Source of the DNA: Brucella rhizosphaerae
Lineage (GTDB): Bacteria; Pseudomonadota; Alphaproteobacteria; Rhizobiales; Rhizobiaceae
Length of the DNA: 64,000 nucleotides
Assembly (NCBI RefSeq): GCF_002252475.1
Contig: NZ_NNRK01000026.1
Location: forward strand, 434,001 to 498,000
Direction: 5' to 3'
Under the pieces are notes generated by a model, which ran no database searches, had not been told where the DNA came from, and worked only from the letters and a program-made list of their open reading frames with translations. A program made the position numbers and the translations under genes. Below are positions 1 to 64,000 of the stretch, piece by piece. Numbering within the stretch: the first letter of the stretch is position 1; every line of letters begins with the position of its first letter.

Positions 1-376
1 ACTGATCAGGACTAACGGCGACATCTTTCTCGCCCACACCCAGGAAGCCACCAACACCAATTATAGCTGCCTGAATTTCACCTTCAGGACTGGCAATCAG
101 ATCATTGAGCTTACCCACGGAAGCAGCATCAGTCGCGTCACTTTCATAGACGGTCTGACCGATAAAGCTCGATACAAGAATCTGTCCATCCATCGCCTCG
201 ACAAACCCAACCTTATCGGCATCTTCAGAAGGCGGGCTGCCAAACATGTTCTGGGATGAAACCGGAAGCTCGGCTGCTGGCGCTGCTTCGGTCGGTGCCG
301 GAGTTGCAGTCTGTGCAAAAGCTGATCCACCGATAAACAGTGCACACGTCGTTGTCAGAAGTGTTGTTCTAAGCAT
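1..376 (-). CDS. Exported PRC-barrel domain protein (3' end outside window)
   Basis: The reading frame starts at 376 (ATG, preceded by AAGGAGAT) and is still open at base 1, so only about 125 N-terminal codons are seen. A signal peptide is clear: a short basic start, a hydrophobic stretch, then GGSAFA|QT. A Pro/Ala-rich linker follows, then a segment of PRC-barrel type (VGFVEAMDGQILVSSFIGQ, later VGKLNDLI and GEIQAAIIGVGGFLGVGEK), a pattern common in exported rhizobial proteins. Likely periplasmic. The function is unknown. Confidence 0.75.
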   Translation of the reverse strand, partial: MLRTTLLTTTCALFIGGSAFAQTATPAPTEAAPAAELPVSSQNMFGSPPSEDADKVGFVEAMDGQILVSSFIGQTVYESDATDAASVGKLNDLIASPEGEIQAAIIGVGGFLGVGEKDVAVSPDQ

Positions 377-615
377 AACCATCTCCTTTATACGCTCGGT
401 TGCATTAAATAAACGTAGAGATGTGAATTGCGTTCCAATTTTTTATGGATTTATTGAGAAATAATTTTCATCCTTTAAAATATTACCCAGATAAGTTTTC
501 AGTATAGAAACAAGACATGCCAGAAATATCCTGGCATATTTTTATACTTATAGAAACTATGGATGAATTTATAAGATGGTTTGGATATAGCCGTCACGAT
601 GAGAGTAAGACGCCA

Positions 616-1104
616 TTATTCGGCGGCAATCGCCAGTCGCGAACCGTCGAAATCCAGAAGAATGCGTTTGAGATCCATTTCATCAACGCGTTCAGCCGCC
701 TCACGCGGGCAAACCCACTCGCAAACACGCTGATCGCGTTCCGGCCAATCCCTGGCACGTTCGATAAAATGCAGCGCGTAGACCGCAACCGTAAACTGGT
801 TGATGCATTCCGGCGGAAGATCATTCTTACAATAGTCGAAGCTTCCAATTGGCTGAGGCGAAATATCGCCACGCACGCCAGCTTCTTCATAAGCCTCACG
901 AGCTGCCGTCTCTGCAAGTGTGCGGCCAACTTGTGGCCAGCCCTTAGGAATCACCCAACGACCGGTTCCGCGGCTGGTAATAACCAGAACCTGCAACTCA
1001 TGCGCTTCGTAGCGATACACAAGTGCCGCAACTTGTTGCAAGCGACCGGAAGGCGTCAGAATACGCTTCTCCGTTGCAACAAATTTTTTAGCCTGTGTTT
1101 TCAC
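616..1104 (-). CDS. NUDIX hydrolase
   Basis: A 162-residue protein when started at the GTG at 1104, which has GGTGGGA seven bases upstream; a longer TTG start at 1158 is possible but has no better ribosome site. The Nudix box lies at about residues 55-77 (GX5EX7REXXEEXGX; visible core REAYEEAGVRGD). It should hydrolyse a nucleoside-diphosphate-linked compound with a divalent cation. The substrate cannot be read from the sequence; small alphaproteobacterial Nudix proteins of this form include diphosphoinositol- and ADP-ribose-type enzymes. Confidence 0.88.
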   Translation of the reverse strand: MKTQAKKFVATEKRILTPSGRLQQVAALVYRYEAHELQVLVITSRGTGRWVIPKGWPQVGRTLAETAAREAYEEAGVRGDISPQPIGSFDYCKNDLPPECINQFTVAVYALHFIERARDWPERDQRVCEWVCPREAAERVDEMDLKRILLDFDGSRLAIAAE

Positions 1105-1348
1105 TGCGAAAGTCCCACCATTTTCCAAACAGAATGGATTGATTCGCCAAAATGACAATGAATTTGTTCAACAACGCCAAATAATAAAAAGCTGAAAACG
1201 CTTTTATTTTTAAGGGCTTGCTGAAATTAACGGTCGCGCAGTTTCAAATCAGTACCTTGCAATCCGCCTCCATCTAGTTTCGGCAGACTTTCAATATAGT
1301 GTGATTGCGGCAGTTTTACCACCGCAATCTGCTTTCATTTATTTTCGT

Positions 1349-1846
1349 TTAGCCGCGTTTTCCGCCAGCAATAGGTTCCTGATAGGTAAAGCCCATATCC
1401 CATGGGAAATAAATCCAGGTGTCCTGCGAAACTTCAGTCACAAAAGTATCAACAAGCGGACGGCCCTTTGGCTTCGCGTAAACCGTGGCAAAATGAGCCT
1501 TTGGCATCATTTCGCGAACGATAGCGGCCGTTTTGCCTGTGTCGGTCAGATCATCGACAACAATCACGCCTTCGCCGCCGTTTTCGAGAAGCGGCGCACC
1601 GATGCCCTTAAGGACTTCCATATCACCTTGCGACGTGTAGTCGTGGTAGGATGCAATGCAGACCGTTTCGATCAGACGAATGCCAAGCTCCCGGCAAACA
1701 ATAGCAGCTGGGACCAATCCACCGCGTGTGATCGCGACAATGGCACGCCATTCGCGGTCCATATCGGCAATACGCCAGGCGAGGGCGCGGGCATCACGGT
1801 GGAACTGATCCCAGGAAACGGGAAAGGCTTTATCGGGCAACGACAT
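1349..1846 (-). CDS. gpt: Xanthine(-guanine) phosphoribosyltransferase
   Basis: A 165-residue type I phosphoribosyltransferase. It converts xanthine/guanine plus PRPP to XMP/GMP in purine salvage in the cytoplasm. The PRPP-binding loop is [13 protein letters not shown] (two acidic residues, then TGKT), and the N-terminal region has [10 protein letters not shown] as in Gpt. The start at 1846 is chosen because GGAG lies seven bases upstream and [12 protein letters not shown] is the usual family N-terminus. An upstream in-frame ATG at 1879 has no ribosome site. Confidence 0.9.
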
Positions 1847-2170
1847 TGAAACGCTCCATGGAAAATCCGGGGGTTTCACTCCGGACCTGTCAAACCAAAA
1901 ATGCGCGATGACAATTGCCAGTCGCGCTGAACTGTCTGGATCTGCAGCTTTCCTTCATGCGCGCACAGCACCCTAAATGCATGCAGCACAGATATAGAAA
2001 GGCTTTCCGCCCGGCACATTCAGCGCCGGGAAATGCTGATAACCGCAAATAAGCCTATGTTGCAAGAGCGGCGTGAGACCGCAGCCCCCACATTGCTAAC
2101 TTTAAACTGAATAATTGCTCAAAACTAAACGCTGACCAGTGAGAACAGGCCAGCGTTCAAAGAGAATGAT
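1847..2170. other. Intergenic region between gpt and the usp gene
   Basis: 324 bases with no convincing gene. It contains the rho-independent terminator of the usp gene (2117-2157) and presumably the leftward gpt promoter, which could not be defined by eye. Confidence 0.6.
2117..2157 (-). terminator. Rho-independent terminator of the universal stress protein gene
   Basis: Read on the minus strand, a 10-bp stem (AACGCTGGCC / GGTCAGCGTT, one G-T wobble) is followed by TAGTTTTGAG, 14 bases after the stop codon of the usp gene. Confidence 0.7.
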
Positions 2171-3016
2171 CTAACGCGAGAACAGCGTCAGGATCGGCAA
2201 GTCATTAAGCATGGCGCGAGTCACACCACCAAACACCAGCTCACGAAGTCTGGAATGACTATAGGCCCCCATAACCAAAAGGTCGGCGCGTTGCGCGATG
2301 ATATGCTCACGCACCACATCCTGTGCATAACGATTATGCGATGCTAGCGGGGTGATGGTGACATCCAGCCCATGCCGTGACAATGCCTCTGCGAGTTCGC
2401 TGCCAGCAAGGGCTTCGTCTTCGCCTTCACGTTCTGGCGGATCGACCCAGACAATCTCCGTCCGGTTTGCACGCTTCATCAGAGGCAGAGCATCAAAAGT
2501 TGCGCGCGCGGCCTCTCGCTTGCCATTAAACGCAACGACGATGCGATCCAGTGCTTCCATCGTGTGAACTGGCGCATAGGGCACCAACAGAACGGGGCAG
2601 CTGGAATTGAACACCAGTGTATCGGCAGTTTCATCATTGGTTGCCGGATCGTCCGGGTCCGGCTGACCGGCAACCAGCAATTCAGCACCAAGACAGGACG
2701 TCAGAACGCCGTCAGCTGCAGTGCCTGTTTCAGAGCGCGTAACGCGGAATTCATGATTTGCGCCCTGACGACGCATCTCTTCTTCAAACAGTTGCTGCAG
2801 ACGCTCGGACATTTCCTTATGCTGCTTGTCGTGCAACTCAAACATGCCGGGATCTATAAATCCGTTTGGATCGGCATACACAACAGGAGAGGGAACAGAG
2901 TAAAGTCCGATGACGTGAATGTCAGGCATTCTGTTCATCAGAAGCCCAACTGCAGATAGAACCCGTTTCAACTCGGCTTCACTGCGGGAATAGGCGACCA
3001 CCGTCTTGTAGGACAT
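2171..3016 (-). CDS. Universal stress protein, tandem UspA domains
   Basis: 281 residues, about twice a single Usp domain, so two UspA folds in tandem (roughly 1-145 and 150-281). The C-terminal half keeps the ATP-binding signature (G-2x-G-9x-G type: MGAYSHSRLRELVFGG) while the N-terminal half has a degenerate one. Such cytoplasmic proteins respond to stress by ATP binding or dimerisation. It stands alone on the minus strand with its own terminator. Confidence 0.87.
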   Translation of the reverse strand: MSYKTVVAYSRSEAELKRVLSAVGLLMNRMPDIHVIGLYSVPSPVVYADPNGFIDPGMFELHDKQHKEMSERLQQLFEEEMRRQGANHEFRVTRSETGTAADGVLTSCLGAELLVAGQPDPDDPATNDETADTLVFNSSCPVLLVPYAPVHTMEALDRIVVAFNGKREAARATFDALPLMKRANRTEIVWVDPPEREGEDEALAGSELAEALSRHGLDVTITPLASHNRYAQDVVREHIIAQRADLLVMGAYSHSRLRELVFGGVTRAMLNDLPILTLFSR

Positions 3017-3145
3017 ATTAGTTCTCCTTCCGGCTATTTTTGTATTTTAGCATATGAGTATTTCCAACAAAACTGTGGCGCAGTGTCTTGTGGAATAATG
3101 CTTAGGAACAGATGGTTATAGAGACTTCAGAGATTCCGCATTAAT

Positions 3146-3904
3146 TCACGCAGCCCCTTGAGACTGCAAGTTTGCAATCATGGATTCGATCTCAGCCACA
3201 GCGATATCGATTTTGGCGACATCGCTGCCACGCACGACCAGTTCAGTGCTGAACCTGCCATTCTCGAATTTCGGGTAAGAACCGATGATCGTTTCAGGAT
3301 TTTCTTTCTGGATCGCCGCCAGCGGCGCTCCGATCACGCCTTCTCCAAACGGACACCGAACGGCTTTTGAGAACAGTTTTCGGCCCGTTTTCAATGTCGG
3401 CAGAACATTGTCGAGCATGGCTTGGAATACCGAAGGCACGCCTGCCATGACATAGACATTGCCAATATGAAATCCGGGTGCGGTCGATACGGGATTATCG
3501 ATGTGCTCAGAGCCTTGCGGCATGCGAGCCATGCGCTTTCGCGATTCTGTAAATTCCAGTTCACGCTTGGCGTAATTGGCAGCAAGCATTTCCATTGCCT
3601 TTTCATCATAGATGCAAGGCACTTCAAAAGCGCGTGATACAGCGTCTGCGGTTATATCGTCATGGGTGGGACCGATGCCACCTGACGTAAAGACATAATC
3701 AAAACCGGGGCGCAGCGCATTAAGAGCAGAAACTATCGCATCTTCATCATCGGGAACGATACGAACTTCTTTGAGATCAATGCCTGCTGCGGTCAGAACA
3801 TCGGCCAGATGCCCAATATTTTTGTCTTTTGTGCGCCCTGAGAGAAGTTCATCGCCAATGGCAAGCATTGCAGCCGTTACGGCCCGCTGCGCGGTATTCG
3901 TCAT
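3146..3904 (-). CDS. MoCF/CinA-like molybdopterin-binding domain protein
   Basis: 252 residues from ATG 3904 (GGAG eight bases upstream). An in-frame ATG at 4090 adds 62 residues that do not look like the family and has no ribosome site. The N-terminal half carries the MoCF hallmarks AIGDELLSGRTKD and SGGIGPTHDDIT. It corresponds to the N-terminal domain of CinA ('competence/damage-inducible protein A'), without the C-terminal deamidase domain. Probably acts on a nucleotide or pterin substrate; the exact role is not known. Confidence 0.87.
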   Translation of the reverse strand: MTNTAQRAVTAAMLAIGDELLSGRTKDKNIGHLADVLTAAGIDLKEVRIVPDDEDAIVSALNALRPGFDYVFTSGGIGPTHDDITADAVSRAFEVPCIYDEKAMEMLAANYAKRELEFTESRKRMARMPQGSEHIDNPVSTAPGFHIGNVYVMAGVPSVFQAMLDNVLPTLKTGRKLFSKAVRCPFGEGVIGAPLAAIQKENPETIIGSYPKFENGRFSTELVVRGSDVAKIDIAVAEIESMIANLQSQGAA

Positions 3905-4180
3905 GCCCAGACTCCATTCTGTGTCTTCACAGTTAATCCCCGGCAGACGAATGCTGCAACTGATTTTCTCTGTGTTTCCAACCGGAATCCTCTTGGAGGG
4001 CGAAATGCGCGATTGTTCGTTTCGCAATAACTGATATGCGCCAAATTCGTTGCCAGCGTTTTGTTGAATATTTCTTGAGCGCTCTTTCAAAAAATTACAC
4101 TGTCAACAAAACCAGTTGTTGCAAATGCTGGAAACGGCTTGAATTTGCTTCACAAATCATGACATAGAAATGCGCATGCT

Positions 4181-4266
4181 GCGGTCGTGGCGAAATTGGT
4201 ATACGCAACGGACTTAAAATCCGTCGCCTTTTAGGCTTGCGGGTTCAAGTCCCGCCGACCGCACCA
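4181..4266 (+). tRNA. tRNA-Leu (anticodon UAA)
   Basis: An 86-nt class II tRNA with encoded CCA. The acceptor stem is GCGGTCG/CGACCGC. The anticodon stem ACGGA/TCCGT encloses loop CTTAAAA with anticodon TAA at 4215-4217. There is a long variable arm, and the T-arm is GCGGGTTCAAGTCCCGC. Its last 14 bases are repeated at 44046-44059, so the gene is the integration target of the prophage that starts immediately downstream. Confidence 0.97.
4253..4266 (+). repeat. attL core of the prophage
   Basis: CGCCGACCGCACCA, the 3' end of tRNA-Leu, is repeated exactly in the same orientation at 44046-44059. The integrase gene begins about 150 bp inside, the normal arrangement for tRNA-integrating tyrosine recombinase phages. 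Confidence 0.85.
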
Positions 4267-4412
4267 TTTTTCAAATGGTCAAATCACATTAAGCCACTGT
4301 AATTATTGGGTAATTCAAATTGCCTCACAATCGCTATTTACATTTAACGCCGAAATTGTGATACAAAACGCGCCACGCGATGAGTTTTTTATCGCACTTT
4401 TGGGGGTGTTTT
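4267..4412. other. attL arm region with candidate integrase arm sites
   Basis: A short stretch between att core and integrase. It holds CATTAA followed by GCCACT (4287-4298) and TTGTGATACA (4356-4365). The same two words occur near attR (GCCACT 43954-43959; TTGTGATACA 43974-43983), as expected of integrase arm-type sites. It probably also contains the int promoter. Confidence 0.5.
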
Positions 4413-5774
4413 ATGGCGCGATTTTCTTCTCGGAAAGACCCGGATCGCTTCCTGTTTCTACGCGCGGATAATTACTATTATCGCCGCCGCGTACCGGGTA
4501 ATTTGGTCCACGCTGATGATCGTGCACCCACTATTCGAACATCTCTCAAGACAGACGATCTGGCACTCGCACGTATCAAGCGCGATCTGATGGAAGAGGC
4601 TGACAATATTCTTTGGGCATCGATGGTTCTGGATGAACCGCGAGATCCAGCGCGTGCGCGATATGAGTCCGCAATGAAGCGTGTTGAAGCGCTCGGACTA
4701 ACATATCGTTCATCGCAGTCATTGGCCGCAAACTCGTCGCTCGATGAGATCCTCACGCGATTGGATATGGTTGTCAGTCAACGCATGCCGCAGGAGCTTT
4801 CGCAGTCTGTAACTGGCGGCATTCCTGTACCGGCTGTCACCGTTAGCAAAGCATTTGAGATTTACTGTGATGAGATCGTGCCTGATGAGCTGGTAAACAA
4901 AAGTGCGTTGCAAAAAGCACAATGGAAAAAAGTTAAGCTGCGTGCGGTAAATAACTTCATCAGCATTGTCAGCGACAAGGCGATGAATGACATCACCCGC
5001 GATGATGCGATGAAGCTCTATAAGCATTGGCTGGAACGAATAGCGCCAAAAGACGGAAAATCCACGCACTCGGCATCATCAGGGAATCGCGACATTGGCA
5101 ACATGCGTGTGCTCTATGAGGCTTATTTCACCTACATCGGTGAAGAGAGCAGGCAGAACCCTTTCTCGCGTCTCAGCTATGCGTCACGCAAAAAGCGTTC
5201 ACGTCCGCCGTTCCCGCGCGACTGGTTGATTGATTCGATTATGAAGCCCGGCAACCTTGCCACGTTGAACGATGAGGCGCGCGGTATCGTTTTGGCTCTG
5301 ATAGAGACGGGTGCAAGGCCAAGTGAATTGGCAAACCTGACACCGTCAGCGATTCGCCTATCGCATAAAATCCCGCATATCGCGATAGAACCTCGTGATG
5401 ATCCGGATGATCCTCGTGAGATCAAAACCGGCTCATCTGAGCGTATCGTTCCATTGGTAGGCGTAGCGCTGGAAGTATTTAAGAGGCATAAACATGGCTT
5501 CCCACGATATCGAAATCGTGAGGATGATCTATCAGCAGCACTTAATAAATACTTCAAGGAAAACAATCTCTTCCCGACAACAGCTCACAAAATATATTCA
5601 TTCCGGCACTCGTTTGAAGATCGGATGAAAGAGGCTGGTTTGGACGATGAGTTGCGGCGCATATTAATGGGTCATGCAATTGATAGGCCGCGATATGGAA
5701 TGGGTGGATCTCTGGAATGGCGGCGCGACGAAATGCAAAAAATCGCGCTTCCATTTAATTCGACGATTGTTTGA
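4413..5774 (+). CDS. int: Phage integrase, tyrosine recombinase
   Basis: 453 residues from ATG 4413 (GGGGGTG nine bases upstream); an ATG at 4380 in frame has no ribosome site. The N-terminal half looks like a SAM-like core-binding domain (about 150-260). The C-terminal catalytic domain has Arg in ETGARPSELANLT, HKIYSFRHSF (H-x-x-R box), GHAIDRPRYG with the second His, and Tyr as nucleophile. It catalyses site-specific recombination at the tRNA-Leu 3' end. It is convergent with the leftward early operon, whose last gene ends a few bases away. Confidence 0.95.
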   Translation: MARFSSRKDPDRFLFLRADNYYYRRRVPGNLVHADDRAPTIRTSLKTDDLALARIKRDLMEEADNILWASMVLDEPRDPARARYESAMKRVEALGLTYRSSQSLAANSSLDEILTRLDMVVSQRMPQELSQSVTGGIPVPAVTVSKAFEIYCDEIVPDELVNKSALQKAQWKKVKLRAVNNFISIVSDKAMNDITRDDAMKLYKHWLERIAPKDGKSTHSASSGNRDIGNMRVLYEAYFTYIGEESRQNPFSRLSYASRKKRSRPPFPRDWLIDSIMKPGNLATLNDEARGIVLALIETGARPSELANLTPSAIRLSHKIPHIAIEPRDDPDDPREIKTGSSERIVPLVGVALEVFKRHKHGFPRYRNREDDLSAALNKYFKENNLFPTTAHKIYSFRHSFEDRMKEAGLDDELRRILMGHAIDRPRYGMGGSLEWRRDEMQKIALPFNSTIV

Positions 5775-5776
5775 TG

Positions 5777-5992
5777 TCAGAGATATTTCTCCCTGCTTAA
5801 TGTTGAGTGGGTGGCTACAATCATTTCGCGTGCAGCCTGAAATATGCTGGCAATCGTTGGAAATACGCGAGTCGGAACAAGGTCTTCGCCGTCGAACTCG
5901 CTGAAGTGGTCCCGCACGGCATCTTCTAACGCTGACCACGCGTCCTGCTCTTCCCATTCTGGTTCATAGTATCCAGAAACGCCACATTGTTT
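5777..5992 (-). pseudogene. Start-less open frame overlapping the last early gene (possible frameshifted C-terminus)
   Basis: After a TGA at 5993-5995 the minus strand stays open to TGA 5777-5779 in the frame at -1 to the neighbouring 54-aa gene. It encodes a protein-like sequence (GYYEPEWEEQDAW, then DHFSEFDGEDLVPTRVFP and ASIFQAAREMIVATHS) but has no start codon with a ribosome site. It overlaps the upstream gene by about 67 bases. Either the two are one gene broken by a frameshift, or a -1 recoding event joins them. No classical slippery heptamer was found. Confidence 0.45.
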
Positions 5993-6090
5993 TCAGCGAA
6001 GGATTTGCGTGTCTCTTCGAGCATTTTCCGCTGCTGATCTGGCGGAAGCGCATTGAATGCGGTTATTGCCTTGTCTAGTAGATCAGTCAT
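5926..6090 (-). CDS. Small phage early protein (54 aa)
   Basis: Its ATG at 6090 overlaps the stop of the sliding-clamp-like gene (ATGA overlap), so it is translationally coupled as the last intact gene of the leftward operon. The sequence (LLDKAITAFNALPPDQQRKM) looks helical. It probably represents the N-terminal part of a longer protein whose C-terminus is encoded in the overlapping -1 frame down to 5777. Not recognised. Confidence 0.5.
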   Translation of the reverse strand: MTDLLDKAITAFNALPPDQQRKMLEETRKSFAENNVAFLDTMNQNGKSRTRGQR

Positions 6091-7277
6091 GCCGTGCCAC
6101 CCTTGCCAGCTTCTCGCTGCTGTTTTTTCTTCCGATCTTCCTTGGCTTTCTTCGGATTGACCGGCATCAGAAGATGAAAGCCGTCACCTTCTCCATGGAT
6201 GATGGCCGCTTCAAAATCGTTAGGAATATTGATCGTGATGGTTTGACCTTGCGTCGAATGCGCAAGGTGGATGAGATAATGAGCGTTGTATCGAGGCTTG
6301 CACGAAAGATCTGCGGACCCTGCACCGACCGCTAAAATCTCAGTCGCTTCAAAACCTTCCCTATTCGTGCCGGTAAGCTCAAGTGCATCAGGTTGGCTTG
6401 TTAGCCATATGTGAGTGTTATCCTCTGATGTCTTAATCACTGCATTCATGCGAAGCAGTCTTTTCAGGTAAGGCTTTCTCTCGACTGTGACGGCCTTGTG
6501 CGCTTCGGTTATGCGGTAGGGCAGGCGCGTCCAGTCTGGATATGACGCATCAATCAATCGCGCATGAATGGTTAGGCCTGAGTAGTAAAAGGCCAGCTTC
6601 TTATCTTCCGAAATCTCGACGCGCTGAGGTACTGGAAGGTTGCAAATGCGTCTCGCAATTTCAGTCGGAATGATTGAGCCGAAAAGATTGGTAGCGTCTA
6701 AACCGAGTGGATGCGCGGAAAGAATGTGTCCATTTGAGCCGACTGCGAGGAAAGTACCGTCCAGATCCTTGTGAATGCAAACACCTTGAAGATAGAATCG
6801 CGCATCGTCGTGGCTGACAGATCCAAGAGCAAATCGTATCGCCTTGGTAAACTGTTTCGGCAAGTTGTCGTAACTGTGTGTTGCCACAAAGGAAAACTCC
6901 GGAAATTCTGCCGAATCGCAGTTGGGCAGGATGTACGAGCCGCCATCAATATCGGCCTTGATACCCTTCGTGTGGCTGCTGAGCGTAATGATTGCTTCCG
7001 GGCGCAAGTTGTCGGTGAGTGATGAAAGTTCGCTGCGCGGTGCCAGCGCTTTTCCACGCACTTCGAGAACATCAATGTCCGCTTTAACTCGGACATCGCA
7101 ATCGGTTCCTGTCATCGTCGCTCCGTCAAACTTCACCATATTAAGAATAGGCAAGTAAGACGATGAGCAGGCTACTGTGTTTAAAGCCTTGCGAAGGTTA
7201 GCAACCGTGATCTTAAGAAAAAAGTCGCTACCATTAACGTCGCTGTTCAGAACACTCGTTTGGTGCTGGGTTGTCAT
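6087..7277 (-). CDS. Phage-encoded DNA polymerase III beta subunit-like sliding clamp
   Basis: 396 residues from ATG 7277 (AAGGGA upstream). It follows the DnaN three-domain pattern: LRKALNTVACSSSYLPILNMVKF resembles the DnaN start, DARFYLQGVCIHKD resembles 'RYYLNGVY', VGSNGHILSAHPL resembles 'ATDGHRLA', and the C-terminus HLLMPVN matches the conserved VLMPM(R) tail of clamps, followed by a lysine-rich extension. It would be a ring tethering the replicative polymerase, or hijacking clamp partners. The host dnaN is normally next to dnaA, so this is an extra phage copy. Divergence is high enough that the protein may have an altered partner set. Confidence 0.82.
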   Translation of the reverse strand: MTTQHQTSVLNSDVNGSDFFLKITVANLRKALNTVACSSSYLPILNMVKFDGATMTGTDCDVRVKADIDVLEVRGKALAPRSELSSLTDNLRPEAIITLSSHTKGIKADIDGGSYILPNCDSAEFPEFSFVATHSYDNLPKQFTKAIRFALGSVSHDDARFYLQGVCIHKDLDGTFLAVGSNGHILSAHPLGLDATNLFGSIIPTEIARRICNLPVPQRVEISEDKKLAFYYSGLTIHARLIDASYPDWTRLPYRITEAHKAVTVERKPYLKRLLRMNAVIKTSEDNTHIWLTSQPDALELTGTNREGFEATEILAVGAGSADLSCKPRYNAHYLIHLAHSTQGQTITINIPNDFEAAIIHGEGDGFHLLMPVNPKKAKEDRKKKQQREAGKGGTA

Positions 7278-7294
7278 CCTAATTCCCTTCTTTA

Positions 7295-7513
7295 CTAAGC
7301 CGCTTGCGCTCGTGATTTGACGCGATTGAGTGCTTTGGTGACTACGTCTTCTGCATCCCGCAAACGTTCCAATTCGGATTCCAGTCGCTTCCAAAGTGGG
7401 ACCATGAGGACGGCTTCGCCCTTTGGCGCGCCAGCCATAATGTTCGCGAGCGTATCGAGCGCATTTTCAACGCGCTCCGCTGTGATTGGAGGTTTTTTGC
7501 GGGATCTGGCCAT
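7295..7513 (-). CDS. Small phage early protein (72 aa)
   Basis: A basic start (MARSRKKPP) is followed by a long predicted helix rich in Leu, Glu and Arg (LWKRLESELERLRDAEDVVT). The ATG at 7513 overlaps the stop of the upstream DUF7666-type gene (TAATG), showing it is part of the leftward operon. No recognised family; perhaps a small coiled-coil adaptor. Confidence 0.65.
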   Translation of the reverse strand: MARSRKKPPITAERVENALDTLANIMAGAPKGEAVLMVPLWKRLESELERLRDAEDVVTKALNRVKSRAQAA

Positions 7514-8457
7514 TAGTCTGTCTCGACAGGCTGTCCGCTTTTGAGCGTGTAAAATGTGTCGGGCTTGATACCGTCACGGCCTGCGATGCCTGACCAAACG
7601 GAAACGATTTCCATTCTCTCGTCCCGCTCGACGAGGAAGAGGGCGCAGCCTTCCTTGCCCCGCACCTTGCCTTCATATCCTGTTGCGGTGGCAGCGCTTC
7701 GATCACCCGATGCGGTGGCAGCGCTCCAGTCACCCGATGCGGTGGCAGCGCTCTGGATACCCGTTGCGGTGGCAGCGCTCCGCAGTCCTGTTGCGGTGGC
7801 AGCGCTCTGATAACCTGTTGCGGTGGCAGCGCTCTGGTCGCCCGATGCGGTGGCAGCGCTCCGCCATCCTGTTGCGGTGGCAGCGCTCTGATCTCCCGAT
7901 GCGGTGGCAGCGCTCCGCAGTCCTGTTGCGGTGGCAGCGCTCCGCAGTCCTGTTGCGGTGGCAGCGCTCTGGTCGCCCGATGCGGTGGCAGCGCTTCGAT
8001 CACCCGATGCGGTGGCAGCGCTTCGATCACCCGATGCGGTGGCAGCGCTCCACTGGCCTGTCACAGTCGCAACAGATCTGTCGCCATGTGCTTTGATCAG
8101 TTCACGCTCTCCGGTCGCATGATTGCCGTCCACGCGCTTCGTCCGGTCAATGATGTATCGAACGGCAGCTGCAACAAGCTCCGGGATTTTCAGCTCACAC
8201 TTGATGGTGATTTCTGCGGCGGCAATCTTGGTGTCGCTACCTTCTTTATTGGTTTCGCCAGAAAGCTCGACCACGCCAAAGCGACTTGTTGCAGGAGCGT
8301 AATACTTAAAAATATCAAGAGGATATTCACAGGCGTGAAAGCCTTGCTCGCACGCGATAACTGGACCGTCATGCGTGTAGCTTTTATTCAATTCAAACTG
8401 GAAGTTGCGGCACCGAAGTTGAGCGTCAAAGCCCTTGAACGCCAATGTCTTGGTCAT
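7513..8457 (-). CDS. DUF7666-type phage protein with 15 nine-residue repeats
   Basis: About 314 residues. The N-terminal domain (1-125; GFDAQLRCRNFQFELNKSY, GFHACEYPLDIFKYY) and the short C-terminal domain (EGCALFLVERDE, SGIAGRDGIKPDTFY) match a phage family I know as DUF7666. Between them are 15 consecutive nine-residue units of form SAATA(S/T)Gxx, where only the last two residues vary (DR, DQ, LR, WR, YQ, IQ, DW, YE). Such regular Ala/Thr/Gly repeats resemble beta-roll or beta-solenoid coils. The function is unknown. The ATG at 8457 has GAGAGGGA upstream; the frame overlaps the previous gene. Confidence 0.8.
   Translation of the reverse strand: MTKTLAFKGFDAQLRCRNFQFELNKSYTHDGPVIACEQGFHACEYPLDIFKYYAPATSRFGVVELSGETNKEGSDTKIAAAEITIKCELKIPELVAAAVRYIIDRTKRVDGNHATGERELIKAHGDRSVATVTGQWSAATASGDRSAATASGDRSAATASGDQSAATATGLRSAATATGLRSAATASGDQSAATATGWRSAATASGDQSAATATGYQSAATATGLRSAATATGIQSAATASGDWSAATASGDRSAATATGYEGKVRGKEGCALFLVERDERMEIVSVWSGIAGRDGIKPDTFYTLKSGQPVETD
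7672..8076 (-). repeat. Array of 15 tandem 27-bp repeats inside the DUF7666-type gene
   Basis: A direct tandem repeat with a near-invariant core (plus-strand GCGGTGGCAGCGCT) and a variable part of about 12 bases per unit. As 27 is a multiple of three, units can be gained or lost without breaking the frame, and two other frames also stay open, creating spurious ORFs. It is coding sequence, not a CRISPR array. Confidence 0.95.
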
Positions 8458-8737
8458 CACGGTTTAATTCCCTCTCGCGGGTGGATTTGAATGCCTGGAC
8501 AAGTCTGTCTGCCGCTATGCGCGGGATCGCTTCGCGCCTATTCGGCGCGGCGGTGTGTGTAATGAGATCGGCTGTGGCTCTCATTAGGCCGTCAATAAGG
8601 GCGTCTAATATTTGCTCTGGCTTTAGCTCGACCTCGCGAGCATCACGCCATTGCAGATAAACCGTGTCTAAGATTGCTTGCCTTACATCGTCTGAAACGC
8701 CTTGTTTCAGATTGGGCAGAGCCTTCTTTTTCGACAC
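8426..8737 (-). CDS. Hypothetical phage early protein (103 aa)
   Basis: Start codon GTG 8737. Lysine-rich start, then helices (DDVRQAILDTVYLQWRDA, PEQILDALIDGLMRATADL). The end overlaps the start of the DUF7666-type gene by 32 bases. No recognised domain. Its place in the leftward operon directly before the repeat protein suggests an accessory early function. Confidence 0.6.
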   Translation of the reverse strand: MSKKKALPNLKQGVSDDVRQAILDTVYLQWRDAREVELKPEQILDALIDGLMRATADLITHTAAPNRREAIPRIAADRLVQAFKSTRERELNRDDQDIGVQGL

Positions 8738-8746
8738 TTGATTTGA

Positions 8747-8908
8747 TCAGCCGAAAATATTGACAGCTAAGATTGCAGCGCATGCGGTGCCAGAAAGCAG
8801 AGTGGCAATCGCTAAAATCTGCTTTAGTTGTCCGTCATGTGACTTGTAGGCCGCTGGCAAGTGGAAGCCTCCGTCAACTTCGGTGTGAAAACGGATATCG
8901 TTATGCAT
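8747..8908 (-). CDS. Small phage membrane protein (53 aa)
   Basis: From ATG 8908, overlapping the previous stop by eight bases. An N-terminal polar half (MHNDIRFHTEVDGGFHLP) is followed by one membrane helix (ILAIATLLSGTACAAILAVN) at the C-terminus. A longer frame from 9055 exists but duplicates the neighbour's coding region. Function unknown; the leftward early position of a tiny membrane protein recalls superinfection-exclusion or kil-type genes, which is speculation. Confidence 0.6.
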   Translation of the reverse strand: MHNDIRFHTEVDGGFHLPAAYKSHDGQLKQILAIATLLSGTACAAILAVNIFG

Positions 8909-9131
8909 GGCTGGCGACCTGACGCACAGAAAGGCGGCGGGCGAGTGCGACAGCACGTTCGCCAAACTTCTCCACGATGTCGTGGGTGAAGCCATAATGT
9001 GCCAATGTATCGGGGGAGACGTTTTCGCCTGAAAATGCCATTTCGCGCATCGCATCAGCCATTCTGACGACGACGCTATCGCGGCAAGTCTGGGCAGGTT
9101 TTGAAATAGACTTTTGTTTAAATTTAATCAT
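8901..9131 (-). CDS. First gene of the leftward early operon (76 aa, hypothetical)
   Basis: ATG 9131 with GGAG nine bases upstream; a longer start at 9161 lacks such a site. A basic N-terminus (MIKFKQKSISKPAQ) is followed by a helical region (DAMREMAFSGENVSPDTLAHYG). No family recognised. It is the first gene after the PL-type promoter at 9225-9254. Confidence 0.6.
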   Translation of the reverse strand: MIKFKQKSISKPAQTCRDSVVVRMADAMREMAFSGENVSPDTLAHYGFTHDIVEKFGERAVALARRLSVRQVASHA

Positions 9132-9224
9132 GGCTTGCTCTCCATCGCTGTAAACCCGCAAGGGAGAGATCGTGCCGTTACTCGTTACTCAACCGGCACG
9201 ATCTGCTCGGTGGGGGCGAGTAGA

Positions 9225-9254
9225 GATATAATGGGGACAAATGTCCCCTGTCAA
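9225..9254 (-). promoter_or_regulatory. Leftward early promoter (PL-like) with operator in its spacer
   Basis: On the minus strand TTGACA (9249-9254) is followed after 18 bases by TATATC (9225-9230). The 16-bp palindrome GGGGACAAATGTCCCC (9233-9248) fills the spacer, so bound repressor would block polymerase. It mirrors the rightward promoter at 10022-10051. Confidence 0.8.
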
Positions 9255-9277
9255 TATCAAAAAGGAAATTTGTCCCT
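9233..9277. promoter_or_regulatory. Left operators OL1 and OL2
   Basis: OL1 is the perfect palindrome at 9233-9248 (plus-strand GGGGACAAATGTCCCC). OL2 is a degenerate copy at 9262-9277 (AAGGAAATTTGTCCCT), 29 bp away, overlapping the stop codon of the repressor gene. Both fit the motif found three times on the other side of the repressor. Confidence 0.7.
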
Positions 9278-9971
9278 ATACTCCAAAAAGCTCATTCATA
9301 TCGAGGACTTTGTGAACGCTGACAATGTCATCCAGCGAATACGTCAGCGTCATTTCTGGATTTAACTTACCGATGACCAACTGCGTAGCCGTGCGCTTAA
9401 CGAGATGACCGATCATCGCATCGAAGGAAAGTCTTCCGTCGTTTTTAATCTGGATCACAATGCTGTCGCCGACGCGTGCAGGCTTATGTGGGTTTATAAA
9501 CCGCAGATCGCCATGTCGGTGTTCAGGGTCCATTGAAGAGCCTTCAACAAAAATGGAATAAATGTCTCGGGAATTCATAAGAGCTGGTGGTCGTCTAACG
9601 TAATCGATAACGCCGTCTGTCAACTGAAATGCTCCTTCCATAGAACCTGCGGCGGTTCCGAGTACAGGAACATCATTTGGCATTACTTGCCTTGATGGCG
9701 GGTTAATATTGGCGGATTTTACATCAGTATTTGTGTTTTCAATACTCGGCTTTTCCACCACCGAATCATTCGCTGAAATTAGTTGCGAAATGTCCACGTC
9801 GAGCGCTTTGGCTAAGGCCTCAAGAGTATTTCCACGTGGTGAAGCCGATGGTCGTTCGAACAATTTGCGCAGATAAGTTTTGTCCAAGCCCGCCTTACGA
9901 CTTGCTTGTTCTGGTGTCAGATCAAGAGCTTCCAAGCGCTCTCGTATGCGCTTTTGAATAGTGTTTTCCAT
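9276..9971 (-). CDS. Prophage repressor, XRE-type HTH plus S24 peptidase (CI/C2-like)
   Basis: 231 residues. The N-terminal helix-turn-helix spans about 5-65 (LTPEQASRKAGLDKTYLRKL). The C-terminal S24/LexA-like domain has a candidate self-cleavage site in GTAAGSMEGA, the serine nucleophile in VEGSSMDPEH and a catalytic lysine in GHLVKRT. It should maintain lysogeny by binding the flanking palindromes and be inactivated by RecA-stimulated self-cleavage. The start at 9971 is chosen because the longer frame runs through the operator region; a -10-like GATAAT ends six bases before the ATG, suggesting a leaderless transcript as for lambda PRM. Confidence 0.93.
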   Translation of the reverse strand: MENTIQKRIRERLEALDLTPEQASRKAGLDKTYLRKLFERPSASPRGNTLEALAKALDVDISQLISANDSVVEKPSIENTNTDVKSANINPPSRQVMPNDVPVLGTAAGSMEGAFQLTDGVIDYVRRPPALMNSRDIYSIFVEGSSMDPEHRHGDLRFINPHKPARVGDSIVIQIKNDGRLSFDAMIGHLVKRTATQLVIGKLNPEMTLTYSLDDIVSVHKVLDMNELFGV

Positions 9972-9977
9972 GCGGGG

Positions 9978-10051
9978 ATTATCGTCCTCAGAGATTTGTC
10001 CGTAAGGGGGACAATTATCCGTTGACAATGGGGAAATATGTCCCCTATGTT
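9978..10051. promoter_or_regulatory. Right operator region: PR-like and PRM-like promoters with three operators
   Basis: Rightward: TTGACA 10022-10027, 18-bp spacer, TATGTT 10046-10051, with palindrome GGGGAAATATGTCCCC (10030-10045, OR1) in the spacer. Weaker copies are at 10007-10022 (GGGGACAATTATCCGT, OR2) and 9988-10003 (TCAGAGATTTGTCCGT, OR3). Leftward: GATAAT (9978-9983) is a -10 for the repressor, with OR3 over its weak -35. Spacings of 23 and 19 bp recall the three-operator lambda arrangement. Confidence 0.75.
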
Positions 10052-10077
10052 CCGCCATTATGTAAGGATTAGAAGCG

Positions 10078-10401
10078 TTGGCGGTGTCATCAGTGAAAAG
10101 CAGGCTCATCGGAAATCTCATCTTTGAAGCTGATCGCTATTGCGAATTAGCTGGGGTGTCGCGTTCGTCTGTTTCAAAAGCGCTGTTTGGTCGTGGTGGC
10201 CATATTGACGATCTCATCGCTGGAAAGCGTGATCTTTCAACTGGCATCTTTGAACGCGCCATGAACTGGTTGAAGGAACAGTCTTGCGCTGTTTCCGGCA
10301 GTAATTCGCCCGATCACCTCCCATCGGGTGAAGCTGGGGCGCGGCATTCTTCGGCTAGCTGCGCGCCAGCGTCTATTACCGGCAATGCGGTGGCTCCATG
10401 A
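10078..10401 (+). CDS. Cro-like phage DNA-binding protein (candidate)
   Basis: 107 residues from a TTG start (10078; AAGGA nine bases upstream; GTG at 10084 is an alternative). The segment EADRYCELAGVSRSSVSKAL is a helix-turn-helix. It is the first gene of the rightward operon and lies opposite the repressor, the position of cro. The C-terminal third is Ser/Ala/Pro-rich and probably disordered. Family not firmly identified. Confidence 0.65.
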   Translation: MAVSSVKSRLIGNLIFEADRYCELAGVSRSSVSKALFGRGGHIDDLIAGKRDLSTGIFERAMNWLKEQSCAVSGSNSPDHLPSGEAGARHSSASCAPASITGNAVAP

Positions 10402-10544
10402 GTTCATCGTTTAAAGCCTCTCGTGTGCGTTGGGCCTGCGGTCCGCCCGTTTAGAGTTGATGGCTAAGCTGTAACGGCGCGGCCTGAGAGTTTCACCGAA
10501 TCCTTTGTCGATATTTTTTCCTTGAAACCTTCAGGGGGTGTTTC

Positions 10545-11018
10545 GTGCGCACTATTTCCGAGCAAGAACAGCGTTCGCTCAAGTCTGCAACTGATGGCGC
10601 ATATGCGTTGGCAGGCGGCATCAGCAATATACTTCCATTTACCCGCGTCGGTACTTCCACGCTGTCAAAATACGCATCATTCAATGATGAGCATCACGAC
10701 AGTTTCATGCCGTTGGATGTGGTGATCGAAGTCGAGCGCAAGGCGAAGTCACCGACAATCATAAAGCAGGCCGCTGAACTTCTCGGATATGAACTTGTGC
10801 CGATGGCAGCGCGTGAGGATGGAGGCGACAACCACGCATTGACCGCGATGGATGCTCACCGCGTCATGTCTGAAACCATGGATGTTTCGCAAGCAGTACT
10901 AACGGCGCTCGAAGATGGTCGCATTGATGCAGGCGAGCGCAAACTTATCGCAAAAGAAGCGCGGGAAGCGATGCGCGCTTTGGAAGATCTGTTGCGCAAA
11001 GTTGAGGCGCGGCGATGA
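10545..11018 (+). CDS. Phage regulatory protein, CII/CP76 family
   Basis: 157 residues from GTG 10545 (AGGGGG upstream). The N-terminal part (SATDGAYALAGGISNILPF, SKYASFNDEHHDSFMPLDVV, AAELLGYELVP) matches the phage regulatory CII (CP76) family seen in alphaproteobacterial prophages. The C-terminal part is a long helix. It probably regulates early transcription or lysogeny. About 140 bases before it hold no gene. Its TGA overlaps the ATG of the next small gene. Confidence 0.75.
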   Translation: MRTISEQEQRSLKSATDGAYALAGGISNILPFTRVGTSTLSKYASFNDEHHDSFMPLDVVIEVERKAKSPTIIKQAAELLGYELVPMAAREDGGDNHALTAMDAHRVMSETMDVSQAVLTALEDGRIDAGERKLIAKEAREAMRALEDLLRKVEARR

Positions 11019-11131
11019 GAAAATTCATCCTTAAACACGACCTCTTTTTCTCACTTCTTCTCGCCGTGGTCTGTGTTCTAGCTGCGGCGTCTCCTTTTGT
11101 TGCTGTCGTCTGGCTCGCGGAGGCTCGCTGA
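11015..11131 (+). CDS. Tiny phage membrane protein (38 aa)
   Basis: ATG 11015 overlaps the preceding stop (ATGA) and the stop lies one base before the next ATG. It encodes MRKFILKHDLFF followed by one hydrophobic helix (LLLAVVCVLAAASPFVAVVW). The tight coupling on both sides supports it as real despite its size. Function unknown. Confidence 0.55.
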   Translation: MRKFILKHDLFFSLLLAVVCVLAAASPFVAVVWLAEAR

Positions 11132-11132
11132 T

Positions 11133-11456
11133 ATGGACACCTCAAGCTTTAAACTCCCCGTGCGTATGAATGCCAAAGCCTATGCCAGCCTTTCGGCAAT
11201 GGCTGAGCGCAAGGGCTATAAACCAAGCGTTTTTGCGCAGATGCTTTTTGATGCCGCATTTGCTGCTCGCGTCGGACAAGAGCGTGGTGCACCAACATCA
11301 GACCGTGAACTGGATCTGCATGTCCGCTTTGCCACTGCAATTGCGGATGGGGTCGGGCCTGAGACCTTGGAAAGGGCAGTGCTTCTGCTTGAAAGCCATC
11401 GCGCCAAGGTTGCTGCATCTGCACGCAAGGTTCGGAAAAGTGAGGCGCGGACATGA
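11133..11456 (+). CDS. Hypothetical phage protein, ribbon-helix-helix-like start (107 aa)
   Basis: ATG 11133 is used because it directly follows the previous stop. FKLPVRMNAKAYASLSAMAE followed by KGYKPSVFAQMLFDAAF has the strand-helix-helix rhythm of a ribbon-helix-helix regulator. The C-terminal half is helical and basic. The stop overlaps the start of the methyltransferase gene, so it may regulate or assist that gene. Confidence 0.6.
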   Translation: MDTSSFKLPVRMNAKAYASLSAMAERKGYKPSVFAQMLFDAAFAARVGQERGAPTSDRELDLHVRFATAIADGVGPETLERAVLLLESHRAKVAASARKVRKSEART

Positions 11457-12634
11457 GTTATCCTGCGCACCCCCTTGCTGACATGTTCCCTATGATCCCG
11501 GAAGTGGAACGTAAGCTGCTTGCGGACGATATTGTCACCTACGGACAACGCGATCCAATCATCCTGCTTGATGGCATGGTGTTGGATGGCCGCAATCGTC
11601 AGTGGGCCTGCGGGTTCGCTGAAATTGAGCCGATCTATGAGCAATATGCTGGCAACGATCCTCTTAATTATGTTCTGTCCAAAAACCTGCACCGTCGCCA
11701 CCTGACGGAAAGCCAGCGCGCACTGATTGCTGCTGCAATTGTCGATTGGGAGCGTGGCGTCAATCAGACGACTGCCGGGCCTGCAAATTTGCAGACCCGC
11801 CGCGCCGCCGAAAAGCTATCGATTTCTGAACGCGCCGTTTATTCCGCCAAGCGTATCCATGAAAAGGGAGCACCAGAACTGCTCGACGCTATCCGCGCTG
11901 GCAAGGTGACAATCCATACCGGTGAAGCGATTTCTGAACTTCAACATTCGGAACAAGCCAAGGTCATTCGCGAAGAAAAGAAAGCCATTGTCGCTAAGGC
12001 CAAGGCAATCCGTTCGGATCAGCAGAAGGTCAAGCATGCGGTTCGCATGACAACCATGAGTTTGATTGCAGATCGTGGCGCGGCGACAGCACCGGCAGAG
12101 CTGGGGCGCGTTTATCCGGTCTATTATTTTGATGCGCCATGGCAATTCGGCGTTCATTCGGAAGTGACAGGGCGGGAAAAGAGCGCGGAAAATCATTATC
12201 CGACGATGCCAACCGACGACATTGTTACGCTTATGTCGGGGCTAATCGGCGGCACCAATCCTGCGGTTTGTTTCGCATGGGCAACCAATCCGATGCTGCC
12301 AGATGCATTGCGCGTTCTGGATGCATGCGGCTTTACCTATGTTCATCACTGGATCTGGGACAAGGAAGTCGCAGGTACCGGATATTGGGGGCGCGACCGG
12401 CACGAACTGCTACTGATCGGTCGTCGCGGCGATGTTGCGGCACCTTTGCCCGGCACCCAGCCTGAAACGGTCCATCGCGAGCGCAAAGGCAAGCATTCGG
12501 CCAAGCCTGCATTCTTCGCGGAACAAATTGAGCGTCTTTATCCCGATTTACCGAAATTGGAATTGTTCTGTCGTGATCCGCGACCGGGCTGGGAAGCGTG
12601 GGGCTTTGAAGCTGCGGGGAGGGCTGCGGTATGA
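11453..12634 (+). CDS. ParB-like domain fused to MT-A70 adenine-N6 DNA methyltransferase
   Basis: 393 residues. Residues 1-110 form a ParB/Srx-like N-domain (RDPIILLDGMVLDGRNRQWA, NLHRRHLTESQRALIAAAIV), followed by a helical KorB-like linker (KLSISERAVYSAKRI). The C-terminal part is an MT-A70 methyltransferase: YYFDAPWQFG carries the catalytic DPPW-type motif as DAPW, FAWATNPMLPDAL and HHWIWDKE follow, with HELLLIGRRG. It probably methylates adenine in phage and host DNA, either to evade restriction or to time replication. Four genes overlap by 1-4 bases around it. Confidence 0.9.
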   Translation: MSYPAHPLADMFPMIPEVERKLLADDIVTYGQRDPIILLDGMVLDGRNRQWACGFAEIEPIYEQYAGNDPLNYVLSKNLHRRHLTESQRALIAAAIVDWERGVNQTTAGPANLQTRRAAEKLSISERAVYSAKRIHEKGAPELLDAIRAGKVTIHTGEAISELQHSEQAKVIREEKKAIVAKAKAIRSDQQKVKHAVRMTTMSLIADRGAATAPAELGRVYPVYYFDAPWQFGVHSEVTGREKSAENHYPTMPTDDIVTLMSGLIGGTNPAVCFAWATNPMLPDALRVLDACGFTYVHHWIWDKEVAGTGYWGRDRHELLLIGRRGDVAAPLPGTQPETVHRERKGKHSAKPAFFAEQIERLYPDLPKLELFCRDPRPGWEAWGFEAAGRAAV

Positions 12635-12912
12635 CCGACACCATGTTGCCGATCCTTCGCGCTATGCACAACGCAGGCACTGACGCCGAACGCGCTGAAA
12701 TTCTGCTGTCATGTCCGATTTCGATCATGCTGAAATATCGGCAGGTGCTGGAAGGCTCTTGCGAGCGGCATGGCTTTGACGCGGGCAGCGATTACCTGAT
12801 CTGCTTTTATGCGGCAATGCATGAAACGCGCCATCGTGGCGCAATCAAAGGTGCGGCGCTCAAACACGCGCAGGGCCATTTGCTATTACTCTGTGGCGCG
12901 GTGTCGCCATGA
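12631..12912 (+). CDS. Hypothetical phage early protein (93 aa)
   Basis: ATG 12631 overlaps the methyltransferase stop by four bases. All-helical appearance with several Cys and His residues (ILLSCPISIMLKY, GSCERHGFDAGSDYLICFYA) but no obvious metal motif. No family recognised. It overlaps the next gene by four bases. Confidence 0.65.
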   Translation: MTDTMLPILRAMHNAGTDAERAEILLSCPISIMLKYRQVLEGSCERHGFDAGSDYLICFYAAMHETRHRGAIKGAALKHAQGHLLLLCGAVSP

Positions 12913-13439
12913 GCTCAGAGGGTATCGAACTTCGCCGCATCCGGGAAAAACTGGCAGCGCTGAACGGCGATGATTGGCAACTATGCTGCGAAGGTGACGT
13001 GTCGTTTGTCGAAGCGAAAACGCGCCACGGTGAACTTAACAGGATCTGCACATTTCATCCCGGCGCAACGCCTGATGAGATTGACATGGTCGTCGGCGGG
13101 CCGCGCATGGCGGCATTTATGCTTAAGCTGGTGGATCGTGCGATTGTCGCTGTACGGCAGACCGCACCACGACAGAGCGCTTCGCGACAGAGCCGCCAGC
13201 GCAAGCATCGTGACTTTGCAGCTGAGGCGGCAATGAAATGCGATGATGCTGCTTTCAAGATGTTTCTCGAAGAACAACATGGCCTTGAGAGGCCGTTAAC
13301 ATCGGATCGCGCAGCGCAACGGCTGCGCTCAATCCTCAACATTAAATCCAGAAAAGAACTGAACGAAAACAGCGCCGCCGCTGAACGCTGGCAGGATTTC
13401 CGCGCTGCTTTCGAAGCATGGAAGAGGGTGGGTCGATAA
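12909..13439 (+). CDS. Hypothetical phage early protein (176 aa)
   Basis: ATG 12909, coupled on both sides (four-base overlap before, TAATG after). The N-terminal third (EKLAALNGDDWQLCCEGDVS, MVVGGPRMAAFMLKL) is probably globular. A basic Gln/Arg/Ser-rich linker (APRQSASRQSRQRKHRD) joins a helical C-terminal domain (SDRAAQRLRSILNIKSRKEL) that could contact DNA. Not recognised. Confidence 0.6.
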   Translation: MSSEGIELRRIREKLAALNGDDWQLCCEGDVSFVEAKTRHGELNRICTFHPGATPDEIDMVVGGPRMAAFMLKLVDRAIVAVRQTAPRQSASRQSRQRKHRDFAAEAAMKCDDAAFKMFLEEQHGLERPLTSDRAAQRLRSILNIKSRKELNENSAAAERWQDFRAAFEAWKRVGR

Positions 13440-13729
13440 TGGCAAATGCTATTGATTTTGCGGGCTCTAATAGGAAGCTCTTACCGCCGCAGGGTGCTGA
13501 GAATGTAGAGGCGCTGCACACCTACACAAACGGCATGTGTTCGGTTTCCTGCTGGGAGTTGACGCAAGATGAAATCGCTGAGGTTCTCCGGACTGGCAGA
13601 GTGTTTCTGACGGTGCTTTCCGGCACTACGCAGCCACCTGTGTTCGTTGGCAGTGAAGATATCATGCGTTCGTTTGTTGTCGATTACGGCGGTGTATGGG
13701 CGCGCGGGAAGGGGGATTCGAGTGAGTAA
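13439..13729 (+). CDS. Hypothetical phage early protein (96 aa)
   Basis: ATG 13439 is embedded in the previous stop (TAATG) with GAAGAGGGTG upstream. Mixed alpha/beta appearance (TYTNGMCSVSCWELTQDEIA, GRVFLTVLSGTTQPPVFVG). The repeated phrase about inhibition of growth-like cysteine motifs is absent. Small proteins of this length next to replication genes are frequent in rhizobial phages, but I do not recognise the family. Confidence 0.6.
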   Translation: MANAIDFAGSNRKLLPPQGAENVEALHTYTNGMCSVSCWELTQDEIAEVLRTGRVFLTVLSGTTQPPVFVGSEDIMRSFVVDYGGVWARGKGDSSE

Positions 13730-14960
13730 TCCTCGTCTATCGATAATCCCTGCGAGGGCTGCAACAGATCCTGCGTTGAAACCGCGTGACTTGCAGGTGC
13801 TTTGCGTCCTTGGGCGTCATACAGACGAATACGGCTGGTGTCGTCGCAGTCAGGTCAAGATGGCCGCTGAGATGAACTGCGGTCGCTCGACGGTGTTTGA
13901 CGCTATCAGCCGCCTTATCGGTGCGGGGTACTTGGAGCGCCACGAGCAAGAAAGTGAAAGCGGGCGCGATAGTGCGCATGTCTATCGTGTCATTCTCGAT
14001 CCGAAACATCCTGATGTCTCATCGGTTCAAGATGCTGATACCCCCTGCCGGTATGTCGGCACCCCTGCCGGTATATCGGCACCCCCTGCCGGTCTTGAAC
14101 CGGCACCCCCTGCCGCCTCTGGACCGGCACCTATTAACGACCCTTATTTAACTTCCCCTTCTAACGAAGAGAAAAAAGAGCGCGCGAGCGAAAATGAGAA
14201 TGGGAATGAAAATCTGAATTCGACATCGCAGGATGATGATCCGAAAACAGCAGCATTCGAGAAACGGGTGATCCATTTCCTCAATGGCGTCGGTTACCAT
14301 GCAGGCATTTGGCCAAAATGGGACAACAACACGACGCTGGACTGGATCAAGCGGCAGTTTGCTGGATTGTCAGTTGCAGAGCGCAAAGAAGCTGAGCGCT
14401 GGCGCGACGCTTATTTGCTGGATGCTGTTGAGCGAAAAGTGAAGCCGCAGCCAGTGGGTGCGTTTTTCCGGGATCGCCTTTGGAATGCGCTTGATCCCGA
14501 AATACTGAAAAAGGCCGAAACTGCAAAGGCACAAGCTGCTCGCGCTGATGAAGCTAAGCCTGATGGCTGGGCGGCTGGTTATGGTCCGGTTGGTATGTCG
14601 AGGATGTTTGCGCTGTTGCTGGATGGGCCTGCTGATCAGGAATTGGCAAAGAGTTCATTCTTGCCGCGTTCATTGCTCGCCAAGGCTTGGCCTGCGCTTA
14701 TGCGGTACCGCGATGTTCAACAGCAGCGATCAGGTGCAGTGCTTCCAAAGCAGTGGCATTTGGCTGGTGAACTGATGGAGCCGGTACCACAGGGAACAAT
14801 CATACTTGCAGCGTGGAAAGACGAGTTCAAGCGCCGGGCTTGGCCATGGCCCTCTGAATTTGATCGCATGCAAGTTGTGTTCTGTCCGCGTGGTGGACCT
14901 TCATCAATTTGTGATTTTGAGACGGCTTTGAGGGGATTGGGTGAATATGATGGCAATTGA
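13722..14960 (+). CDS. Winged-helix phage replication protein (initiator candidate)
   Basis: 412 residues from GTG 13722 (AAGGGGG upstream), overlapping the preceding gene by eight bases. The N-terminal winged helix (PRDLQVLCVLGRHTDEYGWC, MAAEMNCGRSTVFDAISRL, then GAGYLERHE) is of the HTH_36 type found in phage replication proteins. A proline-rich linker (about 115-160) is encoded by tandem iteron-like DNA repeats. The C-terminal region (KWDNNTTLDWIKRQFAGLS, AYLLDAVERKVKPQPVGAFF) is unassigned. By position and design it resembles lambda O. Confidence 0.72.
   Translation: MSNPRLSIIPARAATDPALKPRDLQVLCVLGRHTDEYGWCRRSQVKMAAEMNCGRSTVFDAISRLIGAGYLERHEQESESGRDSAHVYRVILDPKHPDVSSVQDADTPCRYVGTPAGISAPPAGLEPAPPAASGPAPINDPYLTSPSNEEKKERASENENGNENLNSTSQDDDPKTAAFEKRVIHFLNGVGYHAGIWPKWDNNTTLDWIKRQFAGLSVAERKEAERWRDAYLLDAVERKVKPQPVGAFFRDRLWNALDPEILKKAETAKAQAARADEAKPDGWAAGYGPVGMSRMFALLLDGPADQELAKSSFLPRSLLAKAWPALMRYRDVQQQRSGAVLPKQWHLAGELMEPVPQGTIILAAWKDEFKRRAWPWPSEFDRMQVVFCPRGGPSSICDFETALRGLGEYDGN
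14040..14128. repeat. Four iteron-like tandem repeats inside the replication gene (candidate origin)
   Basis: Four head-to-tail copies of ACCCC(C)TGCCGG-N4..8-CGGC at 14040-14060, 14061-14080, 14081-14104 and 14105-14128 (about 20-24 bp each). Copies 1-3 keep TGCCGGT and its inverse, so each is itself a partial palindrome. The array is followed by an AT-rich stretch (14130-14230). Iterons inside an initiator gene followed by AT-rich DNA is the lambda ori layout. Confidence 0.55.
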
Positions 14961-15600
14961 TCAAAGTCAGATTGACCGCGCTATAGCATCTGCACCCAGT
15001 GAGGAGTATTGCCGGGCGATTGATAAGGTGCTTGCAGAGCGTCGGCGTATCGCACGTTTGAGGTCTGCGGCGGCGATTCGCACGTTCGATGATTCCCCTT
15101 GGCTCATCATCAGGGTGTCTGGAAATGAATTATCCATACGTGATGCGATGCTGGCAGAAAAAATTGAAGTGAATGTCCCCATGAAAATGGGGAAAGAACG
15201 GCGTAGGAGAAACGAGAAAATACCAGCCAGACCTGAGCCTGTTTTGGTTGGTTACATACTGGTTAGATGTAATGTTGTTGCCGATGCATTGGCAGGATTA
15301 CTCTCGTTTCAAGGCGTGGTTTCGATCCTTGGTGGCTATGAAAAGCCGTTTCTAATGAGTGCTGAAAAAGCAAGTCAGTTCAATGAGAAAGCCGCTAAAG
15401 GTGAATTTGATCATGAGCGTCCCATGTCACTGTTCGCAGGTGTTAAAAAGGTTCGGATTATTGAGGGGCCGTTTGCAGGTATGAGCGGCGATGTAGTGGC
15501 AGGTATTGGAGGCGGCAAAGGGACAGCTGTGATTGAGGTTGAGCTATTCAAGCAAGCGGTACCGATGATTATGCCACTTGCATTTCTTTCGCCTTTATGA
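14941..15600 (+). CDS. NusG-like transcription antitermination protein
   Basis: 219 residues from GTG 14941 (ATG 14947 or 14950 are alternatives; AGGGGA lies at 14931). A helical N-terminal extension precedes an NGN domain: SPWLIIRVSGNELSIRDAML, then VLVGYILVRCN, and VVSILGGYEKPFLMS. The C-terminal KOW domain reads VRIIEGPFAGMSGDVVAG. The combination is that of NusG/RfaH-type factors that bind RNA polymerase. Located at the end of the early operon and followed by structured RNA and a terminator hairpin, it probably lets polymerase read into the late genes, the job lambda Q does. Confidence 0.85.
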   Translation: MNMMAIDQSQIDRAIASAPSEEYCRAIDKVLAERRRIARLRSAAAIRTFDDSPWLIIRVSGNELSIRDAMLAEKIEVNVPMKMGKERRRRNEKIPARPEPVLVGYILVRCNVVADALAGLLSFQGVVSILGGYEKPFLMSAEKASQFNEKAAKGEFDHERPMSLFAGVKKVRIIEGPFAGMSGDVVAGIGGGKGTAVIEVELFKQAVPMIMPLAFLSPL

Positions 15601-15815
15601 CGGTAATCTGTCCACGGATGATCCGGCTAGTATAGCGAACCTCGACACACGGTAGCACGTGGGGACGTAGTCCTGAGGCGACGCGCTCGGACCCCGCCTT
15701 GACGGTCTCAATCATGAGACACCGATTCAGGGCCAGTGCGTAAGCTATGTCTGAAATTCATCAAACACTATGAGCGCCCTAAGTGGCGCTCTTTCCATAT
15801 GTATATGAGGCTGAC
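15601..15815. other. Structured non-coding spacer after the NusG-like gene
   Basis: 215 bases with no gene but rich in short inverted repeats, including GTCTCA-ATCA-TGAGAC (15705-15720) and a terminator hairpin at 15772-15793. It divides early from late genes and could be the loading site of the NusG-like factor or a small RNA. No promoter is certain. Confidence 0.45.
15772..15795 (+). terminator. Terminator hairpin between early and late genes
   Basis: GAGCGCC (15772-15778), six-base loop, GGCGCTC (15785-15791), then TTTCC. The T-run is short, so termination may be partial. It lies just before the HNH gene and would be a target for antitermination. Confidence 0.55.
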
Positions 15816-16130
15816 GTGAGCCAACGTATTGAGCGTGAGCGTGATGCAGCTGCCCCATGGCGCAAGTGGTATAAGACCACGGGATGGCAGAAGTTGCGCG
15901 AGGATGTTCTCAAGCGTGACCTGTTCACCTGCCAGCAAACCGGCATCTTGCTTATCGGAAAGTATCCAGCGCCTAACAGCGCGGTTGTCGATCACATCAA
16001 AGAGCATCGCGGTAATGCCGAACTCTTCTGGGATCCGAGCAACCTTCAGGCTTTGAGCAAAGCCTATCACGACAGCGAAAAGCAGAAGCAAGAGCAGGCC
16101 AGCCTGCATCATCGTGGCGTTTGGGACTGA
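15816..16130 (+). CDS. HNH endonuclease, packaging-associated
   Basis: 104 residues from GTG 15816 (TGAGG five bases upstream); an in-frame GTG at 15783 would lie inside the terminator hairpin. Motifs: WQKLREDVLKRDLFTCQQTG, then VVDHIKEHRGNAELFWDPSN and LQALSKAYHDSEK, i.e. DH...N...H of the HNH fold; the first zinc cysteine pair is not conserved. HNH proteins next to terminase genes are needed for DNA cutting during packaging in HK97-like phages. Confidence 0.85.
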   Translation: MSQRIERERDAAAPWRKWYKTTGWQKLREDVLKRDLFTCQQTGILLIGKYPAPNSAVVDHIKEHRGNAELFWDPSNLQALSKAYHDSEKQKQEQASLHHRGVWD

Positions 16131-16147
16131 ACGCGGAAGGGCAGAAA

Positions 16148-16393
16148 ATGACCGACAAGCTAAGCATCTCTGTGGACTTCGATAAGTTTGCCCTCAACGA
16201 AGCGACTGCCGCACTTGATGCGCTTGCAGCATCAGCAGACCGGGCAAAGGCGGCACTGGACGCTCTGTTTGGTCATCCGACAGTCACGATCAATATCGCG
16301 GAACCGCAATCAAATCACGACGATCTGATGCGGAAAGTGTCGCAGCGGATATCGAAGGGCGCACGTCAGACCGATCATCGCTTCCGGCTTTGA
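16148..16393 (+). CDS. Hypothetical phage protein (81 aa)
   Basis: ATG 16148 with GAAGGGCAG upstream. A helical centre (EATAALDALAASADRAKAAL) and a basic C-terminus. It sits between HNH and small terminase, where DNA-packaging accessory genes are common, but no family is recognised. About 110 bases after it, including a purine-rich stretch at 16425-16455, hold no gene. Confidence 0.6.
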   Translation: MTDKLSISVDFDKFALNEATAALDALAASADRAKAALDALFGHPTVTINIAEPQSNHDDLMRKVSQRISKGARQTDHRFRL

Positions 16394-16506
16394 AGCGGAT
16401 TCCGTGAAACATTGCCCGTGAAACATCAGGCAGGGGGGTGGGTCGAAAGTCAAAAAGGGGTTTCGACCCTAGACCCGCGTCCCCCACATGAAGAGATTTT
16501 TTTCTC

Positions 16507-16989
16507 ATGACGATTGAATTTGACCTCTTCGGTCAGCCTGTTCGTGAAGGTTTTGGCAAGAAGGGACGGCCACCATATGTGCCCTCTGAAAAAGATCGTA
16601 ATAAAGTCAAGCTGTTACTGGCTTTAGGGTGGTCAATCTCTCGGATTGGTAACGCGCTTGATGTGTCGGGAAAGACAATTCAGCGGTATTTTAGTCTCGA
16701 GCTAAAATCACGAGATGGCATGCGGGATAGGCTTGATGCGCGACGATTCGAGATTGCCATGGACCAAGCCAACGCAGGAAACGTCACGGCACTTCGAGAA
16801 CTTGGCGCGATGATTGAGCGCAACGACCGCATGGTGATTGAGGCTGCAATGGGTTCCAAGGGTAGCGACGATGAACGGCCCGCAGATCGACCAGGCAAAA
16901 AAGCAACCGACGAACAGCGAGCCATGGCCGCAGACGCTGATCTGATGGCGGAGCTCGAGGCCGAGGCTTCGCAGAATGTCATCCAGTAA
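16507..16989 (+). CDS. Terminase small subunit (candidate)
   Basis: 160 residues. A helix-turn-helix in the N-terminal half (KVKLLLALGWSISRIGNALD, VSGKTIQRYF) recognises DNA; the rest is helical with an acidic C-terminus (DADLMAELEAEASQ). It lies directly before and overlaps (14 bases) the large terminase, as small subunits do, and should choose the packaging site and load the motor. No cos/pac site could be seen by eye. Confidence 0.8.
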   Translation: MTIEFDLFGQPVREGFGKKGRPPYVPSEKDRNKVKLLLALGWSISRIGNALDVSGKTIQRYFSLELKSRDGMRDRLDARRFEIAMDQANAGNVTALRELGAMIERNDRMVIEAAMGSKGSDDERPADRPGKKATDEQRAMAADADLMAELEAEASQNVIQ

Positions 16990-18685
16990 TACGTTGCCAC
17001 GCTTTGCCTGCCCGGATTGGTGGGATCGGATTCAGGCTGGACAGACGCCGATGGCTGATGTCCCATTAAATCCAGAAAAAGCAGCAAAGGCATTGGCATT
17101 CTTCAATCGCTTGCGTCTGCCAGATGTTCCCGGCAACCCGGCTTTGGCAGATGCATGCGGTGATTGGTTTCGGGATATTCTTTGCGCCTTTCTGGCGAGC
17201 GAGGATCCGGAAACGCGAAAGCGGCTCGTTTGGGAACTGCTTTGCATGGTCCCTAAGAAGAACTCGAAGACGACTTATGTTGCGGCCTTGGGCCTGACAG
17301 CGCTTTTCATGGAGGAAGCACCGAACCGTCAGATGCTGATTGTTGCTCCAAGCCAGAATATATCGGAACGCTGTTTCGATCAGGCACAGGGAATGATCCG
17401 AATAGATCCGCGCCTCGATGCGATATTCAAGGTGCAGGATCATCTCAAATGCATCACGCGGCGTAAGACTGGCACGAAGCTGGATGTTAAAACCTTCGAT
17501 ACGTCGATTGTCACCGGCGAAATCCCGATCCTGACGATCATCGATGAGTTGCACGAATTGGGCAAGAAAGCCAAGGCCGCAGCCGTCATGCAACAGATCC
17601 GGGGCGGCGGTATAACCATGCAGGGCGGGCAAGTCCTGATGATAACCACGCAATCGGATGAGCAACCGGCTGGTATATGGAAAACCGAACTCGATAAGGC
17701 ACGCAAGGTTCGTGACGGCGTCGGCGGTCCATCGCCAATCCTTTTGCCGGTACTTTACGAGTTTCCAGCCGATTTGCAGCGCAGTCAGGATTTTTGGCGA
17801 AGCCATAGGAACTGGCGCTATGTGCTACCGAATATTGGGCGTTCCATCGACCCGCAGAGGCTTGTTGATGATTACGAGAATAACGGCAAGGTCAATAAGG
17901 AAGCCGAGAAGATCTGGCTTAGCCAGCATCTCAACATCGAAATCGGCGTTGGTCTTACCGACGATGCATGGCGTGGTGGTGACTATTGGGAAGATCGCGC
18001 AGATCCCACACTCACGCTTGATGAGTTGATGCGGCGCTCGGAAGTTGCCGTGATGGGAACAGATGGCGGCGGTCTGGATGACCTTTTCGGCGTTTGTGTC
18101 ATTGGTCGTGAGAAGGTAACGCGGCGCTGGCTGGTTTGGTGTCATGCCTATGCGCATCCGAGTGTTCTCGAAACGCGTAAGGAAATTGCGGCCAACCTGC
18201 GCGACTTTGAGGCTGAAGGCAGTCTCACTTTCTGTGAGGTCTCAGCTTATATTGATCAGATCGCAGATATAGCGGCGCGACTGCGCAATGCCGGACTGTT
18301 TCCCAAAAAGGATGCGGTCGGCTCTGATCCGAACAACATCGCAGCCTTCATTGATGCCTTGGCTGAGCGCAAGATATCAGATGAAATGTTCCGGCGTATC
18401 CGACAGGGTCCAGCGCTTTCCCCCGCGATATGGGGGCTGGAGCACAAGCTTAGCAACGACACACTTAGTCATGACGGAAGCACGATGATGAATTGGGTCA
18501 TCGGCAACGTGAAGATTGAAGTGAACGGCAATGGTAACCTTGCCACTAAACAGGCGGCGGGCCGCGCAAAAATTGATCCGTTCATTGCCATGCTTTGCGC
18601 CACAATTCTGATGAGCTGGAATCCGGAAGCTTCGGATGATCGCCTCGATGATTTCCTCTCTAACCCGGTAATGGTCGGAGTCTAA
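16976..18685 (+). CDS. terL: Terminase large subunit
   Basis: 569 residues, the packaging ATPase/nuclease. The Walker A-like loop at about 92-100 is VPKKNSKTT (deviant form of the Terminase_1 family); the adenine side follows with MLIVAPSQNISERCF; Walker B is ILTIIDELHELG; coupling follows in MITTQSDEQPAG. The C-terminal nuclease begins with MGTDGGGLDDLFGVCVIG, the RNase H-like first aspartate. It overlaps the portal start by one base (TAATG), showing a tight head operon. Confidence 0.95.
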   Translation: MSSSNTLPRFACPDWWDRIQAGQTPMADVPLNPEKAAKALAFFNRLRLPDVPGNPALADACGDWFRDILCAFLASEDPETRKRLVWELLCMVPKKNSKTTYVAALGLTALFMEEAPNRQMLIVAPSQNISERCFDQAQGMIRIDPRLDAIFKVQDHLKCITRRKTGTKLDVKTFDTSIVTGEIPILTIIDELHELGKKAKAAAVMQQIRGGGITMQGGQVLMITTQSDEQPAGIWKTELDKARKVRDGVGGPSPILLPVLYEFPADLQRSQDFWRSHRNWRYVLPNIGRSIDPQRLVDDYENNGKVNKEAEKIWLSQHLNIEIGVGLTDDAWRGGDYWEDRADPTLTLDELMRRSEVAVMGTDGGGLDDLFGVCVIGREKVTRRWLVWCHAYAHPSVLETRKEIAANLRDFEAEGSLTFCEVSAYIDQIADIAARLRNAGLFPKKDAVGSDPNNIAAFIDALAERKISDEMFRRIRQGPALSPAIWGLEHKLSNDTLSHDGSTMMNWVIGNVKIEVNGNGNLATKQAAGRAKIDPFIAMLCATILMSWNPEASDDRLDDFLSNPVMVGV

Positions 18686-20013
18686 TGGCTACTCGCAAAA
18701 AGACGCGAAACCGGAAGTCCAGCTTACCGGCGAACATGACGCGTGGTGAGATAATCGCCAAGGATCGGCGATTGTCACTGAAGAATGGTTCTGGCTGGGC
18801 CGGTGCTTTTGGTACAAATAACCATGCTGGGAAAAGCGTTAATCTTCACTCTGTCTTGCAGCTTTCAACTGCATGGGCTTGCATCCGACTGACTGCACAA
18901 GCCGTTTCATGTCTGCCTCTCGCAATGTACGAAAAACGCGGCAATGATGACCGTGTTCGCGTCTCTGATGATGACCTCGCCGAGGTCATCTGCGACAATC
19001 CTAACGAAGATCAGACGGCTCTCGAATATTGGGAATCGATGGTTGCATGGATGGCAGCAACCGGAAACGCCTATTCCGAGAGGGTTGAGACGCGTAATCG
19101 TCTCATTTCGCTTCAGCCTCTGGCCAGTACGCATTGTGCTCCGTTTCGCGATAGCGAAGGCGATTTGAAATATCGTGTCAATGATCGTGGCAAAACGGAA
19201 ATTCTTCCACGGGATAAGGTGTTTCACCTTCGCGGCTTCGGGTTTGGTGGCGATATGGGTTTGTCGCCCATCCAATTCGGCGCGCAGGCTTTCGGATCTG
19301 CCATCGCGCTCGATGAAGCGACCGGCAAGCTTTACGGAAATGGGCTGCAAGCCAGTGGTGTTCTCTCGTCTGATAAGACACTTGAGAAAGAACAGCGAGA
19401 GCAGCTGCAAACGATCATGGAAAAGTTTGTCGGTTCTCGCAACGCTGGCAAACTGATGGTTCTGGAAGCCGGTCTCAAATATGACCGTCTCGCGCTTTCC
19501 CCGGTTGACGCACAGATGCTTGAAAACAAGCGCTTCAGTGTTGAGGAAATCTGCCGTTGGTGGGGTGTTCCGCCGATTATTATCGGCCATGCTGCGCAAG
19601 GGCAGACGATGTGGGGATCTGGTGTTGAACAGATCCTGCTTGCATGGCTGACACTCGGCATTGACCCGTTATGTAATCGTATCGAAGCGCGTATCAAAAA
19701 GCAGCTTATCCGTCCAAGTGGCAATCGTCGCCGATATGCAGAATTTAACCGTGAGGCGCTGTTGCAGATGGACAGCAAATCGAAGGCTGCATTCCTGTCA
19801 ACTATGACACAAAACGGCCTCATGACCCGCAATGAGGGCAGGGCGAAGCTCAATCTTCCTCGCAAGGATGGCGGCGACGAACTTACCGCGCAAACTAATC
19901 TTGCACCACTGACCCAACTTGGCGCTGCCAGTGACAGCAATGCGGCCCGCGCTGCGATGCGGGCGTGGATTGGTGAATATTCCAAGGAAAGGCAATCCGA
20001 TGACGATGCGTAA
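18685..20013 (+). CDS. Phage portal protein, HK97 family
   Basis: 442 residues. Typical motifs are LQLSTAWACIRLTAQAVSCL near the N-terminus, MVAWMAATGNAYSE, and RWWGVPPIIIGHA with EQILLAWLTLGIDPLCNRIE. It forms the dodecameric channel through which DNA enters and leaves the capsid. Its end overlaps the protease gene by 14 bases. Confidence 0.94.
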   Translation: MATRKKTRNRKSSLPANMTRGEIIAKDRRLSLKNGSGWAGAFGTNNHAGKSVNLHSVLQLSTAWACIRLTAQAVSCLPLAMYEKRGNDDRVRVSDDDLAEVICDNPNEDQTALEYWESMVAWMAATGNAYSERVETRNRLISLQPLASTHCAPFRDSEGDLKYRVNDRGKTEILPRDKVFHLRGFGFGGDMGLSPIQFGAQAFGSAIALDEATGKLYGNGLQASGVLSSDKTLEKEQREQLQTIMEKFVGSRNAGKLMVLEAGLKYDRLALSPVDAQMLENKRFSVEEICRWWGVPPIIIGHAAQGQTMWGSGVEQILLAWLTLGIDPLCNRIEARIKKQLIRPSGNRRRYAEFNREALLQMDSKSKAAFLSTMTQNGLMTRNEGRAKLNLPRKDGGDELTAQTNLAPLTQLGAASDSNAARAAMRAWIGEYSKERQSDDDA

Positions 20014-20842
20014 GCTTCCATCTGCCAAGATCAATGTTCGTCCCGGTTTGCGTTCGGAACTCGCGCCAGCTGCACTTGATCGCTGGAATAGTTCGGTCAA
20101 GTCCGCAGCCGACGATTCCGATAACACCATTTCCATTCTCGATCCGATTGGAGAAGATTGGTTTGGGGATGGTGTGACAGCCAAGCGCATTTCTGCCGCT
20201 CTGCGAAATATTGGCAAGAAAGACATTGTTGTCTCGATCAACTCGCCGGGCGGCGATTACTTCGAAGGGCTGGCGATTTACAACCTTCTGCGCGAGCATC
20301 CGGCGAAAGTGACCGTCAAGATTGTCGGAATTGCAGCATCCGCCGCATCCGTCATCGCGATGGCCGCAGATGAAGTGCAGATCGCGCGTGCCGGTTTCAT
20401 CATGATCCACAATACGTGGGTTGTCGCTGTCGGAGATCGTCATGCATTGCGTGATGTCGCTGACTGGCTTGAACCATTTGATGTGACTGCAACCGACATC
20501 TATGCGGCGCGCACTGGTCTTGATGAGAATGAGATTGGTCGCATGCTTGATCGCGAAACTTGGATTGGCGGCGCTGAAGCTGTCGAAAAGGGTTTTGCAG
20601 ACAGTCTGCTCTCTGCTGATGAAATCGAGAGCAAGGCAAACAACTCGATTGAGAGCCGCCAGCAGGTTGCGGCTCACAAATTCGATACTCTTCTCGCTAG
20701 AGCAAACGTACCGCGATCCGAGCGGCGCGAACTGCTCAATGCGCTGAAAGGCGGTATGCCTGGCGCTACCGTAACCGGCATGCAGGACGCTGCCGTACTA
20801 GCTGAGGTTTCAAACCTACTCGCATCCATAAAATCTATCTAG
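20000..20842 (+). CDS. ClpP-like prohead maturation protease
   Basis: 280 residues from ATG 20000 (AAGGAAAGG upstream), overlapping the portal gene. The ClpP/SppA fold is plain: VVSINSPGGDYFEGLAIYN (oxyanion-loop), GIAASAASVIAMAADE with the serine nucleophile, and FIMIHNTW with the histidine. It should cleave the delta domain of the capsid protein during head maturation. Confidence 0.94.
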   Translation: MTMRKLPSAKINVRPGLRSELAPAALDRWNSSVKSAADDSDNTISILDPIGEDWFGDGVTAKRISAALRNIGKKDIVVSINSPGGDYFEGLAIYNLLREHPAKVTVKIVGIAASAASVIAMAADEVQIARAGFIMIHNTWVVAVGDRHALRDVADWLEPFDVTATDIYAARTGLDENEIGRMLDRETWIGGAEAVEKGFADSLLSADEIESKANNSIESRQQVAAHKFDTLLARANVPRSERRELLNALKGGMPGATVTGMQDAAVLAEVSNLLASIKSI

Positions 20843-20861
20843 GGCAGCCAAGGAGGCAATC

Positions 20862-22184
20862 ATGTCCAAACATTTCATGCCGTCAGTAGCGCTGGCGGCA
20901 CTCATGGCCGCACGTCCTGCTGGTATCGTCGGTTCCGTTCGCAATGACGCGCAGAACATTGAAAAGCTGCTCGGCGAAGTGAAGAGCGAACTTGCACGCG
21001 TTGGCGGCGACGTAAAGCAAACGGCGGAAGATGCTCTTAAGCAGGCAAAAGAGTCCGGCACGCTCACTGCTGAAGTTAAGCAGAAGGCGGATGAACTGCT
21101 CATGGCGCAGGGCAAGCTATCAGCTGCGCATGATAAACTGACAGAACGTCTTGAATCACTCGAAACCAAAAGCACCGATATTGAGCAGCGCGTTGCTTCT
21201 CGTCGAGGCGGCGGCGGTGAGCAGAGCGTTAAGTCACTTGGCCAGATGGTCGGTGAATCCGAGGATCTGAAGAACTTCGTCAATAAGAGTGGCGCCAAGG
21301 GTGCAGTTCGTATTGTCATCCAGAATGCGATCACATCAGCGCCGGGTTCCGCAGGTCCATTAATCACTCCGCAGCGTGATACGGAAATTGTCGGTATTCC
21401 ACGCCGACAAATGACAATCCGCCAGCTTCTCTCCGTTGGTGAAACAGCAAGTAACTCTATCGAGTTTGCGCGCATGGTAACGCGCGATAACAAGGCTGGT
21501 GTTGTTGCAGAAGGTGCGCAGAAACCGGAATCCAATTATATCTGGGAAGTTGCTGATGCGCCTGTTCGCACCATTGCGCACTGGGTGCCGGTATCACGTC
21601 AGGCAATGGACGATGTCTCGCAGCTTCAGAGCGAAATCGACGGTGAGCTTCGCTACGGTCTCGATTTTGTGGAGGAGGCAGAACTTCTCAAGGGCGACGG
21701 TACCGGGCAGCATATTCATGGTCTTGTTCCGCAGGCCACACCTTATGCTAATCCCGGTGTAACTGTCGTCAACGCGACCAAGATTGATATCTTGCGTCTG
21801 GCAATTCTTCAGGCTTCGCTTGCAGAATATCCAGCTGACGGCATTGTTCTCAACCCTACTGACTGGGCAGATATTGAACTGACAAAGGATGGTGAGAACC
21901 GTTACATCTTTGCCAACGTCATCCAGCTTGCAGGTCCACAACTCTGGGGCCGTCCAGTCATTGCTACGCAGGCGATGGATATCGATGAATTCCTGACTGG
22001 TGCATTCCGGATGGCTGCAAAGATCTGGGATCGCATGGAAACGGAAGTCCTGATTTCGTCCGAGGATCGCGACAACTTCATCAAGAACATGCTGACCGTA
22101 CGTGCGGAACGCCGTCTGGCTCTTGCAGTCAAGCGTCGTGCTGCGCTTGTGACCGGCGATTTTGCCACTGCGCTCCAGCCGTAA
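20862..22184 (+). CDS. Major capsid protein, HK97 fold
   Basis: 440 residues with AAGGAGG upstream. Residues 1-115 are a coiled-coil delta/scaffold domain (EKLLGEVKSELARVGGDVKQ) ending in a Gly/Arg-rich site (RRGGGGEQS) near which the protease probably cuts. The mature part contains PLITPQRDTEIVGIPRRQ, IAHWVPVSRQAMDDVSQLQ (E-loop region) and GIVLNPTDWADIELTKD. A strong hairpin follows the gene. Confidence 0.94.
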   Translation: MSKHFMPSVALAALMAARPAGIVGSVRNDAQNIEKLLGEVKSELARVGGDVKQTAEDALKQAKESGTLTAEVKQKADELLMAQGKLSAAHDKLTERLESLETKSTDIEQRVASRRGGGGEQSVKSLGQMVGESEDLKNFVNKSGAKGAVRIVIQNAITSAPGSAGPLITPQRDTEIVGIPRRQMTIRQLLSVGETASNSIEFARMVTRDNKAGVVAEGAQKPESNYIWEVADAPVRTIAHWVPVSRQAMDDVSQLQSEIDGELRYGLDFVEEAELLKGDGTGQHIHGLVPQATPYANPGVTVVNATKIDILRLAILQASLAEYPADGIVLNPTDWADIELTKDGENRYIFANVIQLAGPQLWGRPVIATQAMDIDEFLTGAFRMAAKIWDRMETEVLISSEDRDNFIKNMLTVRAERRLALAVKRRAALVTGDFATALQP

Positions 22185-22207
22185 TCGCTGTCTTTTGGCT
22201 CATTAAG

Positions 22208-22228
22208 GCGGGCGGTTCTGCCGCCCGC
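22208..22228 (+). terminator. GC-rich hairpin after the capsid gene
   Basis: A perfect 8-bp stem GCGGGCGG/CCGCCCGC with a five-base loop, without a T-run. It may stabilise the abundant capsid mRNA or reduce read-through into the next gene. Confidence 0.5.
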
Positions 22229-22252
22229 TCTATGAACCAAAGGAGAATAACC

Positions 22253-22786
22253 ATGCATATCAAAGCAACGCGCGGAAGCTTTGGCGACTTTGGTCGCGTC
22301 CGCAAGGGCCAGATCCTTACGGACGTTGATAAAAGTCAGGCTGAAAAAATGTTGGCCAGTGGCGCTTATACCGAAGCTTCAGAACAGGATATCAAGAATG
22401 CGAAGGGCCGCAAGGAACTCGGTATTCTCGATGCCAAGAAAATTGCGGCGGCTTCGAAAAGCGATACTGCCGATATCAACGCTCTGCTTGCTGAAATTGA
22501 AGCCGGTGAAAAGGCTTTGACAGCATCGAAGGCTGAGACGGAAACGGTAGTTCGTGAGCTGGCAGATTTCAAGGCTGACGCTCAAACCAAGCTCGCGGAT
22601 GCCAATAAAGCAACCGACGATGCCAAAGCGGAATTTGTCACCTACAAGTCTGAAACTGAAGGGCAGCTTAAAGCCGCCGATGATGAAATTGCCGCTCTGA
22701 AGGCAGCAATTACTGACCTGCAGAAGCCTGCATCGCAATCGGAAACGACAGAAAGCGACAAGTCCAAGGGCAAGTCGGAAAAATAA
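22253..22786 (+). CDS. Head-associated coiled-coil protein (177 aa)
   Basis: ATG 22253 with AGGAG nine bases upstream. The N-terminal 60 residues (GSFGDFGRVRKGQILTDVDK, KMLASGAYTEAS) look like a small SH3-like domain also found in decoration proteins. The remainder is a long Ala/Lys/Glu/Asp-rich coiled coil with a Ser/Lys tail. Position directly after the capsid suggests a head decoration or assembly role, which is inference. Confidence 0.65.
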   Translation: MHIKATRGSFGDFGRVRKGQILTDVDKSQAEKMLASGAYTEASEQDIKNAKGRKELGILDAKKIAAASKSDTADINALLAEIEAGEKALTASKAETETVVRELADFKADAQTKLADANKATDDAKAEFVTYKSETEGQLKAADDEIAALKAAITDLQKPASQSETTESDKSKGKSEK

Positions 22787-22798
22787 CGGTTAGGTGCA

Positions 22799-23407
22799 AT
22801 GGATAGCCACGTCCGCGTTATAGAGCCTCCCCAGCCAATTGTTACGCTTGAGGAGGCAAAGCGTCATCTGATCGTTGATTTTGATGATGATGACGAACTC
22901 ATCAAGTCGCTTCTGCTTGCCGCAACATCGTGGATTGATGGCCCGACAGGTTGGCTCGGCTGCGCGCTTGGCGTTCAAACCTTAGAGCTCCGCGTTGCGG
23001 ATTTCTATTCGCTCGCATGTCAGCAGGATGTCATCCCGCTGCCTTATCCGCCGATAGTCGAAATTGTATCCATTACGTATCGTGATCCATCCGGTGCTTC
23101 TGTCGTTATGCCATCTGGTGAATATGAAGCGACTTTGGGCGGGGTCCGGCCACTGCATAACGGGTGGCCTACCGCGGAAGGCACGGCAGATTCCGTGCTT
23201 ATTCGTTACAAGGTCGGCTGGCAAAGGCCAGATCCTCTTGATTTATCAAAACTGATTTCCGATGTCCCGCAAGCTATCCGGACTGCGATCATGATGCTGG
23301 TGGCTCAATGGTATGCGGTTCGCGAGGCTGCGACGACAGAAGGGTCTGTCAATAAAATGCCATTCGCGGTCGAAGCGCTGTTGCAGCCTTATCGCATATA
23401 TAGGTAA
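22799..23407 (+). CDS. Head-tail connector protein (HK97 gp6-like)
   Basis: 202 residues. VTLEEAKRHLIVDFDDDDEL followed by IKSLLLAATSWIDGPTGW is the signature of the gp6/DNA-packaging connector family, which forms the ring below the portal. The C-terminal half ends with QAIRTAIMMLVAQWYAVREA, also typical. Confidence 0.9.
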   Translation: MDSHVRVIEPPQPIVTLEEAKRHLIVDFDDDDELIKSLLLAATSWIDGPTGWLGCALGVQTLELRVADFYSLACQQDVIPLPYPPIVEIVSITYRDPSGASVVMPSGEYEATLGGVRPLHNGWPTAEGTADSVLIRYKVGWQRPDPLDLSKLISDVPQAIRTAIMMLVAQWYAVREAATTEGSVNKMPFAVEALLQPYRIYR

Positions 23408-23413
23408 CGCATC

Positions 23414-23764
23414 ATGGCTGACAAAAACTCCGCTGGATCGCTTCATTCAAAAGTCGCTTTCGACAAGCGTGAAGATGATGACGATGACATGGGCAATACG
23501 GTTTCGAGCTGGAAAGAACAATTTCAGATCCGAGCCGAGTTCATCCACCTTCGCGGGTCTGAAGCGGTTATGGCCGGTCGCCTTCAGGGCAAGCACACAC
23601 AGGTTATCCGCGTTCGTGTATCCAGCAATACGAGGCTGATCACAACCGATTTCCGGCTTCGCGACACTCGCAGGAACATCGCTTTCAACATTCGCGATAT
23701 TGAATGGGAAACCAACCGCCAGTTCATATCGCTCACATGCGAAAGCGGCGTAGCTACGGGGTGA
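23414..23764 (+). CDS. Head closure protein (HK97 gp7/SPP1 gp16-like)
   Basis: 116 residues of beta-barrel appearance. VSSWKEQFQIRAEFIHLRGS, VIRVRVSSNTRLITTDFRLR and FNIRDIEWE... fit the phage head-tail adaptor family. It plugs the connector after packaging and joins the tail. Lies six bases after the gp6-like gene. Confidence 0.87.
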   Translation: MADKNSAGSLHSKVAFDKREDDDDDMGNTVSSWKEQFQIRAEFIHLRGSEAVMAGRLQGKHTQVIRVRVSSNTRLITTDFRLRDTRRNIAFNIRDIEWETNRQFISLTCESGVATG

Positions 23765-23768
23765 TGTC

Positions 23769-24203
23769 ATGGTTGAAGGATTAGATCGCCTTAAGCGAAA
23801 GCTGACAAAAACTATTCCGCAGGCTGTGTTCGACGTGACGATTAAGGCCATGGAACAGGGCGCTAGTGATGTTGTCGCGATGATGCGCCGTCTTGCACCA
23901 AAAGACAGTGGTGCGCTTGCACAGTCCATCAACTGGACGTGGGGAGATGCGCCGAAGGGTGCAATGGTACTCGGTAAGTCATCCCCAACGCGTGACGGAT
24001 TGATCATCACAATCTACGCAGGTGATCAAACCACGATGGTTGGTGAACGCGAGCAGTTTCAGCTTGCCAGACTGCAAGAGTTTGGAACCCAGCACATGCA
24101 AGCTCATCCGTACTTTTTCCCATCTTGGAGAACTTTGCGGAAGAGGGTGCGCAGCCGGGTCACAAGACAAATGCGAAAAGCTGTGAGGGATGCCGCAAAG
24201 TGA
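23769..24203 (+). CDS. HK97 gp10-like neck/tail completion protein
   Basis: 144 residues. GLDRLKRKLTKTIPQAVFDV and MRRLAPKDSGALAQSINW are typical of the gp10 family, and LQEFGTQHMQAHPYFFPSW is its usual C-terminal signature (EFGT..M.A.PF). Involved in joining tail and head. The stop overlaps the next start (GTGA). Confidence 0.9.
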   Translation: MVEGLDRLKRKLTKTIPQAVFDVTIKAMEQGASDVVAMMRRLAPKDSGALAQSINWTWGDAPKGAMVLGKSSPTRDGLIITIYAGDQTTMVGEREQFQLARLQEFGTQHMQAHPYFFPSWRTLRKRVRSRVTRQMRKAVRDAAK

Positions 24204-24616
24204 ATGTTTCTGAAGAGCTCCAGCGATTTCTATATGCTCAACTTCGAACGGTCCCAGAGGTCGCGACGCTTGCTGAGGGGCGGGTTTACGACCGGGTGCC
24301 CAGTCAAAACGGGCGGGTTACGGCACAATTTCCATATGTTTCATTTGGGCCCGTGAATGTGATTGACGACTTCGCCGATTGTATTGATGGCGAAACTCAC
24401 ACGATTCAACTTGATGTGTGGTCGCGAGAAGTCGGACAGGTTGAGTGCAAAAACATAGTTGATGGTATCCGTAAAGCTTTGAACCGCTCACAGCCTGAAT
24501 TGGCTGAAAGCGCGGTTGTTGCCGTGAATATACCGATCTGCCAGATCGTCCGCGATCCAGACGGACTGACAACGCATGGCATCATTCAAGTTGAAATTAT
24601 GGTCGAGGTGGCGTGA
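24200..24616 (+). CDS. Tail completion protein (DUF3168-like)
   Basis: 138 residues from GTG 24200, overlapping the previous stop; a longer frame from 24125 lies inside the upstream gene. LQRFLYAQLRTVPEVATLAE, VYDRVPSQNGRVTAQFPYVS and THTIQLDVWSREVGQVE fit the DUF3168/lambda-gpU-like tail terminator. Its stop overlaps the next ATG. Confidence 0.85.
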   Translation: MNVSEELQRFLYAQLRTVPEVATLAEGRVYDRVPSQNGRVTAQFPYVSFGPVNVIDDFADCIDGETHTIQLDVWSREVGQVECKNIVDGIRKALNRSQPELAESAVVAVNIPICQIVRDPDGLTTHGIIQVEIMVEVA

Positions 24617-24819
24617 TGGCTTGGGCAATATTTAAAGTGGAATGCAACTGGTCGCGTCCGCGCAGCCGCTATTCGTTCAACGCCAAGGCATCGGCAGAAC
24701 CGCAAGAGCGTCCTCAAGACTTCATTGATTACTGCGTATCAAAGGGCTGGGCCGAAGCGGTCACAAGCCCGACACGCGACGAGAAACGCGCCCTCAAGGG
24801 CCGTAAACGGGCGATCTAG
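24616..24819 (+). CDS. Small phage tail-region protein (67 aa)
   Basis: ATG 24616, coupled to the previous stop (TGATG). MAWAIFKVECNWSRPRSRYS is followed by RPQDFIDYCVSKGWAEA and a basic end. Proteins of this pattern occur between the tail terminator and major tail genes of alphaproteobacterial phages; no function known. Confidence 0.65.
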   Translation: MAWAIFKVECNWSRPRSRYSFNAKASAEPQERPQDFIDYCVSKGWAEAVTSPTRDEKRALKGRKRAI

Positions 24820-24835
24820 CCCAATCACCTGAAAC

Positions 24836-24880
24836 CGGGCCTAAAGCCCTATTAAGGCTGGCGCATTGCTGGCCCGTTTT
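24836..24880 (+). terminator. Attenuator-like hairpin before the tail tube gene
   Basis: CGGGCC (24836-24841) pairs with GGCCCG (24871-24876) around a 29-base loop that can itself fold (AGCCCTATTAAGGCT), and is followed by TTTT. Lies in the only sizeable gap of the tail operon. Confidence 0.4.
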
Positions 24881-24896
24881 CTCATGGAGAATTATC

Positions 24897-25349
24897 ATGG
24901 CCGTTAAGCCTACTACCGCCGAGTTCCAGCATCTGGTTGTTGAAATTGAAACAGATACGCCGGGAACTTTTTCGAAGATTTGCGGCATCACACAGCGCGG
25001 TATCAATCGTCAGCACAACATGCAGACCACTGAAGTCCCTGCCGATTGTGAGGATGAAAGCCTACCAGCAGTTGTTGAACGTGCTGTGCAGTCATCTGAA
25101 GTCACGATATCGGGCACTGGCGTATGGGCCAGCCAGAGCCACGAAATGATGCTTGACTGGTGGTATTCCGGGTCGAAAAAGACGATCCGCGTTGAGCACG
25201 TCAATGCTGCTGTCGGGGATACGGGATATGAAACCGGGTCAGCTATCCTCGTGAACCTCAACAACGCTGTTGAAAAAGGCCAGAAGGTATCGGCTGAAAT
25301 CGAAATCCAGTTCGACGGCCTGCCAACGCGTACCGCTAAGGCCGCTTAA
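24897..25349 (+). CDS. Major tail (tube) protein
   Basis: 150 residues with ATGGAG upstream. HLVVEIETDTPGTFSKICGI, then PAVVERAVQSSEVTISGTGV, and ETGSAILVNLNNAVEKGQKV with AEIEIQFDG... fit the phage tail tube/GTA major tail protein type. It assembles into the non-contractile tail tube. Stop overlaps the next start (TAATG). Confidence 0.87.
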   Translation: MAVKPTTAEFQHLVVEIETDTPGTFSKICGITQRGINRQHNMQTTEVPADCEDESLPAVVERAVQSSEVTISGTGVWASQSHEMMLDWWYSGSKKTIRVEHVNAAVGDTGYETGSAILVNLNNAVEKGQKVSAEIEIQFDGLPTRTAKAA

Positions 25350-25747
25350 TGGCAAAGGCTCTCACATGGGCTGGCGGAGAACATGATTTTGAACTCCGCC
25401 TTGAACACCTTCGCGCCCTGCAAGATAAATGCGATGCAGGGCCGCAATGGATCCTGATGCGGCTCACATCTAAGCAATGGTTCATTGATGATGTGATCCA
25501 GCCTATCCGCCTCGGCCTTGAAGGTGGAGGCATGGAAAAGGAAGCCGCCCGCAAGCTTGTCCAGAAATTCGTTGAGGATCGTCCACTTACATTGTCGGTG
25601 CTGACTGCGCAGGCCGTGTTGATGGTTGCACTCTTTGGCGATGAGGATGATCAGCCGGGGGAGCGACAGGCGGGGGCGAAGAAGACCCGAACCCGCTCCC
25701 GCGTGGCAAATGGAAATTCAACCGCTTCTACCAATGGGCTGGAATAA
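25349..25747 (+). CDS. Tail assembly chaperone, upstream frame (GTA-gp10-like)
   Basis: 132 residues. The N-terminal part (WAGGEHDFELRLEHLRALQD, QWFIDDVIQPIRLGLEGGGM) matches the gene-transfer-agent gp10/phage tail assembly chaperone family. The last 30 residues are low-complexity (AGAKKTRTRSRVANGNST) and overlap a second frame at -1, so the true end for part of the product is probably in that frame (see 25651-25890). Works with the tape measure during tail assembly. Confidence 0.85.
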   Translation: MAKALTWAGGEHDFELRLEHLRALQDKCDAGPQWILMRLTSKQWFIDDVIQPIRLGLEGGGMEKEAARKLVQKFVEDRPLTLSVLTAQAVLMVALFGDEDDQPGERQAGAKKTRTRSRVANGNSTASTNGLE

Positions 25748-25890
25748 TCAATCGCGACATCGGCAAGATGACGGTTTGGGAATTCCGCTGTGCGGTTGAA
25801 GGCTTCAAAGCCGCCAATGCGACCGAAGAAAAAGCCGCTCCGGGTATGAGCGACGATCAACTTGCAGAACTTGGAATTGAGGGATTCTGA
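25651..25890 (+). CDS. Tail assembly chaperone, downstream -1 frame
   Basis: The frame opens after stops at 25642-25650 and ends with TGA 25888-25890, overlapping the tape measure ATG. From about residue PRGKWKFNRFYQWAGIINRD it reads like a coherent domain (MTVWEFRCAVEGFKAANATE) ending MSDDQLAELGIEGF. It could be reached by -1 frameshifting from the upstream gene within 25651-25747 (the G-runs at 25656-25661 and 25671-25676 are candidate slip sites), or begin at ATG 25768. Lambda G/GT is the known parallel. Confidence 0.7.
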   Translation, partial: SAGGATGGGEEDPNPLPRGKWKFNRFYQWAGIINRDIGKMTVWEFRCAVEGFKAANATEEKAAPGMSDDQLAELGIEGF

Positions 25891-28889
25891 TGGCAACTGA
25901 CGTTGAACGCCTTGTCGTGGCTATGGAAGCCCGGACTGCGGCTTTTGAGAAGGCGCTCAACCGCTCTTACAGTCAGGCGGCAAAGCAATCTAATCAGATT
26001 GAACGTCGCTTTCGCGATATGAATAAGAATATCGAAAGCGTGTTCTCTCGCGGCGGCATTAGTTCTGCGATCAAGAAAGACCTTGAAGCGTCCGTTGCGG
26101 CTGTATCGACGGCTGAAGCAAAGCTTAGCCAGTCCACAACATCCATGAAAGGGATGATGACCGGACTGGCTGGCATATTTGCAGCCCGCGAACTGCTCAC
26201 AATGGCTGATAGTTGGTCTGACGTTTCCGCCCGTGTCGGTATCGCCGTGGGCGAAATGTCAGAAGCTCCAGCGGTTATGGAGCGTTTGTATAATCTTGCG
26301 CAGGACACCTATTCAGGTTTTCAGCAGACAGCAGAAAGCTTCATTGCCAACAGCACAGCTCTCAAAGAGCTTGGCTACAACACCAATCAGCAGCTTGATT
26401 ACACCGAAGCGCTTAACAACGCCCTTGTTGTGTCGGGTGCAAAGGGTGATCGTGCAACCAGTGTTACAAACGCGCTGTCAAAGGCTATGGCGGCTGGCAA
26501 GCTGTCAGGTGATGGCCTCAATACCATCATCGAAACAGGCGGTCGTGTAGCTGAGGTTCTGGCGGCTGAGCTTGGCGTTGGTGTTAATGCGCTGCGCGAT
26601 GTCGGTGCGCAGGGCAAGATTACCTCGCAGGTCATTTACAGTGCACTGACAAAACGAATGGAGCAGCTTGCCGATCAGGCTGGCTCTATGCCCGCAACAA
26701 TTGGAGATGCATTACAGCAGATCCAGAACGCGGCGCTAAAGTCTGTCGGTGCACTCGATCAGACTGGAAAGGTATCAGAAAAGCTCTCAGGTCTGCTGGG
26801 TGGAGTTGCCAAGAATATGGACACCGTTGCCGTCGCAGGTGTCGTAATGGCAGCGGCTTTCGGTGCACGTCAGATTGGGAATGCATCAACAGATCTTACT
26901 AAGTATGCAAAATCCTCTATCGATGCAGCCAAGGCTTCACGCATTGCAGCGCTTGAAGCGGCGCAGTCAGCACGTGACGTTGCATTGCAGGAACATGCAG
27001 TTGCTACAGCGCGGTTGCGAAGCGCGGAAGCCGCAATGGCCGGCATTCGTACAAATGGGCTTGTTACCGCATCTTATCGAAACGTCAGCCGTGAATTGTT
27101 GGCAGCTCGCATGACCATGAGCGCTGCGAATGCACAGTTGTCCGTCGCTGATAGTTCGCTCGTAAAGAACGTTGCATCAATTACGCCTGCGGCTACCGCA
27201 GCTAACGCAGCAATTCGCGGGCTTTCAGGGGCAATGACTGCGCTTGGTGGCCCGGTTGGGGTTGGGCTACTGGCCTTGACTGGCATCATGTATGCGATTT
27301 CTACGCGCTCACAGGAAGCTGAGGACCGCGCAAATCGTTATGCTGAAGCCATCCGCAAGGCTGGTGAAGATACAGATTATGCCGGACTTGGTATCGAAAA
27401 GACCGCTGAAAAGCTCTTCGCGCTATCAAACAGCCTTACTGAAGCTCAGAAGGCAATTCGTGTTGATGAGGCAACCGCAAACGTCGAAAAGTCTGTTGCG
27501 GCGCTGGAAGAGGCTTTCAACTCTGCCGGTCGCGGGATCGCAGGTCTAAGCACCTATCTCTCATCCGTTTATGGTGAAATGGGTGATCTGGTTGAGCGTT
27601 TCAAAGACGGCGAAATTTCAGTCGAGGATTTCAACTCTGAACTGGATCGTTTGTCTGGCATAGACCCGAATGTCACTGCTGTTGTCGCGCGTATGCAGCA
27701 AATTGCATCAGAAGCCGCTGCTGCGCGTGGCGAAGTCAATGCCCTTGGTCTGGCACTTTCCAGTCTCGGCGGCAAAGGTGGTCGCGTTGGGAAAGAAACC
27801 GATGCGGAACGCGAAGCGCGTGAAGCTGGTGTTCGTCAGTCACAGGTTAACTTCAATGAGCGCTTTGGTGATTTTGAGGAAACCAAGAAAAGCTTAGAAG
27901 CGCAGGCTAAGGCTATCGAAGATGCCGCGAAAAAAGCGGCTGGTGGCGGTAAGGGCCGCAAAGGTGGTGGCGGACGTTCAAAGAAAGATCGTCCAGATGA
28001 TTTGCAGCGTGAAATCGAGCAGATCAAAGACCGCACAGCAGCTATTCAGGCTGAAACCGAAGCTCAGGCGGGTATTAATCCGCTCATTGATGATTACGAT
28101 TATGCAATCACCAAAGCCCGTGCCACGCAAGAACTGCTCAATGCTGCCAAGAAAGCCGGGATTGAAATCACTCCAGCCTTGAAAGAGCAAATCGAAGGTC
28201 TGGCAGAAGGTTATGCCAACGCCACGGTTCAAGCCAATAAGCTCGCGGAAAGTCAGGATCAGGCGCGAGAGGCCGCTGACTTCTTCAAAGGCTCAATAAT
28301 GGATGCTTTTCAGTCGATGATACCGGCGATTGAAACCGGCAATTCGGCGCTTGATAAGTTCCTGAATACGCTGATTGAGGCTGTATTGCAGGCAACCTTG
28401 CTTGGCAAAGGTCCACTGGCTGGCATCTTTGGCGGCGGTGGGTCGGGGATATTTGGCGGTATCGGCAAGCTGCTTGGCTTCGACAAAGGCGGCTACACTG
28501 GTTCTGGTGGCAAATACGAACCGGCTGGCGTTGTTCATAAGGGCGAATATGTCTTTGACCAAGATGCTGTTCGTGCAGCTGGTGGACCTGCCGCTCTCGA
28601 TGCAATGCGACGTGGTCTGAAAGGCTATGCCAACGGTGGTTATGTCGGGCCACTGCCGACTTCAAACGCACCGATAGCACCCGGCATTAAGGGTATGCGA
28701 GGGCAGGGTTCGAATGAGACTATTCGCATAATGCTTCAAGACGATAGTGGAAGAATGGCGTCAATTGCCGATCAGCGGATTAAAACAGCGTCGGGTGCAA
28801 TTGTTCAGGTTTCGGTTCAGCAAAGCACTCGGACCGTTCAGCAGGCCTTGCCGTCAATGATGGCTGATGCACAAGCGAGAAAAATGTAA
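25890..28889 (+). CDS. Tail tape measure protein
   Basis: 999 residues. The N-terminal third carries the tape measure domain (MKGMMTGLAGIFAARELLTM, then ASRVGIAVGE-like region with QTAESFIANSTALKELGYNT and ATSVTNALSKAMAAGKLSGD). The middle has coiled coils and a hydrophobic stretch (GPVGVGLLALTGIMYAI). The C-terminus (GGYTGSGGKYEPAGVVHKGE) is the usual end of lambda-like tape measures. It sets tail length and is ejected on infection. Confidence 0.95.
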   Translation: MATDVERLVVAMEARTAAFEKALNRSYSQAAKQSNQIERRFRDMNKNIESVFSRGGISSAIKKDLEASVAAVSTAEAKLSQSTTSMKGMMTGLAGIFAARELLTMADSWSDVSARVGIAVGEMSEAPAVMERLYNLAQDTYSGFQQTAESFIANSTALKELGYNTNQQLDYTEALNNALVVSGAKGDRATSVTNALSKAMAAGKLSGDGLNTIIETGGRVAEVLAAELGVGVNALRDVGAQGKITSQVIYSALTKRMEQLADQAGSMPATIGDALQQIQNAALKSVGALDQTGKVSEKLSGLLGGVAKNMDTVAVAGVVMAAAFGARQIGNASTDLTKYAKSSIDAAKASRIAALEAAQSARDVALQEHAVATARLRSAEAAMAGIRTNGLVTASYRNVSRELLAARMTMSAANAQLSVADSSLVKNVASITPAATAANAAIRGLSGAMTALGGPVGVGLLALTGIMYAISTRSQEAEDRANRYAEAIRKAGEDTDYAGLGIEKTAEKLFALSNSLTEAQKAIRVDEATANVEKSVAALEEAFNSAGRGIAGLSTYLSSVYGEMGDLVERFKDGEISVEDFNSELDRLSGIDPNVTAVVARMQQIASEAAAARGEVNALGLALSSLGGKGGRVGKETDAEREAREAGVRQSQVNFNERFGDFEETKKSLEAQAKAIEDAAKKAAGGGKGRKGGGGRSKKDRPDDLQREIEQIKDRTAAIQAETEAQAGINPLIDDYDYAITKARATQELLNAAKKAGIEITPALKEQIEGLAEGYANATVQANKLAESQDQAREAADFFKGSIMDAFQSMIPAIETGNSALDKFLNTLIEAVLQATLLGKGPLAGIFGGGGSGIFGGIGKLLGFDKGGYTGSGGKYEPAGVVHKGEYVFDQDAVRAAGGPAALDAMRRGLKGYANGGYVGPLPTSNAPIAPGIKGMRGQGSNETIRIMLQDDSGRMASIADQRIKTASGAIVQVSVQQSTRTVQQALPSMMADAQARKM

Positions 28890-29569
28890 TGGCACCAATT
28901 CTATGGCCGCGCTCTGTGCTTAAGCCTAAGCGCGATCCTTTTAATATTGCGCCGCGCACATTGGCCGGACCTGCGAGCGTATCAGGTGTGTCGCAGGTCT
29001 CAGCGTCGGATGCAGGCATCTGGAAGGCAACTTTTGCAGATATCATCATAAAGCGCGGAACGGCTTCAATCTTAGCGTTTCGCGCTATTTCCACCATGCT
29101 AGAGGGCAGGTTGCATCCCATTCTTGTTCCAAGGTGCTGCGCCTATCAGCCTTTCGATCCAGACTGGAAAGACTTGCTTAATAGGGTTCCTCATTCGGAT
29201 ACCAGCCCGTTTAGTGATGGTGGCTTGTATCGATCTCGCGCAATCGACATTCGCCTGACAAGCAACATCCCGCTGCGAGGAACAACCGCAAACATTGCCA
29301 TTGTTGCGGCGGGTCAATTGCAGCCTGGACAAGATTTCTCAGTCGGTGAGCGCATGTACCGTATTCGCACCGTGCAGATGACCGGACCGAATACAGCAAC
29401 CATCACTTTTCGACCTCCAGCGCGTGAAGCTGTGAGCGCAGGAACGGAAATGGAATTTGACCGCCCTGTCTGTCGCATGCGCCTTGCAACTGATGCTGAG
29501 ATGGATCTGGACTTAGACCTTGTTGCGCCGTGGTCTTACCCGACTGTGAATTTCATTGAGGATGTATGA
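28889..29569 (+). CDS. Minor tail protein, distal tail region (226 aa)
   Basis: One-base overlap with the tape measure gene (TAATG). Beta-rich sequence (APRTLAGPASVSGVSQVSA, IPLRGTTANIAIVAAGQLQP, GPNTATITFRPPAREAVSAG). Its place right after the tape measure corresponds to the distal tail protein (lambda M-like slot). No family recognised with certainty. Confidence 0.7.
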   Translation: MAPILWPRSVLKPKRDPFNIAPRTLAGPASVSGVSQVSASDAGIWKATFADIIIKRGTASILAFRAISTMLEGRLHPILVPRCCAYQPFDPDWKDLLNRVPHSDTSPFSDGGLYRSRAIDIRLTSNIPLRGTTANIAIVAAGQLQPGQDFSVGERMYRIRTVQMTGPNTATITFRPPAREAVSAGTEMEFDRPVCRMRLATDAEMDLDLDLVAPWSYPTVNFIEDV

Positions 29570-30159
29570 TGTCTTTTTTCACGTCACAGCAATTGGCTGA
29601 GTTCTCAAAAAGTGAGGTTCGGCTTGATATGCTTGTCGAGTTCCGCTTTGCGTCTGAGACAATGCGGGTATGGAACGGCAATACTAAACTGCCAGCTGGC
29701 GGCAATATCTATGAGCCGATGTATGGCTATGGTTCGATTGATGGTATCGGCATGGGGTCATCAACAGCCGCAGAAAGCGTGTCGTTTCAATTAAGTGGCT
29801 TGCCGGATGCGACACTGAACTTTCTCGCCATGGCGCTCGACGCCAACGATGAGGTTGATCAGCGGATTGTTGTGGTTTCTATCCAGTTGTTCGATACCGA
29901 ATGGCAACCACTTGGTAACCCTGCGCCGATCTGGTGGGGCTTCATGCAGCCGCCGCGCATTAGCCGTTCAGAAATGCAGGGAATTGAAGGCGCAATTCAG
30001 TCGATCTCAATGACCGCAGAGAATGCATTCTTCAATCGGTCACGGCCTGCTTATGGCCGGTACACTGACCGGGATCAACAAGCCAGATCGAACGGGGATA
30101 AGTTCTTTCAGTTCGTCGGTTCGTTGCTGTTCAAAAGCTTCAAATATCCCGATTATTAG
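29566..30159 (+). CDS. Minor tail protein (197 aa)
   Basis: ATG 29566 (or 29569) overlaps the previous stop. Sequence features include EFRFASETMRVWNGNTKLPA and VSFQLSGLPDATLNFLAMAL, with DTEWQPLGNPAPIWWGFMQP. It occupies the lambda L slot between distal tail and NlpC-type protein in tail-tip assembly. Not firmly assigned to a family. Confidence 0.7.
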   Translation: MMSFFTSQQLAEFSKSEVRLDMLVEFRFASETMRVWNGNTKLPAGGNIYEPMYGYGSIDGIGMGSSTAAESVSFQLSGLPDATLNFLAMALDANDEVDQRIVVVSIQLFDTEWQPLGNPAPIWWGFMQPPRISRSEMQGIEGAIQSISMTAENAFFNRSRPAYGRYTDRDQQARSNGDKFFQFVGSLLFKSFKYPDY

Positions 30160-30168
30160 GGCCAGTTC

Positions 30169-30561
30169 ATGCAGATTGCAGAGTTTGTAGCAGCCGAGGC
30201 GCAAAAGCCTTTCCGGTGGGGTGAGACTGACTGCGCTTCAACGGCAGATAGATGGATTAGCCTAAAGATGGGGAAATCACCCTTGGCGCAGGCTGGGTTG
30301 GTTTACCGCGATGAATACGACGCCACATCCCTTCTGATCGAGCGTGGCAGTTTCCCCGTTGTCGTGAACCGGGCGATGAGGGTGGTCGGCCTTGAAAAGA
30401 GCGAAGAACCAAAGACCGGCGATGTCGGTCTCATCATTCATAACAGAAAATTATGCCTCGCCATTCATGCTGAAACATTCTGGTTCTCGCGGGATGAGAG
30501 CGGGCTGATCGGCGCACCACTTGATGCAATCTGGAAAGCTTGGAGAATTGAATGCCCGTAG
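30169..30561 (+). CDS. DUF6950/NlpC-P60-like tail protein
   Basis: 130 residues. PFRWGETDCASTADRWISLK places a cysteine as in NlpC/P60 peptidases, and GDVGLIIHNRKLCLAIHAET supplies the later His-region; this fits the DUF6950 group. It occupies the lambda K position and may cut peptidoglycan or serve in tail tip assembly. The end overlaps the next start by ten bases. Confidence 0.8.
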   Translation: MQIAEFVAAEAQKPFRWGETDCASTADRWISLKMGKSPLAQAGLVYRDEYDATSLLIERGSFPVVVNRAMRVVGLEKSEEPKTGDVGLIIHNRKLCLAIHAETFWFSRDESGLIGAPLDAIWKAWRIECP

Positions 30562-32324
30562 CTCTTTCCGGTTTGATTGCAACAATAGTTGGAACTGGCG
30601 CAGTTGGTGCCGCTTTGCAAACTGGTCTCGCGGCACTGACTATGTTCGCATCAACCACATTAGGCGGCTTGGCGCTCTCTCTCGGTCTGTCCTATCTCGC
30701 TTCATCGCTGTTCCGCCCATCGCAGCCGAAGCCTGAAGATGTTCAACAGCAGGTGCGCCAGCCGACAGCGCCGCGCATTCGACATTACGGTCGCGTGAAA
30801 ATGTCTGGCACTTGGGCATTTGCGGAAACCAAGAGCGGCAATTTTTATAAGGTGTTAGCGTTAGGGCAGGGGCCGTTTGATGCAATTGAAGAGTTTTGGA
30901 TTGATGACGTAAAGCTTGATCTTCGTCCAGACGGTACGCCTGTTCCACCAAACAAATACCGTGAAGGGACGACAGGTAAGGCACTATTACGGGTTGAAGG
31001 GCGCTTAGGCTTTAGCACTGAAACTGCGTATCCTGAATTGGTTTCTCAGTTCCCGGAATGGACGGCTCAGCATCGTGGCGACAACGTAGCTTCAATGTTA
31101 GCCGTTCAATATGCTGTGGGACAAGAATACTACCTGAACCTATTCCCAAACGGCATAAATACAAATTACCGCGTTGTTGCACGAACATCGCGGGTGAAAA
31201 ACCCTGAAACTGGGGTAACCGAATGGAATGATCGAGCTGCTGCGGTCATCAGGGACTACATGATGCACCGTGATGGTATGCGTTTGCCCGAAAGCCTTTT
31301 AAGCACACCATTAGCTCAAGCTGGATGGGTAACGGCCTACTATCGTTCGAGTGAGCCAATAGCTATAGCCGCAGGCGGGACAGAGCCTCGTTATCGTCTG
31401 TGGGGTTCATATCAGCTCAATGAGCGTCCAGCGGACGTTTTGGGGCGGATGCTTGCATGCTGTGACGGTAGATTGGTTCCAACACCAGACGGCGGCTTAA
31501 CGCTTGATATTGGCGCATGGTCTGAGCCTTCAGTAGTCTTGAATGCTGATGCTATTACTGGCTTTTCCGAGGTTGGCCGTGGTCGTGATGTGATGACATC
31601 AGCCAACACGATCCGCGCAACATTCCTTGATCCAAGTCAAGATTACCAGTCCACTGATGCCGATCCATGGGCTGATGAGGGTGACGTTTCCGAGCGCGGC
31701 GAGGAAGCCAAAGACGTTCAGTTCAATATGGCCCCGTCGCACAGTCAAGCACGGCGTTTGATGAAACTAGAATGGTTTCGAGCAAATCCGAATTGGGTTG
31801 GCACATTCAACACAAACCTGATGGGCCTTGCTGCATTTGGGGAACGATTTGTCCGCATACAGTACCCATTTTTTGGCATCAACAGCGTGTTTGAAGTCCT
31901 TGATTTCAAGTTTATTCTTGGTGAGGGCGGTATTCTCCAAGGCGCGACCATACAAGTACAGTCTATGCCACAGACAGCTTATCAGTGGGATACCTCGCAG
32001 GAAGGAACCGCGCCTGTATCGGACAGTAGTAATGTTGGAGACGATCTCCCCGTCCCAGCCGCACCAGCTGTCATCATTCAATCTGGACCCGTTGCAGAAC
32101 TTAGCTTCCCGCCATCCAGCAATCTTATCTTAAGCTATATGGTTCGGTGGAAAAAGACGTCAGACGCTGATTGGACCGTAGTGGGGCCGCTCGACAATAA
32201 CGCCGAGAGTTACACCACGCCAACTCTTTCAGCAGCAACCGAATATCAATTCCAGTTAGCGATGCGTACCGAAAAGGGACGTGTAGGCGCTTATTCGCCA
32301 AGCACAGTCCGAACAACGCCCTGA
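30552..32324 (+). CDS. Tail tip/host specificity protein (lambda J-like)
   Basis: 590 residues. The N-terminus has two Gly/Ala-rich hydrophobic helices (GTGAVGAALQTGLAALTMFA, LGGLALSLGLSYLASSLF) and RQPTAPRIRHYGRVKMSGTW. The centre (DVLGRMLACCDGRLVPTPDG) is a baseplate-hub-like region and the C-terminus (VRWKKTSDADWTVVGPL, YTTPTLSAATEYQFQLAMRT) is a fibronectin type III domain. This is the usual build of the central tail tip protein that touches the host. Confidence 0.85.
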   Translation: MPVALSGLIATIVGTGAVGAALQTGLAALTMFASTTLGGLALSLGLSYLASSLFRPSQPKPEDVQQQVRQPTAPRIRHYGRVKMSGTWAFAETKSGNFYKVLALGQGPFDAIEEFWIDDVKLDLRPDGTPVPPNKYREGTTGKALLRVEGRLGFSTETAYPELVSQFPEWTAQHRGDNVASMLAVQYAVGQEYYLNLFPNGINTNYRVVARTSRVKNPETGVTEWNDRAAAVIRDYMMHRDGMRLPESLLSTPLAQAGWVTAYYRSSEPIAIAAGGTEPRYRLWGSYQLNERPADVLGRMLACCDGRLVPTPDGGLTLDIGAWSEPSVVLNADAITGFSEVGRGRDVMTSANTIRATFLDPSQDYQSTDADPWADEGDVSERGEEAKDVQFNMAPSHSQARRLMKLEWFRANPNWVGTFNTNLMGLAAFGERFVRIQYPFFGINSVFEVLDFKFILGEGGILQGATIQVQSMPQTAYQWDTSQEGTAPVSDSSNVGDDLPVPAAPAVIIQSGPVAELSFPPSSNLILSYMVRWKKTSDADWTVVGPLDNNAESYTTPTLSAATEYQFQLAMRTEKGRVGAYSPSTVRTTP

Positions 32325-32387
32325 TCAATCAAACAATCTAGATAATTTCCCCTGCTCTGGCGGGGTTATTTGCCATGGAGCAAACGC

Positions 32388-34361
32388 ATGACCGTTCGTA
32401 CAATTGATGACATTTTCCGCGATTTCACTATTGATGGCGTCCCGTCTTCCGGCCCTTTCAACCCATACAAACCAGACATCCGCGACACGCTCAAGGCTTT
32501 GCTAGAGGGTGTAAGCACCTTTCCTGATAACCGTGTTATTCGCTTGAACAATGCTAATTCGGGTACGCCTAATAACATTGTTGTAACGGCATCCGTTGCT
32601 ATCCCAGCAGCAGCATATCAAGTTCTTTACATCCTGAATGTGACGCAAGAGAACACTGGAGCCGTTACGGTTTCAGGCGCGATCAATAAAACGCTCGTTA
32701 CCAACACGAGCAGGCCAATCGAACCCGGTTATTTGCAGCCCGGAATGGCGCTGCTTTGCATAGACACAGGCACAGATTTACGTCTTCTGTCGTATGGTGA
32801 TGCAGAGGCAATACTTGCTGCCGCCGAGGACGCTGCGGAAAGAGCAGAAGCAGCTGCTGCGGGTCTTAATCTTCCCGTCATTCAGCCTGGAGATGCTGGA
32901 AAGTCTCTTATCGTCAATGATGATGAAAATGGGTATGAGCTGGGTGCCGCAACTGCCGGTTATTATGACAGCAAACTAGCCGTTGAAGGCTCAAATATTC
33001 CAGACGGAACGAACTTCATTCATACTGCTGGGTACTACTCAGCTGGTGATGGCGGTCCCGCCTTGTATGTAAGGGCGGCTTCTGAGCCAGCGCACGAGGG
33101 TAAAGTTCAATCAGTAGATGGCGCTTGGTGGGCATTGGCTACTGAATATGTCACGCCGAACATGTTTGGCGCACGATGTAATGGGGTGGATGATGATGCA
33201 CCTGCCATAAATGCAGCGTGGGCATATGCTACAGCCCTAGGACTTGTAGGCGCGCCTCTCCAGCTTGTGTCCAAAAAGGTGTACTACGCTGGGACTTCCA
33301 TTCAATTAGGCCCGATAAGCGAAAAGCAGCGTATTCTTGAAGGTAACGGTGCAGAAATTAAGTGCCTATCCAATTTCGTCGGCTATCTGTTCGACAGTGA
33401 TAATTCAGATGGAGTATGGGCCTGGCGTGTTGAATTGCGTAATTTTACTGCCGATGGCATCTACGCAAGCAGTTCGCCTAACTTCATGCGCCTTCGTCAC
33501 GTAAACGGCCTGTGTCTTGATCACGTCTACATTCAGTCCTTTAATCTCGGAATAGCTGTTAATTCAAGCTATGCGGTAGCACTTCGCAATGTAACATTCA
33601 GATACATGAAGCAGCATGTTCTATGGATTTCGTCGTCAAGTATGCAATTGAAACTTATCGATGTGAGGGCTTATTCGACACAGGATGGGGCTGATACTCC
33701 AGCCAATCCCGCCATAATTCTTACGGCTAGCAATGCGAATATCATAATGATCGGCTGCGACTTTGAGGGTGGTAAAGGACCTTTCCTCTACAGCAATCAA
33801 ACGATAAGGCAGCTTTCAATAACAGACAGCTATATAGAAGGATTTGTTGGCAATCCTCTGGATTTTCAAGCGGATGTTACAGCGTTTACATTTGAGGGTA
33901 ATTGGCTCGGGTATAATACCGGCACTCAAAATTGGACCAATATCAAGTCAGGTCGCATTTCGGGTAATGTTTTTGCGCAGCAGCAGTTTTCAATCGGTGG
34001 CGGGAATAGAGATGTATTCGAAGGCAATAACGCTTTCATAGATGGTTCAAATATATTTTCGTTCCGAGTATGGGGGGCCAGCTTGGCAAGCGGGGCAACA
34101 CCTCTTGACCTGCCCGGTTATAAGCGGACGCCTGAAGGTGTAACCTATTTATCAGGAAGAATATCAAGAACTGCAAGCGGCAACTTGTTTACCTTGCCTG
34201 ATGGGTACCGTCCAAAGGTAGACACATCGATCCCCACATATGTCGAGGGTGGATTTGCGCAAGCCGTAATAGATGTGTCGTCAACAACAGGTGTGGTGTC
34301 CGTACGATATTCATCTGGCGGCGGAAATCTCCGCTTAGACGGCATGTCTTTCTTAAGCTGA
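32388..34361 (+). CDS. Tailspike/tail fibre with pectate-lyase-like beta-helix
   Basis: 657 residues from ATG 32388 (ATGGAG upstream). The N-terminal about 200 residues bind the virion; then NMFGARCNGVDDDAPAINAA is the Pectate_lyase_3/tailspike entry motif, and a long series of short turns (GLCLDHVYIQSFNLGIAVNS, ITDSYIEGFVGNPLDF) forms a right-handed beta-helix. The C-terminus is a small beta domain. It probably binds and perhaps degrades a host surface polysaccharide. The DNA becomes more AT-rich towards its 3' end. Confidence 0.85.
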   Translation: MTVRTIDDIFRDFTIDGVPSSGPFNPYKPDIRDTLKALLEGVSTFPDNRVIRLNNANSGTPNNIVVTASVAIPAAAYQVLYILNVTQENTGAVTVSGAINKTLVTNTSRPIEPGYLQPGMALLCIDTGTDLRLLSYGDAEAILAAAEDAAERAEAAAAGLNLPVIQPGDAGKSLIVNDDENGYELGAATAGYYDSKLAVEGSNIPDGTNFIHTAGYYSAGDGGPALYVRAASEPAHEGKVQSVDGAWWALATEYVTPNMFGARCNGVDDDAPAINAAWAYATALGLVGAPLQLVSKKVYYAGTSIQLGPISEKQRILEGNGAEIKCLSNFVGYLFDSDNSDGVWAWRVELRNFTADGIYASSSPNFMRLRHVNGLCLDHVYIQSFNLGIAVNSSYAVALRNVTFRYMKQHVLWISSSSMQLKLIDVRAYSTQDGADTPANPAIILTASNANIIMIGCDFEGGKGPFLYSNQTIRQLSITDSYIEGFVGNPLDFQADVTAFTFEGNWLGYNTGTQNWTNIKSGRISGNVFAQQQFSIGGGNRDVFEGNNAFIDGSNIFSFRVWGASLASGATPLDLPGYKRTPEGVTYLSGRISRTASGNLFTLPDGYRPKVDTSIPTYVEGGFAQAVIDVSSTTGVVSVRYSSGGGNLRLDGMSFLS

Positions 34362-34455
34362 TGGTCTAGACCTTCGTTCCACCCGGTGTGGGCGGGGGGC
34401 ACCGTCACATACAACTCACCAGCAATAATATTGTTACAACACGCGCAGTTAGCAA

Positions 34456-34665
34456 CTAAATCAGACTAATGACTCTTGCATGCAACATGGTTATTTCATC
34501 TTTAATTAACGATAGTTCAGTCTGTACCTCTATTGGAAACTGAGCCGTTCTTAGGTATTCTGGGTGGCTTGAGCCCGTTTGTCTCAGATGTTGAATTTTT
34601 TTGGCTAATTCATCATATGCAATTTGTATCGCTTCTATCGTGAAGGGACGGGTGGTATATTCCAT
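34456..34665 (-). CDS. Small minus-strand protein in the moron island (69 aa)
   Basis: ATG 34665 with AAGGA six bases upstream. A helical sequence (TIEAIQIAYDELAKKIQHLR, then QTELSLIKDEITMLHARVI) with coiled-coil character. It lies opposite to the late genes and directly beside the glycosyltransferase fusion, so it may have its own promoter and be expressed in the lysogen. Function unknown. Confidence 0.55.
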   Translation of the reverse strand: MEYTTRPFTIEAIQIAYDELAKKIQHLRQTGSSHPEYLRTAQFPIEVQTELSLIKDEITMLHARVISLI

Positions 34666-34792
34666 AATTGATCCTTGAGGGCGTACGCAATAAACGTATC
34701 CTAACGCCACAGATCGAATCAAACAAGTGTCTGTTATCCAACGCAAAGCTCCGTGCCGTCAGACTGGGGTGTGTTTTTATTAAAGGTCAGAT

Positions 34793-37690
34793 ATGCCCGC
34801 AGAAAAGTTTATAATGCCGTTGCCTGGACAGTTTGATAAGCGTCATTATGACAATTATAATCAATCGCATCCCTATGTGTGTACTCCTCAGTGGAATTTT
34901 GGGGTAAACGCGGAAGCTCGGATCATCAATGACATTTTCAATGATGGACTGACATCCGACATTATATGGCAGCCGGATACATACCATTCAGCTAAAGCAT
35001 ATGCGGATGCCATAGACGCAAAGCGCGTCATCGATATCGGGTGTGGCAGCGCCCTTAAACTCAAAAGTCTGTTTTCCGACACCGATTCTGAAGTGTTTGC
35101 GGTGGATTTCAAAGGATCACTGGCTGCGGCCATTCAAAATTACGCGGAAGCATCTCATGTCGAGTGCGATCTTACGTCATGGAGTGAAGTTCTTAATGTT
35201 GCGAAGAAATTTCGTGATGATGTTCCAACAGTCATAATTTGTGCGGACGTTATTGAGCATATACCAGACCCTAGACCGCTTCTGGCCTTTATAAGACTAT
35301 TACTGTCCGGGAACCTTAAGAGCAGGTGCTATTTGTCGACGCCCGACAGATCCCGCTTGGGGTATCAATCGTTGTCAGCTAAGCCGGCCAATCCGGCACA
35401 TGTCAGAGAATGGACTGTCGGAGAACTTCGCAATCTCTTGATGGCGTCCGGTTTTCACGTTGAAAATATCGGAAATATTAGCGCGAATGAACATGACGGG
35501 GTGGCCAGAACTATACTTGCGGACATTTCATTTGACGCGAAATTCTATGCTGGGACACTAGCGCGCTATGGGATTAATTCCGTCGATGTAACGTCTGTGA
35601 TGATCACAACGGAGTATCCTGGTCTGGTAGCTAGCGGAGGGATAGGCACCTTTGTGGCGGATTGGCATCGTTCAACCAAGGGTTCTGCTGTTCTAGCGTC
35701 TTTTGACTTCGAGAAGGAAAAAACTCAGAACGGCGACGTCGTTTTGAGCCCGTCTGATGTCATCGACATATCAGAGATTGGAGAAATAGATACTGCTGAT
35801 GTGTTGCTGCAGGCCGCCACCCAATTTCTGTTTCTGTGCCCAGATCTGAGAGAGATACACTTTCAAGAATACTTGGGTATAGGGATGCGTATCGCGCAAG
35901 CCAAACGCGCGGGAATACTTCCTGATACACTTACAATCGTCGCGCATTGTCACGGCAATCAACATTATCTCGAAAATGCCAATCAAACATGGATGGGGGC
36001 TGATTCTCAGATATATGCGGTAAGGGAAAAAATTAGCATTGAACTTGCTGATTTTGTCGTATTCCCTTCGGAGTTTTTGAGGACATTTTACGTTCAGTCT
36101 GGCATCCAGATTGACGATAGCAAAATTATAATCTGCCCCTATCGATATACGAATATCAATGTTGATAGTTCTCCGTTCGACAATGTGAAGCGCATTGTAT
36201 TCGTCGGAAAGTTTACCCCGATGAAGGGGTTCGATTTATTTTGTGCATCTTTGGATGATAGTTTCTGCAAGGAACTAAAGGCAAAGGGCATTGAAGAAAT
36301 AACTCTAATTGGACGCGGCCCCGATACGGGATATGAGAACGAGGGGGACCTCAAGCGCCATTTCGTGCTGAGGGTTCATACTGACTTTGATCATGCGCAA
36401 TTGGTTTCCTACATTCAGGAGCACCGATCCGACAGTTTGTTTGTTCAACCTTATCGCGGTGATAATTTCCCACTCGCTGTTTATGATGTCGTTGGTAATG
36501 GCGGTGTGCTTCTGGCCGGGAACGCAGGAGGCATCCCGGAGATGTTCCAAGATAAAGACTGGCGCGAGTGTCTGGCAGACCTCTCACCGGATTCGCTTCG
36601 CTACAAACTTCGAGAAATTTTGGATTGGGACAACAAAAAGAAAGCGCGAATCCGCGATGCACTCATAGAAGATTTGAGGCGCGGGAACCTCATCTCCGAA
36701 AATAAACGATATACACAGATTGCCGGTAAACCTGTTGACCTCCTTAGTTCAACGGTGATGATCCCATTCTATAACACCGAGATTTCTGAATTCATCGAAT
36801 TGCTGAAGGCTCTCAATCAACAGTCACTTCGCCCGAGCGAGGTGATCATCGTCAATGATGCGTCTAATTATAAGAGCCAAACCGATATGGCAGAAGCCGT
36901 CGAGAGGCATCTCGATATTCCGTTCAGGATTATTGATCACGCGTATAATTGCGGCTTGGCAGGGGCGAGAAATACCGCATTGTCCGCTTGCACAACCGAT
37001 TTGATATTGAATGCTGATTCCGACGATATTCCCCTCAACGATTGGGTGAAGACAATCGTTACAGCAATGAGCAGTAACCCTCATGCTGCAGCAGCTGTAC
37101 CCTATCTGGCTGCCTTTGACGCTGGGACGGATTTCAACAAATCGCTGTTTAAAGGACAATATATCTATCGGCCAATGGGCGACGGTTTCGTGACATCGCA
37201 AACCCAAAATGATCTTGGCCACGCAAATTCTGGTTATAGGGTCAGTCATGCACGAGGGATGGGCGGCTGGAACGCTGGTTCGAAGGCAAAGTATGAGGAT
37301 TGGGCGTTCTTTCTCAATATTTTGGCAAACGGTCTACGAATAGCAATTATTCCGACCGTCACCTGCCTATATCGCGTCCGCAAAAATTCCATGGCGCGAA
37401 CATATTCAGAATGGCCTGGACAGGTACGTCTTTATCAGACTACCAACGGATTATCTCGTTTCGAAACACTCCAACTTCAGAGATATTGTCGATCTGAATC
37501 CAGTTTCGGTGGCGTCCGGTCAAGCGTAGGTATCGAACGCGTAATGGAATTGCAGAAAAAAATCGAAGCCTTCGAGCGCCGAAAAGTAATTCGTATTGTG
37601 AATGCGATGTCTGCGCGAGTACAGAGATTACCCATTCTACATAAGCTTCTACGCAGATTAAGACGTCTGATAGGCTCGCTGCGGTTTTGA
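34793..37690 (+). CDS. Three-domain protein: SAM methyltransferase + GT-B + GT-A glycosyltransferases
   Basis: 965 residues. Residues about 60-235: class I methyltransferase (VIDIGCGSALKLKSLF, FAVD, CADVIEHIPDPRPLL). About 265-640: GT-B/GT4-like (MITTEYPGLVASGGIGTFVA as in glycogen-synthase-type N-domains; IVFVGKFTPMKGFDLF; PLAVYDVVGNGGVLLAGNAG, GGIPEMF). About 650-870: GT-A/GT2-like (VMIPFYNTEISEFIELLKAL, VIIVNDASN, LILNADSDDIP with the DxD motif). A basic amphipathic tail ends the protein. It probably builds or modifies a surface glycan; within a prophage it suggests lysogenic conversion. Codon and base composition differ from the structural genes. Confidence 0.85.
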   Translation: MPAEKFIMPLPGQFDKRHYDNYNQSHPYVCTPQWNFGVNAEARIINDIFNDGLTSDIIWQPDTYHSAKAYADAIDAKRVIDIGCGSALKLKSLFSDTDSEVFAVDFKGSLAAAIQNYAEASHVECDLTSWSEVLNVAKKFRDDVPTVIICADVIEHIPDPRPLLAFIRLLLSGNLKSRCYLSTPDRSRLGYQSLSAKPANPAHVREWTVGELRNLLMASGFHVENIGNISANEHDGVARTILADISFDAKFYAGTLARYGINSVDVTSVMITTEYPGLVASGGIGTFVADWHRSTKGSAVLASFDFEKEKTQNGDVVLSPSDVIDISEIGEIDTADVLLQAATQFLFLCPDLREIHFQEYLGIGMRIAQAKRAGILPDTLTIVAHCHGNQHYLENANQTWMGADSQIYAVREKISIELADFVVFPSEFLRTFYVQSGIQIDDSKIIICPYRYTNINVDSSPFDNVKRIVFVGKFTPMKGFDLFCASLDDSFCKELKAKGIEEITLIGRGPDTGYENEGDLKRHFVLRVHTDFDHAQLVSYIQEHRSDSLFVQPYRGDNFPLAVYDVVGNGGVLLAGNAGGIPEMFQDKDWRECLADLSPDSLRYKLREILDWDNKKKARIRDALIEDLRRGNLISENKRYTQIAGKPVDLLSSTVMIPFYNTEISEFIELLKALNQQSLRPSEVIIVNDASNYKSQTDMAEAVERHLDIPFRIIDHAYNCGLAGARNTALSACTTDLILNADSDDIPLNDWVKTIVTAMSSNPHAAAAVPYLAAFDAGTDFNKSLFKGQYIYRPMGDGFVTSQTQNDLGHANSGYRVSHARGMGGWNAGSKAKYEDWAFFLNILANGLRIAIIPTVTCLYRVRKNSMARTYSEWPGQVRLYQTTNGLSRFETLQLQRYCRSESSFGGVRSSVGIERVMELQKKIEAFERRKVIRIVNAMSARVQRLPILHKLLRRLRRLIGSLRF

Positions 37691-37700
37691 TGTTGGCTCT

Positions 37701-37730
37701 AGCTGCGCCGTTAATCTTGACGGCGCAGCT
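37701..37730. terminator. Hairpin after the glycosyltransferase fusion
   Basis: An 11-bp perfect stem AGCTGCGCCGT/ACGGCGCAGCT with an eight-base loop, 10 bases after the stop codon; no T-run. A strong candidate transcript end. Confidence 0.55.
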
Positions 37731-37880
37731 TCAAGTGTCAACGACAGACACACGTCGCTCTTAGTGACTCACTGTGCTGTTAACCCCGTAGTTGATACAT
37801 TTTAAAGCATTGATGATAGCTTCTCGGACTCGCGAGTACGCAAATCGCTAACACTGGTATTCAGTTGTCCATCAATTCTC

Positions 37881-37910
37881 ACTGCCGCCTCGCCATAAAG
37901 CAGCGGCAGT
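37881..37910 (-). terminator. Hairpin after the GT-C-like membrane protein gene
   Basis: ACTGCCGC (37881-37888) pairs with GCGGCAGT (37903-37910), three bases beyond the minus-strand stop codon at 37914. With the hairpin at 37701 it separates the convergent genes of the island. Confidence 0.5.
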
Positions 37911-37913
37911 CAT

Positions 37914-39308
37914 CTAATAGGTCCATCCAATGTTTGGAGAAAGAACCAGAACAAGATTTCTGTCTATGATTGTGGTTACAGGAATTTCTTGGCGCGCATG
38001 TAAATCAGTTTCAATTTTTTTGCAGAGATCTTGATCGCATGCGCGAGTATATAATCCGAATTGTTTGTACAAGTAGTTCCTAAGGTGCCTATTACTGTGT
38101 AGGAACTTTGTGATGTGGTTCTCTGTGTAGTCACCAAAAACGATAATATTATCGTATGAACCATTATTCGCAGCCGCTGCTTGCACCAAAGTTTCGCCAA
38201 GCGAATTAGCATAAGGAAAAGTACGGTATATATCCTCCAGGCGAGCTGAACGAGAATTAACGGCTAGTAACAAAACAGAGAACGCCAAAGCATACGATAG
38301 AAAAATGAACCGTTTTGAACGGATGATGAAAAGCACAGGTGTGATTAGTGAGACCCATAACCAAAGCGAGGTTCTAGAAGGTAAGTCCAATCCTTGCAGG
38401 ATAGAGGCGGACGCCTCCATAGCTATTACCAACGCTGATAATAACAATACGTATAGGCATTTCCGTACATTTATTTTAGAAAACAAGCATATTGCATATG
38501 CTATGATGGAAATTAATATTACTGGCCAGTATTTTAGTGAGTCATTCCAGAATTTTACATATCGAGTGATATTTTGGTGCAGATTGCCATCTGGGTAAAG
38601 AGGGGTGGGATGACGCCAGCCAGCGACGTTGATACCAAAATTATCATGAAAGTACCAGTTCAGAGTGAATATAATGAATATTCCGAGCGTATAAGAAGAT
38701 ACATATACTATAACTGTATATAAAAATTCTTTTTTATTATTTATTAGATTTGCACCAAATGCGATTAAAATCATTGGTGCATAGGCTGGATATGTAAGGA
38801 GGGAAGCTATAACAGCCCCGCCGAGAACAATGTAACGGGCGCTGTTATGATGTAAAAAATAAAGTACAGCGGCGCAGGCTGCCGTTATCAATATGCTGCT
38901 GCTTTGCGTTACAGGCCAGAGCGAAAGTTCCCCGGCAGGAGGCGAGAAAAAAAACATCAAAGCGGCTATTAAGGAAAGACGTCCCATATATAGTCGAGAT
39001 ATGGATGCACACATCCAGATCGTAAGTGCAACAAACAAATAGTAAGCTGAATTTATGTTCAGATGAACGGTTAGCAACGACCACGGGTAGTTCAGCCATC
39101 TCCCCTCAGTAGATGCCTTACTCCAAGGGCTTTCGAAGCCTTGGTCGAAATTCGACGGAATTAGCCAATCGAAGTCATCGTGAGAGATAAAAGGTTCCGA
39201 GAACTGGCCAAAAACGGCGAAGAACCCGCATACAATTAGGGCAAAGATCAGTAAGCGCGCGGCTGTTTCGGATTGAATGGTTTTAATCTCGGTGATCTGC
39301 GTATGCAT
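37914..39308 (-). CDS. Polytopic membrane protein, GT-C/GtrII-like glucosyltransferase (candidate)
   Basis: 464 residues with about ten hydrophobic helices (LLIFALIVCGFFAVFGQF, YYLFVALTIWMC, FLYTVIVYVSSYTLGIFIIF, YWPVILISIIAYAICLF, FIFLSYALAFSVLLLAV) and a soluble C-terminal domain of about 90 residues. The first loop carries the acidic pair ISHDDFDWL, as in lipid-linked GT-C enzymes, and overall form resembles O-antigen glucosyltransferases of serotype-converting phages (GtrII/GtrC). The DNA is clearly AT-rich. A flippase (GtrA) or GtrB homologue is not seen beside it. Confidence 0.72.
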   Translation of the reverse strand: MHTQITEIKTIQSETAARLLIFALIVCGFFAVFGQFSEPFISHDDFDWLIPSNFDQGFESPWSKASTEGRWLNYPWSLLTVHLNINSAYYLFVALTIWMCASISRLYMGRLSLIAALMFFFSPPAGELSLWPVTQSSSILITAACAAVLYFLHHNSARYIVLGGAVIASLLTYPAYAPMILIAFGANLINNKKEFLYTVIVYVSSYTLGIFIIFTLNWYFHDNFGINVAGWRHPTPLYPDGNLHQNITRYVKFWNDSLKYWPVILISIIAYAICLFSKINVRKCLYVLLLSALVIAMEASASILQGLDLPSRTSLWLWVSLITPVLFIIRSKRFIFLSYALAFSVLLLAVNSRSARLEDIYRTFPYANSLGETLVQAAAANNGSYDNIIVFGDYTENHITKFLHSNRHLRNYLYKQFGLYTRACDQDLCKKIETDLHARQEIPVTTIIDRNLVLVLSPNIGWTY

Positions 39309-39342
39309 CAGAGGAGTTTGCCTGTATAATTATCAAATAAGT

Positions 39343-39453
39343 TCAGCGTCTGAAAATGAAAATCAGCCCAGCGACGACGACGACAGATATCACTAATGCT
39401 GATCCTATCGAAAAGATCACCCACGGATGGAATGCGTCAGAAAAATCGAGCAT
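39343..39453 (-). CDS. Tiny membrane protein 2 upstream of the GT-C-like gene (36 aa)
   Basis: ATG 39453 (a TTG four codons upstream is also possible, with GGAAG before it). Encodes MLDFSDAFHPWVIF and one helix (ALVISVVVVAGLIFIFRR). It is co-directional with and 34 bases before the large membrane protein. No known family. Confidence 0.5.
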   Translation of the reverse strand: MLDFSDAFHPWVIFSIGSALVISVVVVAGLIFIFRR

Positions 39454-39475
39454 CGTATCCAGCAAAAAGTGCTTC

Positions 39476-39583
39476 CTACTTACACACGTTCAGGAAGAAC
39501 TTGCGCGATTTTAAAAATCCAATCAGCCCGAACGAAATAACAGCGATGCCAAATATTGATATAGCAACATTGAACAAAAACAT
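39476..39583 (-). CDS. Tiny membrane protein 1 upstream of the GT-C-like gene (35 aa)
   Basis: ATG 39583 with GGGTAGGG directly upstream. Encodes one hydrophobic helix (FNVAISIFGIAVISFGLIGF) and a short basic tail (LKSRKFFLNVCK). It is the first gene of a three-gene minus-strand unit with 39343-39453 and 37914-39308. Confidence 0.5.
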   Translation of the reverse strand: MFLFNVAISIFGIAVISFGLIGFLKSRKFFLNVCK

Positions 39584-39680
39584 ATCCCTACCCCATTGTT
39601 GACGCGAGCTAATTAACCCGAACCGCTAAGGTATTTCAAGTCGCCGCCCACTGAGGCCGATTTTAATGCCGAAAGGCTAA

Positions 39681-39716
39681 AAGAAAACCCCGGAAGACGG
39701 TAGGTCAGGCCGGGGT
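39681..39716 (-). terminator. Terminator-type hairpin before the lysis genes
   Basis: On the minus strand ACCCCGG, a 16-base loop, CCGGGGT, then TTTCTTTT. On the plus strand it is preceded rather than followed by the A/T run, so it would stop leftward transcription coming from the lysis region before it reaches the membrane-protein unit. Confidence 0.55.
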
Positions 39717-39718
39717 AA

Positions 39719-39754
39719 TGCGCACCGGATGACGAGCGGGGGGGGCGGTGCGCA
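39719..39754. promoter_or_regulatory. Inverted repeat in the leader of the endolysin gene
   Basis: TGCGCACCG (39719-39727) and CGGTGCGCA (39746-39754) form a perfect 9-bp stem around 18 bases containing a run of G. It lies 72 bases before the endolysin start and directly after another hairpin. A leader RNA element or a protein-binding site is possible. Confidence 0.45.
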
Positions 39755-39826
39755 ATAAAAAGTTAGCGGATCATCAGAATATGTGAAGCCGCTTTGTCAT
39801 AACAATATCTTAAAAGAGGAAACACA

Positions 39827-40654
39827 ATGGACAGAACCGTACCAGCTGGCGCGGCGCTTCTGCTTGATTTCGTGCGTCTCATCGAGACCGGCAAAACCGA
39901 CCGCTCCTCTTACGATGTGATCTACGGTCACAACGAAGGAAAAATATCGAAGAAAGTCACTTCGATGTCGATTGATGAGCTTATCGGAATCCAGCCGACC
40001 TTTACAAAACGATTCAAGTCATCGGCTGCTGGTGGGTATCAGTTCATGCGCAATACTCTGCGCGACCTGAAGGCGGAATTGCGATTGCGCGGCGGGCAGA
40101 TCATGGATCCCGACCTGCAGGATCGTCTCGGTTATCATCTGGCTATTCGTCGCGGCTACAATGATTTCATCTCAGGCAATATCAGTCGTACTGAGTTCGG
40201 GCGGAGGCTCGCGCAGGAATGGGCTTCATTTCCTGTCCTTGCTCCGACGAAGGGCGCGCATCGTGCATTGGAGCGTGGTGAAACCTTCTATTCTGGCGAC
40301 AAGCTCAATAAGGCACTTGTTACGCCTCAGCGCATGGAAGCAATTCTTGATCAGGTAAAGTCTGCTGCCAATTCGACGTCAGCAAGTGATGCCGTTGTCG
40401 TTGTAGAAAAAGTGCCAATCGTTGCGGATCCGGGTGAGCTTGGCTCGCCGCCCACAAAATCTAAAACGGTTATCGGCAATGCATTGACCGCCATAGGCAT
40501 GGCAGTAACGGGTATTGGCGCTTTCCTTGGCGGTCTGGATTGGCGTGTACAGCTGTTCATCTGCGCTTTGGTTGGTGGCTTTGCTGTTTATGCAATCAAG
40601 CGCCGCTTCGATCTCTTTAAGGCTGTCAAAGATCTTTCCAATGAGTTTGCCTGA
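39827..40654 (+). CDS. Endolysin: lambda R-like transglycosylase with C-terminal membrane anchor
   Basis: 275 residues (AAGAGG upstream). The N-terminal about 160 residues follow lambda R/GH104: catalytic Glu in RLIETGKTDRSSYDVIYG (like SEGTD...GYDVIVGG), SSAAGGYQFMRNTL (like STGAGRYQLL). A Ser/Val linker leads to two membrane helices at the C-terminus (NALTAIGMAVTGIGAFLGG; VQLFICALVGGFAVYAI), absent from lambda R. It cuts peptidoglycan glycan strands; the membrane part may replace or regulate a holin. Confidence 0.88.
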   Translation: MDRTVPAGAALLLDFVRLIETGKTDRSSYDVIYGHNEGKISKKVTSMSIDELIGIQPTFTKRFKSSAAGGYQFMRNTLRDLKAELRLRGGQIMDPDLQDRLGYHLAIRRGYNDFISGNISRTEFGRRLAQEWASFPVLAPTKGAHRALERGETFYSGDKLNKALVTPQRMEAILDQVKSAANSTSASDAVVVVEKVPIVADPGELGSPPTKSKTVIGNALTAIGMAVTGIGAFLGGLDWRVQLFICALVGGFAVYAIKRRFDLFKAVKDLSNEFA

Positions 40655-40941
40655 TGGTGACAATCTGGAAGGTCATTCCTGCCTGGCTAAAATACCTTAT
40701 CGCCGGAATCGCCGCAGCCTGCATCGTTGCGGGTGGCGGCTACCTGTTCGGTAAGCGTGAAGGTCGGCACGAAATCAAAATCGAGCAACTGCAATCTGAC
40801 ATCAATGCTGAACGTGAAAGGACGAAGGACGATGCGAAGCTCCGTTCTCTGTCGAACTATGATTTTTGTGTCTTGTCTCTTCGGCGTCGCGGCATGCAAC
40901 CCACAGACTGTGAGCCACTGCGCGGGGTGGCGGCAGAATAA
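40654..40941 (+). CDS. i-spanin (Rz-like)
   Basis: 95 residues; ATG overlaps the endolysin stop (TGATG). One N-terminal membrane helix (WLKYLIAGIAAACIVAGGGY) and a periplasmic coiled coil (KIEQLQSDINAERERTKDDA). The Rz1-like gene starts inside it in another frame. With Rz1 it fuses inner and outer membranes in the last step of lysis. Confidence 0.8.
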   Translation: MVTIWKVIPAWLKYLIAGIAAACIVAGGGYLFGKREGRHEIKIEQLQSDINAERERTKDDAKLRSLSNYDFCVLSLRRRGMQPTDCEPLRGVAAE

Positions 40942-41047
40942 TCTCAGTGCGGCCGGATTGGTTGCTCTTACCACGGTGGATCGGGCAGGGGCCGAACGCG
41001 TCGAGGGCAATGATGAAAACGGAAAACAGCGGGGGTGCTGGAAGTGA
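40832..41047 (+). CDS. o-spanin (Rz1-like lipoprotein), overlapping Rz
   Basis: 71 residues from ATG 40832 (AAGGA upstream), in the +1 frame relative to the Rz gene and overlapping its 3' half. The signal region MIFVSCLFGVAAC has a lipobox (V-A-A-C). The mature part is short. Its stop overlaps the next start (GTGA). The nested arrangement is the hallmark of Rz/Rz1. Confidence 0.75.
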   Translation: MRSSVLCRTMIFVSCLFGVAACNPQTVSHCAGWRQNNLSAAGLVALTTVDRAGAERVEGNDENGKQRGCWK

Positions 41048-41355
41048 GCTCAACCATGCCTGAGACAGATGCTGATCTTCGTGCCCGTGTAGTAGGGCTT
41101 GAACAAGCAACCCAAACAAATAATCAGCGACTGGCCACGCTTGAAACTTGGCAGCGCCAGCGTGAGATTGACAGCGCTCGAAATGATGAAAAATGGGTCG
41201 CAATGGAAGCTCGTATTGATACGCGCTTTTCCGGGCTGGAAGGATCCGTGCAAAGCATTATGTCTTCGCTGTCTCGTATTAATTGGATGATTATTGGCGG
41301 GTTGGTTGCGGCTTTTGTCGCATTTGTGGTTGGCGGCGGCTTGAAGTCACTCTGA
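41044..41355 (+). CDS. XhlA-like holin-associated protein (candidate)
   Basis: 103 residues from GTG 41044 (GGGGG upstream; ATG 41056 is an alternative). A coiled coil (ATQTNNQRLATLETWQRQRE, MEARIDTRFSGLEGSVQS) followed by one C-terminal membrane helix (WMIIGGLVAAFVAFVVGGGL) is the hemolysin XhlA layout. Probably a holin or holin partner. A strong terminator follows. Confidence 0.75.
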   Translation: MSSTMPETDADLRARVVGLEQATQTNNQRLATLETWQRQREIDSARNDEKWVAMEARIDTRFSGLEGSVQSIMSSLSRINWMIIGGLVAAFVAFVVGGGLKSL

Positions 41356-41400
41356 CCTACAAATTTCCAATCTGCGATTAATCGCAAACTCTCAAATCGA

Positions 41401-41422
41401 CCCCGCTTCGGCGGGGTTTTTT
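41401..41422 (+). terminator. Rho-independent terminator of the late operon
   Basis: CCCCGC-TTCG-GCGGGG followed by six T. It ends the lysis genes 45 bases after the last stop codon. Confidence 0.92.
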
Positions 41423-41552
41423 GTTATCCGCAGTTGGGCAAATATATTAAAAAGCATAATCAAATCATGTGGGCCATTTCTGTCCCACTTTTCTGCAAGC
41501 GTTTGAATTGGCTCGCTTTCCGTAGAACCTCCGGGACTCCGAACCTTTCGCA

Positions 41553-41834
41553 TTATTCGTCGGGATCTGTTCCGGTGTAGCCAAGATACATCCCAGCCGA
41601 AACAGCCTTGATTGCCTTCGCTGTTTCTTCTGCTGACCAGCCAGATGCAACCGCGTCATCGATGAGATCGCGTATGCCTGGTACGCCGGTGTCAGCTATA
41701 GCTGCGGCAGCATCTGCCTCAGATGTACCTGATAGTGCTGCTTGCTCGATCAAGTCCGCGATGCCCTGCGAGACTGCTTCCTGACAATCCAGATCCCGAT
41801 CTGGATAGTTGCCGGACTGTTTCGGTTTCAACAT
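41553..41834 (-). CDS. Hypothetical protein of the SOS-type cassette (93 aa)
   Basis: An acidic, Ala-rich protein (EADAAAAIADTGVPGIRDLI, ASGWSAEETAKAIKAVSAGM) with ATG 41834 and AAGGGAG upstream. It appears as an internal duplication: two segments of form 'G..DLI(E/D).A..SG.S...AA.AI' (about 24-47 and 53-80). Last gene of the minus-strand unit led by the Y-family polymerase. Not recognised. Confidence 0.65.
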   Translation of the reverse strand: MLKPKQSGNYPDRDLDCQEAVSQGIADLIEQAALSGTSEADAAAAIADTGVPGIRDLIDDAVASGWSAEETAKAIKAVSAGMYLGYTGTDPDE

Positions 41835-41860
41835 GATGCTCTCCCTTTTAAGGAGAGCAG

Positions 41861-42055
41861 TTAGCGCGCTCTTAACCTTCGTCCAGCCATGGCGTCTACG
41901 CCCTCTTGTCGATGCTCAAGGCAAAACCAAAGTTGCCCGTATTTCGTTTTAAAGCCATACGTTCCCCATGCCTTGCAGTCCTTAGCATCGCACCAATGCT
42001 CCCACTTGCCCACGGGCTTGGAAAAGCGGCCATTATCTGTTCCGTATCCGCTCAT
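41861..42055 (-). CDS. Small zinc-ribbon-like protein (64 aa)
   Basis: WEHWCDAKDCKAWGTYG and LWFCLEHRQEG give C-x4-C...C-x2-H, a likely zinc site. Its start overlaps the stop of the next upstream gene by four bases. Same operon as the Y-family polymerase. Confidence 0.7.
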   Translation of the reverse strand: MSGYGTDNGRFSKPVGKWEHWCDAKDCKAWGTYGFKTKYGQLWFCLEHRQEGVDAMAGRRLRAR

Positions 42056-42306
42056 GCTAAACCACCGACAAAGCCGCTCATTTCTTTAAGACGCACCATG
42101 GATAGGCGCATATTGCCTTTACAGCCGCGTCCTTTGCAGCGTGCCATGCTCTCAATCTGATCGAGATAGAGTTGCGAGCGATCAACTGTCTCGCAGAGCA
42201 ATAATTTATCGGTGTAGGCCAGCCGGTTACATTTTCGGCAAATCAGTTCCAGCTTTTGATCTTCTGCCAGATCACCGACTTTGATGTGGGTTTTCCAGTT
42301 TCCCAT
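42052..42306 (-). CDS. Small zinc-ribbon-like protein (84 aa)
   Basis: ATG 42306 overlaps the polymerase stop (ATGA). ELICRKCNRLAY and ARCKGRGCKGN provide C-x2-C and C-x4-C pairs, probably binding one zinc ion. The upstream frame from 42456 is within the polymerase gene and is not used. Tight coupling suggests that it acts with the polymerase or with DNA. Confidence 0.7.
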   Translation of the reverse strand: MGNWKTHIKVGDLAEDQKLELICRKCNRLAYTDKLLLCETVDRSQLYLDQIESMARCKGRGCKGNMRLSMVRLKEMSGFVGGLA

Positions 42307-43580
42307 CACCAGAAGTCCTCGGCTGATGGAATGCGGGTATAGCTGATCTTTCCGCCAACGTTTCCACCTGCTGGTGGTTTCCATTCCCCCATGCTGACGA
42401 TTGTGCCTGAATATTTGCTGTTGAGCTTGTCGACAGCGCCGTTTGCGCGTTCCCACTTCTGACGAAGCTTGTCATCATTGTTGAGCAAATCGATCTGGCG
42501 CTCGTCAGATGGCGATAAATCATACAGTGTGACGCCAACACGGAAGATTGTTGTTCCGCGCGGAAACTCTAGGCGGACACGATTCCAAAGTGCGTTAAGG
42601 CCCGCCAGAATTGCTTGATCGTCATTAACGACGGATAGCCCTTGTTTGCCAAGCCATGAACCGTCATGGATCGATAGCCAGAGCCACAAACCTCCGGCAT
42701 AAAAGTTTTCGCGGCGCAGGCGGCGTGCGGCTTTTGTCAACAAGAGACGGGAAATTTCGTATGCGCCATCAATCTTGCGGGATTCTGGCGGCAGCACGCG
42801 CCCGTGGCCAAACATGCCTCGTTGTTGCTCTGGCGCTTGGATGTCATATCCATGCAGAGCATACCAAAGCCGCTCACCGTTCACGTTGTTCCAGATCTTG
42901 CGCATATGCTTCGGTTGAAGGGCATATAGCTGCTCTGTGGTGTAGACGCGGTTTTTATAAAGCCGCTGCGCCAAGCTCGATCCGATGCCGGGAATATCTT
43001 CCATCTGGATTTTCAGGAGCGGCGCTGGCATCAATGCGGGATGCCAGATCGCAAGGCCGTTGCCATAGCTGCCATGACGCTTGCTTTCGTCTTTCCCAGC
43101 CTTGCACGCGATCTTGGCCAGCTGGCGGTTCGCGGCAAATCCTATTGAGCTGGTGATATATGGCCCGATGTTGTCAGCAATAGCCGCTTTAATGCGCTTG
43201 GACAGCAATTCAGGATCTCGCTTGCCGCTATCATCCAGCACGCACGTCAGTTCATCAATGCTCTTAGCCGTATCAATCGCGATGACGGTCTCTATCTCGC
43301 AGAGCAAGGCGTTGTGTGCGCGTCGGTAAAGATCTGGGTTCTGGGGCACGAGAATGAGATCCGGACAAACCCGCAGCGCGTCCTTAATTGGCATCACATT
43401 CTTCACGCCCATCGCTTTCGCCTCTTTTGAGCAGGCAATCACGGCAGTTCTATTGGTGCCTTCAAATGGAACAACACCGACTGGCCGACCTCGCAGACGC
43501 TTGTCGCACTGTTGCTCGACTGACGCAAAAAAGCCGTCAAAGTCGAGGTACAGCCGTTCTATAGTCTCAGGCAGGCGCAT
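42306..43580 (-). CDS. Y-family (DinB/UmuC-like) translesion DNA polymerase
   Basis: 424 residues with CTGGAG upstream. Catalytic motifs: YLDFDGFFASVEQQ (first Asp pair region), KSIDELT (SxDE), and the helix-hairpin-helix MEDIPGIGSSLAQRLYK. The little-finger region follows, then a C-terminal part unlike DinB, closer to ImuB/UmuC lengths. It would copy damaged DNA with low fidelity. An SOS box lies about 83 bases upstream. It is carried inside the prophage and so adds to the host set. Confidence 0.9.
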   Translation of the reverse strand: MRLPETIERLYLDFDGFFASVEQQCDKRLRGRPVGVVPFEGTNRTAVIACSKEAKAMGVKNVMPIKDALRVCPDLILVPQNPDLYRRAHNALLCEIETVIAIDTAKSIDELTCVLDDSGKRDPELLSKRIKAAIADNIGPYITSSIGFAANRQLAKIACKAGKDESKRHGSYGNGLAIWHPALMPAPLLKIQMEDIPGIGSSLAQRLYKNRVYTTEQLYALQPKHMRKIWNNVNGERLWYALHGYDIQAPEQQRGMFGHGRVLPPESRKIDGAYEISRLLLTKAARRLRRENFYAGGLWLWLSIHDGSWLGKQGLSVVNDDQAILAGLNALWNRVRLEFPRGTTIFRVGVTLYDLSPSDERQIDLLNNDDKLRQKWERANGAVDKLNSKYSGTIVSMGEWKPPAGGNVGGKISYTRIPSAEDFW

Positions 43581-43662
43581 TTCAAACTCCAGAAAACAGG
43601 GCGCACGAAACCTGTCCTGAGTACATAGATACTAAGGAACATATTCCGCGCTGTAGGGGAAT

Positions 43663-43677
43663 GTTCCTAAAATGTTC
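43663..43677 (-). promoter_or_regulatory. SOS (LexA) box of alphaproteobacterial type
   Basis: GTTC-N7-GTTC (GTTCCTAAAATGTTC) fits the direct-repeat LexA box of Rhizobiales. It is placed upstream of the Y-family polymerase unit, so this operon is expected to be DNA-damage inducible even in the lysogen. Confidence 0.85.
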
Positions 43678-43754
43678 TCATTCGAAGAAAGAGTCAATCC
43701 AGCTTTTTCTGACGGTGAAAATGCGGTGGAAATCCAGTTGATAAGCTGTGGAGC

Positions 43755-43880
43755 ATGCCCCGCCGTGACGAGATTTATGCTGGGGTGAAAAATTTTAACT
43801 ATGCGCCATTTGGAACCCTATCGGGGCTGCTTAAAGTTGGAACCTTCATCGCAAATTCAGTAAATCTTACAGCCTTCTAA
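43755..43880 (+). CDS. Possible small ORF (41 aa)
   Basis: ATG 43755, TAA 43878-43880. Encodes MPRRDEIYAGVKNFNYAPFG and more without a hydrophobic segment. GGAG lies only one base before the ATG, so translation is uncertain. It would be divergent from the polymerase unit and share its SOS box. Confidence 0.25.
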   Translation: MPRRDEIYAGVKNFNYAPFGTLSGLLKVGTFIANSVNLTAF

Positions 43881-44032
43881 GCCGGTGCTTGACGATTCTT
43901 TGCAATTCCTGACCGTATATCGCGTGGGTTGGGCTTTAAAACGCATTAAAAGCGCCACTTAACGGGTGACTATTTGTGATACACAGATAACGATTTATAC
44001 GGCTAACTAATTGAAAAGACTATGTCAGAATA

Positions 44033-44059
44033 TGGTGCGGTTGCACGCCGACCGCACCA
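44033..44059. repeat. attR core within a hairpin
   Basis: CGCCGACCGCACCA (44046-44059) equals the tRNA-Leu 3' end at 4253-4266. Its last nine bases also pair with TGGTGCGGT at 44033-44041, making a perfect inverted repeat with a nine-base loop. Marks the right end of the prophage. Confidence 0.85.
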
Positions 44060-44176
44060 CCATTCTTATCAGTATAAACCTTTGAGTATAAACATTACAG
44101 TTTTACTCATGTTTTGGGTTTCAAGCTTGTTTGCAGCGTTAAAGCCATGTAGCCATGCGCAAATACCGCAGGAAAT

Positions 44177-44204
44177 GCAGAAAGCTGAACGCAGAAAGCT
44201 GAAC
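44177..44204. repeat. Tandem 14-bp duplication just before ilvA
   Basis: GCAGAAAGCTGAAC occurs twice in direct succession and the ATG of ilvA follows two bases later. The region lacks a clear Shine-Dalgarno sequence. Confidence 0.8.
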
Positions 44205-44205
44205 A

Positions 44206-45462
44206 ATGACCGCCTTCGTTAAAGCCGTAGCTCAAGCTGAAAGTGCAATGCGTGCGCTCTTTCCAGAGACACCTTTGCAGCTCAATGACTATCTTTCGCG
44301 AAAGTACGGCGCGGAAATTTGGCTCAAGCGCGAAGACCTCACCCCAGTCCGTTCCTATAAGATACGCGGAGCCTTCAACTTCATTTCACGTGCCGTAAAG
44401 ACCGCTGATGAACATGCTGTGTTCGTATGCGCCTCAGCTGGCAATCACGCACAAGGTTTTGCCTTTGCCTGCCGCCATTTTGGCCGCAAGGGCGTGGTCT
44501 TCATGCCTGTCACGACACCGCAGCAGAAAATCGATAAAACGCGCGCCTTCGGTGCAGAGTTTATTGAGATCAAACTCATCGGTGACATTTTTGATGTTTG
44601 TTACGCGGCATCTAAAGAGTTTGCTGAAGCCCAGAAAGGTGTGATGGTTCCACCTTTCGACCATTCGGGAATCATCGAAGGGCAGGCGACTGTTGCCCTC
44701 GAAATCGAGCGGCAGTTGCCCGATGGTAAGAAACCTGATTTTGTTTTCCTGCCTGTTGGCGGCGGCGGCCTATCGGCGGGCGTAACCCAGTATTTTACAG
44801 CCCTTGGCTGGAAGACTGCTTATCGCTTTGTTGAACCACAGGGGGCTGCAAGTCTGAAAGGCAGTCTTGAAGCAGGTAAAAGGATCAAGCTTTCTCAGGT
44901 CGATAACTTTGTCGATGGCGCAGCCGTTGCAGAGCTTGGGAAGGAAAACTTTAAGATTCTCAAAGACTTCGATAAAAACGTTGTCATCACAGTTCCGGAA
45001 AATCGTCTGTGCTCAACGATTATCGAGATGCTCAACATCGAGGGTGTTGTTCTGGAGCCTGCCGGTGCGCTTGGCATTGATGCATTGAAGGATTTCAAGA
45101 AAAGCGAGATCAAAGGCAAACGTATTGTCATCGTCGTATCGGGTGGTAACTTTGATTTTGAACGCCTGCCAGACGTTAAGGAACGGGCACTTCGCTATGA
45201 AGGCTTGAAGAAATACTTCATTTTCCGTTTCCCTCAGCGTCCTGGCGCTTTGCGGTCTTTCCTTGATCTTCTTGGACCTGAAGATGACGTTGCACGGTTT
45301 GAGTATCTGAAAAAGTCGGCACGCAATTTTGGTTCCGTGCTGATCGGCATTGAAACCAAGGATGCGGGCAACTTCAAGATTCTGGAAAAGAAGTTTGTGG
45401 AAGCAGGCTGGGCCTATCAGGATATCACTGACAATCAGGTGCTTGCTGATTTCATCATCTGA
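44206..45462 (+). CDS. ilvA: Threonine ammonia-lyase (threonine dehydratase)
   Basis: 418 residues. PLP-dependent deamination of threonine to 2-oxobutanoate, first step of isoleucine synthesis. PLP lysine lies in PVRSYKIRGAFN; substrate/phosphate loop CASAGNHAQGF; PVGGGGLSAG binds the cofactor phosphate. The C-terminal regulatory ACT-like domain (YFIFRFPQRPGALRSFLDLL) is present as one copy, giving a shorter form than E. coli IlvA. It lies next to the attR scar, so its promoter region was partly replaced by phage-end DNA. Confidence 0.92.
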   Translation: MTAFVKAVAQAESAMRALFPETPLQLNDYLSRKYGAEIWLKREDLTPVRSYKIRGAFNFISRAVKTADEHAVFVCASAGNHAQGFAFACRHFGRKGVVFMPVTTPQQKIDKTRAFGAEFIEIKLIGDIFDVCYAASKEFAEAQKGVMVPPFDHSGIIEGQATVALEIERQLPDGKKPDFVFLPVGGGGLSAGVTQYFTALGWKTAYRFVEPQGAASLKGSLEAGKRIKLSQVDNFVDGAAVAELGKENFKILKDFDKNVVITVPENRLCSTIIEMLNIEGVVLEPAGALGIDALKDFKKSEIKGKRIVIVVSGGNFDFERLPDVKERALRYEGLKKYFIFRFPQRPGALRSFLDLLGPEDDVARFEYLKKSARNFGSVLIGIETKDAGNFKILEKKFVEAGWAYQDITDNQVLADFII

Positions 45463-45740
45463 TACGCCACTGCGACATAATTCATTTGCTTTTTTGGGAA
45501 AAACACCCCATATGGCGGCCTAGGCGCATGGGCTGATCTATTTCAGCCTTCCCGGAATCGGACTCGTTGCGTCTCGCCTCTTGCAATCAGAATGGTCTGA
45601 GAGCAGGGGAGACCCGGCTGGTTTCGGGCACGGCAGCGCAAGTCGACCGGTTTTTTTCCGGCGTCCCGTCGTATCATCCCAAGATTACCCTTCGGCAAGT
45701 TGCGCTTGTCCGAAATTTTAAAGCGGACTGCTGTTAAGCG

Positions 45741-47165
45741 GTGCCGCCGAAAGAGATTGAATTGACTATCGAAACTATTGGCGAAAACACTGGCGGCTTT
45801 GCCGCTTTGGGTGTCACTGGCGTATTGCTCAAGGGCGTTGAAGCTGCTGGCATGACCGAACCAAAGCCTATTCAGACACAGGCTATTCCGCATCAGCTGG
45901 AAGGCCGTGATATTCTGGGTATTGCACAGACTGGCTCTGGCAAAACCGCAGCATTCAGCCTGCCTATCCTTCAGAAGATCATTGCACTTGGCGACAAGCG
46001 CAAAGGCAAAACAGCACGCGCACTGATCCTTGCGCCAACCCGTGAATTGGCTGTGCAGATCGAAGAAACGATCCGCGTCGTGGCCAAGCAAGCACATATT
46101 TCGACAGCGCTTGTTCTCGGCGGCGTGTCGCGTTTGAGCCAGATCAAGCGGATGCAGGGCGGCGTTGACGTTCTCATCGCAACGCCAGGTCGTTTGACTG
46201 ATCTCGTGCGCGAAAACTGCATTGACCTCTCGGAAACCCGCTGGCTGGTTCTCGATGAAGCCGACCGTATGCTCGACATGGGCTTCATCAATGATGTGAA
46301 GCGCATTGCCAAGGGCACACACAAGAACCGTCAGACCGCACTTTTCTCGGCAACAATGCCAAAGGAAATCGCAACGCTCGCACAGAGCCTGCTGCGCGAT
46401 CCTATCAGGGTAGAAGTTGCCCCACAGGGCACAACGGCTGCTGAAATTACGCAGGTTGTGCATCCGGTACCAACCAAAGACAAGCGTCGTCTTCTCTCTG
46501 GCCTGTTGTCGGATCAGACTCTGAAGTCGGTCATCGTCTTCACACGTACGAAGCATGGCGCAGATGCGGTTGTTCGCCATCTGGAACGCGATGGTTTTAA
46601 CGTAGCAGCCATCCATGGCAACAAATCGCAGAATGCCCGCCAGCGTGCGCTGAATGGCTTCCGCGACGGTACATTGCGCATTCTGGTTGCAACCGACATT
46701 GCAGCACGCGGTATCGACGTTCCGGGCATCAGCCATGTCGTCAATTACGACCTGCCAGACGAACCGGAAACCTATGTGCACCGTATTGGCCGTACTGGCC
46801 GTAATGGCGCGAGCGGTGCTTCGATCACCCTCTATGATCAGGCGACGGAAGATACAAAGCTGCGGGCAGTCGAACGCGTCACACGCACGAAGCTGACGAT
46901 CAAGGAAGCTCCCGTTAAACTTGCACCAGCACCGGTTGCAAAGTTCGATGATGCAGACAAGCCTCGGTCAGACCGCAAGCCCGGTTCGCACGGTGTACCT
47001 CAGAAGCATCGCCGTCCAGCAAATAAGATGGCGAAGTCTGGCGAAAACCGCTCAAATTCGGCCCCGAAATCTGCGGGGGAAGAAGGCGCTGCACAACCAA
47101 AGCGTCCATTCCATCGCAACAAGCGTCGCCCCGGTAGCAATGGCGGCGGTCAGCGCGCAGCATAA
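45741..47165 (+). CDS. DEAD-box RNA helicase
   Basis: 474 residues from GTG 45741 (TTG 45762 is an alternative). Motifs in order: Q-motif GMTEPKPIQTQAIPHQLEG, AQTGSGKTAAF, PTRELAVQ, TPGRLTDL, VLDEADRMLDMG, SAT, and HRIGRTGRNG. The C-terminus is basic and disordered (KHRRPANKMAKSGENRSNS), typical of RhlE-type proteins acting in ribosome assembly or mRNA decay. The 278-base upstream region without a gene may be a regulated leader. A rho-independent terminator follows. Confidence 0.93.
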   Translation: MPPKEIELTIETIGENTGGFAALGVTGVLLKGVEAAGMTEPKPIQTQAIPHQLEGRDILGIAQTGSGKTAAFSLPILQKIIALGDKRKGKTARALILAPTRELAVQIEETIRVVAKQAHISTALVLGGVSRLSQIKRMQGGVDVLIATPGRLTDLVRENCIDLSETRWLVLDEADRMLDMGFINDVKRIAKGTHKNRQTALFSATMPKEIATLAQSLLRDPIRVEVAPQGTTAAEITQVVHPVPTKDKRRLLSGLLSDQTLKSVIVFTRTKHGADAVVRHLERDGFNVAAIHGNKSQNARQRALNGFRDGTLRILVATDIAARGIDVPGISHVVNYDLPDEPETYVHRIGRTGRNGASGASITLYDQATEDTKLRAVERVTRTKLTIKEAPVKLAPAPVAKFDDADKPRSDRKPGSHGVPQKHRRPANKMAKSGENRSNSAPKSAGEEGAAQPKRPFHRNKRRPGSNGGGQRAA

Positions 47166-47193
47166 TAAGCTTTCCGCACTATGTTTCTTTAAA

Positions 47194-47218
47194 ACCGCCC
47201 TTAACGGGGCGGTTTTTT
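47194..47218 (+). terminator. Terminator of the DEAD-box helicase gene
   Basis: ACCGCCC, short loop, GGGGCGGT and six T residues, 30 bases after the stop codon. Confidence 0.9.
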
Positions 47219-47336
47219 CGTTATGGACCTCGTTAAGGGTTTGTAATTGCAAAACCAGATGGAAAATTATTTCAGACTTGCTTGAAGATAAGCATGCTTC
47301 CTCATAGTTTTCTCTCAACAAAGAGGAATGGAAGCC

Positions 47337-48365
47337 ATGTTCAATTCGGTACTCGACGCTATCGGTCATACACCGCTGATCCGTTTGAAGAAGGCCTCAG
47401 AGCTCACAGGCTGCGAAATTTACGGCAAAGCTGAATTTCTTAATCCCGGTCAGTCAGTTAAGGACCGTGCAGCTCTTTACATCATCCGTGATGCTGAAAA
47501 GCGCGGACTGTTAAAACCCGGTGGCGTCATCGTTGAGGGAACAGCCGGTAATACTGGTATTGGCCTTACAATGGTTGCCAAAGCGCTGGGTTATCGAACC
47601 GTGATCGTCATCCCGGAAACACAAAGCCAGGAAAAGAAAGACGCGTTGCGCCTTTTAGGTGCGGAACTGATCGAAGTTCCAGCTGCTCCTTATCGCAATC
47701 CGAACAATTATGTGCGCCTCTCCGGGCGCCTTGCAGAGCAACTCGCAAAAACTGAACCAAATGGCGCAATATGGGCCAATCAGTTCGACAACATTGCCAA
47801 TCGTCTGGCGCATGTTGAAACCACCGCACAGGAAATATGGCTCGACACAGAAGGTAAAGTCGACGGCTTTGTTTCTGCAGTCGGCTCAGGTGGTACGCTC
47901 GCAGGCACGGCTTTCGGGCTTAAAGAAAAGAATGCAAGTATCAAGATAGCGCTTGCTGATCCTTACGGCGCGGCACTTCATTCGTTTTACACAATCGGTG
48001 AGCTGAAATCTGAAGGTGATTCCATCACTGAAGGCATCGGGCAGGGGCGCATCACAGCCAATCTTGAAGGCTTCACACCAGACTTTTCCTATCGCCTTCC
48101 TGATGCGGAAGCTCTCGATATTTTGTTCGATCTCGTCGAGGATGAGGGGCTTTGCCTCGGTGGGTCCTCAGGCATCAATATTGCTGGTGCAATCCGACTT
48201 GCAAAAGATCTCGGGCCGGGCCACACCATCGTGACCGTGCTTTGCGACTATGGTAATCGTTACCAGTCCAAGCTGTTCAATCCGACTTTCCTGCGTGGCA
48301 AAGATTTGCCGGTACCGGGCTGGCTGGAAACGAAAACTGAGATAGATATACCGTACGAGGGATAA
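47337..48365 (+). CDS. cysK: Cysteine synthase (PLP-dependent)
   Basis: 342 residues from ATG 47337: AAGAGGA lies nine bases before it, while the in-frame ATG at 47328 is too close. The PLP lysine is in GQSVKDRAALY; phosphate loop EGTAGNTGIGL; SAVGSGGTLAG; C-terminal GGSSGINIAGA. It makes L-cysteine from O-acetylserine and sulfide. The position with alaX and sseA suggests a small sulfur/cysteine-related group. The symbol is given by family; a second paralogue elsewhere is likely. Confidence 0.88.
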   Translation: MFNSVLDAIGHTPLIRLKKASELTGCEIYGKAEFLNPGQSVKDRAALYIIRDAEKRGLLKPGGVIVEGTAGNTGIGLTMVAKALGYRTVIVIPETQSQEKKDALRLLGAELIEVPAAPYRNPNNYVRLSGRLAEQLAKTEPNGAIWANQFDNIANRLAHVETTAQEIWLDTEGKVDGFVSAVGSGGTLAGTAFGLKEKNASIKIALADPYGAALHSFYTIGELKSEGDSITEGIGQGRITANLEGFTPDFSYRLPDAEALDILFDLVEDEGLCLGGSSGINIAGAIRLAKDLGPGHTIVTVLCDYGNRYQSKLFNPTFLRGKDLPVPGWLETKTEIDIPYEG

Positions 48366-48367
48366 TC

Positions 48368-49111
48368 ATGGCATATGAGACTGAAGCTCTGTTCCGCGAA
48401 GATGCATATCTTAAAACTGCGGAGGGTTCAGTCATTGCCCTGACCGAAACGGGCGGGATTATTCTCGATCAAACCAATTTCTATGCGACTTCTGGTGGCC
48501 AGCCGGGAGATACCGGCTTTTTTGAACGCGCCGATGGCTCCCGTATAGAAATCGCTATGACCGTTACTGGCGAAAACAAGAGCGAAATCATCCATGTTCC
48601 CGCCGAAGAGCAGGTTATGCCAGATATTGGCGAGAAGCTGGTTTTGCACATTAACTGGGAGCGCCGCTTTAAGCTGATGCGCATGCATACGGCTTGTCAT
48701 CTGCTCTCAGTTGCTTGCCCATTCCCTATAACCGGTGCAGCAGTTGGCGAAGAAGAAAGCCGTGTCGATTTTGATCTGCCCGATGCGAGCTATACGAAAG
48801 AGTTCGTCACCGAAAAACTGATGGAAATGGTCAAAGCCAATGATGCAGTCAGTTTGCGCTGGATCAGCGACGAAGAATTTCTGGCCAATCCCGATATCGT
48901 CAAATCAAAGAACGTGCGCCCACCAGTAGGCGCAGGACGTCTTCGTCTGGTTGTTATCGGGGAAAATGGCAGTGTCGACTCGCAACCTTGCGGTGGCACA
49001 CACGTTTCTGAAACGCAGGAAGTCGGTGAAATCCACATCGGCAAGATTGAGAAGAAGGGCAAAGAAAACCGCCGCTTCCGTATTCGATTTGGTGCTTTGC
49101 CAGAAGCGTAA
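48368..49111 (+). CDS. Alanyl-tRNA editing protein AlaX-type
   Basis: 247 residues, two bases after the cysteine synthase stop. It has the AlaRS editing fold: DQTNFYATSGGQPGDTG (like the second-domain start), the metal motif MRMHTACHLLS (HxxxH) and QPCGGTHVSE (C..H). It hydrolyses Ser-tRNA(Ala) or Gly-tRNA(Ala) in trans. Coupled with the upstream gene. Confidence 0.9.
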   Translation: MAYETEALFREDAYLKTAEGSVIALTETGGIILDQTNFYATSGGQPGDTGFFERADGSRIEIAMTVTGENKSEIIHVPAEEQVMPDIGEKLVLHINWERRFKLMRMHTACHLLSVACPFPITGAAVGEEESRVDFDLPDASYTKEFVTEKLMEMVKANDAVSLRWISDEEFLANPDIVKSKNVRPPVGAGRLRLVVIGENGSVDSQPCGGTHVSETQEVGEIHIGKIEKKGKENRRFRIRFGALPEA

Positions 49112-49205
49112 TGCATTTCCCGCAAAAGTGCGAAGCGGTTCTGCGCCGGATAATGCGTAAAAACAAATAGATAGAGCGTTTCTAACGATTCAGTCCCAAT
49201 TGAAC
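49112..49205. repeat. Intergenic repeat of Brucella/Rhizobiales type
   Basis: The stretch containing CATTTCCCGCAAAAGTGCGA, GCGGTTCTGCGCCGGATAAT and AGATAGAGCGTTTCTAACGA matches a sequence I recall from many intergenic regions of Ochrobactrum/Brucella genomes. It can fold through CGCAAAAGTGCG. Only one copy is in this window, so the call rests on memory of the family. Confidence 0.45.
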
Positions 49206-49230
49206 CGCTCTAAGAAATTCAGGAGCAATC

Positions 49231-50085
49231 ATGTCCGATAAAAGCGCATTTGTTATTTCCCGCGACGACCTGAAAGCCAGATTGGGTGAACCGGGCCTCG
49301 CGATTGTTGATGCCTCCTGGTATTTACCCGCAGCAGGTCGCACCGGGCGAGACGAATATGATGCAGCGCACATTCCGGGTGCTGTTTTCTTTGATCAGGA
49401 TTTGATTGCCGACAAGGATTCCGGGCTGCCTCACACATTGCCATCGCCGGAGCTTTTTGCGCGACATGTCGGCTCCATGGGCATAACAGCCGATGAAACC
49501 GTGGTCGTCTATGACGGTCCGGGCATGTTTTCGGCACCGCGGGTGTGGTGGATGTTCCGAGTCATGGGTGTAGCGAATGTTCTCGTTCTCGATGGTGGTT
49601 TTGACGGCTGGAAAGCCGCAAACTTCCCCATAACCGACGATGTGACAAAGATTGCCCCAACGCTCTTTACACCGTCATTCAATGCGGAAAAGGTCGTCAC
49701 TTTTGCTGAAATGAGCAATATCGTTGACGACCGCAGTTCTCAGATTGCCGATGCCCGTGCTGCTGGACGCTTCACAGGCCGCGACGCAGAGCCTCGTGAA
49801 GGTATGCGCTCGGGACATATGCCTGGCGCGCGTAATGTGCCGGTAGGCACTCTGTCGGAAAATGGTGCGCTGAAAAGCCTCGATAGCCTGCGCGAAATTT
49901 TCACTAATGCTGGTGTAGATCTTCAAAAGCCTGTCGTCACAAGCTGCGGATCGGGTGTGACGGCAGCAGTCATCACGCTTGCGCTGACTTCCCTTGGTCA
50001 TGAAGACAATCGGCTCTATGATGGTTCATGGAGCGAGTGGGGCAGCAGGAAAGATACGCCTGTTGTGACTGGCGAAGCAGAATAA
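49231..50085 (+). CDS. sseA: 3-mercaptopyruvate sulfurtransferase (rhodanese family)
   Basis: 284 residues, AGGAG upstream. Two rhodanese domains; the active-site loop in the second reads CGSGVTA, the mercaptopyruvate form, with HIPGAVFFDQD in domain one and GHMPGARNVPVG in domain two. It transfers sulfur from 3-mercaptopyruvate to thiophilic acceptors, in line with the cysteine gene nearby. Confidence 0.92.
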   Translation: MSDKSAFVISRDDLKARLGEPGLAIVDASWYLPAAGRTGRDEYDAAHIPGAVFFDQDLIADKDSGLPHTLPSPELFARHVGSMGITADETVVVYDGPGMFSAPRVWWMFRVMGVANVLVLDGGFDGWKAANFPITDDVTKIAPTLFTPSFNAEKVVTFAEMSNIVDDRSSQIADARAAGRFTGRDAEPREGMRSGHMPGARNVPVGTLSENGALKSLDSLREIFTNAGVDLQKPVVTSCGSGVTAAVITLALTSLGHEDNRLYDGSWSEWGSRKDTPVVTGEAE

Positions 50086-50087
50086 GA

Positions 50088-50609
50088 ATGTCAGAAAAAC
50101 TAACTGCCAGAGTGACTCATCTGGAAATGACAGCGCGTCCGGCTCTGTCGGTTCCAGTTCCCTCAGGCTTGCGTCTGGCAATCATGCGTTCGACCGAAAT
50201 GCCAGTGCACTTCTATCGTTACCTCTATGAGAGGGTGGGGCGTCAACATCACTGGATGATGCGGCGCGTGCAAAGTGATGCAGAAGTGGCTGAAGCCATT
50301 CATGCGGAAACCACTGAGATCCATGTTCTCTATGCAGATGGCAATCCAGCAGGCCTCTTAGAGCTTAACCTTGCTGCTTTGCCCGAAACAGCCGAAGTTC
50401 TCTATTTTGGGCTGGTTCCTGATTATCAGGGACGCGGATTGGGAAAGTTCTTCCTCAGCGAAGCCATTTCGACAGCCTGGTCACATAGTCCGCAGAAAGT
50501 GGCCATTCATACCAACACGCTCGATAGCCCTCGCGCGCTGCAGCTTTATCAAAAAATGGGTTTTATGCCTGTCGGCTGGTCTGAGGAAGAAGTCACACCC
50601 TGGCAATAA
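50088..50609 (+). CDS. GNAT family N-acetyltransferase
   Basis: 173 residues from ATG 50088, two bases after the sseA stop. The acetyl-CoA site is YFGLVPDYQGRGLGKFFLSE (Q-x-x-G-x-G). C-terminal motif B ALQLYQKMGFMPVG is also typical. Substrate unknown; likely cotranscribed with sseA. Confidence 0.88.
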   Translation: MSEKLTARVTHLEMTARPALSVPVPSGLRLAIMRSTEMPVHFYRYLYERVGRQHHWMMRRVQSDAEVAEAIHAETTEIHVLYADGNPAGLLELNLAALPETAEVLYFGLVPDYQGRGLGKFFLSEAISTAWSHSPQKVAIHTNTLDSPRALQLYQKMGFMPVGWSEEEVTPWQ

Positions 50610-50624
50610 ACAGGGCATGTGGCA

Positions 50625-51413
50625 TCATCCTCTTGCCACTTCGCGGCCATTGGTGATTGAGACCACGGAAGCGCTGGTGATGCGCCCACTTTCTTCATCG
50701 AAAACGACACAGTTTCGGCCACGCTGTTTTGCCATATAAAGGCAACGGTCGGCACGGCTCAGAACCTGTGAATTGGTTTCATTCTTCGGAGCAGAAGCAA
50801 CGCCGATGCTGATCGTCAGCGGATAAATTTGATACTCCGTGGCATGGAATGGAGTGTTTTCTACTTCTGCGCGTATCCTTTGTGCAACCCGCATTCCTGT
50901 TTCACCGGTAGCGCCAGGAAGAAAAACGCAGAACTCCTCACCGCCAATGCGTCCGACGAGATCGCCTTTGCGCGTCACGTTCTGGAGTGCAAAAGCTATC
51001 AACTTGAGTGCACGATCGCCGACACTGTGCCCAAACGTATCATTGATCGCTTTGAAGTGATCAGCATCGACGACAAGAAGGGTTCCGCTTTCAATGCGCG
51101 AGCGGCTGATTTTCATAGCATCAAACAGAGCTTCACGGTTGAGTAGCCCGGTCATATGGTCAACTCGTGAACGGGCCTGTAACTCAGTGTGAGCTTTCTC
51201 GAGCTGCGTATATGCATCGCTGAGCTTGCTGTGCTGCAAGAAAATATAGAGAAGCGAAGGGAAGGCCGTCACTATCGGAATTCCGGCACTGAGACCAATG
51301 GCTATAATCCCCGGCATGCCGCCAGAAAAGAATCCGACGGCCAGGCTGGTCCCTATGGAAAACAGAACTACAGACAACGTTATCAACGCTGCCTTCCATA
51401 AAGCCGTCTTCAT
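50625..51413 (-). CDS. Diguanylate cyclase (GGDEF) membrane protein
   Basis: 262 residues. Two N-terminal membrane helices (ALITLSVVLFSIGTSLAVGF; IIAIGLSAGIPIVTAFPSLL), a short coiled coil, then a GGDEF domain with active site GGEEF and an inhibitory I-site RKGD five residues before it. It should make cyclic di-GMP and be product-inhibited. Convergent with the GNAT gene. Confidence 0.92.
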   Translation of the reverse strand: MKTALWKAALITLSVVLFSIGTSLAVGFFSGGMPGIIAIGLSAGIPIVTAFPSLLYIFLQHSKLSDAYTQLEKAHTELQARSRVDHMTGLLNREALFDAMKISRSRIESGTLLVVDADHFKAINDTFGHSVGDRALKLIAFALQNVTRKGDLVGRIGGEEFCVFLPGATGETGMRVAQRIRAEVENTPFHATEYQIYPLTISIGVASAPKNETNSQVLSRADRCLYMAKQRGRNCVVFDEESGRITSASVVSITNGREVARG

Positions 51414-51766
51414 ACCGAACTCCCCAACCCCGACGAAGATATTTTAAGTGCCTGTCTCTGAACCCTCTATGAACAGACCTGATCTTTGTGGGCCTTATAA
51501 GAGGAATGCTTTGGCGAAGAAAGATACGACTCCGCACGGATGCAATTTTTTATATATGCGTGCCATTATTGACACAATCTAAAGTAGAGCGCTGCGATTA
51601 TCTTACCCATAGATTAGCTGAACGACAACTATCTTTAAAAGAAATAACACCGATTGAAATTTTTAACATGTTACTAATTTACAATGTTAGAACGTAACAA
51701 CGCATAAACAATTAAAGGACGCCTTTTGAGCGTCCTTCAATGTTCAAAACCCATATCGTCAGGCGA
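51414..51766. other. Intergenic region between GGDEF and a small membrane protein gene
   Basis: 353 bases, AT-rich towards the right. It holds the GGDEF promoter area and, at 51715-51737, a hairpin AAGGACGC/GCGTCCTT that would end the minus-strand gene at 51767. A 69-codon plus-strand frame here has no ribosome site and was not accepted. Confidence 0.55.
51715..51737 (-). terminator. Terminator of the small membrane protein gene
   Basis: On the minus strand AAGGACGC, seven-base loop, GCGTCCTT, then TAATTGTTT, about 30 bases after the stop codon of the gene at 51767-51928. Confidence 0.65.
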
Positions 51767-51928
51767 TTAGAAGACTGCCAGATATTTCAGAAGCGATATG
51801 ATACCGATGATGATAACAATCACTTGAGCAATCTGTTTCACTTTCGCATCCAGTGGCAGCATATTGATGAGATAGAGAACGAGAAAGATAACCAGAATTG
51901 TTATCAGCAGACTGATGAGGATGGACAT
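51767..51928 (-). CDS. Small two-helix membrane protein (Thivi_2564-like, 53 aa)
   Basis: ATG 51928. Two hydrophobic helices separated by a short turn: ILISLLITILVIFLVLYLIN, then MLPLDAKVKQ and IAQVIVIIIGIISLLKYLAV. This pattern corresponds to a family of small widespread bacterial membrane proteins (Thivi_2564). Function unknown. It is too short for many gene callers. Confidence 0.75.
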   Translation of the reverse strand: MSILISLLITILVIFLVLYLINMLPLDAKVKQIAQVIVIIIGIISLLKYLAVF

Positions 51929-52136
51929 AGGCAGTCGGACCTTTCCCGGAACGGCTTTTATATAATCATTCGGCGGCTGTTCCTTCGCGGCACCGAATTG
52001 AACTTGTTAAGTCATGGGAAGCGTGGATGAATTCTCATTCCTGCAACACCCGTGATCTCAATCATCTTCTTTTCAAAAATGATGTGCCAGTTAACGTTCC
52101 AATGAGAATAAGGTTCCAATAATTTGCAAAGCAAAG

Positions 52137-52154
52137 CGGTGGCTCTCGCCACCG
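52137..52154 (-). terminator. Hairpin after the acetyl-CoA hydrolase gene
   Basis: CGGTGGC-TCTC-GCCACCG lies 31 bases after the minus-strand stop; on that strand it is followed by CTTTGCTTTGC, only a weak T-run. Confidence 0.5.
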
Positions 52155-52184
52155 TTCACTGTATTTCAGATGAGCAATTATCTG

Positions 52185-53675
52185 CTATTTCAACATCGAT
52201 CCTGTTTGTTGACGTCGGCTATGCCAGCTGAATGCTTCTTCCAGAAGGTGAGGGGTGTGACCGCCACGGTTGCAGGCACGATCAAAATAGTCATTGAGCT
52301 GTTCACGGTAATCGGGATGGGCGCAATTATTAATAATCAGCTTTGCCCGTTCACGAGGCGCCAGGCCACGCAGATCGGCAAGCCCCTGTTCTGTCACCAG
52401 AATATCGACATCGTGTTCAGTATGATCGACATGCGTCACCATTGGAACAATCGATGATATCGCGCCGTTTTTGGCTTCCGATTTGCTGACAAAGATCGAA
52501 ATAAAAGCATTGCGCGCAAAATCACCAGAGCCGCCGATGCCATTCATCATGTGCGTTCCATCCACATGAGTTGAATTCACATTGCCGTAAATATCGAACT
52601 CAAGAGCGGTATTGATGCCGATGATACCAAGGCGGCGAATGACCTCAGGATGATTGCTGATCTCTTGTGGACGCAAGATCAGCTTGTCACGATAGCGGTC
52701 AATATTGTTGAAGACCCGTTCGCCACAGGCCGGGCTCAATGTGATCGACGAACCGGATGCGTAATCGAGTTTATCTGCATCAAACAGATCGAAAGTGCTG
52801 TCCTGCAAGACTTCACTATACATCCGCAGATTATGGAACGGGCTATCTGCAAAGCCGTTTAAAACCGCGTTCGCAATTGTGCCAATCCCGGCCTGCAACG
52901 GATTAAGTGTCAGATCGAGCCTGCCAGCCTCGACTTCATTCAATAGGAACTTGATCAGGTGCGAAGCAATCGCGATTGTCTCACCATCGGCAGGCTCTAC
53001 AGTTGAAGCGCTGTCATTCTCCTGCGTGATAACGATGCCGGCAATTTTCTCCGGCGGAATAGGTATATATGGAAGGCCAACACGGCTGTCGCAGGCAGTG
53101 ACTGGAATTGGATCGCGGGAAGGGCGCTTGGTCGGAATATAGATGTCATGCAATCCCTCAAGAGCCAACGGTTGGTTCAGATTGACTTCAACAATCACTT
53201 TTTCTGCAAGAATCGCGAAGCTGGCCGAATTACCAATCGACGTCGTCGGGATAATCCCACCGTTTTCGGTGATAGCCAGCGCTTCGACTACAGCGTAGTC
53301 GATGGGTCCAATCTGATTTGAACGCAGCTGTTCAACAGTTTCAGACAGGTGCTGATCAATGAACATGACTTCGCCGCGATTAATGGCTGCGCGCAATGTA
53401 CGATCCACCTGAAAAGGCATACGGCGAGCAAGAACATGTGCTTCAGTCAGCAGCTTGTCGACATCATGCCCCAGCGAGGCACCTGTGATAAGGGTAATCT
53501 GAAAGGGATCATTCGCGGCGCGTGCAGCCATTGCCAATGGAACTGCCTTAGCGTCACCTGCGCGCGTAAATCCACTCATGCCGACAATCATGCCATCTTT
53601 GATCAGGCTTGCTGCTTGTTCCGCAGTGATGATCTTGTCACGCAGAGACGCGTTCCTGATACGTGCTTCCAACAT
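52185..53675 (-). CDS. Acetyl-CoA hydrolase/succinyl-CoA:acetate CoA-transferase family
   Basis: 496 residues from ATG 53675 (AGGAAGG nine bases upstream). Features of the Cat1/Ach1 family: MIVGMSGFTRAGDAKAVPLA, ITLITGASLGHDVD, PLQAGIGTIANAVLNGF, SGSSITLSPA, then VTEQGLADLRGLAPRERA. It transfers CoA between succinate/acetate or hydrolyses acetyl-CoA; the family alone does not decide. A 388-base upstream region contains a cluster of GCATGC palindromes. Confidence 0.9.
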   Translation of the reverse strand: MLEARIRNASLRDKIITAEQAASLIKDGMIVGMSGFTRAGDAKAVPLAMAARAANDPFQITLITGASLGHDVDKLLTEAHVLARRMPFQVDRTLRAAINRGEVMFIDQHLSETVEQLRSNQIGPIDYAVVEALAITENGGIIPTTSIGNSASFAILAEKVIVEVNLNQPLALEGLHDIYIPTKRPSRDPIPVTACDSRVGLPYIPIPPEKIAGIVITQENDSASTVEPADGETIAIASHLIKFLLNEVEAGRLDLTLNPLQAGIGTIANAVLNGFADSPFHNLRMYSEVLQDSTFDLFDADKLDYASGSSITLSPACGERVFNNIDRYRDKLILRPQEISNHPEVIRRLGIIGINTALEFDIYGNVNSTHVDGTHMMNGIGGSGDFARNAFISIFVSKSEAKNGAISSIVPMVTHVDHTEHDVDILVTEQGLADLRGLAPRERAKLIINNCAHPDYREQLNDYFDRACNRGGHTPHLLEEAFSWHSRRQQTGSMLK

Positions 53676-54063
53676 GTAATCTACCTTCCTTGCAGACCGG
53701 CTATGAGCCGGAAACAACGCTCTCTGGTACACGCGTAACTAATATAGAGCATGCAGCCGGAGTCAGCGCATGCAGGTAATAGCGCATGCTGACTACGATT
53801 ACACGCATGCTTTGGTCTTAGATCGGCATTCTGGAATTACCTCGAGAGGCGCTTCCGGGGAAATGATTTCAATCAAAGGGAACCACCGTTACGACGTGAT
53901 TTGTTGTCCTGCAGAAACATAGCTGCTGCTATTCACAACATGACGATTTCAAGTTAAATCTAACATTGTTGGCACCGTCCTTCTCATACAAACACTGAAG
54001 TGCAATTCTATCAGCAGCACCGTCTGGCTGAGGGTTTTTCCTTCGCAAACGAGAGGTTACGCG
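53676..54063. other. Intergenic region with four GCATGC palindromes
   Basis: 388 bases between divergent genes. GCATGC occurs at 53749, 53768, 53784 and 53805 (spacing 19, 16, 21), some within larger imperfect inverted repeats (AGTCAGC...GCTGACT, 53761-53793). It probably includes promoters for both divergent genes. No gene seen. Confidence 0.55.
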
Positions 54064-54441
54064 ATGAACGATATCGCTAATCAGAGTGTCGGTTTCGGAC
54101 GAATTGCTGCCATGATCCCTGTCAAAGACATGAATGTGGCATGCCAATTTTACAGCGGCGTACTGGGCTTTGAAAAAGCCTTCGAGAACGGAAATCCAGT
54201 GGGTTTCATGATCTTGAAGCGTGAGGAAGGTGAATTGCACCTCACATTGCAAAGGGACCACAAAGCTACGAATTTCAACATCGCTCACATGCTGGTGAAA
54301 GATGTCGATACTATGCACGCAATTTGCAAGCGGCACGGCATGAGGATCATAAAAAGTCTGCAAGACAAGGATTACGGCTTGCGCGCTTTTGTTTTCGAAG
54401 ATCCCGATGGAAATCGTATCGATGTGGGGCAAGTGATCTAA
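54064..54441 (+). CDS. VOC family (glyoxalase/bleomycin resistance-like) protein
   Basis: 125 residues with GAGAGG upstream. The fold pattern is clear: IAAMIPVKDMNVACQFYSGV, LGFEKAFENG, ELHLTLQRD, and a C-terminal RAFVFEDPDGNRIDVGQ. Metal ligands are partly altered, so it may be a binding or resistance protein rather than glyoxalase. An IS30-type element lies 96 bases downstream. Confidence 0.88.
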   Translation: MNDIANQSVGFGRIAAMIPVKDMNVACQFYSGVLGFEKAFENGNPVGFMILKREEGELHLTLQRDHKATNFNIAHMLVKDVDTMHAICKRHGMRIIKSLQDKDYGLRAFVFEDPDGNRIDVGQVI

Positions 54442-54536
54442 AAATCACAGACTGAAACCGGGTGATTATAAAATCATTCGGTTACAGTTCATTCGCAGGT
54501 CTTTTGAGAACAGGTGTGTTTTGGAGAAGCTACCCC

Positions 54537-55619
54537 AAGTGCATCATGCCGTTAGTGAGATTATCTGATTATGCTGCTTCCTGCAAAAGAGAGGCGAAGA
54601 CCTCTGCGGGTGTCTTAAATCCCAGACACTTGCGCGGGGTTGCATTGAGATTATGGGCGAGGGCAGTCAACTGCGCCTGGTTGACCTGTGCCAGATCGGT
54701 GTTGCCTGGTAAATATCGTCGAATGCGCTTGTTAATGTTCTCAACAGCACCTTTCTGCCATGGTGAGTTCGGATCGCAAAACCAGCTTCTTGCCCCCATT
54801 CCATCCTCCAAAGCCCGATAGCCCATAAACTCGGAACCGCGATCAAAGGTAAAACTGCGGCGTGCATGATAAGGCAGCGCTGCAAAGGTCTGAATGATTT
54901 TATTCATGATAGGTCGCGAATGCCGACTGCTATTTTTAATGATGACGCAATAGCGGCTTTTGCGTTCGACGAGCGTCATGACATTGGCTTCTCCAAGGTC
55001 ACGATAAAAGATGATTAGATCACCTTCCCAGTTGCCAAATTGCTGACGACTACTAATAAAATCAGGACGTTGATGAATGCGAAACTCTTCAGGAATACGT
55101 GAACCACGCGATTTTCTGGTACCTCTGGGGCAGCGCTTTGGTCGCTTCTCGGGCAAGTTTTTATACAGCTTCAGACCATACTCTTCCTTCGAATAGATGA
55201 AGCGATAAATCGTTTCCGTACACAGACGCAGGGTGCTCAGACCGTGACTAATCAGTCGGCCACAAATCTGTTCCGGCGACCAATGTGCCTCCAATTGCTC
55301 AATGACGAGGTTGCGCAACTCTGGATGACGTCTGAGCTTGCGCAACCGTGTTCTGCGTTCCTTACTGATGTTGTCGGCAACCACACTGTAGTAGCCGTTG
55401 TATTCGGGTAGCTCAGTGTCACGAAAGCTGTTTCGCTTGATCTCGCGATAAATTGTCGAGCGATGACGACCCATCAGTCGTGCAATATCGCCGAGAGGGA
55501 CTTTCAGCTGCTTTAGCTCAAATAGCCTGCGACGTTCGGCCAAAGTGATTTGTGAATAGCAATTTGACATCCAATTTCCTCCATGGTTAACCTCATGAAT
55601 TCATTGGCATGTTGCACTT
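54537..55619 (-). mobile_element. IS30-type insertion sequence, about 1.08 kb
   Basis: Contains one transposase gene (54569-55570). Terminal inverted repeats are AAGTGCATCATGCC (54537-54550) and GGCATGTTGCACTT (55606-55619), matching at 13 of 14 positions. No clear short target duplication was seen, so the outer limits may be off by a few bases. It lies between the VOC and TPR-methyltransferase genes and interrupts neither. Confidence 0.88.
54569..55570 (-). CDS. IS30 family transposase
   Basis: 333 residues. N-terminal helix-turn-helix: QITLAERRRLFELKQLKVPL, then IARLMGRHRSTIYREIKRN, as in IS30. The DDE catalytic core shows GNWEGDLIIF (first Asp), SFTFDRGSEFMGY (second Asp) and PWQKGAVENINKRIRRYLP (Glu). 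Complete and apparently functional. Confidence 0.95.
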   Translation of the reverse strand: MSNCYSQITLAERRRLFELKQLKVPLGDIARLMGRHRSTIYREIKRNSFRDTELPEYNGYYSVVADNISKERRTRLRKLRRHPELRNLVIEQLEAHWSPEQICGRLISHGLSTLRLCTETIYRFIYSKEEYGLKLYKNLPEKRPKRCPRGTRKSRGSRIPEEFRIHQRPDFISSRQQFGNWEGDLIIFYRDLGEANVMTLVERKSRYCVIIKNSSRHSRPIMNKIIQTFAALPYHARRSFTFDRGSEFMGYRALEDGMGARSWFCDPNSPWQKGAVENINKRIRRYLPGNTDLAQVNQAQLTALAHNLNATPRKCLGFKTPAEVFASLLQEAA

Positions 55620-55713
55620 TAATATAGAATGTACCCCATCTACAAACGTAAGTCGCATAAGATAGATTATGGAACTAAATTGTCAGTATCCACGAACGAA
55701 CCAATAGCGAATG

Positions 55714-56583
55714 TCAGCGACGCTGAGCGATATATAGGTGTCCCGGCACTGGAGATCCTTGTTCACTTCGCACGATAATGTCTGTGCAGCCTATGCAATC
55801 CATTCCATGCGCTGAGAGCAACGAACGCACATAAGACTGTGCATGTGCAAAGCGCTGGAAACCACCAACCATGAAATCCCGTCCGGCAAAGCGCTCATCG
55901 GACTGTGTTTCGCTTGAAAAGCCGAAATGCCCACCCGTTCGCAGATGCTCTGCAACACCCGCGAAAAACCTATCAAGCTCGCCCATGTAAGGCAGCACGT
56001 CGGTCGCAACAATCAGATCCCAAGCGTCTTCTTCTGTGGTTTCCAGAAAACGGACGGCTTCGCCCACAAAAAGTGCATCGTAATCACCTTTTTCATAAGC
56101 CACTTCGATCATGTTTTCAGATATGTCTACGCCTGTCTTATGATCGGCCATATCGTCCAGCGCATCGGCAGAAAGTCCGGTACCGCAGCCAAGATCGAGC
56201 ATACGCTCGGCCTGAAACTCTTCATTGAGTTCAAGAAGGATTTCACGCAATTGCAGCGGTACGTCATAACCAAGTTGATCGACAAGAATTGTATCGAACA
56301 TCTCGGCATGCTGATCAAAGAGCGTAGCAACATAAGCGTCTGGAGCTTTTGGCGGAACGATTCCGCGTCCCATGCTCGCCAGACGTACGGCAGCGCCACC
56401 ATGGTCATCCGGATCAATTTCAAGAACGGCTTTATAGGCTTCAGCAGCGGCATCCAGATCACCGGACTTTTCCAACGCAAGCGCATGATTATAAGCTTCG
56501 GCCAGAGCCTCATGATCAAGAGAATCTGTATTGTTGGATTTGCCGTTCTGCTTGGACATCTGCATTGCCTTTTGTTGAGCCAT
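55714..56583 (-). CDS. SAM-dependent methyltransferase with N-terminal TPR
   Basis: 289 residues (start 56583 or the ATG at 56559). A TPR pair sits at about 22-65 (ALAEAYNHALALEKSGDLDA, AEAYKAVLEIDPDDHGGAAV), followed by a class I methyltransferase: MLDLGCGTGLSADAL, TGVDISENMIEVA and DLIVATDVLPYMGELDRFFA. The target is unknown. This domain order is common in rhizobial genomes. Confidence 0.88.
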   Translation of the reverse strand: MAQQKAMQMSKQNGKSNNTDSLDHEALAEAYNHALALEKSGDLDAAAEAYKAVLEIDPDDHGGAAVRLASMGRGIVPPKAPDAYVATLFDQHAEMFDTILVDQLGYDVPLQLREILLELNEEFQAERMLDLGCGTGLSADALDDMADHKTGVDISENMIEVAYEKGDYDALFVGEAVRFLETTEEDAWDLIVATDVLPYMGELDRFFAGVAEHLRTGGHFGFSSETQSDERFAGRDFMVGGFQRFAHAQSYVRSLLSAHGMDCIGCTDIIVRSEQGSPVPGHLYIAQRR

Positions 56584-56709
56584 CAGAGAACTGAAAAGAC
56601 CGGTAGAGAGCGAGAAACCAGGTTAAGCCATTTCATCGATAAACAGGGAGAGGCGAAACCATTTGCCTGCCCTCCTACCCCCTTATGAAGATGACAGCAA
56701 GAACCCGTT

Positions 56710-57696
56710 CTATTCCGCAGCAGCGGGCGCTGTGGTCGAAGCCGGCTTATGATCGGCAAGTTTGCGTGCAATGACTGCACAAGCCATCAACTGGATTTGG
56801 TGGAACAGCATCAGCGGCAGCACGACACTACCGACATTGGCACCCGCAAAGATCGCGCTGGCCATGGGCGCGCCACTGGCAAGACTCTTCTTCGAACCGC
56901 AGAACATGATGGTAATTCGGTCAGCATGATTAAAGCCAAGCCACTTGCTTCCATACCAGGTCGCCAGCATGACGATCACCAGAAGCAGGATATTCACACC
57001 GATCATCACGCCCAGATCATTCCATGAAACCGTGTGCCATAAGCCTTCAACGATGGCCTCGCTGAAAGCGAGATAGACGACCATCAGAATAGAGCCACGA
57101 TCAACAAAGCCAAGCGACTTGCTGTGCCTGCGCATGAAATTGCCAATCCATGGCTGTAATATCTGTCCCAGGACAAATGGCACAAGCAATTGCAGCAGGA
57201 TGGCTTCGAGTGCGTCAACGGAAATCCCACCGCCGCCTTTGACCGCAAACAGCAGTCCGACAAGCAATGGCGTCAGAAACATGCCGAAAATGTTCGATGC
57301 AGATGCCGAAACAATAGCCGCAGAGACATTGCCGCCCGCCATGGAGGTAAAAGCAATTGAAGATTGTACCGTCGACGGCAAAACACAGAGGTATAGGATT
57401 CCGAGGTAAAACGGCGATTGTGCCAATCCCGGAATAGTCCAGCCAGCAGTCAAACCCAAAATCGGAAACAGAACAAATGTCGAGCAGACAACTGCAAGAT
57501 GTAGCCGCCAGTGAGTGACACCTGCAACAACAGCCTCGCGCGACAGTCGTGCACCGTGCAAGAAGAACAAAAGTCCGACAGCGATCTTGGTTGCTATCCC
57601 GAACCATTCAGCAAACTCACCCTGCACAGGAAGAAATGATGCAAGCAGAATGGTTGCAATCAACATGCAGGTGAATTTATCGGGTAGAAAACGCAT
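56710..57696 (-). CDS. Bile acid:sodium symporter-like (SBF/YfeH family) transporter
   Basis: 328 residues with about ten hydrophobic helices. Family signatures: VGLLFFLHGARLSREAV near the N-terminus, LCVLPSTVQSSIAFTSMAGG in the centre, and MFCGSKKSLASGAPMASAIF near the end. Inner-membrane secondary transporter of unknown substrate. Confidence 0.9.
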   Translation of the reverse strand: MRFLPDKFTCMLIATILLASFLPVQGEFAEWFGIATKIAVGLLFFLHGARLSREAVVAGVTHWRLHLAVVCSTFVLFPILGLTAGWTIPGLAQSPFYLGILYLCVLPSTVQSSIAFTSMAGGNVSAAIVSASASNIFGMFLTPLLVGLLFAVKGGGGISVDALEAILLQLLVPFVLGQILQPWIGNFMRRHSKSLGFVDRGSILMVVYLAFSEAIVEGLWHTVSWNDLGVMIGVNILLLVIVMLATWYGSKWLGFNHADRITIMFCGSKKSLASGAPMASAIFAGANVGSVVLPLMLFHQIQLMACAVIARKLADHKPASTTAPAAAE

Positions 57697-57784
57697 TATC
57701 TCGCTAGTCCTTCAGTAAGTCATTCTTGAATTTTTTCCGCACGACAGGAATGGCTCGGAGAAAACTTTGAACTAATCCTCATCC

Positions 57785-57862
57785 CTAGTGGATTGAATTT
57801 GACGTTTGAATCCCGACCGACACAAATGCTGTTTCAAACGTCAAGCTCGAAAAATCCATTAG
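57785..57862. repeat. Palindromic fold-back element A
   Basis: CTAGTGGATT (57785-57794) opposes AATCCATTAG (57853-57862), and the perfect 12-bp arms TTGACGTTTGAA (57799-57810) / TTCAAACGTCAA (57833-57844) lie inside. About 78 bp, loop 22. Confidence 0.8.
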
Positions 57863-57875
57863 ATTCATAAACTTG

Positions 57876-57951
57876 CTAGTGATCCGTTTGATTCCGACAT
57901 TTGTCCAACGCCTGTAACCGCGGGAAGAAAATGTCGGAATCAAACCACTAG
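57876..57951. repeat. Palindromic fold-back element B
   Basis: CTAGTG (57876-57881) opposes CACTAG (57946-57951); inside are perfect 17-bp arms GTTTGATTCCGACATTT (57886-57902) and its complement (57929-57945) with a 26-base loop. About 76 bp; same size and ends as element A, 13 bp away. Confidence 0.85.
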
Positions 57952-58054
57952 TTTGTAATAGTCCAACTGAAACCTGTACAATACTAAAGGAGAGGATCAG
58001 TTGCTGGCCGGTTCACATTTCCGGGAATATCAGACGGAAATGCTCCCTCGGACT

Positions 58055-59068
58055 TTAATCCACTGCATATCCGTTTGGATTTTTCGACTGCCAGTTCCAC
58101 ATATCCTGACACATTTCACGGAGATTCTTCTCAGCGGTCCAGCCAAGGAAATCACGGGCGAAAGCAGGGTCAGCGTAGCACTCGGCCACATCGCCAGGAC
58201 GCCGCGGAGAGATCTCATAATTGATTGTTCGATTTGAAACATGTTCAAAGGCCTTGATCACATCCAGAACGCTGTAACCCTGCCCTGTGCCCAGATTGAC
58301 TGAAAAACACCCTGGTTCATCAAGCTTCTTAAGTGCCTTGAGATGCCCGGCCGCCAGATCGACAACATGAATATAGTCGCGAACGCCAGTTCCATCCGGC
58401 GTCGCATAATCATTGCCCCAGACATTGAGCTTTTCACGGCGGCCAGTTGCTACCTGGGCAATAATTGGCATCAAATTGTTTGGAATTCCCTTAGGGTCTT
58501 CGCCAATCAGGCCGCTCTCATGTGCGCCGACCGGATTGAAATAGCGCAGGATCGCAATCTTCCAGCTATTATCGCTGTTATAAAGATCGCGCAGCATATC
58601 TTCGATGATCAGCTTTGTGCGCCCATAGGGATTGGTTGCAGAAAGCGGTTGATCTTCGGTGATCGGCAACTTTTCAGGATCACCATAAACGGTTGCAGAT
58701 GAGCTGAAAACAAGTGTCTTAACGCCCGTGGCTTCCATCGCCTGCAACAGGCGCAATGTTCCAAGCACATTGCAGTCATAATAATGCAGTGGCTTCTCGC
58801 TCGATTCACCAACTGCTTTCAAACCAGCAAAATGAATGACCGCCGTACATTTATGACGGGTAATGATCTGCTCTAAAAGTGTGCGATCACGAATATCGCC
58901 GGGCTCACGGATTGGTGCGCGGCCGGCAATCTTCTCCACCCGGTGGAGAGCTTCCGGATTGCTGTTATCGAAATTATCAACCACAACAACATCATGGCCT
59001 GCCTCAATCAACTGTACGCATGTATGCGAACCGATATATCCGGCACCACCAGTCACAAGAATCGTCAT
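58055..59068 (-). CDS. galE: UDP-glucose 4-epimerase
   Basis: 337 residues, near the standard length. NAD-binding TGGAGYIGSHTCVQL; catalytic Ser/Thr in FSSSATVYG; Tyr-x3-Lys in NPYGRTKLIIE; substrate region RYFNPVGAHESGLIGEDP. It interconverts UDP-glucose and UDP-galactose for lipopolysaccharide and exopolysaccharide synthesis. Confidence 0.95.
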   Translation of the reverse strand: MTILVTGGAGYIGSHTCVQLIEAGHDVVVVDNFDNSNPEALHRVEKIAGRAPIREPGDIRDRTLLEQIITRHKCTAVIHFAGLKAVGESSEKPLHYYDCNVLGTLRLLQAMEATGVKTLVFSSSATVYGDPEKLPITEDQPLSATNPYGRTKLIIEDMLRDLYNSDNSWKIAILRYFNPVGAHESGLIGEDPKGIPNNLMPIIAQVATGRREKLNVWGNDYATPDGTGVRDYIHVVDLAAGHLKALKKLDEPGCFSVNLGTGQGYSVLDVIKAFEHVSNRTINYEISPRRPGDVAECYADPAFARDFLGWTAEKNLREMCQDMWNWQSKNPNGYAVD

Positions 59069-59225
59069 TCTTTAAATACCTGCTTGTTGAACATGTTGCC
59101 CCAATGTGCGATCCCGATGGGCATTTGTTGGCTGACTATGCAAAAACTACGGCGTACTGCAACCCAAACTCATCGATTCTTGCAGTTTGCCTCAAGAATG
59201 CGACATCAATTCTAACGGAGCGAAG

Positions 59226-60050
59226 ATGGAACCCTCCCGTAATATCGACCGTCTTCTGGAAATCATGGTCGCCCTGCGCGACCCAAAAACGGGTTGCCCC
59301 TGGGACGTAGAACAGACCTCCAAGTCAATCGCTCCGTATACTCTTGAGGAAGTCTATGAAGTCCTCGACGCCATCGAGCGCGACGACGTGGATGATTTTA
59401 GGGAAGAACTCGGCGATCTGTTACTGCAGGTGGTATTTCATTCCCGCATGTCCGAAGAGCAGGGAAAATTCGGCTTTGGCGATGTTGTTGAAGCAATCAC
59501 CCACAAGATGATCCGCCGCCATCCGCACGTCTTTGGTGATGATGAAGCCAGAAGCGCAGGCATGGCAAAAGGATCGTGGAATCGTATCAAGGCAGAAGAA
59601 AAGGCAGAGCGTGCCGAACGCCGCGCGAAACTGGGACTCGATACAGCCGAAAAGAACGGCTATCTCGACGACATCCCGAATGCTTTCCCTGCCCTGCTGC
59701 GCGCCTTGAAGCTACAGCAGAAGGCCGCCAAGGTCGGCTTCGACTGGTCTGAAGCTGCTCCCATACTGGACAAGATTGCAGAGGAAACGGCCGAACTCAA
59801 AGAAGCGATGGCTTCAACTGATAAGGCTCATATTCAGGAAGAATACGGCGATCTGCTTTTCGCGATGGTCAATCTTGGCAGACATCTGGAAATCGATGCG
59901 GAAACAGCATTGATTGCTGCAAACGACAAGTTCAAACGCCGTTTCGATTTTATCGAAACATCGCTGAAGGAATCCGGCAGCAATCTCGAATCAGCTCAGC
60001 TTGACGACATGGAAGCGATCTGGATTGAAGCAAAGAAAAAAGGGCTGTGA
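59226..60050 (+). CDS. mazG: Nucleoside triphosphate pyrophosphohydrolase MazG
   Basis: 274 residues from ATG 59226 (GGAG upstream). Two MazG domains: N-terminal CPWDVEQTSKSIAPYTLEEV, FREELGDLLLQVVFHSRMSE (ExxE...D metal site), and C-terminal EETAELKEAMASTDKAHIQE with EYGDLLFAMVNLGRHL. It hydrolyses NTPs to NMP and PPi, cleaning damaged nucleotides. A bidirectional hairpin follows. Confidence 0.94.
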   Translation: MEPSRNIDRLLEIMVALRDPKTGCPWDVEQTSKSIAPYTLEEVYEVLDAIERDDVDDFREELGDLLLQVVFHSRMSEEQGKFGFGDVVEAITHKMIRRHPHVFGDDEARSAGMAKGSWNRIKAEEKAERAERRAKLGLDTAEKNGYLDDIPNAFPALLRALKLQQKAAKVGFDWSEAAPILDKIAEETAELKEAMASTDKAHIQEEYGDLLFAMVNLGRHLEIDAETALIAANDKFKRRFDFIETSLKESGSNLESAQLDDMEAIWIEAKKKGL

Positions 60051-60061
60051 TCCAGCCCTTT
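60039..60061. terminator. Bidirectional terminator between mazG and the flavin reductase-like gene
   Basis: AAAGGGCTG (60039-60047), five-base loop, CAGCCCTTT (60053-60061); overlaps the mazG stop and serves both convergent genes. Confidence 0.8.
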
Positions 60062-60064
60062 AAT

Positions 60065-60688
60065 TCAACTTTGGTCTTCCCATTTCGGGCGGAACATTTG
60101 ATAGACTTGTTCGGTCGTCGCGTAATCCATATAGCCGAGCCGTGTCACGGGTTTGGCTTTTTTAATGTCTAACAGTCCATCCGTCAGAACACGCTCATCA
60201 ATGTGAACGCCGACCACTTCGCCAATCACCATATAATTGTCAGTCGGCCTGCCCTCTTTGTCCTGCAAACGCCTCACTTCAACAGCGACACATTCGAGTG
60301 CTGCATAAGCCTCTTTTACAAACGGTGCTGCAATCAGCTTACTCGGTGCGGCGGTGAGCCCGGCATAAGAAAATTCGCTGGTGCCGCGTGGGGCATTTAC
60401 GGAGGAAGCATTCATCTGTTCTTTGAGATGATCGCTCACCAGATTGGCCGTAAATTCACCAGTCTCTTCAATAAATGAAACGCTGTCTTTAAAACCGCTC
60501 GATGAGAACATCACCATTGGCGGTGTGTCACATATCGCATTGAAGAATGAATATGGAGCGAGATTGACTGCGCCGTTTTTTGAACGGGTCCCGATCCAGC
60601 CAATCGGACGCGGTGCGACAATCGCCTTGAATGGATTGTGAGGTAAGTTATGACCAGATGACGGTTCATAAAACATCATATTTTCCAT
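60065..60688 (-). CDS. Flavin reductase-like (DIM6/NTAB) protein
   Basis: 207 residues (start 60688; 60679 or 60676 also possible). Motifs of the FMN-binding split barrel: FKAIVAPRPIGWIGTRSKNG, APYSFFNAICDTPPMVMFSS, GEFTANLVSDHLKEQMNASS, NYMVIGEVVGVHIDE. It binds FMN and reduces flavin or another substrate. Confidence 0.87.
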   Translation of the reverse strand: MENMMFYEPSSGHNLPHNPFKAIVAPRPIGWIGTRSKNGAVNLAPYSFFNAICDTPPMVMFSSSGFKDSVSFIEETGEFTANLVSDHLKEQMNASSVNAPRGTSEFSYAGLTAAPSKLIAAPFVKEAYAALECVAVEVRRLQDKEGRPTDNYMVIGEVVGVHIDERVLTDGLLDIKKAKPVTRLGYMDYATTEQVYQMFRPKWEDQS

Positions 60689-60717
60689 CAGTTAGAGGTT
60701 TTATCTCGTTCTTCTTA

Positions 60718-61302
60718 TCAAGTAGACCATGGCCCACTATACTCAGAAACAATCTTTTCCATATCTGCCCTTGGACGTTCCGGCATTTTGTTTTGCGCTG
60801 TGCCGATATGCACAAAACCAGCAACGCGCTCATGCGGTGCGAGACCAAGGAATGCCAATGCTGGCGCATCATTCGAATACCAGTTGGTAATCCAGTTTGT
60901 TGCGTAGCCAAGTGCATTTGCAGCCGTGCAGAGATTCATTGCGACAGCGCCCGCCGAAAGAAACTGTTCCCATTCAGGAATACGTTCGTGTGCCACTGGC
61001 GAAGAAACAATGCCGATGACCAAGGGTGCGCGAGTAAAACGCGCACGCTCCTGATCTTTACGACTATCAGGCAAAGGTCCTTCGCGTTCTTCCGCACGCT
61101 CGGCGAGATACTCTCCAACCTTGTGACGCACGTCACCGCGGTAAAGAATAAAGCGCCATGGTGTAAGACGTCCATGATCAGGCACGCGCGCAGCCACTTT
61201 CAGCAATTCGTCCAGCTCTGCACCCTGTGGTGCTGGCTCCGAAATGGCGGAAATAGGCGTGGAGCTGCGCTGAGCCAGAAAATCAAACACCGAATGCGTC
61301 AC
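60718..61302 (-). CDS. Nitroreductase family protein
   Basis: 194 residues. FLAQRSSTPISAI opens the FMN-binding fold (R-R-S type), with VPDHGRLTPWRFILYRGDVR, SAGAVAMNLCTAANALGYAT and a C-terminal APHERVAGFVHIGTAQ. Resembles the RutE/YdjA-like group. Oxidoreductase of unknown substrate. Confidence 0.9.
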   Translation of the reverse strand: MTHSVFDFLAQRSSTPISAISEPAPQGAELDELLKVAARVPDHGRLTPWRFILYRGDVRHKVGEYLAERAEEREGPLPDSRKDQERARFTRAPLVIGIVSSPVAHERIPEWEQFLSAGAVAMNLCTAANALGYATNWITNWYSNDAPALAFLGLAPHERVAGFVHIGTAQNKMPERPRADMEKIVSEYSGPWST

Positions 61303-61491
61303 GGAAATCCCTCATCACTGAAATCTGCATGTATGACTCCACTTAAACAAGGAGCGACTTCTTCTCGCGCGACATCATCAAGGTGTAAAGCCAAAAATCT
61401 GTGACAATACAAATCGAACATATTTAAATTTGCCATGATAACGGTCGATTTGGCCTTGAATTCGACACCCGCTTGGGTTCAAAACATCATC

Positions 61492-62667
61492 ATGTCAGAT
61501 ATTCTGGGTCTGTTTCGAGCAAGCAGTGCAAAATCATCGCGCAGCAAGTCATTTGTGGCGACGCTTTCGTTTGTCCTGATCGCTTCATCCGCGCTCGCAC
61601 AAGGCCCTGGTGGACCTGGTGGGCCCGGCGGCGGAATGGGCGGTGGCTTTGGCGGAGGTCCGCAAGGCAACCCGGGTAGTGGTTTCAAACTGCCCAGTTT
61701 TCAGCTTGAACTACCTGCACCTGCCCCCGTACAAGCACCTTCCAATAGCAATGGCGCGGTACAGACAAACAGCATAAATGGTCTGCCGGACTTTCCGGAG
61801 CCAAAGCTGAACTTGCCGGCGCTCAGCCCCTATGCGAGCCCAACAAGCCCTGAGAATAATCCACTGATCAAAACGAGCGAGCTGGATCTGAAAGCGCGTC
61901 TCAATCAAGATGGACCGGATATTTCAACCGGACTGGTTTGGCGCGTCTTTGCGCCTGAAGTCGGCCCGGACGGGCAGTTGGCACTGATCGCGTCTTCAAA
62001 AGGTGGCAGTGCGGTGTTCAATCTGCCAGAAGGCAGCTATCTCGTCCATGCAGCTTATGGACGGGCTGGTGCAACCAAACGCATCACCCTCACCCAAGCC
62101 AGCCGTCATGAAGTTATGACACTGGATGCAGGCGGCATGAAATTGAGCGCTGTTTTACCAGATGAAGGTAAAATCAAAGGCGATCTTGTTCGCTTTTCGA
62201 TTTATGCTGACGAGGACAATAATGACCGGTCTCTCATCGTACCCGACGTCAAGCCGGATACGATCATCAGACTGAACAGTGGCATCTATCACGTCGTATC
62301 AAATTACGGCACGGCAAATGCCACCATCCGCGCAGACATTCGCGTTGAAGCTGGCAAACTGACCGAAGCTACGGTTCAACACCGCGCTGCTGACATTCTT
62401 TTGAAGCTGGTACGCGAAAAAGGCGGCGAAGCGCTCGCCGACACGTCATGGTCAATTCTCAATGCTTCCGGTGACGTTGTTCGGGAAAGCGCAGGCGCCT
62501 ATTCCTCAATGGTTCTGATTGAAGGCGACTATGTTGCAGTCGCCAAGAACAAGGATCGGATTTATCAGCGCGACTTCAAAGTGACTTCCGGAGCGAATGA
62601 CGAAGTTGAAGTCGTTGCCAATCGCGAATCCGAGGCGTCTGACAGTGGTTTCTCGTCGCAAGATTGA
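61492..62667 (+). CDS. Exported protein with Gly/Pro-rich N-terminus
   Basis: 391 residues from ATG 61492 (ATG 61435 is an in-frame alternative; neither has a good ribosome site). Signal peptide SFVATLSFVLIASSALA|QG, directly followed by GPGGPGGPGGGMGGGFGGGP, then a Pro/Asn-rich linker. The rest consists of repeated beta modules (GSYLVHAAYGRAGATKRITL; IYHVVSNYGTANATIRADI; GDYVAVAKNKDRIYQRDFKV), of carboxypeptidase-regulatory/Ig-like appearance. Periplasmic or surface protein of unknown function. Confidence 0.75.
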   Translation: MSDILGLFRASSAKSSRSKSFVATLSFVLIASSALAQGPGGPGGPGGGMGGGFGGGPQGNPGSGFKLPSFQLELPAPAPVQAPSNSNGAVQTNSINGLPDFPEPKLNLPALSPYASPTSPENNPLIKTSELDLKARLNQDGPDISTGLVWRVFAPEVGPDGQLALIASSKGGSAVFNLPEGSYLVHAAYGRAGATKRITLTQASRHEVMTLDAGGMKLSAVLPDEGKIKGDLVRFSIYADEDNNDRSLIVPDVKPDTIIRLNSGIYHVVSNYGTANATIRADIRVEAGKLTEATVQHRAADILLKLVREKGGEALADTSWSILNASGDVVRESAGAYSSMVLIEGDYVAVAKNKDRIYQRDFKVTSGANDEVEVVANRESEASDSGFSSQD

Positions 62668-62686
62668 TACGAAATTATTTTGAAAA

Positions 62687-62715
62687 AAAGGCCCGCTTTC
62701 GCGGGCCTTTTTCTT
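62687..62715. terminator. Bidirectional terminator between the exported protein gene and thrS
   Basis: AAAGGCCCGC-TTTC-GCGGGCCTTT followed by TTCTTATTTT on the plus strand and preceded by an A-run, so it serves both convergent genes. Confidence 0.92.
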
Positions 62716-64000
62716 ATTTTGCATCGTTCTTCAAACGCACCAGATCGGGCGGTGTTGCTTCTTCCGAAAGCCGGGCAATTGCTTCATCAAGCGTCATCGA
62801 CTCCTGGGCCTGAGACCCGAGACGACGCATATTGACCGTCTTTTCTTCCGCTTCACGCATACCGCAAACGAGGATGACCGGAACCTTCTGCAGCGAATGT
62901 TCGCGAACCTTGTAGTTGATCTTCTCGTTGCGTGCATCTGTTACGACCTGCAAACCAGCTGCCTTGAGCTTCGCGGCAACTTCTGCTGCATAACCGTCTG
63001 CTTCGGAGGTAATCGTCGCAACGACGACCTGAATTGGAGCAAACCAAAGCGGCATGTGTCCAGCAAAGTTCTCGATCAGAATACCGAGGAAACGCTCCAT
63101 CGAGCCGCAGATTGCGCGATGGATCATGACCGGCTGGGTCTTTTCCGAATTGCTGTCGATGTAGAATGCACCGAAACGCTCTGGCAGATTGAAGTCCACC
63201 TGCGTGGTACCGCACTGCCATTCACGACCGATCGCGTCTTTCAGCGTATACTCAAATTTCGGACCGTAGAAGGCACCCTCACCCGGTAAAATACCAGTCT
63301 TGATGTCTTCAGACTGTTCCTTAATTTGCTCGAGAACCGTCATCATCACGCTTTCAGCGCGATCCCACAATTCATCCGAACCAACGCGCTTTTCAGGACG
63401 TGTCGAAAGCTTGATCGTGATCCCTTTAAAGCCAAAGTCCTTATAGACCGACAGAATAAGATCATTGATCCGCAAGCATTCCGAAGCCATCTGCTCTTCT
63501 GTGCAGAACACATGCGCGTCATCCTGCGTGAAGCCGCGAACCCGCATCAAGCCGTGCAAAGCACCCGATGGTTCATAGCGATGCACATTGCCAAATTCTG
63601 CAAGCTTTATAGGCAGATCGCGGTAAGACTTAAGACCATGCTTAAATATCTGAACGTGACCCGGGCAATTCATTGGCTTCAGCGCAAACACGCGATCATC
63701 GTCGGTGTCGTCACCGGCAACGGTCACCTTGAACATGTTATCGCGATACCAACCCCAGTGACCTGAAGTCTCCCAAAGCGACTTATCCAACACCTGTGGC
63801 GCATTCACTTCCTGATAGCCATGGCTATCGAGGCGGCGGCGCATATAGCTGACAAGCGTCTGGAACATGCGCCATCCCTTGGCGTGCCAGAACACAACGC
63901 CCGGGCCTTCTTCCTGAAAATGGAACAAGTCCATTTCGCGGCCAAGGCGGCGGTGATCACGCTTTTCGGCTTCTTCAAGCATATGAAGATAGGCCTGAAG
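62714..64000 (-). CDS. thrS: Threonyl-tRNA synthetase (C-terminal part; 5' end outside window)
   Basis: 429 codons visible; the frame is open past 64000. Class II synthetase motifs: motif 1 region [40 protein letters not shown] with zinc Cys, motif 2 [20 protein letters not shown], motif 3 [17 protein letters not shown], and the anticodon-binding domain at the end. It charges tRNA-Thr. Confidence 0.97.

What the first reader, a model, noticed from the sequence alone, without database searches (positions are those of the whole stretch)
34456..39583. Prophage moron island with a methyltransferase-GT-GT fusion and a GT-C-like membrane enzyme
Seen: between tailspike and endolysin sits an AT-rich block unrelated to virion building, made of a 965-residue protein with one methyltransferase and two glycosyltransferase domains, and a convergent unit of a polytopic protein and two tiny membrane proteins. 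Known: serotype-converting phages carry Gtr genes that alter O-antigen and block superinfection. Inference: this is a glycan-modifying lysogenic-conversion system of unusual composition, as no GtrA/GtrB pair is present. The neighbouring tailspike may recognise the same glycan.
Basis: partly seen in the sequence, partly recalled or inferred. Interest (0 to 1): 0.85.

Follow-up and report, generated by a model that had tools for sequence, protein, structure and literature searches.

The report
Prophage cassette that rewrites surface sugars
A virus dormant in this bacterium carries, beside its receptor-binding spike, a swappable set of genes that probably changes the sugar coat of its host, and most related dormant viruses examined carry a different set in the same place.

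Summary
The island is real and lies in a prophage of about 39.8 kb at tRNA-Leu. Its 965-residue protein is methyltransferase–GT-B–GT-A, the domain order of the rhamnan polymerase/methyl-cap enzyme WsaE. Of eight other full-length copies compared (42–70%), four lie beside wzm/wzt or rml genes on chromosomes and one lies in the equivalent slot of a second prophage. The host's own chromosomal copy (64%) is the only one of nine to have lost the SAM-binding motif. The 464-residue protein has a GT-C fold; 25 of 30 database relatives lie near GtrA and a GtrB-like GT2, so it is probably an orphan GtrC-type enzyme that could use the host's single GtrA and adjacent GtrB-like gene.

In 20 prophages with the same tail gene, the stretch between a spike (constant N-terminus, variable C-terminus) and the endolysin is an exchange site: 17 of 20 hold glycan-active genes, against 0 of 53 control ORFs outside. 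Two conserved membrane microproteins were found only in three Gtr-type slots, beside three unrelated endolysins.

Lysogenic conversion of O-polysaccharide is the best reading; function is inferred. That spike and cargo act on the same glycan is untested. New variant of a known kind (P22-type conversion).

The parts
4253..44059 (.). prophage limits: 14-bp direct repeat at the tRNA-Leu 3' end and at 44046
30552..32324 (+). 590-aa tail protein, used as backbone marker; relatives in 29 other IMG/VR loci
32370..34361 (+). tailspike: N-terminus shared by the 25 spikes compared, C-terminus (from residue 301) mostly unrelated between prophages; weak beta-helix match (E 0.004)
34456..34665 (-). 69-aa ORF seen only in copies of this prophage; status open
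34793..37690 (+). methyltransferase - GT-B - GT2 protein, 965 aa, WsaE-like domain order, intact SAM motif I
37914..39308 (-). 464-aa GT-C fold membrane enzyme, GtrC type
39343..39465 (-). 40-aa single-TM microprotein (TTG start), conserved with Gtr-type slots
39476..39583 (-). 35-aa single-TM microprotein, conserved with Gtr-type slots
39641..39676 (.). short stretch (31-38 bp, 84-87% in L060, L064, L084, E 0.001-0.004; also in L061 and L080) shared by slots with different contents: probable right border of the exchange site
39827..40654 (+). endolysin, right-hand flank

Best explanation
The block is a lysogenic-conversion cassette for the host O-polysaccharide, seated in an exchange site between the receptor-binding spike and the endolysin. 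Shown: domain content and order, predicted GT-C fold, relatives in polysaccharide and Gtr loci, exchange of the slot content between related prophages. Inferred: (1) the MT-GT-GT protein works like WsaE, its two GT domains building a repeat of a rhamnose-containing chain that the resident Wzm/Wzt transporter exports and its methyltransferase O-methylating that chain, an activity which the resident chromosomal paralogue has probably lost; (2) the 464-aa GT-C enzyme adds a side sugar in the periplasm from an undecaprenyl-phosphate-sugar made and flipped by the resident GtrB-like and GtrA proteins; (3) the altered coat keeps away phages that use the same spike type. The two microproteins are conserved companions of the Gtr-type module; their role is unknown.
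Confidence: 0.68

Rival explanations
1. The cassette is passenger DNA: host polysaccharide genes caught by recombination at a permissive site, without benefit to the phage or change in the coat.
For: Lower GC in 20 of 20 slots; the MT-GT-GT relatives are mostly chromosomal genes; one slot is empty (L060) and one holds a 666-aa ORF without family plus DUF3800 (L072).
Against: Open reading frames of 965 and 464 aa kept intact; 17 of 20 slots hold glycan-active genes of different kinds, against 0 of 53 ORFs outside; low pN/pS of the GT domains (0.13-0.27).
Confidence: 0.15
2. The genes act on a capsular or other surface polymer, or on the phage particle, rather than on O-polysaccharide.
For: The GT2 domain has below-cutoff matches to PgaC, TuaG and other exopolysaccharide enzymes; no search names the acceptor.
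Against: Relatives sit with Wzm/Wzt-like and rml genes, a layout like the rhamnose O-antigen locus described for atypical Brucella (PMC5040101, passages).
Confidence: 0.1
3. The 464-aa protein is an oligosaccharyl- or protein-glycosyltransferase of GT-C fold, not a GtrC-type O-antigen enzyme.
For: The best fold matches are Pmt, ALG12, STT3 and PglB proteins.
Against: Fold rows show only which GT-C structures are solved; the gene neighbourhood of relatives is GT2-GtrA-MT, as in Gtr operons.
Confidence: 0.12

Closest known systems
WsaE of Geobacillus stearothermophilus (S-layer rhamnan polymerase and methyl-cap enzyme)
   Same: N-terminal methyltransferase with two glycosyltransferase domains; cluster with wzm, wzt and rmlABCD (PMC2943079, passages).
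   Different: Here in a Gram-negative setting, one paralogue on a prophage; no direct sequence comparison with WsaE was made.
GtrABC serotype conversion of P22, epsilon34 and Shigella phages
   Same: GtrC-type enzyme; in the related prophages L061 and L080 GtrB (and in L080 GtrA) are close to the host's while the third protein varies. GtrA/B conserved and gtrC serotype-specific in the known systems (PMC2629481, passages).
   Different: In this slot gtrA and gtrB are absent and two microproteins are present.
Salmonella prophage BTP1 gtrC
   Same: Spike gene beside a conversion gene, gtrB deleted and gtrA truncated (PMC4413052, passages).
   Different: GtrC-BTP1 is proposed to be an acetyltransferase that needs no GtrA/B; the present protein has a GT-C fold.
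Temperate phage BiPBO1 (Brucella inopinata)
   Same: ORFs described in the order FN3 protein, pectin lyase, membrane acyltransferase, lysin (ORF29, 30, 32, 33; PMC4729917, passages).

Membership tests
GT-C glycosyltransferase superfamily | GT-C fold | tested here: met
GT-C glycosyltransferase superfamily | acidic residues in the first outer loop (motif recalled) | tested here: met
   D44 and D45 invariant in 29 sequences, after the first long helix 2-36; that the loop faces outward is inferred.
Gtr conversion system | GtrC-type enzyme encoded with GtrA and GtrB | tested here: not met
   None among the slot ORFs; one GtrA and an adjacent GtrB-like gene on the host chromosome.
Gtr conversion system | profile match of the 464-aa protein to a Gtr family | tested here: not met
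   Pfam up to E 1: only Holin_SPP1 at E 0.1; PHROGs and NCBIfam likewise no Gtr family.
WsaE-type MT-GT-GT enzyme | MT, GT, GT in this order in one chain | tested here: met
   Pfam.
WsaE-type MT-GT-GT enzyme | wzm, wzt and rml genes in the same locus | tested here: inconclusive
   Seen for chromosomal relatives L025 and L141, in part for L022 and L024, not for the prophage copy.
WsaE-type MT-GT-GT enzyme | rhamnosyltransferase and 2-O-methyltransferase activity | not testable with these tools
   Needs enzymology.
Ruler-type chain terminators (WbdD, ORF6-O7) | coiled coil between terminator and polymerase domains | tested here: inconclusive
   Conserved MT part ends near residue 250 and conserved GT-B part begins near 268, leaving no room for a ruler; no coiled-coil predictor was run.

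The most novel reading that the evidence does not exclude
The two microproteins are a new accessory pair of GtrC-type enzymes: they occur with three polytopic proteins that show no BLASTP similarity to one another, beside three unrelated endolysins, and stay where gtrA and gtrB are absent, so they may dock or stabilise the orphan GT-C enzyme or couple it to the resident GtrA/GtrB. In the same cassette the phage enzyme supplies the O-methylation that the resident paralogue has lost.
Probability: 0.2. Interest if true: 0.75.

Novelty: new variant of a known kind. Interest (0 to 1): 0.56.

Why it matters
It gives a group of alphaproteobacterial prophages a recognisable exchange site in which receptor-binding spike and glycan-modifying cargo sit side by side, so that spike type, cargo and O-polysaccharide can be compared across strains. 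It also offers a reading for an open point in print, the acyltransferase considered as a possible holin in BiPBO1, and suggests that enzymes of chain assembly, not only side-chain enzymes, ride on phages.

Tried and rejected
Families for the 464-aa protein: no useful match in Pfam, PHROGs or NCBIfam, none in the phage collection at E 0.01. The weak Holin_SPP1 match (E 0.1) was rejected: 464 aa, GT-C fold, strand opposite to the lysis genes. The library of viral protein models gave no match under E 0.001. Tailspike C-terminal model: two sequences only, pLDDT 42, not used; its C-terminus has no match in phages at E 0.001 and only itself in viral contigs. Spike-cargo coupling: only 8 of 276 spike pairs share the C-terminal part, one of them an identical pair, too few for a test; esterase spikes with acyl cargo p 0.25. 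MT-GT-GT: no match in plasmids at E 1e-30; partial matches only in phages, 6 records; the single-protein scan of genome contigs found none although genome search did, so that scan missed relatives or they were left out. Promoter and terminator scan: 14 and 6 sites, near the shuffled means of 10.9 and 4.8. Host name: not found; a DNA search of plasmids with the host's rml stretch gave only short matches. A WbdD-like ruler terminator was considered and set aside for want of room.

Full report
Observation. A 965-aa gene (34793-37690, +) converges with a minus-strand unit of 35, 40 and 464 codons (39583 to 37914). The block is AT-rich (45.2% GC against 52.7% upstream) and lies in a prophage of about 39.8 kb bounded by a 14-bp repeat of the tRNA-Leu 3' end. 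Spike upstream and endolysin downstream were confirmed.

The 965-aa protein. Pfam finds a methyltransferase (74-224), a GT1-type domain (462-620) and a GT2 domain (654-815). In a search of 150 genomes (own and relatives), full-length copies occur in three other genomes of the genus (G018 70%, G007 68%, G024 66%), in the host's own chromosome (64%), and in pieces in G001. In a draw of 388 genomes of the family, 6 have a match under E 1e-60, four of them new: G714 70%, G484 53%, G678 46%, G759 42%. Neighbours: Wzm- and Wzt-like genes, a 562-aa GT-like gene and a 302-aa epimerase-like gene in L025 (own chromosome), L024 (G024) and L141 (G714), and as pieces in L026 (G001); rmlA, C, B and D near L025 (read from L122), L022 (G018) and L141. 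L022 shows no Wzm or Wzt and L024 no rml set within the fetched 20 kb. L143 (G678) shows none of these genes; L144 (G759) has the epimerase-like gene and a weak Wzt match. L142 (G484) has the epimerase-like gene and lies beside a stretch that itself reads tail-fibre-like, GtrC-like, GtrB, methyltransferase-sized, GtrA-sized, endolysin (the last but one was not matched to GtrA). In G007 the copy lies in a second, different prophage, again between a tail-fibre-like gene and the endolysin, with the epimerase-like gene and a GT29-like gene. G007 has no other strong match.

Methyltransferase state. Aligned at SAM motif I, 8 of 9 full-length copies keep the form ID(I/V/L)GCG or VDIGCG (window, L022, L023, L024, L141-L144); only the resident copy L025 reads VYFSFG. 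The MT core of L025 is also its most diverged domain (52-58% to the other four of the genus, against 62-77% for GT-B and 75-83% for GT2), and the pair L024-L025 has MT pN/pS 0.43 against 0.18 and 0.15. So the resident enzyme has probably lost methylation and the prophage enzyme has not. This is inference from sequence.

How it may work. WsaE has the same order: two GT domains forming rhamnan linkages and an N-terminal methyltransferase that methylates rhamnose, in a cluster with wzm, wzt and rmlABCD (PMC2943079, passages). Against a chain-terminator role: there is no room for a coiled-coil ruler between MT and GT, a feature of WbdD and of Klebsiella ORF6-O7 (PMC11231755, abstract and passages), and the Wzt-like proteins are short, about 245-247 aa. 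I therefore favour O-methylation of the chain without committing to capping. A rhamnose-based O-antigen locus with its own export genes is described in atypical Brucella (PMC5040101, passages), and an FkbM methyltransferase was proposed to control O-polysaccharide length in Ochrobactrum (PMC10888714, passages). That the present host belongs to that group is my guess; no tool names it.

The slot. The 590-aa tail gene finds 30 IMG/VR loci, one of them this prophage. Among 25 spikes all 300 pairs share the N-terminal 160 residues; among the 24 long enough only 8 of 276 pairs share the part after residue 300. Twenty loci, the window's included, show both spike and endolysin; the other ten are cut, lack the spike or are more distant. 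Of the 40 ORFs of 150 aa or more in these 20 slots I scanned 35 (not scanned: a transposase-like ORF of L059, three ORFs of 161-165 aa, and the GtrB of L080, which was placed by BLASTP). Setting aside the window's two and adding four ORFs of two incomplete slots (L056, L065) and the GtrA of L061, 38 ORFs of other prophages were scanned: 27 carry GT, acyltransferase, GtrA, GtrII, RgpF or heparinase-type families, 5 methyltransferases only, 1 sulfatase, 5 another or no family. Seventeen of 20 slots, the window's included, hold at least one of the first kind; one of these (L059) only a heparinase-type lyase. The exceptions are L060 (empty), L072 and L084 (radical SAM). As control, 53 of the 211 ORFs outside the slots (every fourth) gave none of these families among the 22 families listed (Fisher 1e-14; the ORFs are related, so the p-value is only a guide). 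Slot GC is lower than upstream in 20 of 20. L061 and L080 carry GtrB 83-85% and GtrA 51-81% identical to the host's chromosomal proteins, with a third protein 59% identical (L080) or without BLASTP match (L061). A stretch of about 31-38 bp at 84-87% identity marks the right border in slots with different contents.

The microproteins. Among the loci held, both occur only in copies of this prophage, in L061 and in L080. The 40-aa protein was also sought in all viral contigs (the same three), in 34 other genomes of the genus (none) and 393 others of the family (none); the 35-aa protein was not. Of the 20 complete slots these three are the ones with a Gtr-type membrane enzyme (in L061 so called by its position beside GtrA and GtrB): 3 of 3 against 0 of 17 (Fisher 0.0009). 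L056, with a membrane protein and a GtrB-like gene, ends at its contig end and was left out. Their endolysins show no significant similarity, so the pair does not merely travel with the lysis genes. In L061 and L080 the pair overlaps the end of gtrB on the opposite strand; here it lies directly upstream of the 464-aa gene and no gtrB is present. Three cases in one phage group remain a small sample.

What is known. Conversion genes with spikes are classical in P22-like phages (PMC2629481 and PMC4413052, passages). In BiPBO1 FN3 protein, pectin lyase, membrane acyltransferase and lysin are ORF29, 30, 32 and 33, and the authors left open whether the acyltransferase acts as a holin (PMC4729917, passages); the present comparison suggests cargo instead. 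PMC3688519, PMC13123978 and PMC5492332 were seen in passages and do not bear on the slot. A text search for Ochrobactrum with prophage, O-antigen and glycosyltransferase gave no paper; one with Brucella, prophage, lysogenic conversion and O-antigen gave five listings, none on this subject by title. Most subscription papers are not in that library.

Verdict. A lysogenic-conversion cassette for O-polysaccharide is well supported by anatomy and comparison; its chemistry and its effect on phage adsorption are inferred. New variant of a known kind.

Noticed in passing
window 7596-8135: A tandem array with a 27-bp period (9 codons) inside the minus-strand ORF 7513-8460.
   Followed up: no
window 42306-43580: Y-family DNA polymerase near the prophage's right end, 98% identical in the related prophage of G002.
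   Followed up: no
L142 (G484) 328-12104: A prophage-like end (fibre-like, GtrC-like, GtrB, two further small genes, endolysin) directly beside an MT-GT-GT and epimerase-like gene, a possible place of capture.
   Followed up: partly
L064, L074, L084 spikes: Spike C-termini with esterase families (SASA, GDSL); in L064 and L074 the only large cargo gene is an acyltransferase or an RgpF-hexapeptide transferase.
   Followed up: partly
L084 5616-7046: Radical SAM/SPASM protein as the main cargo in the slot, an unusual kind for this site.
   Followed up: no
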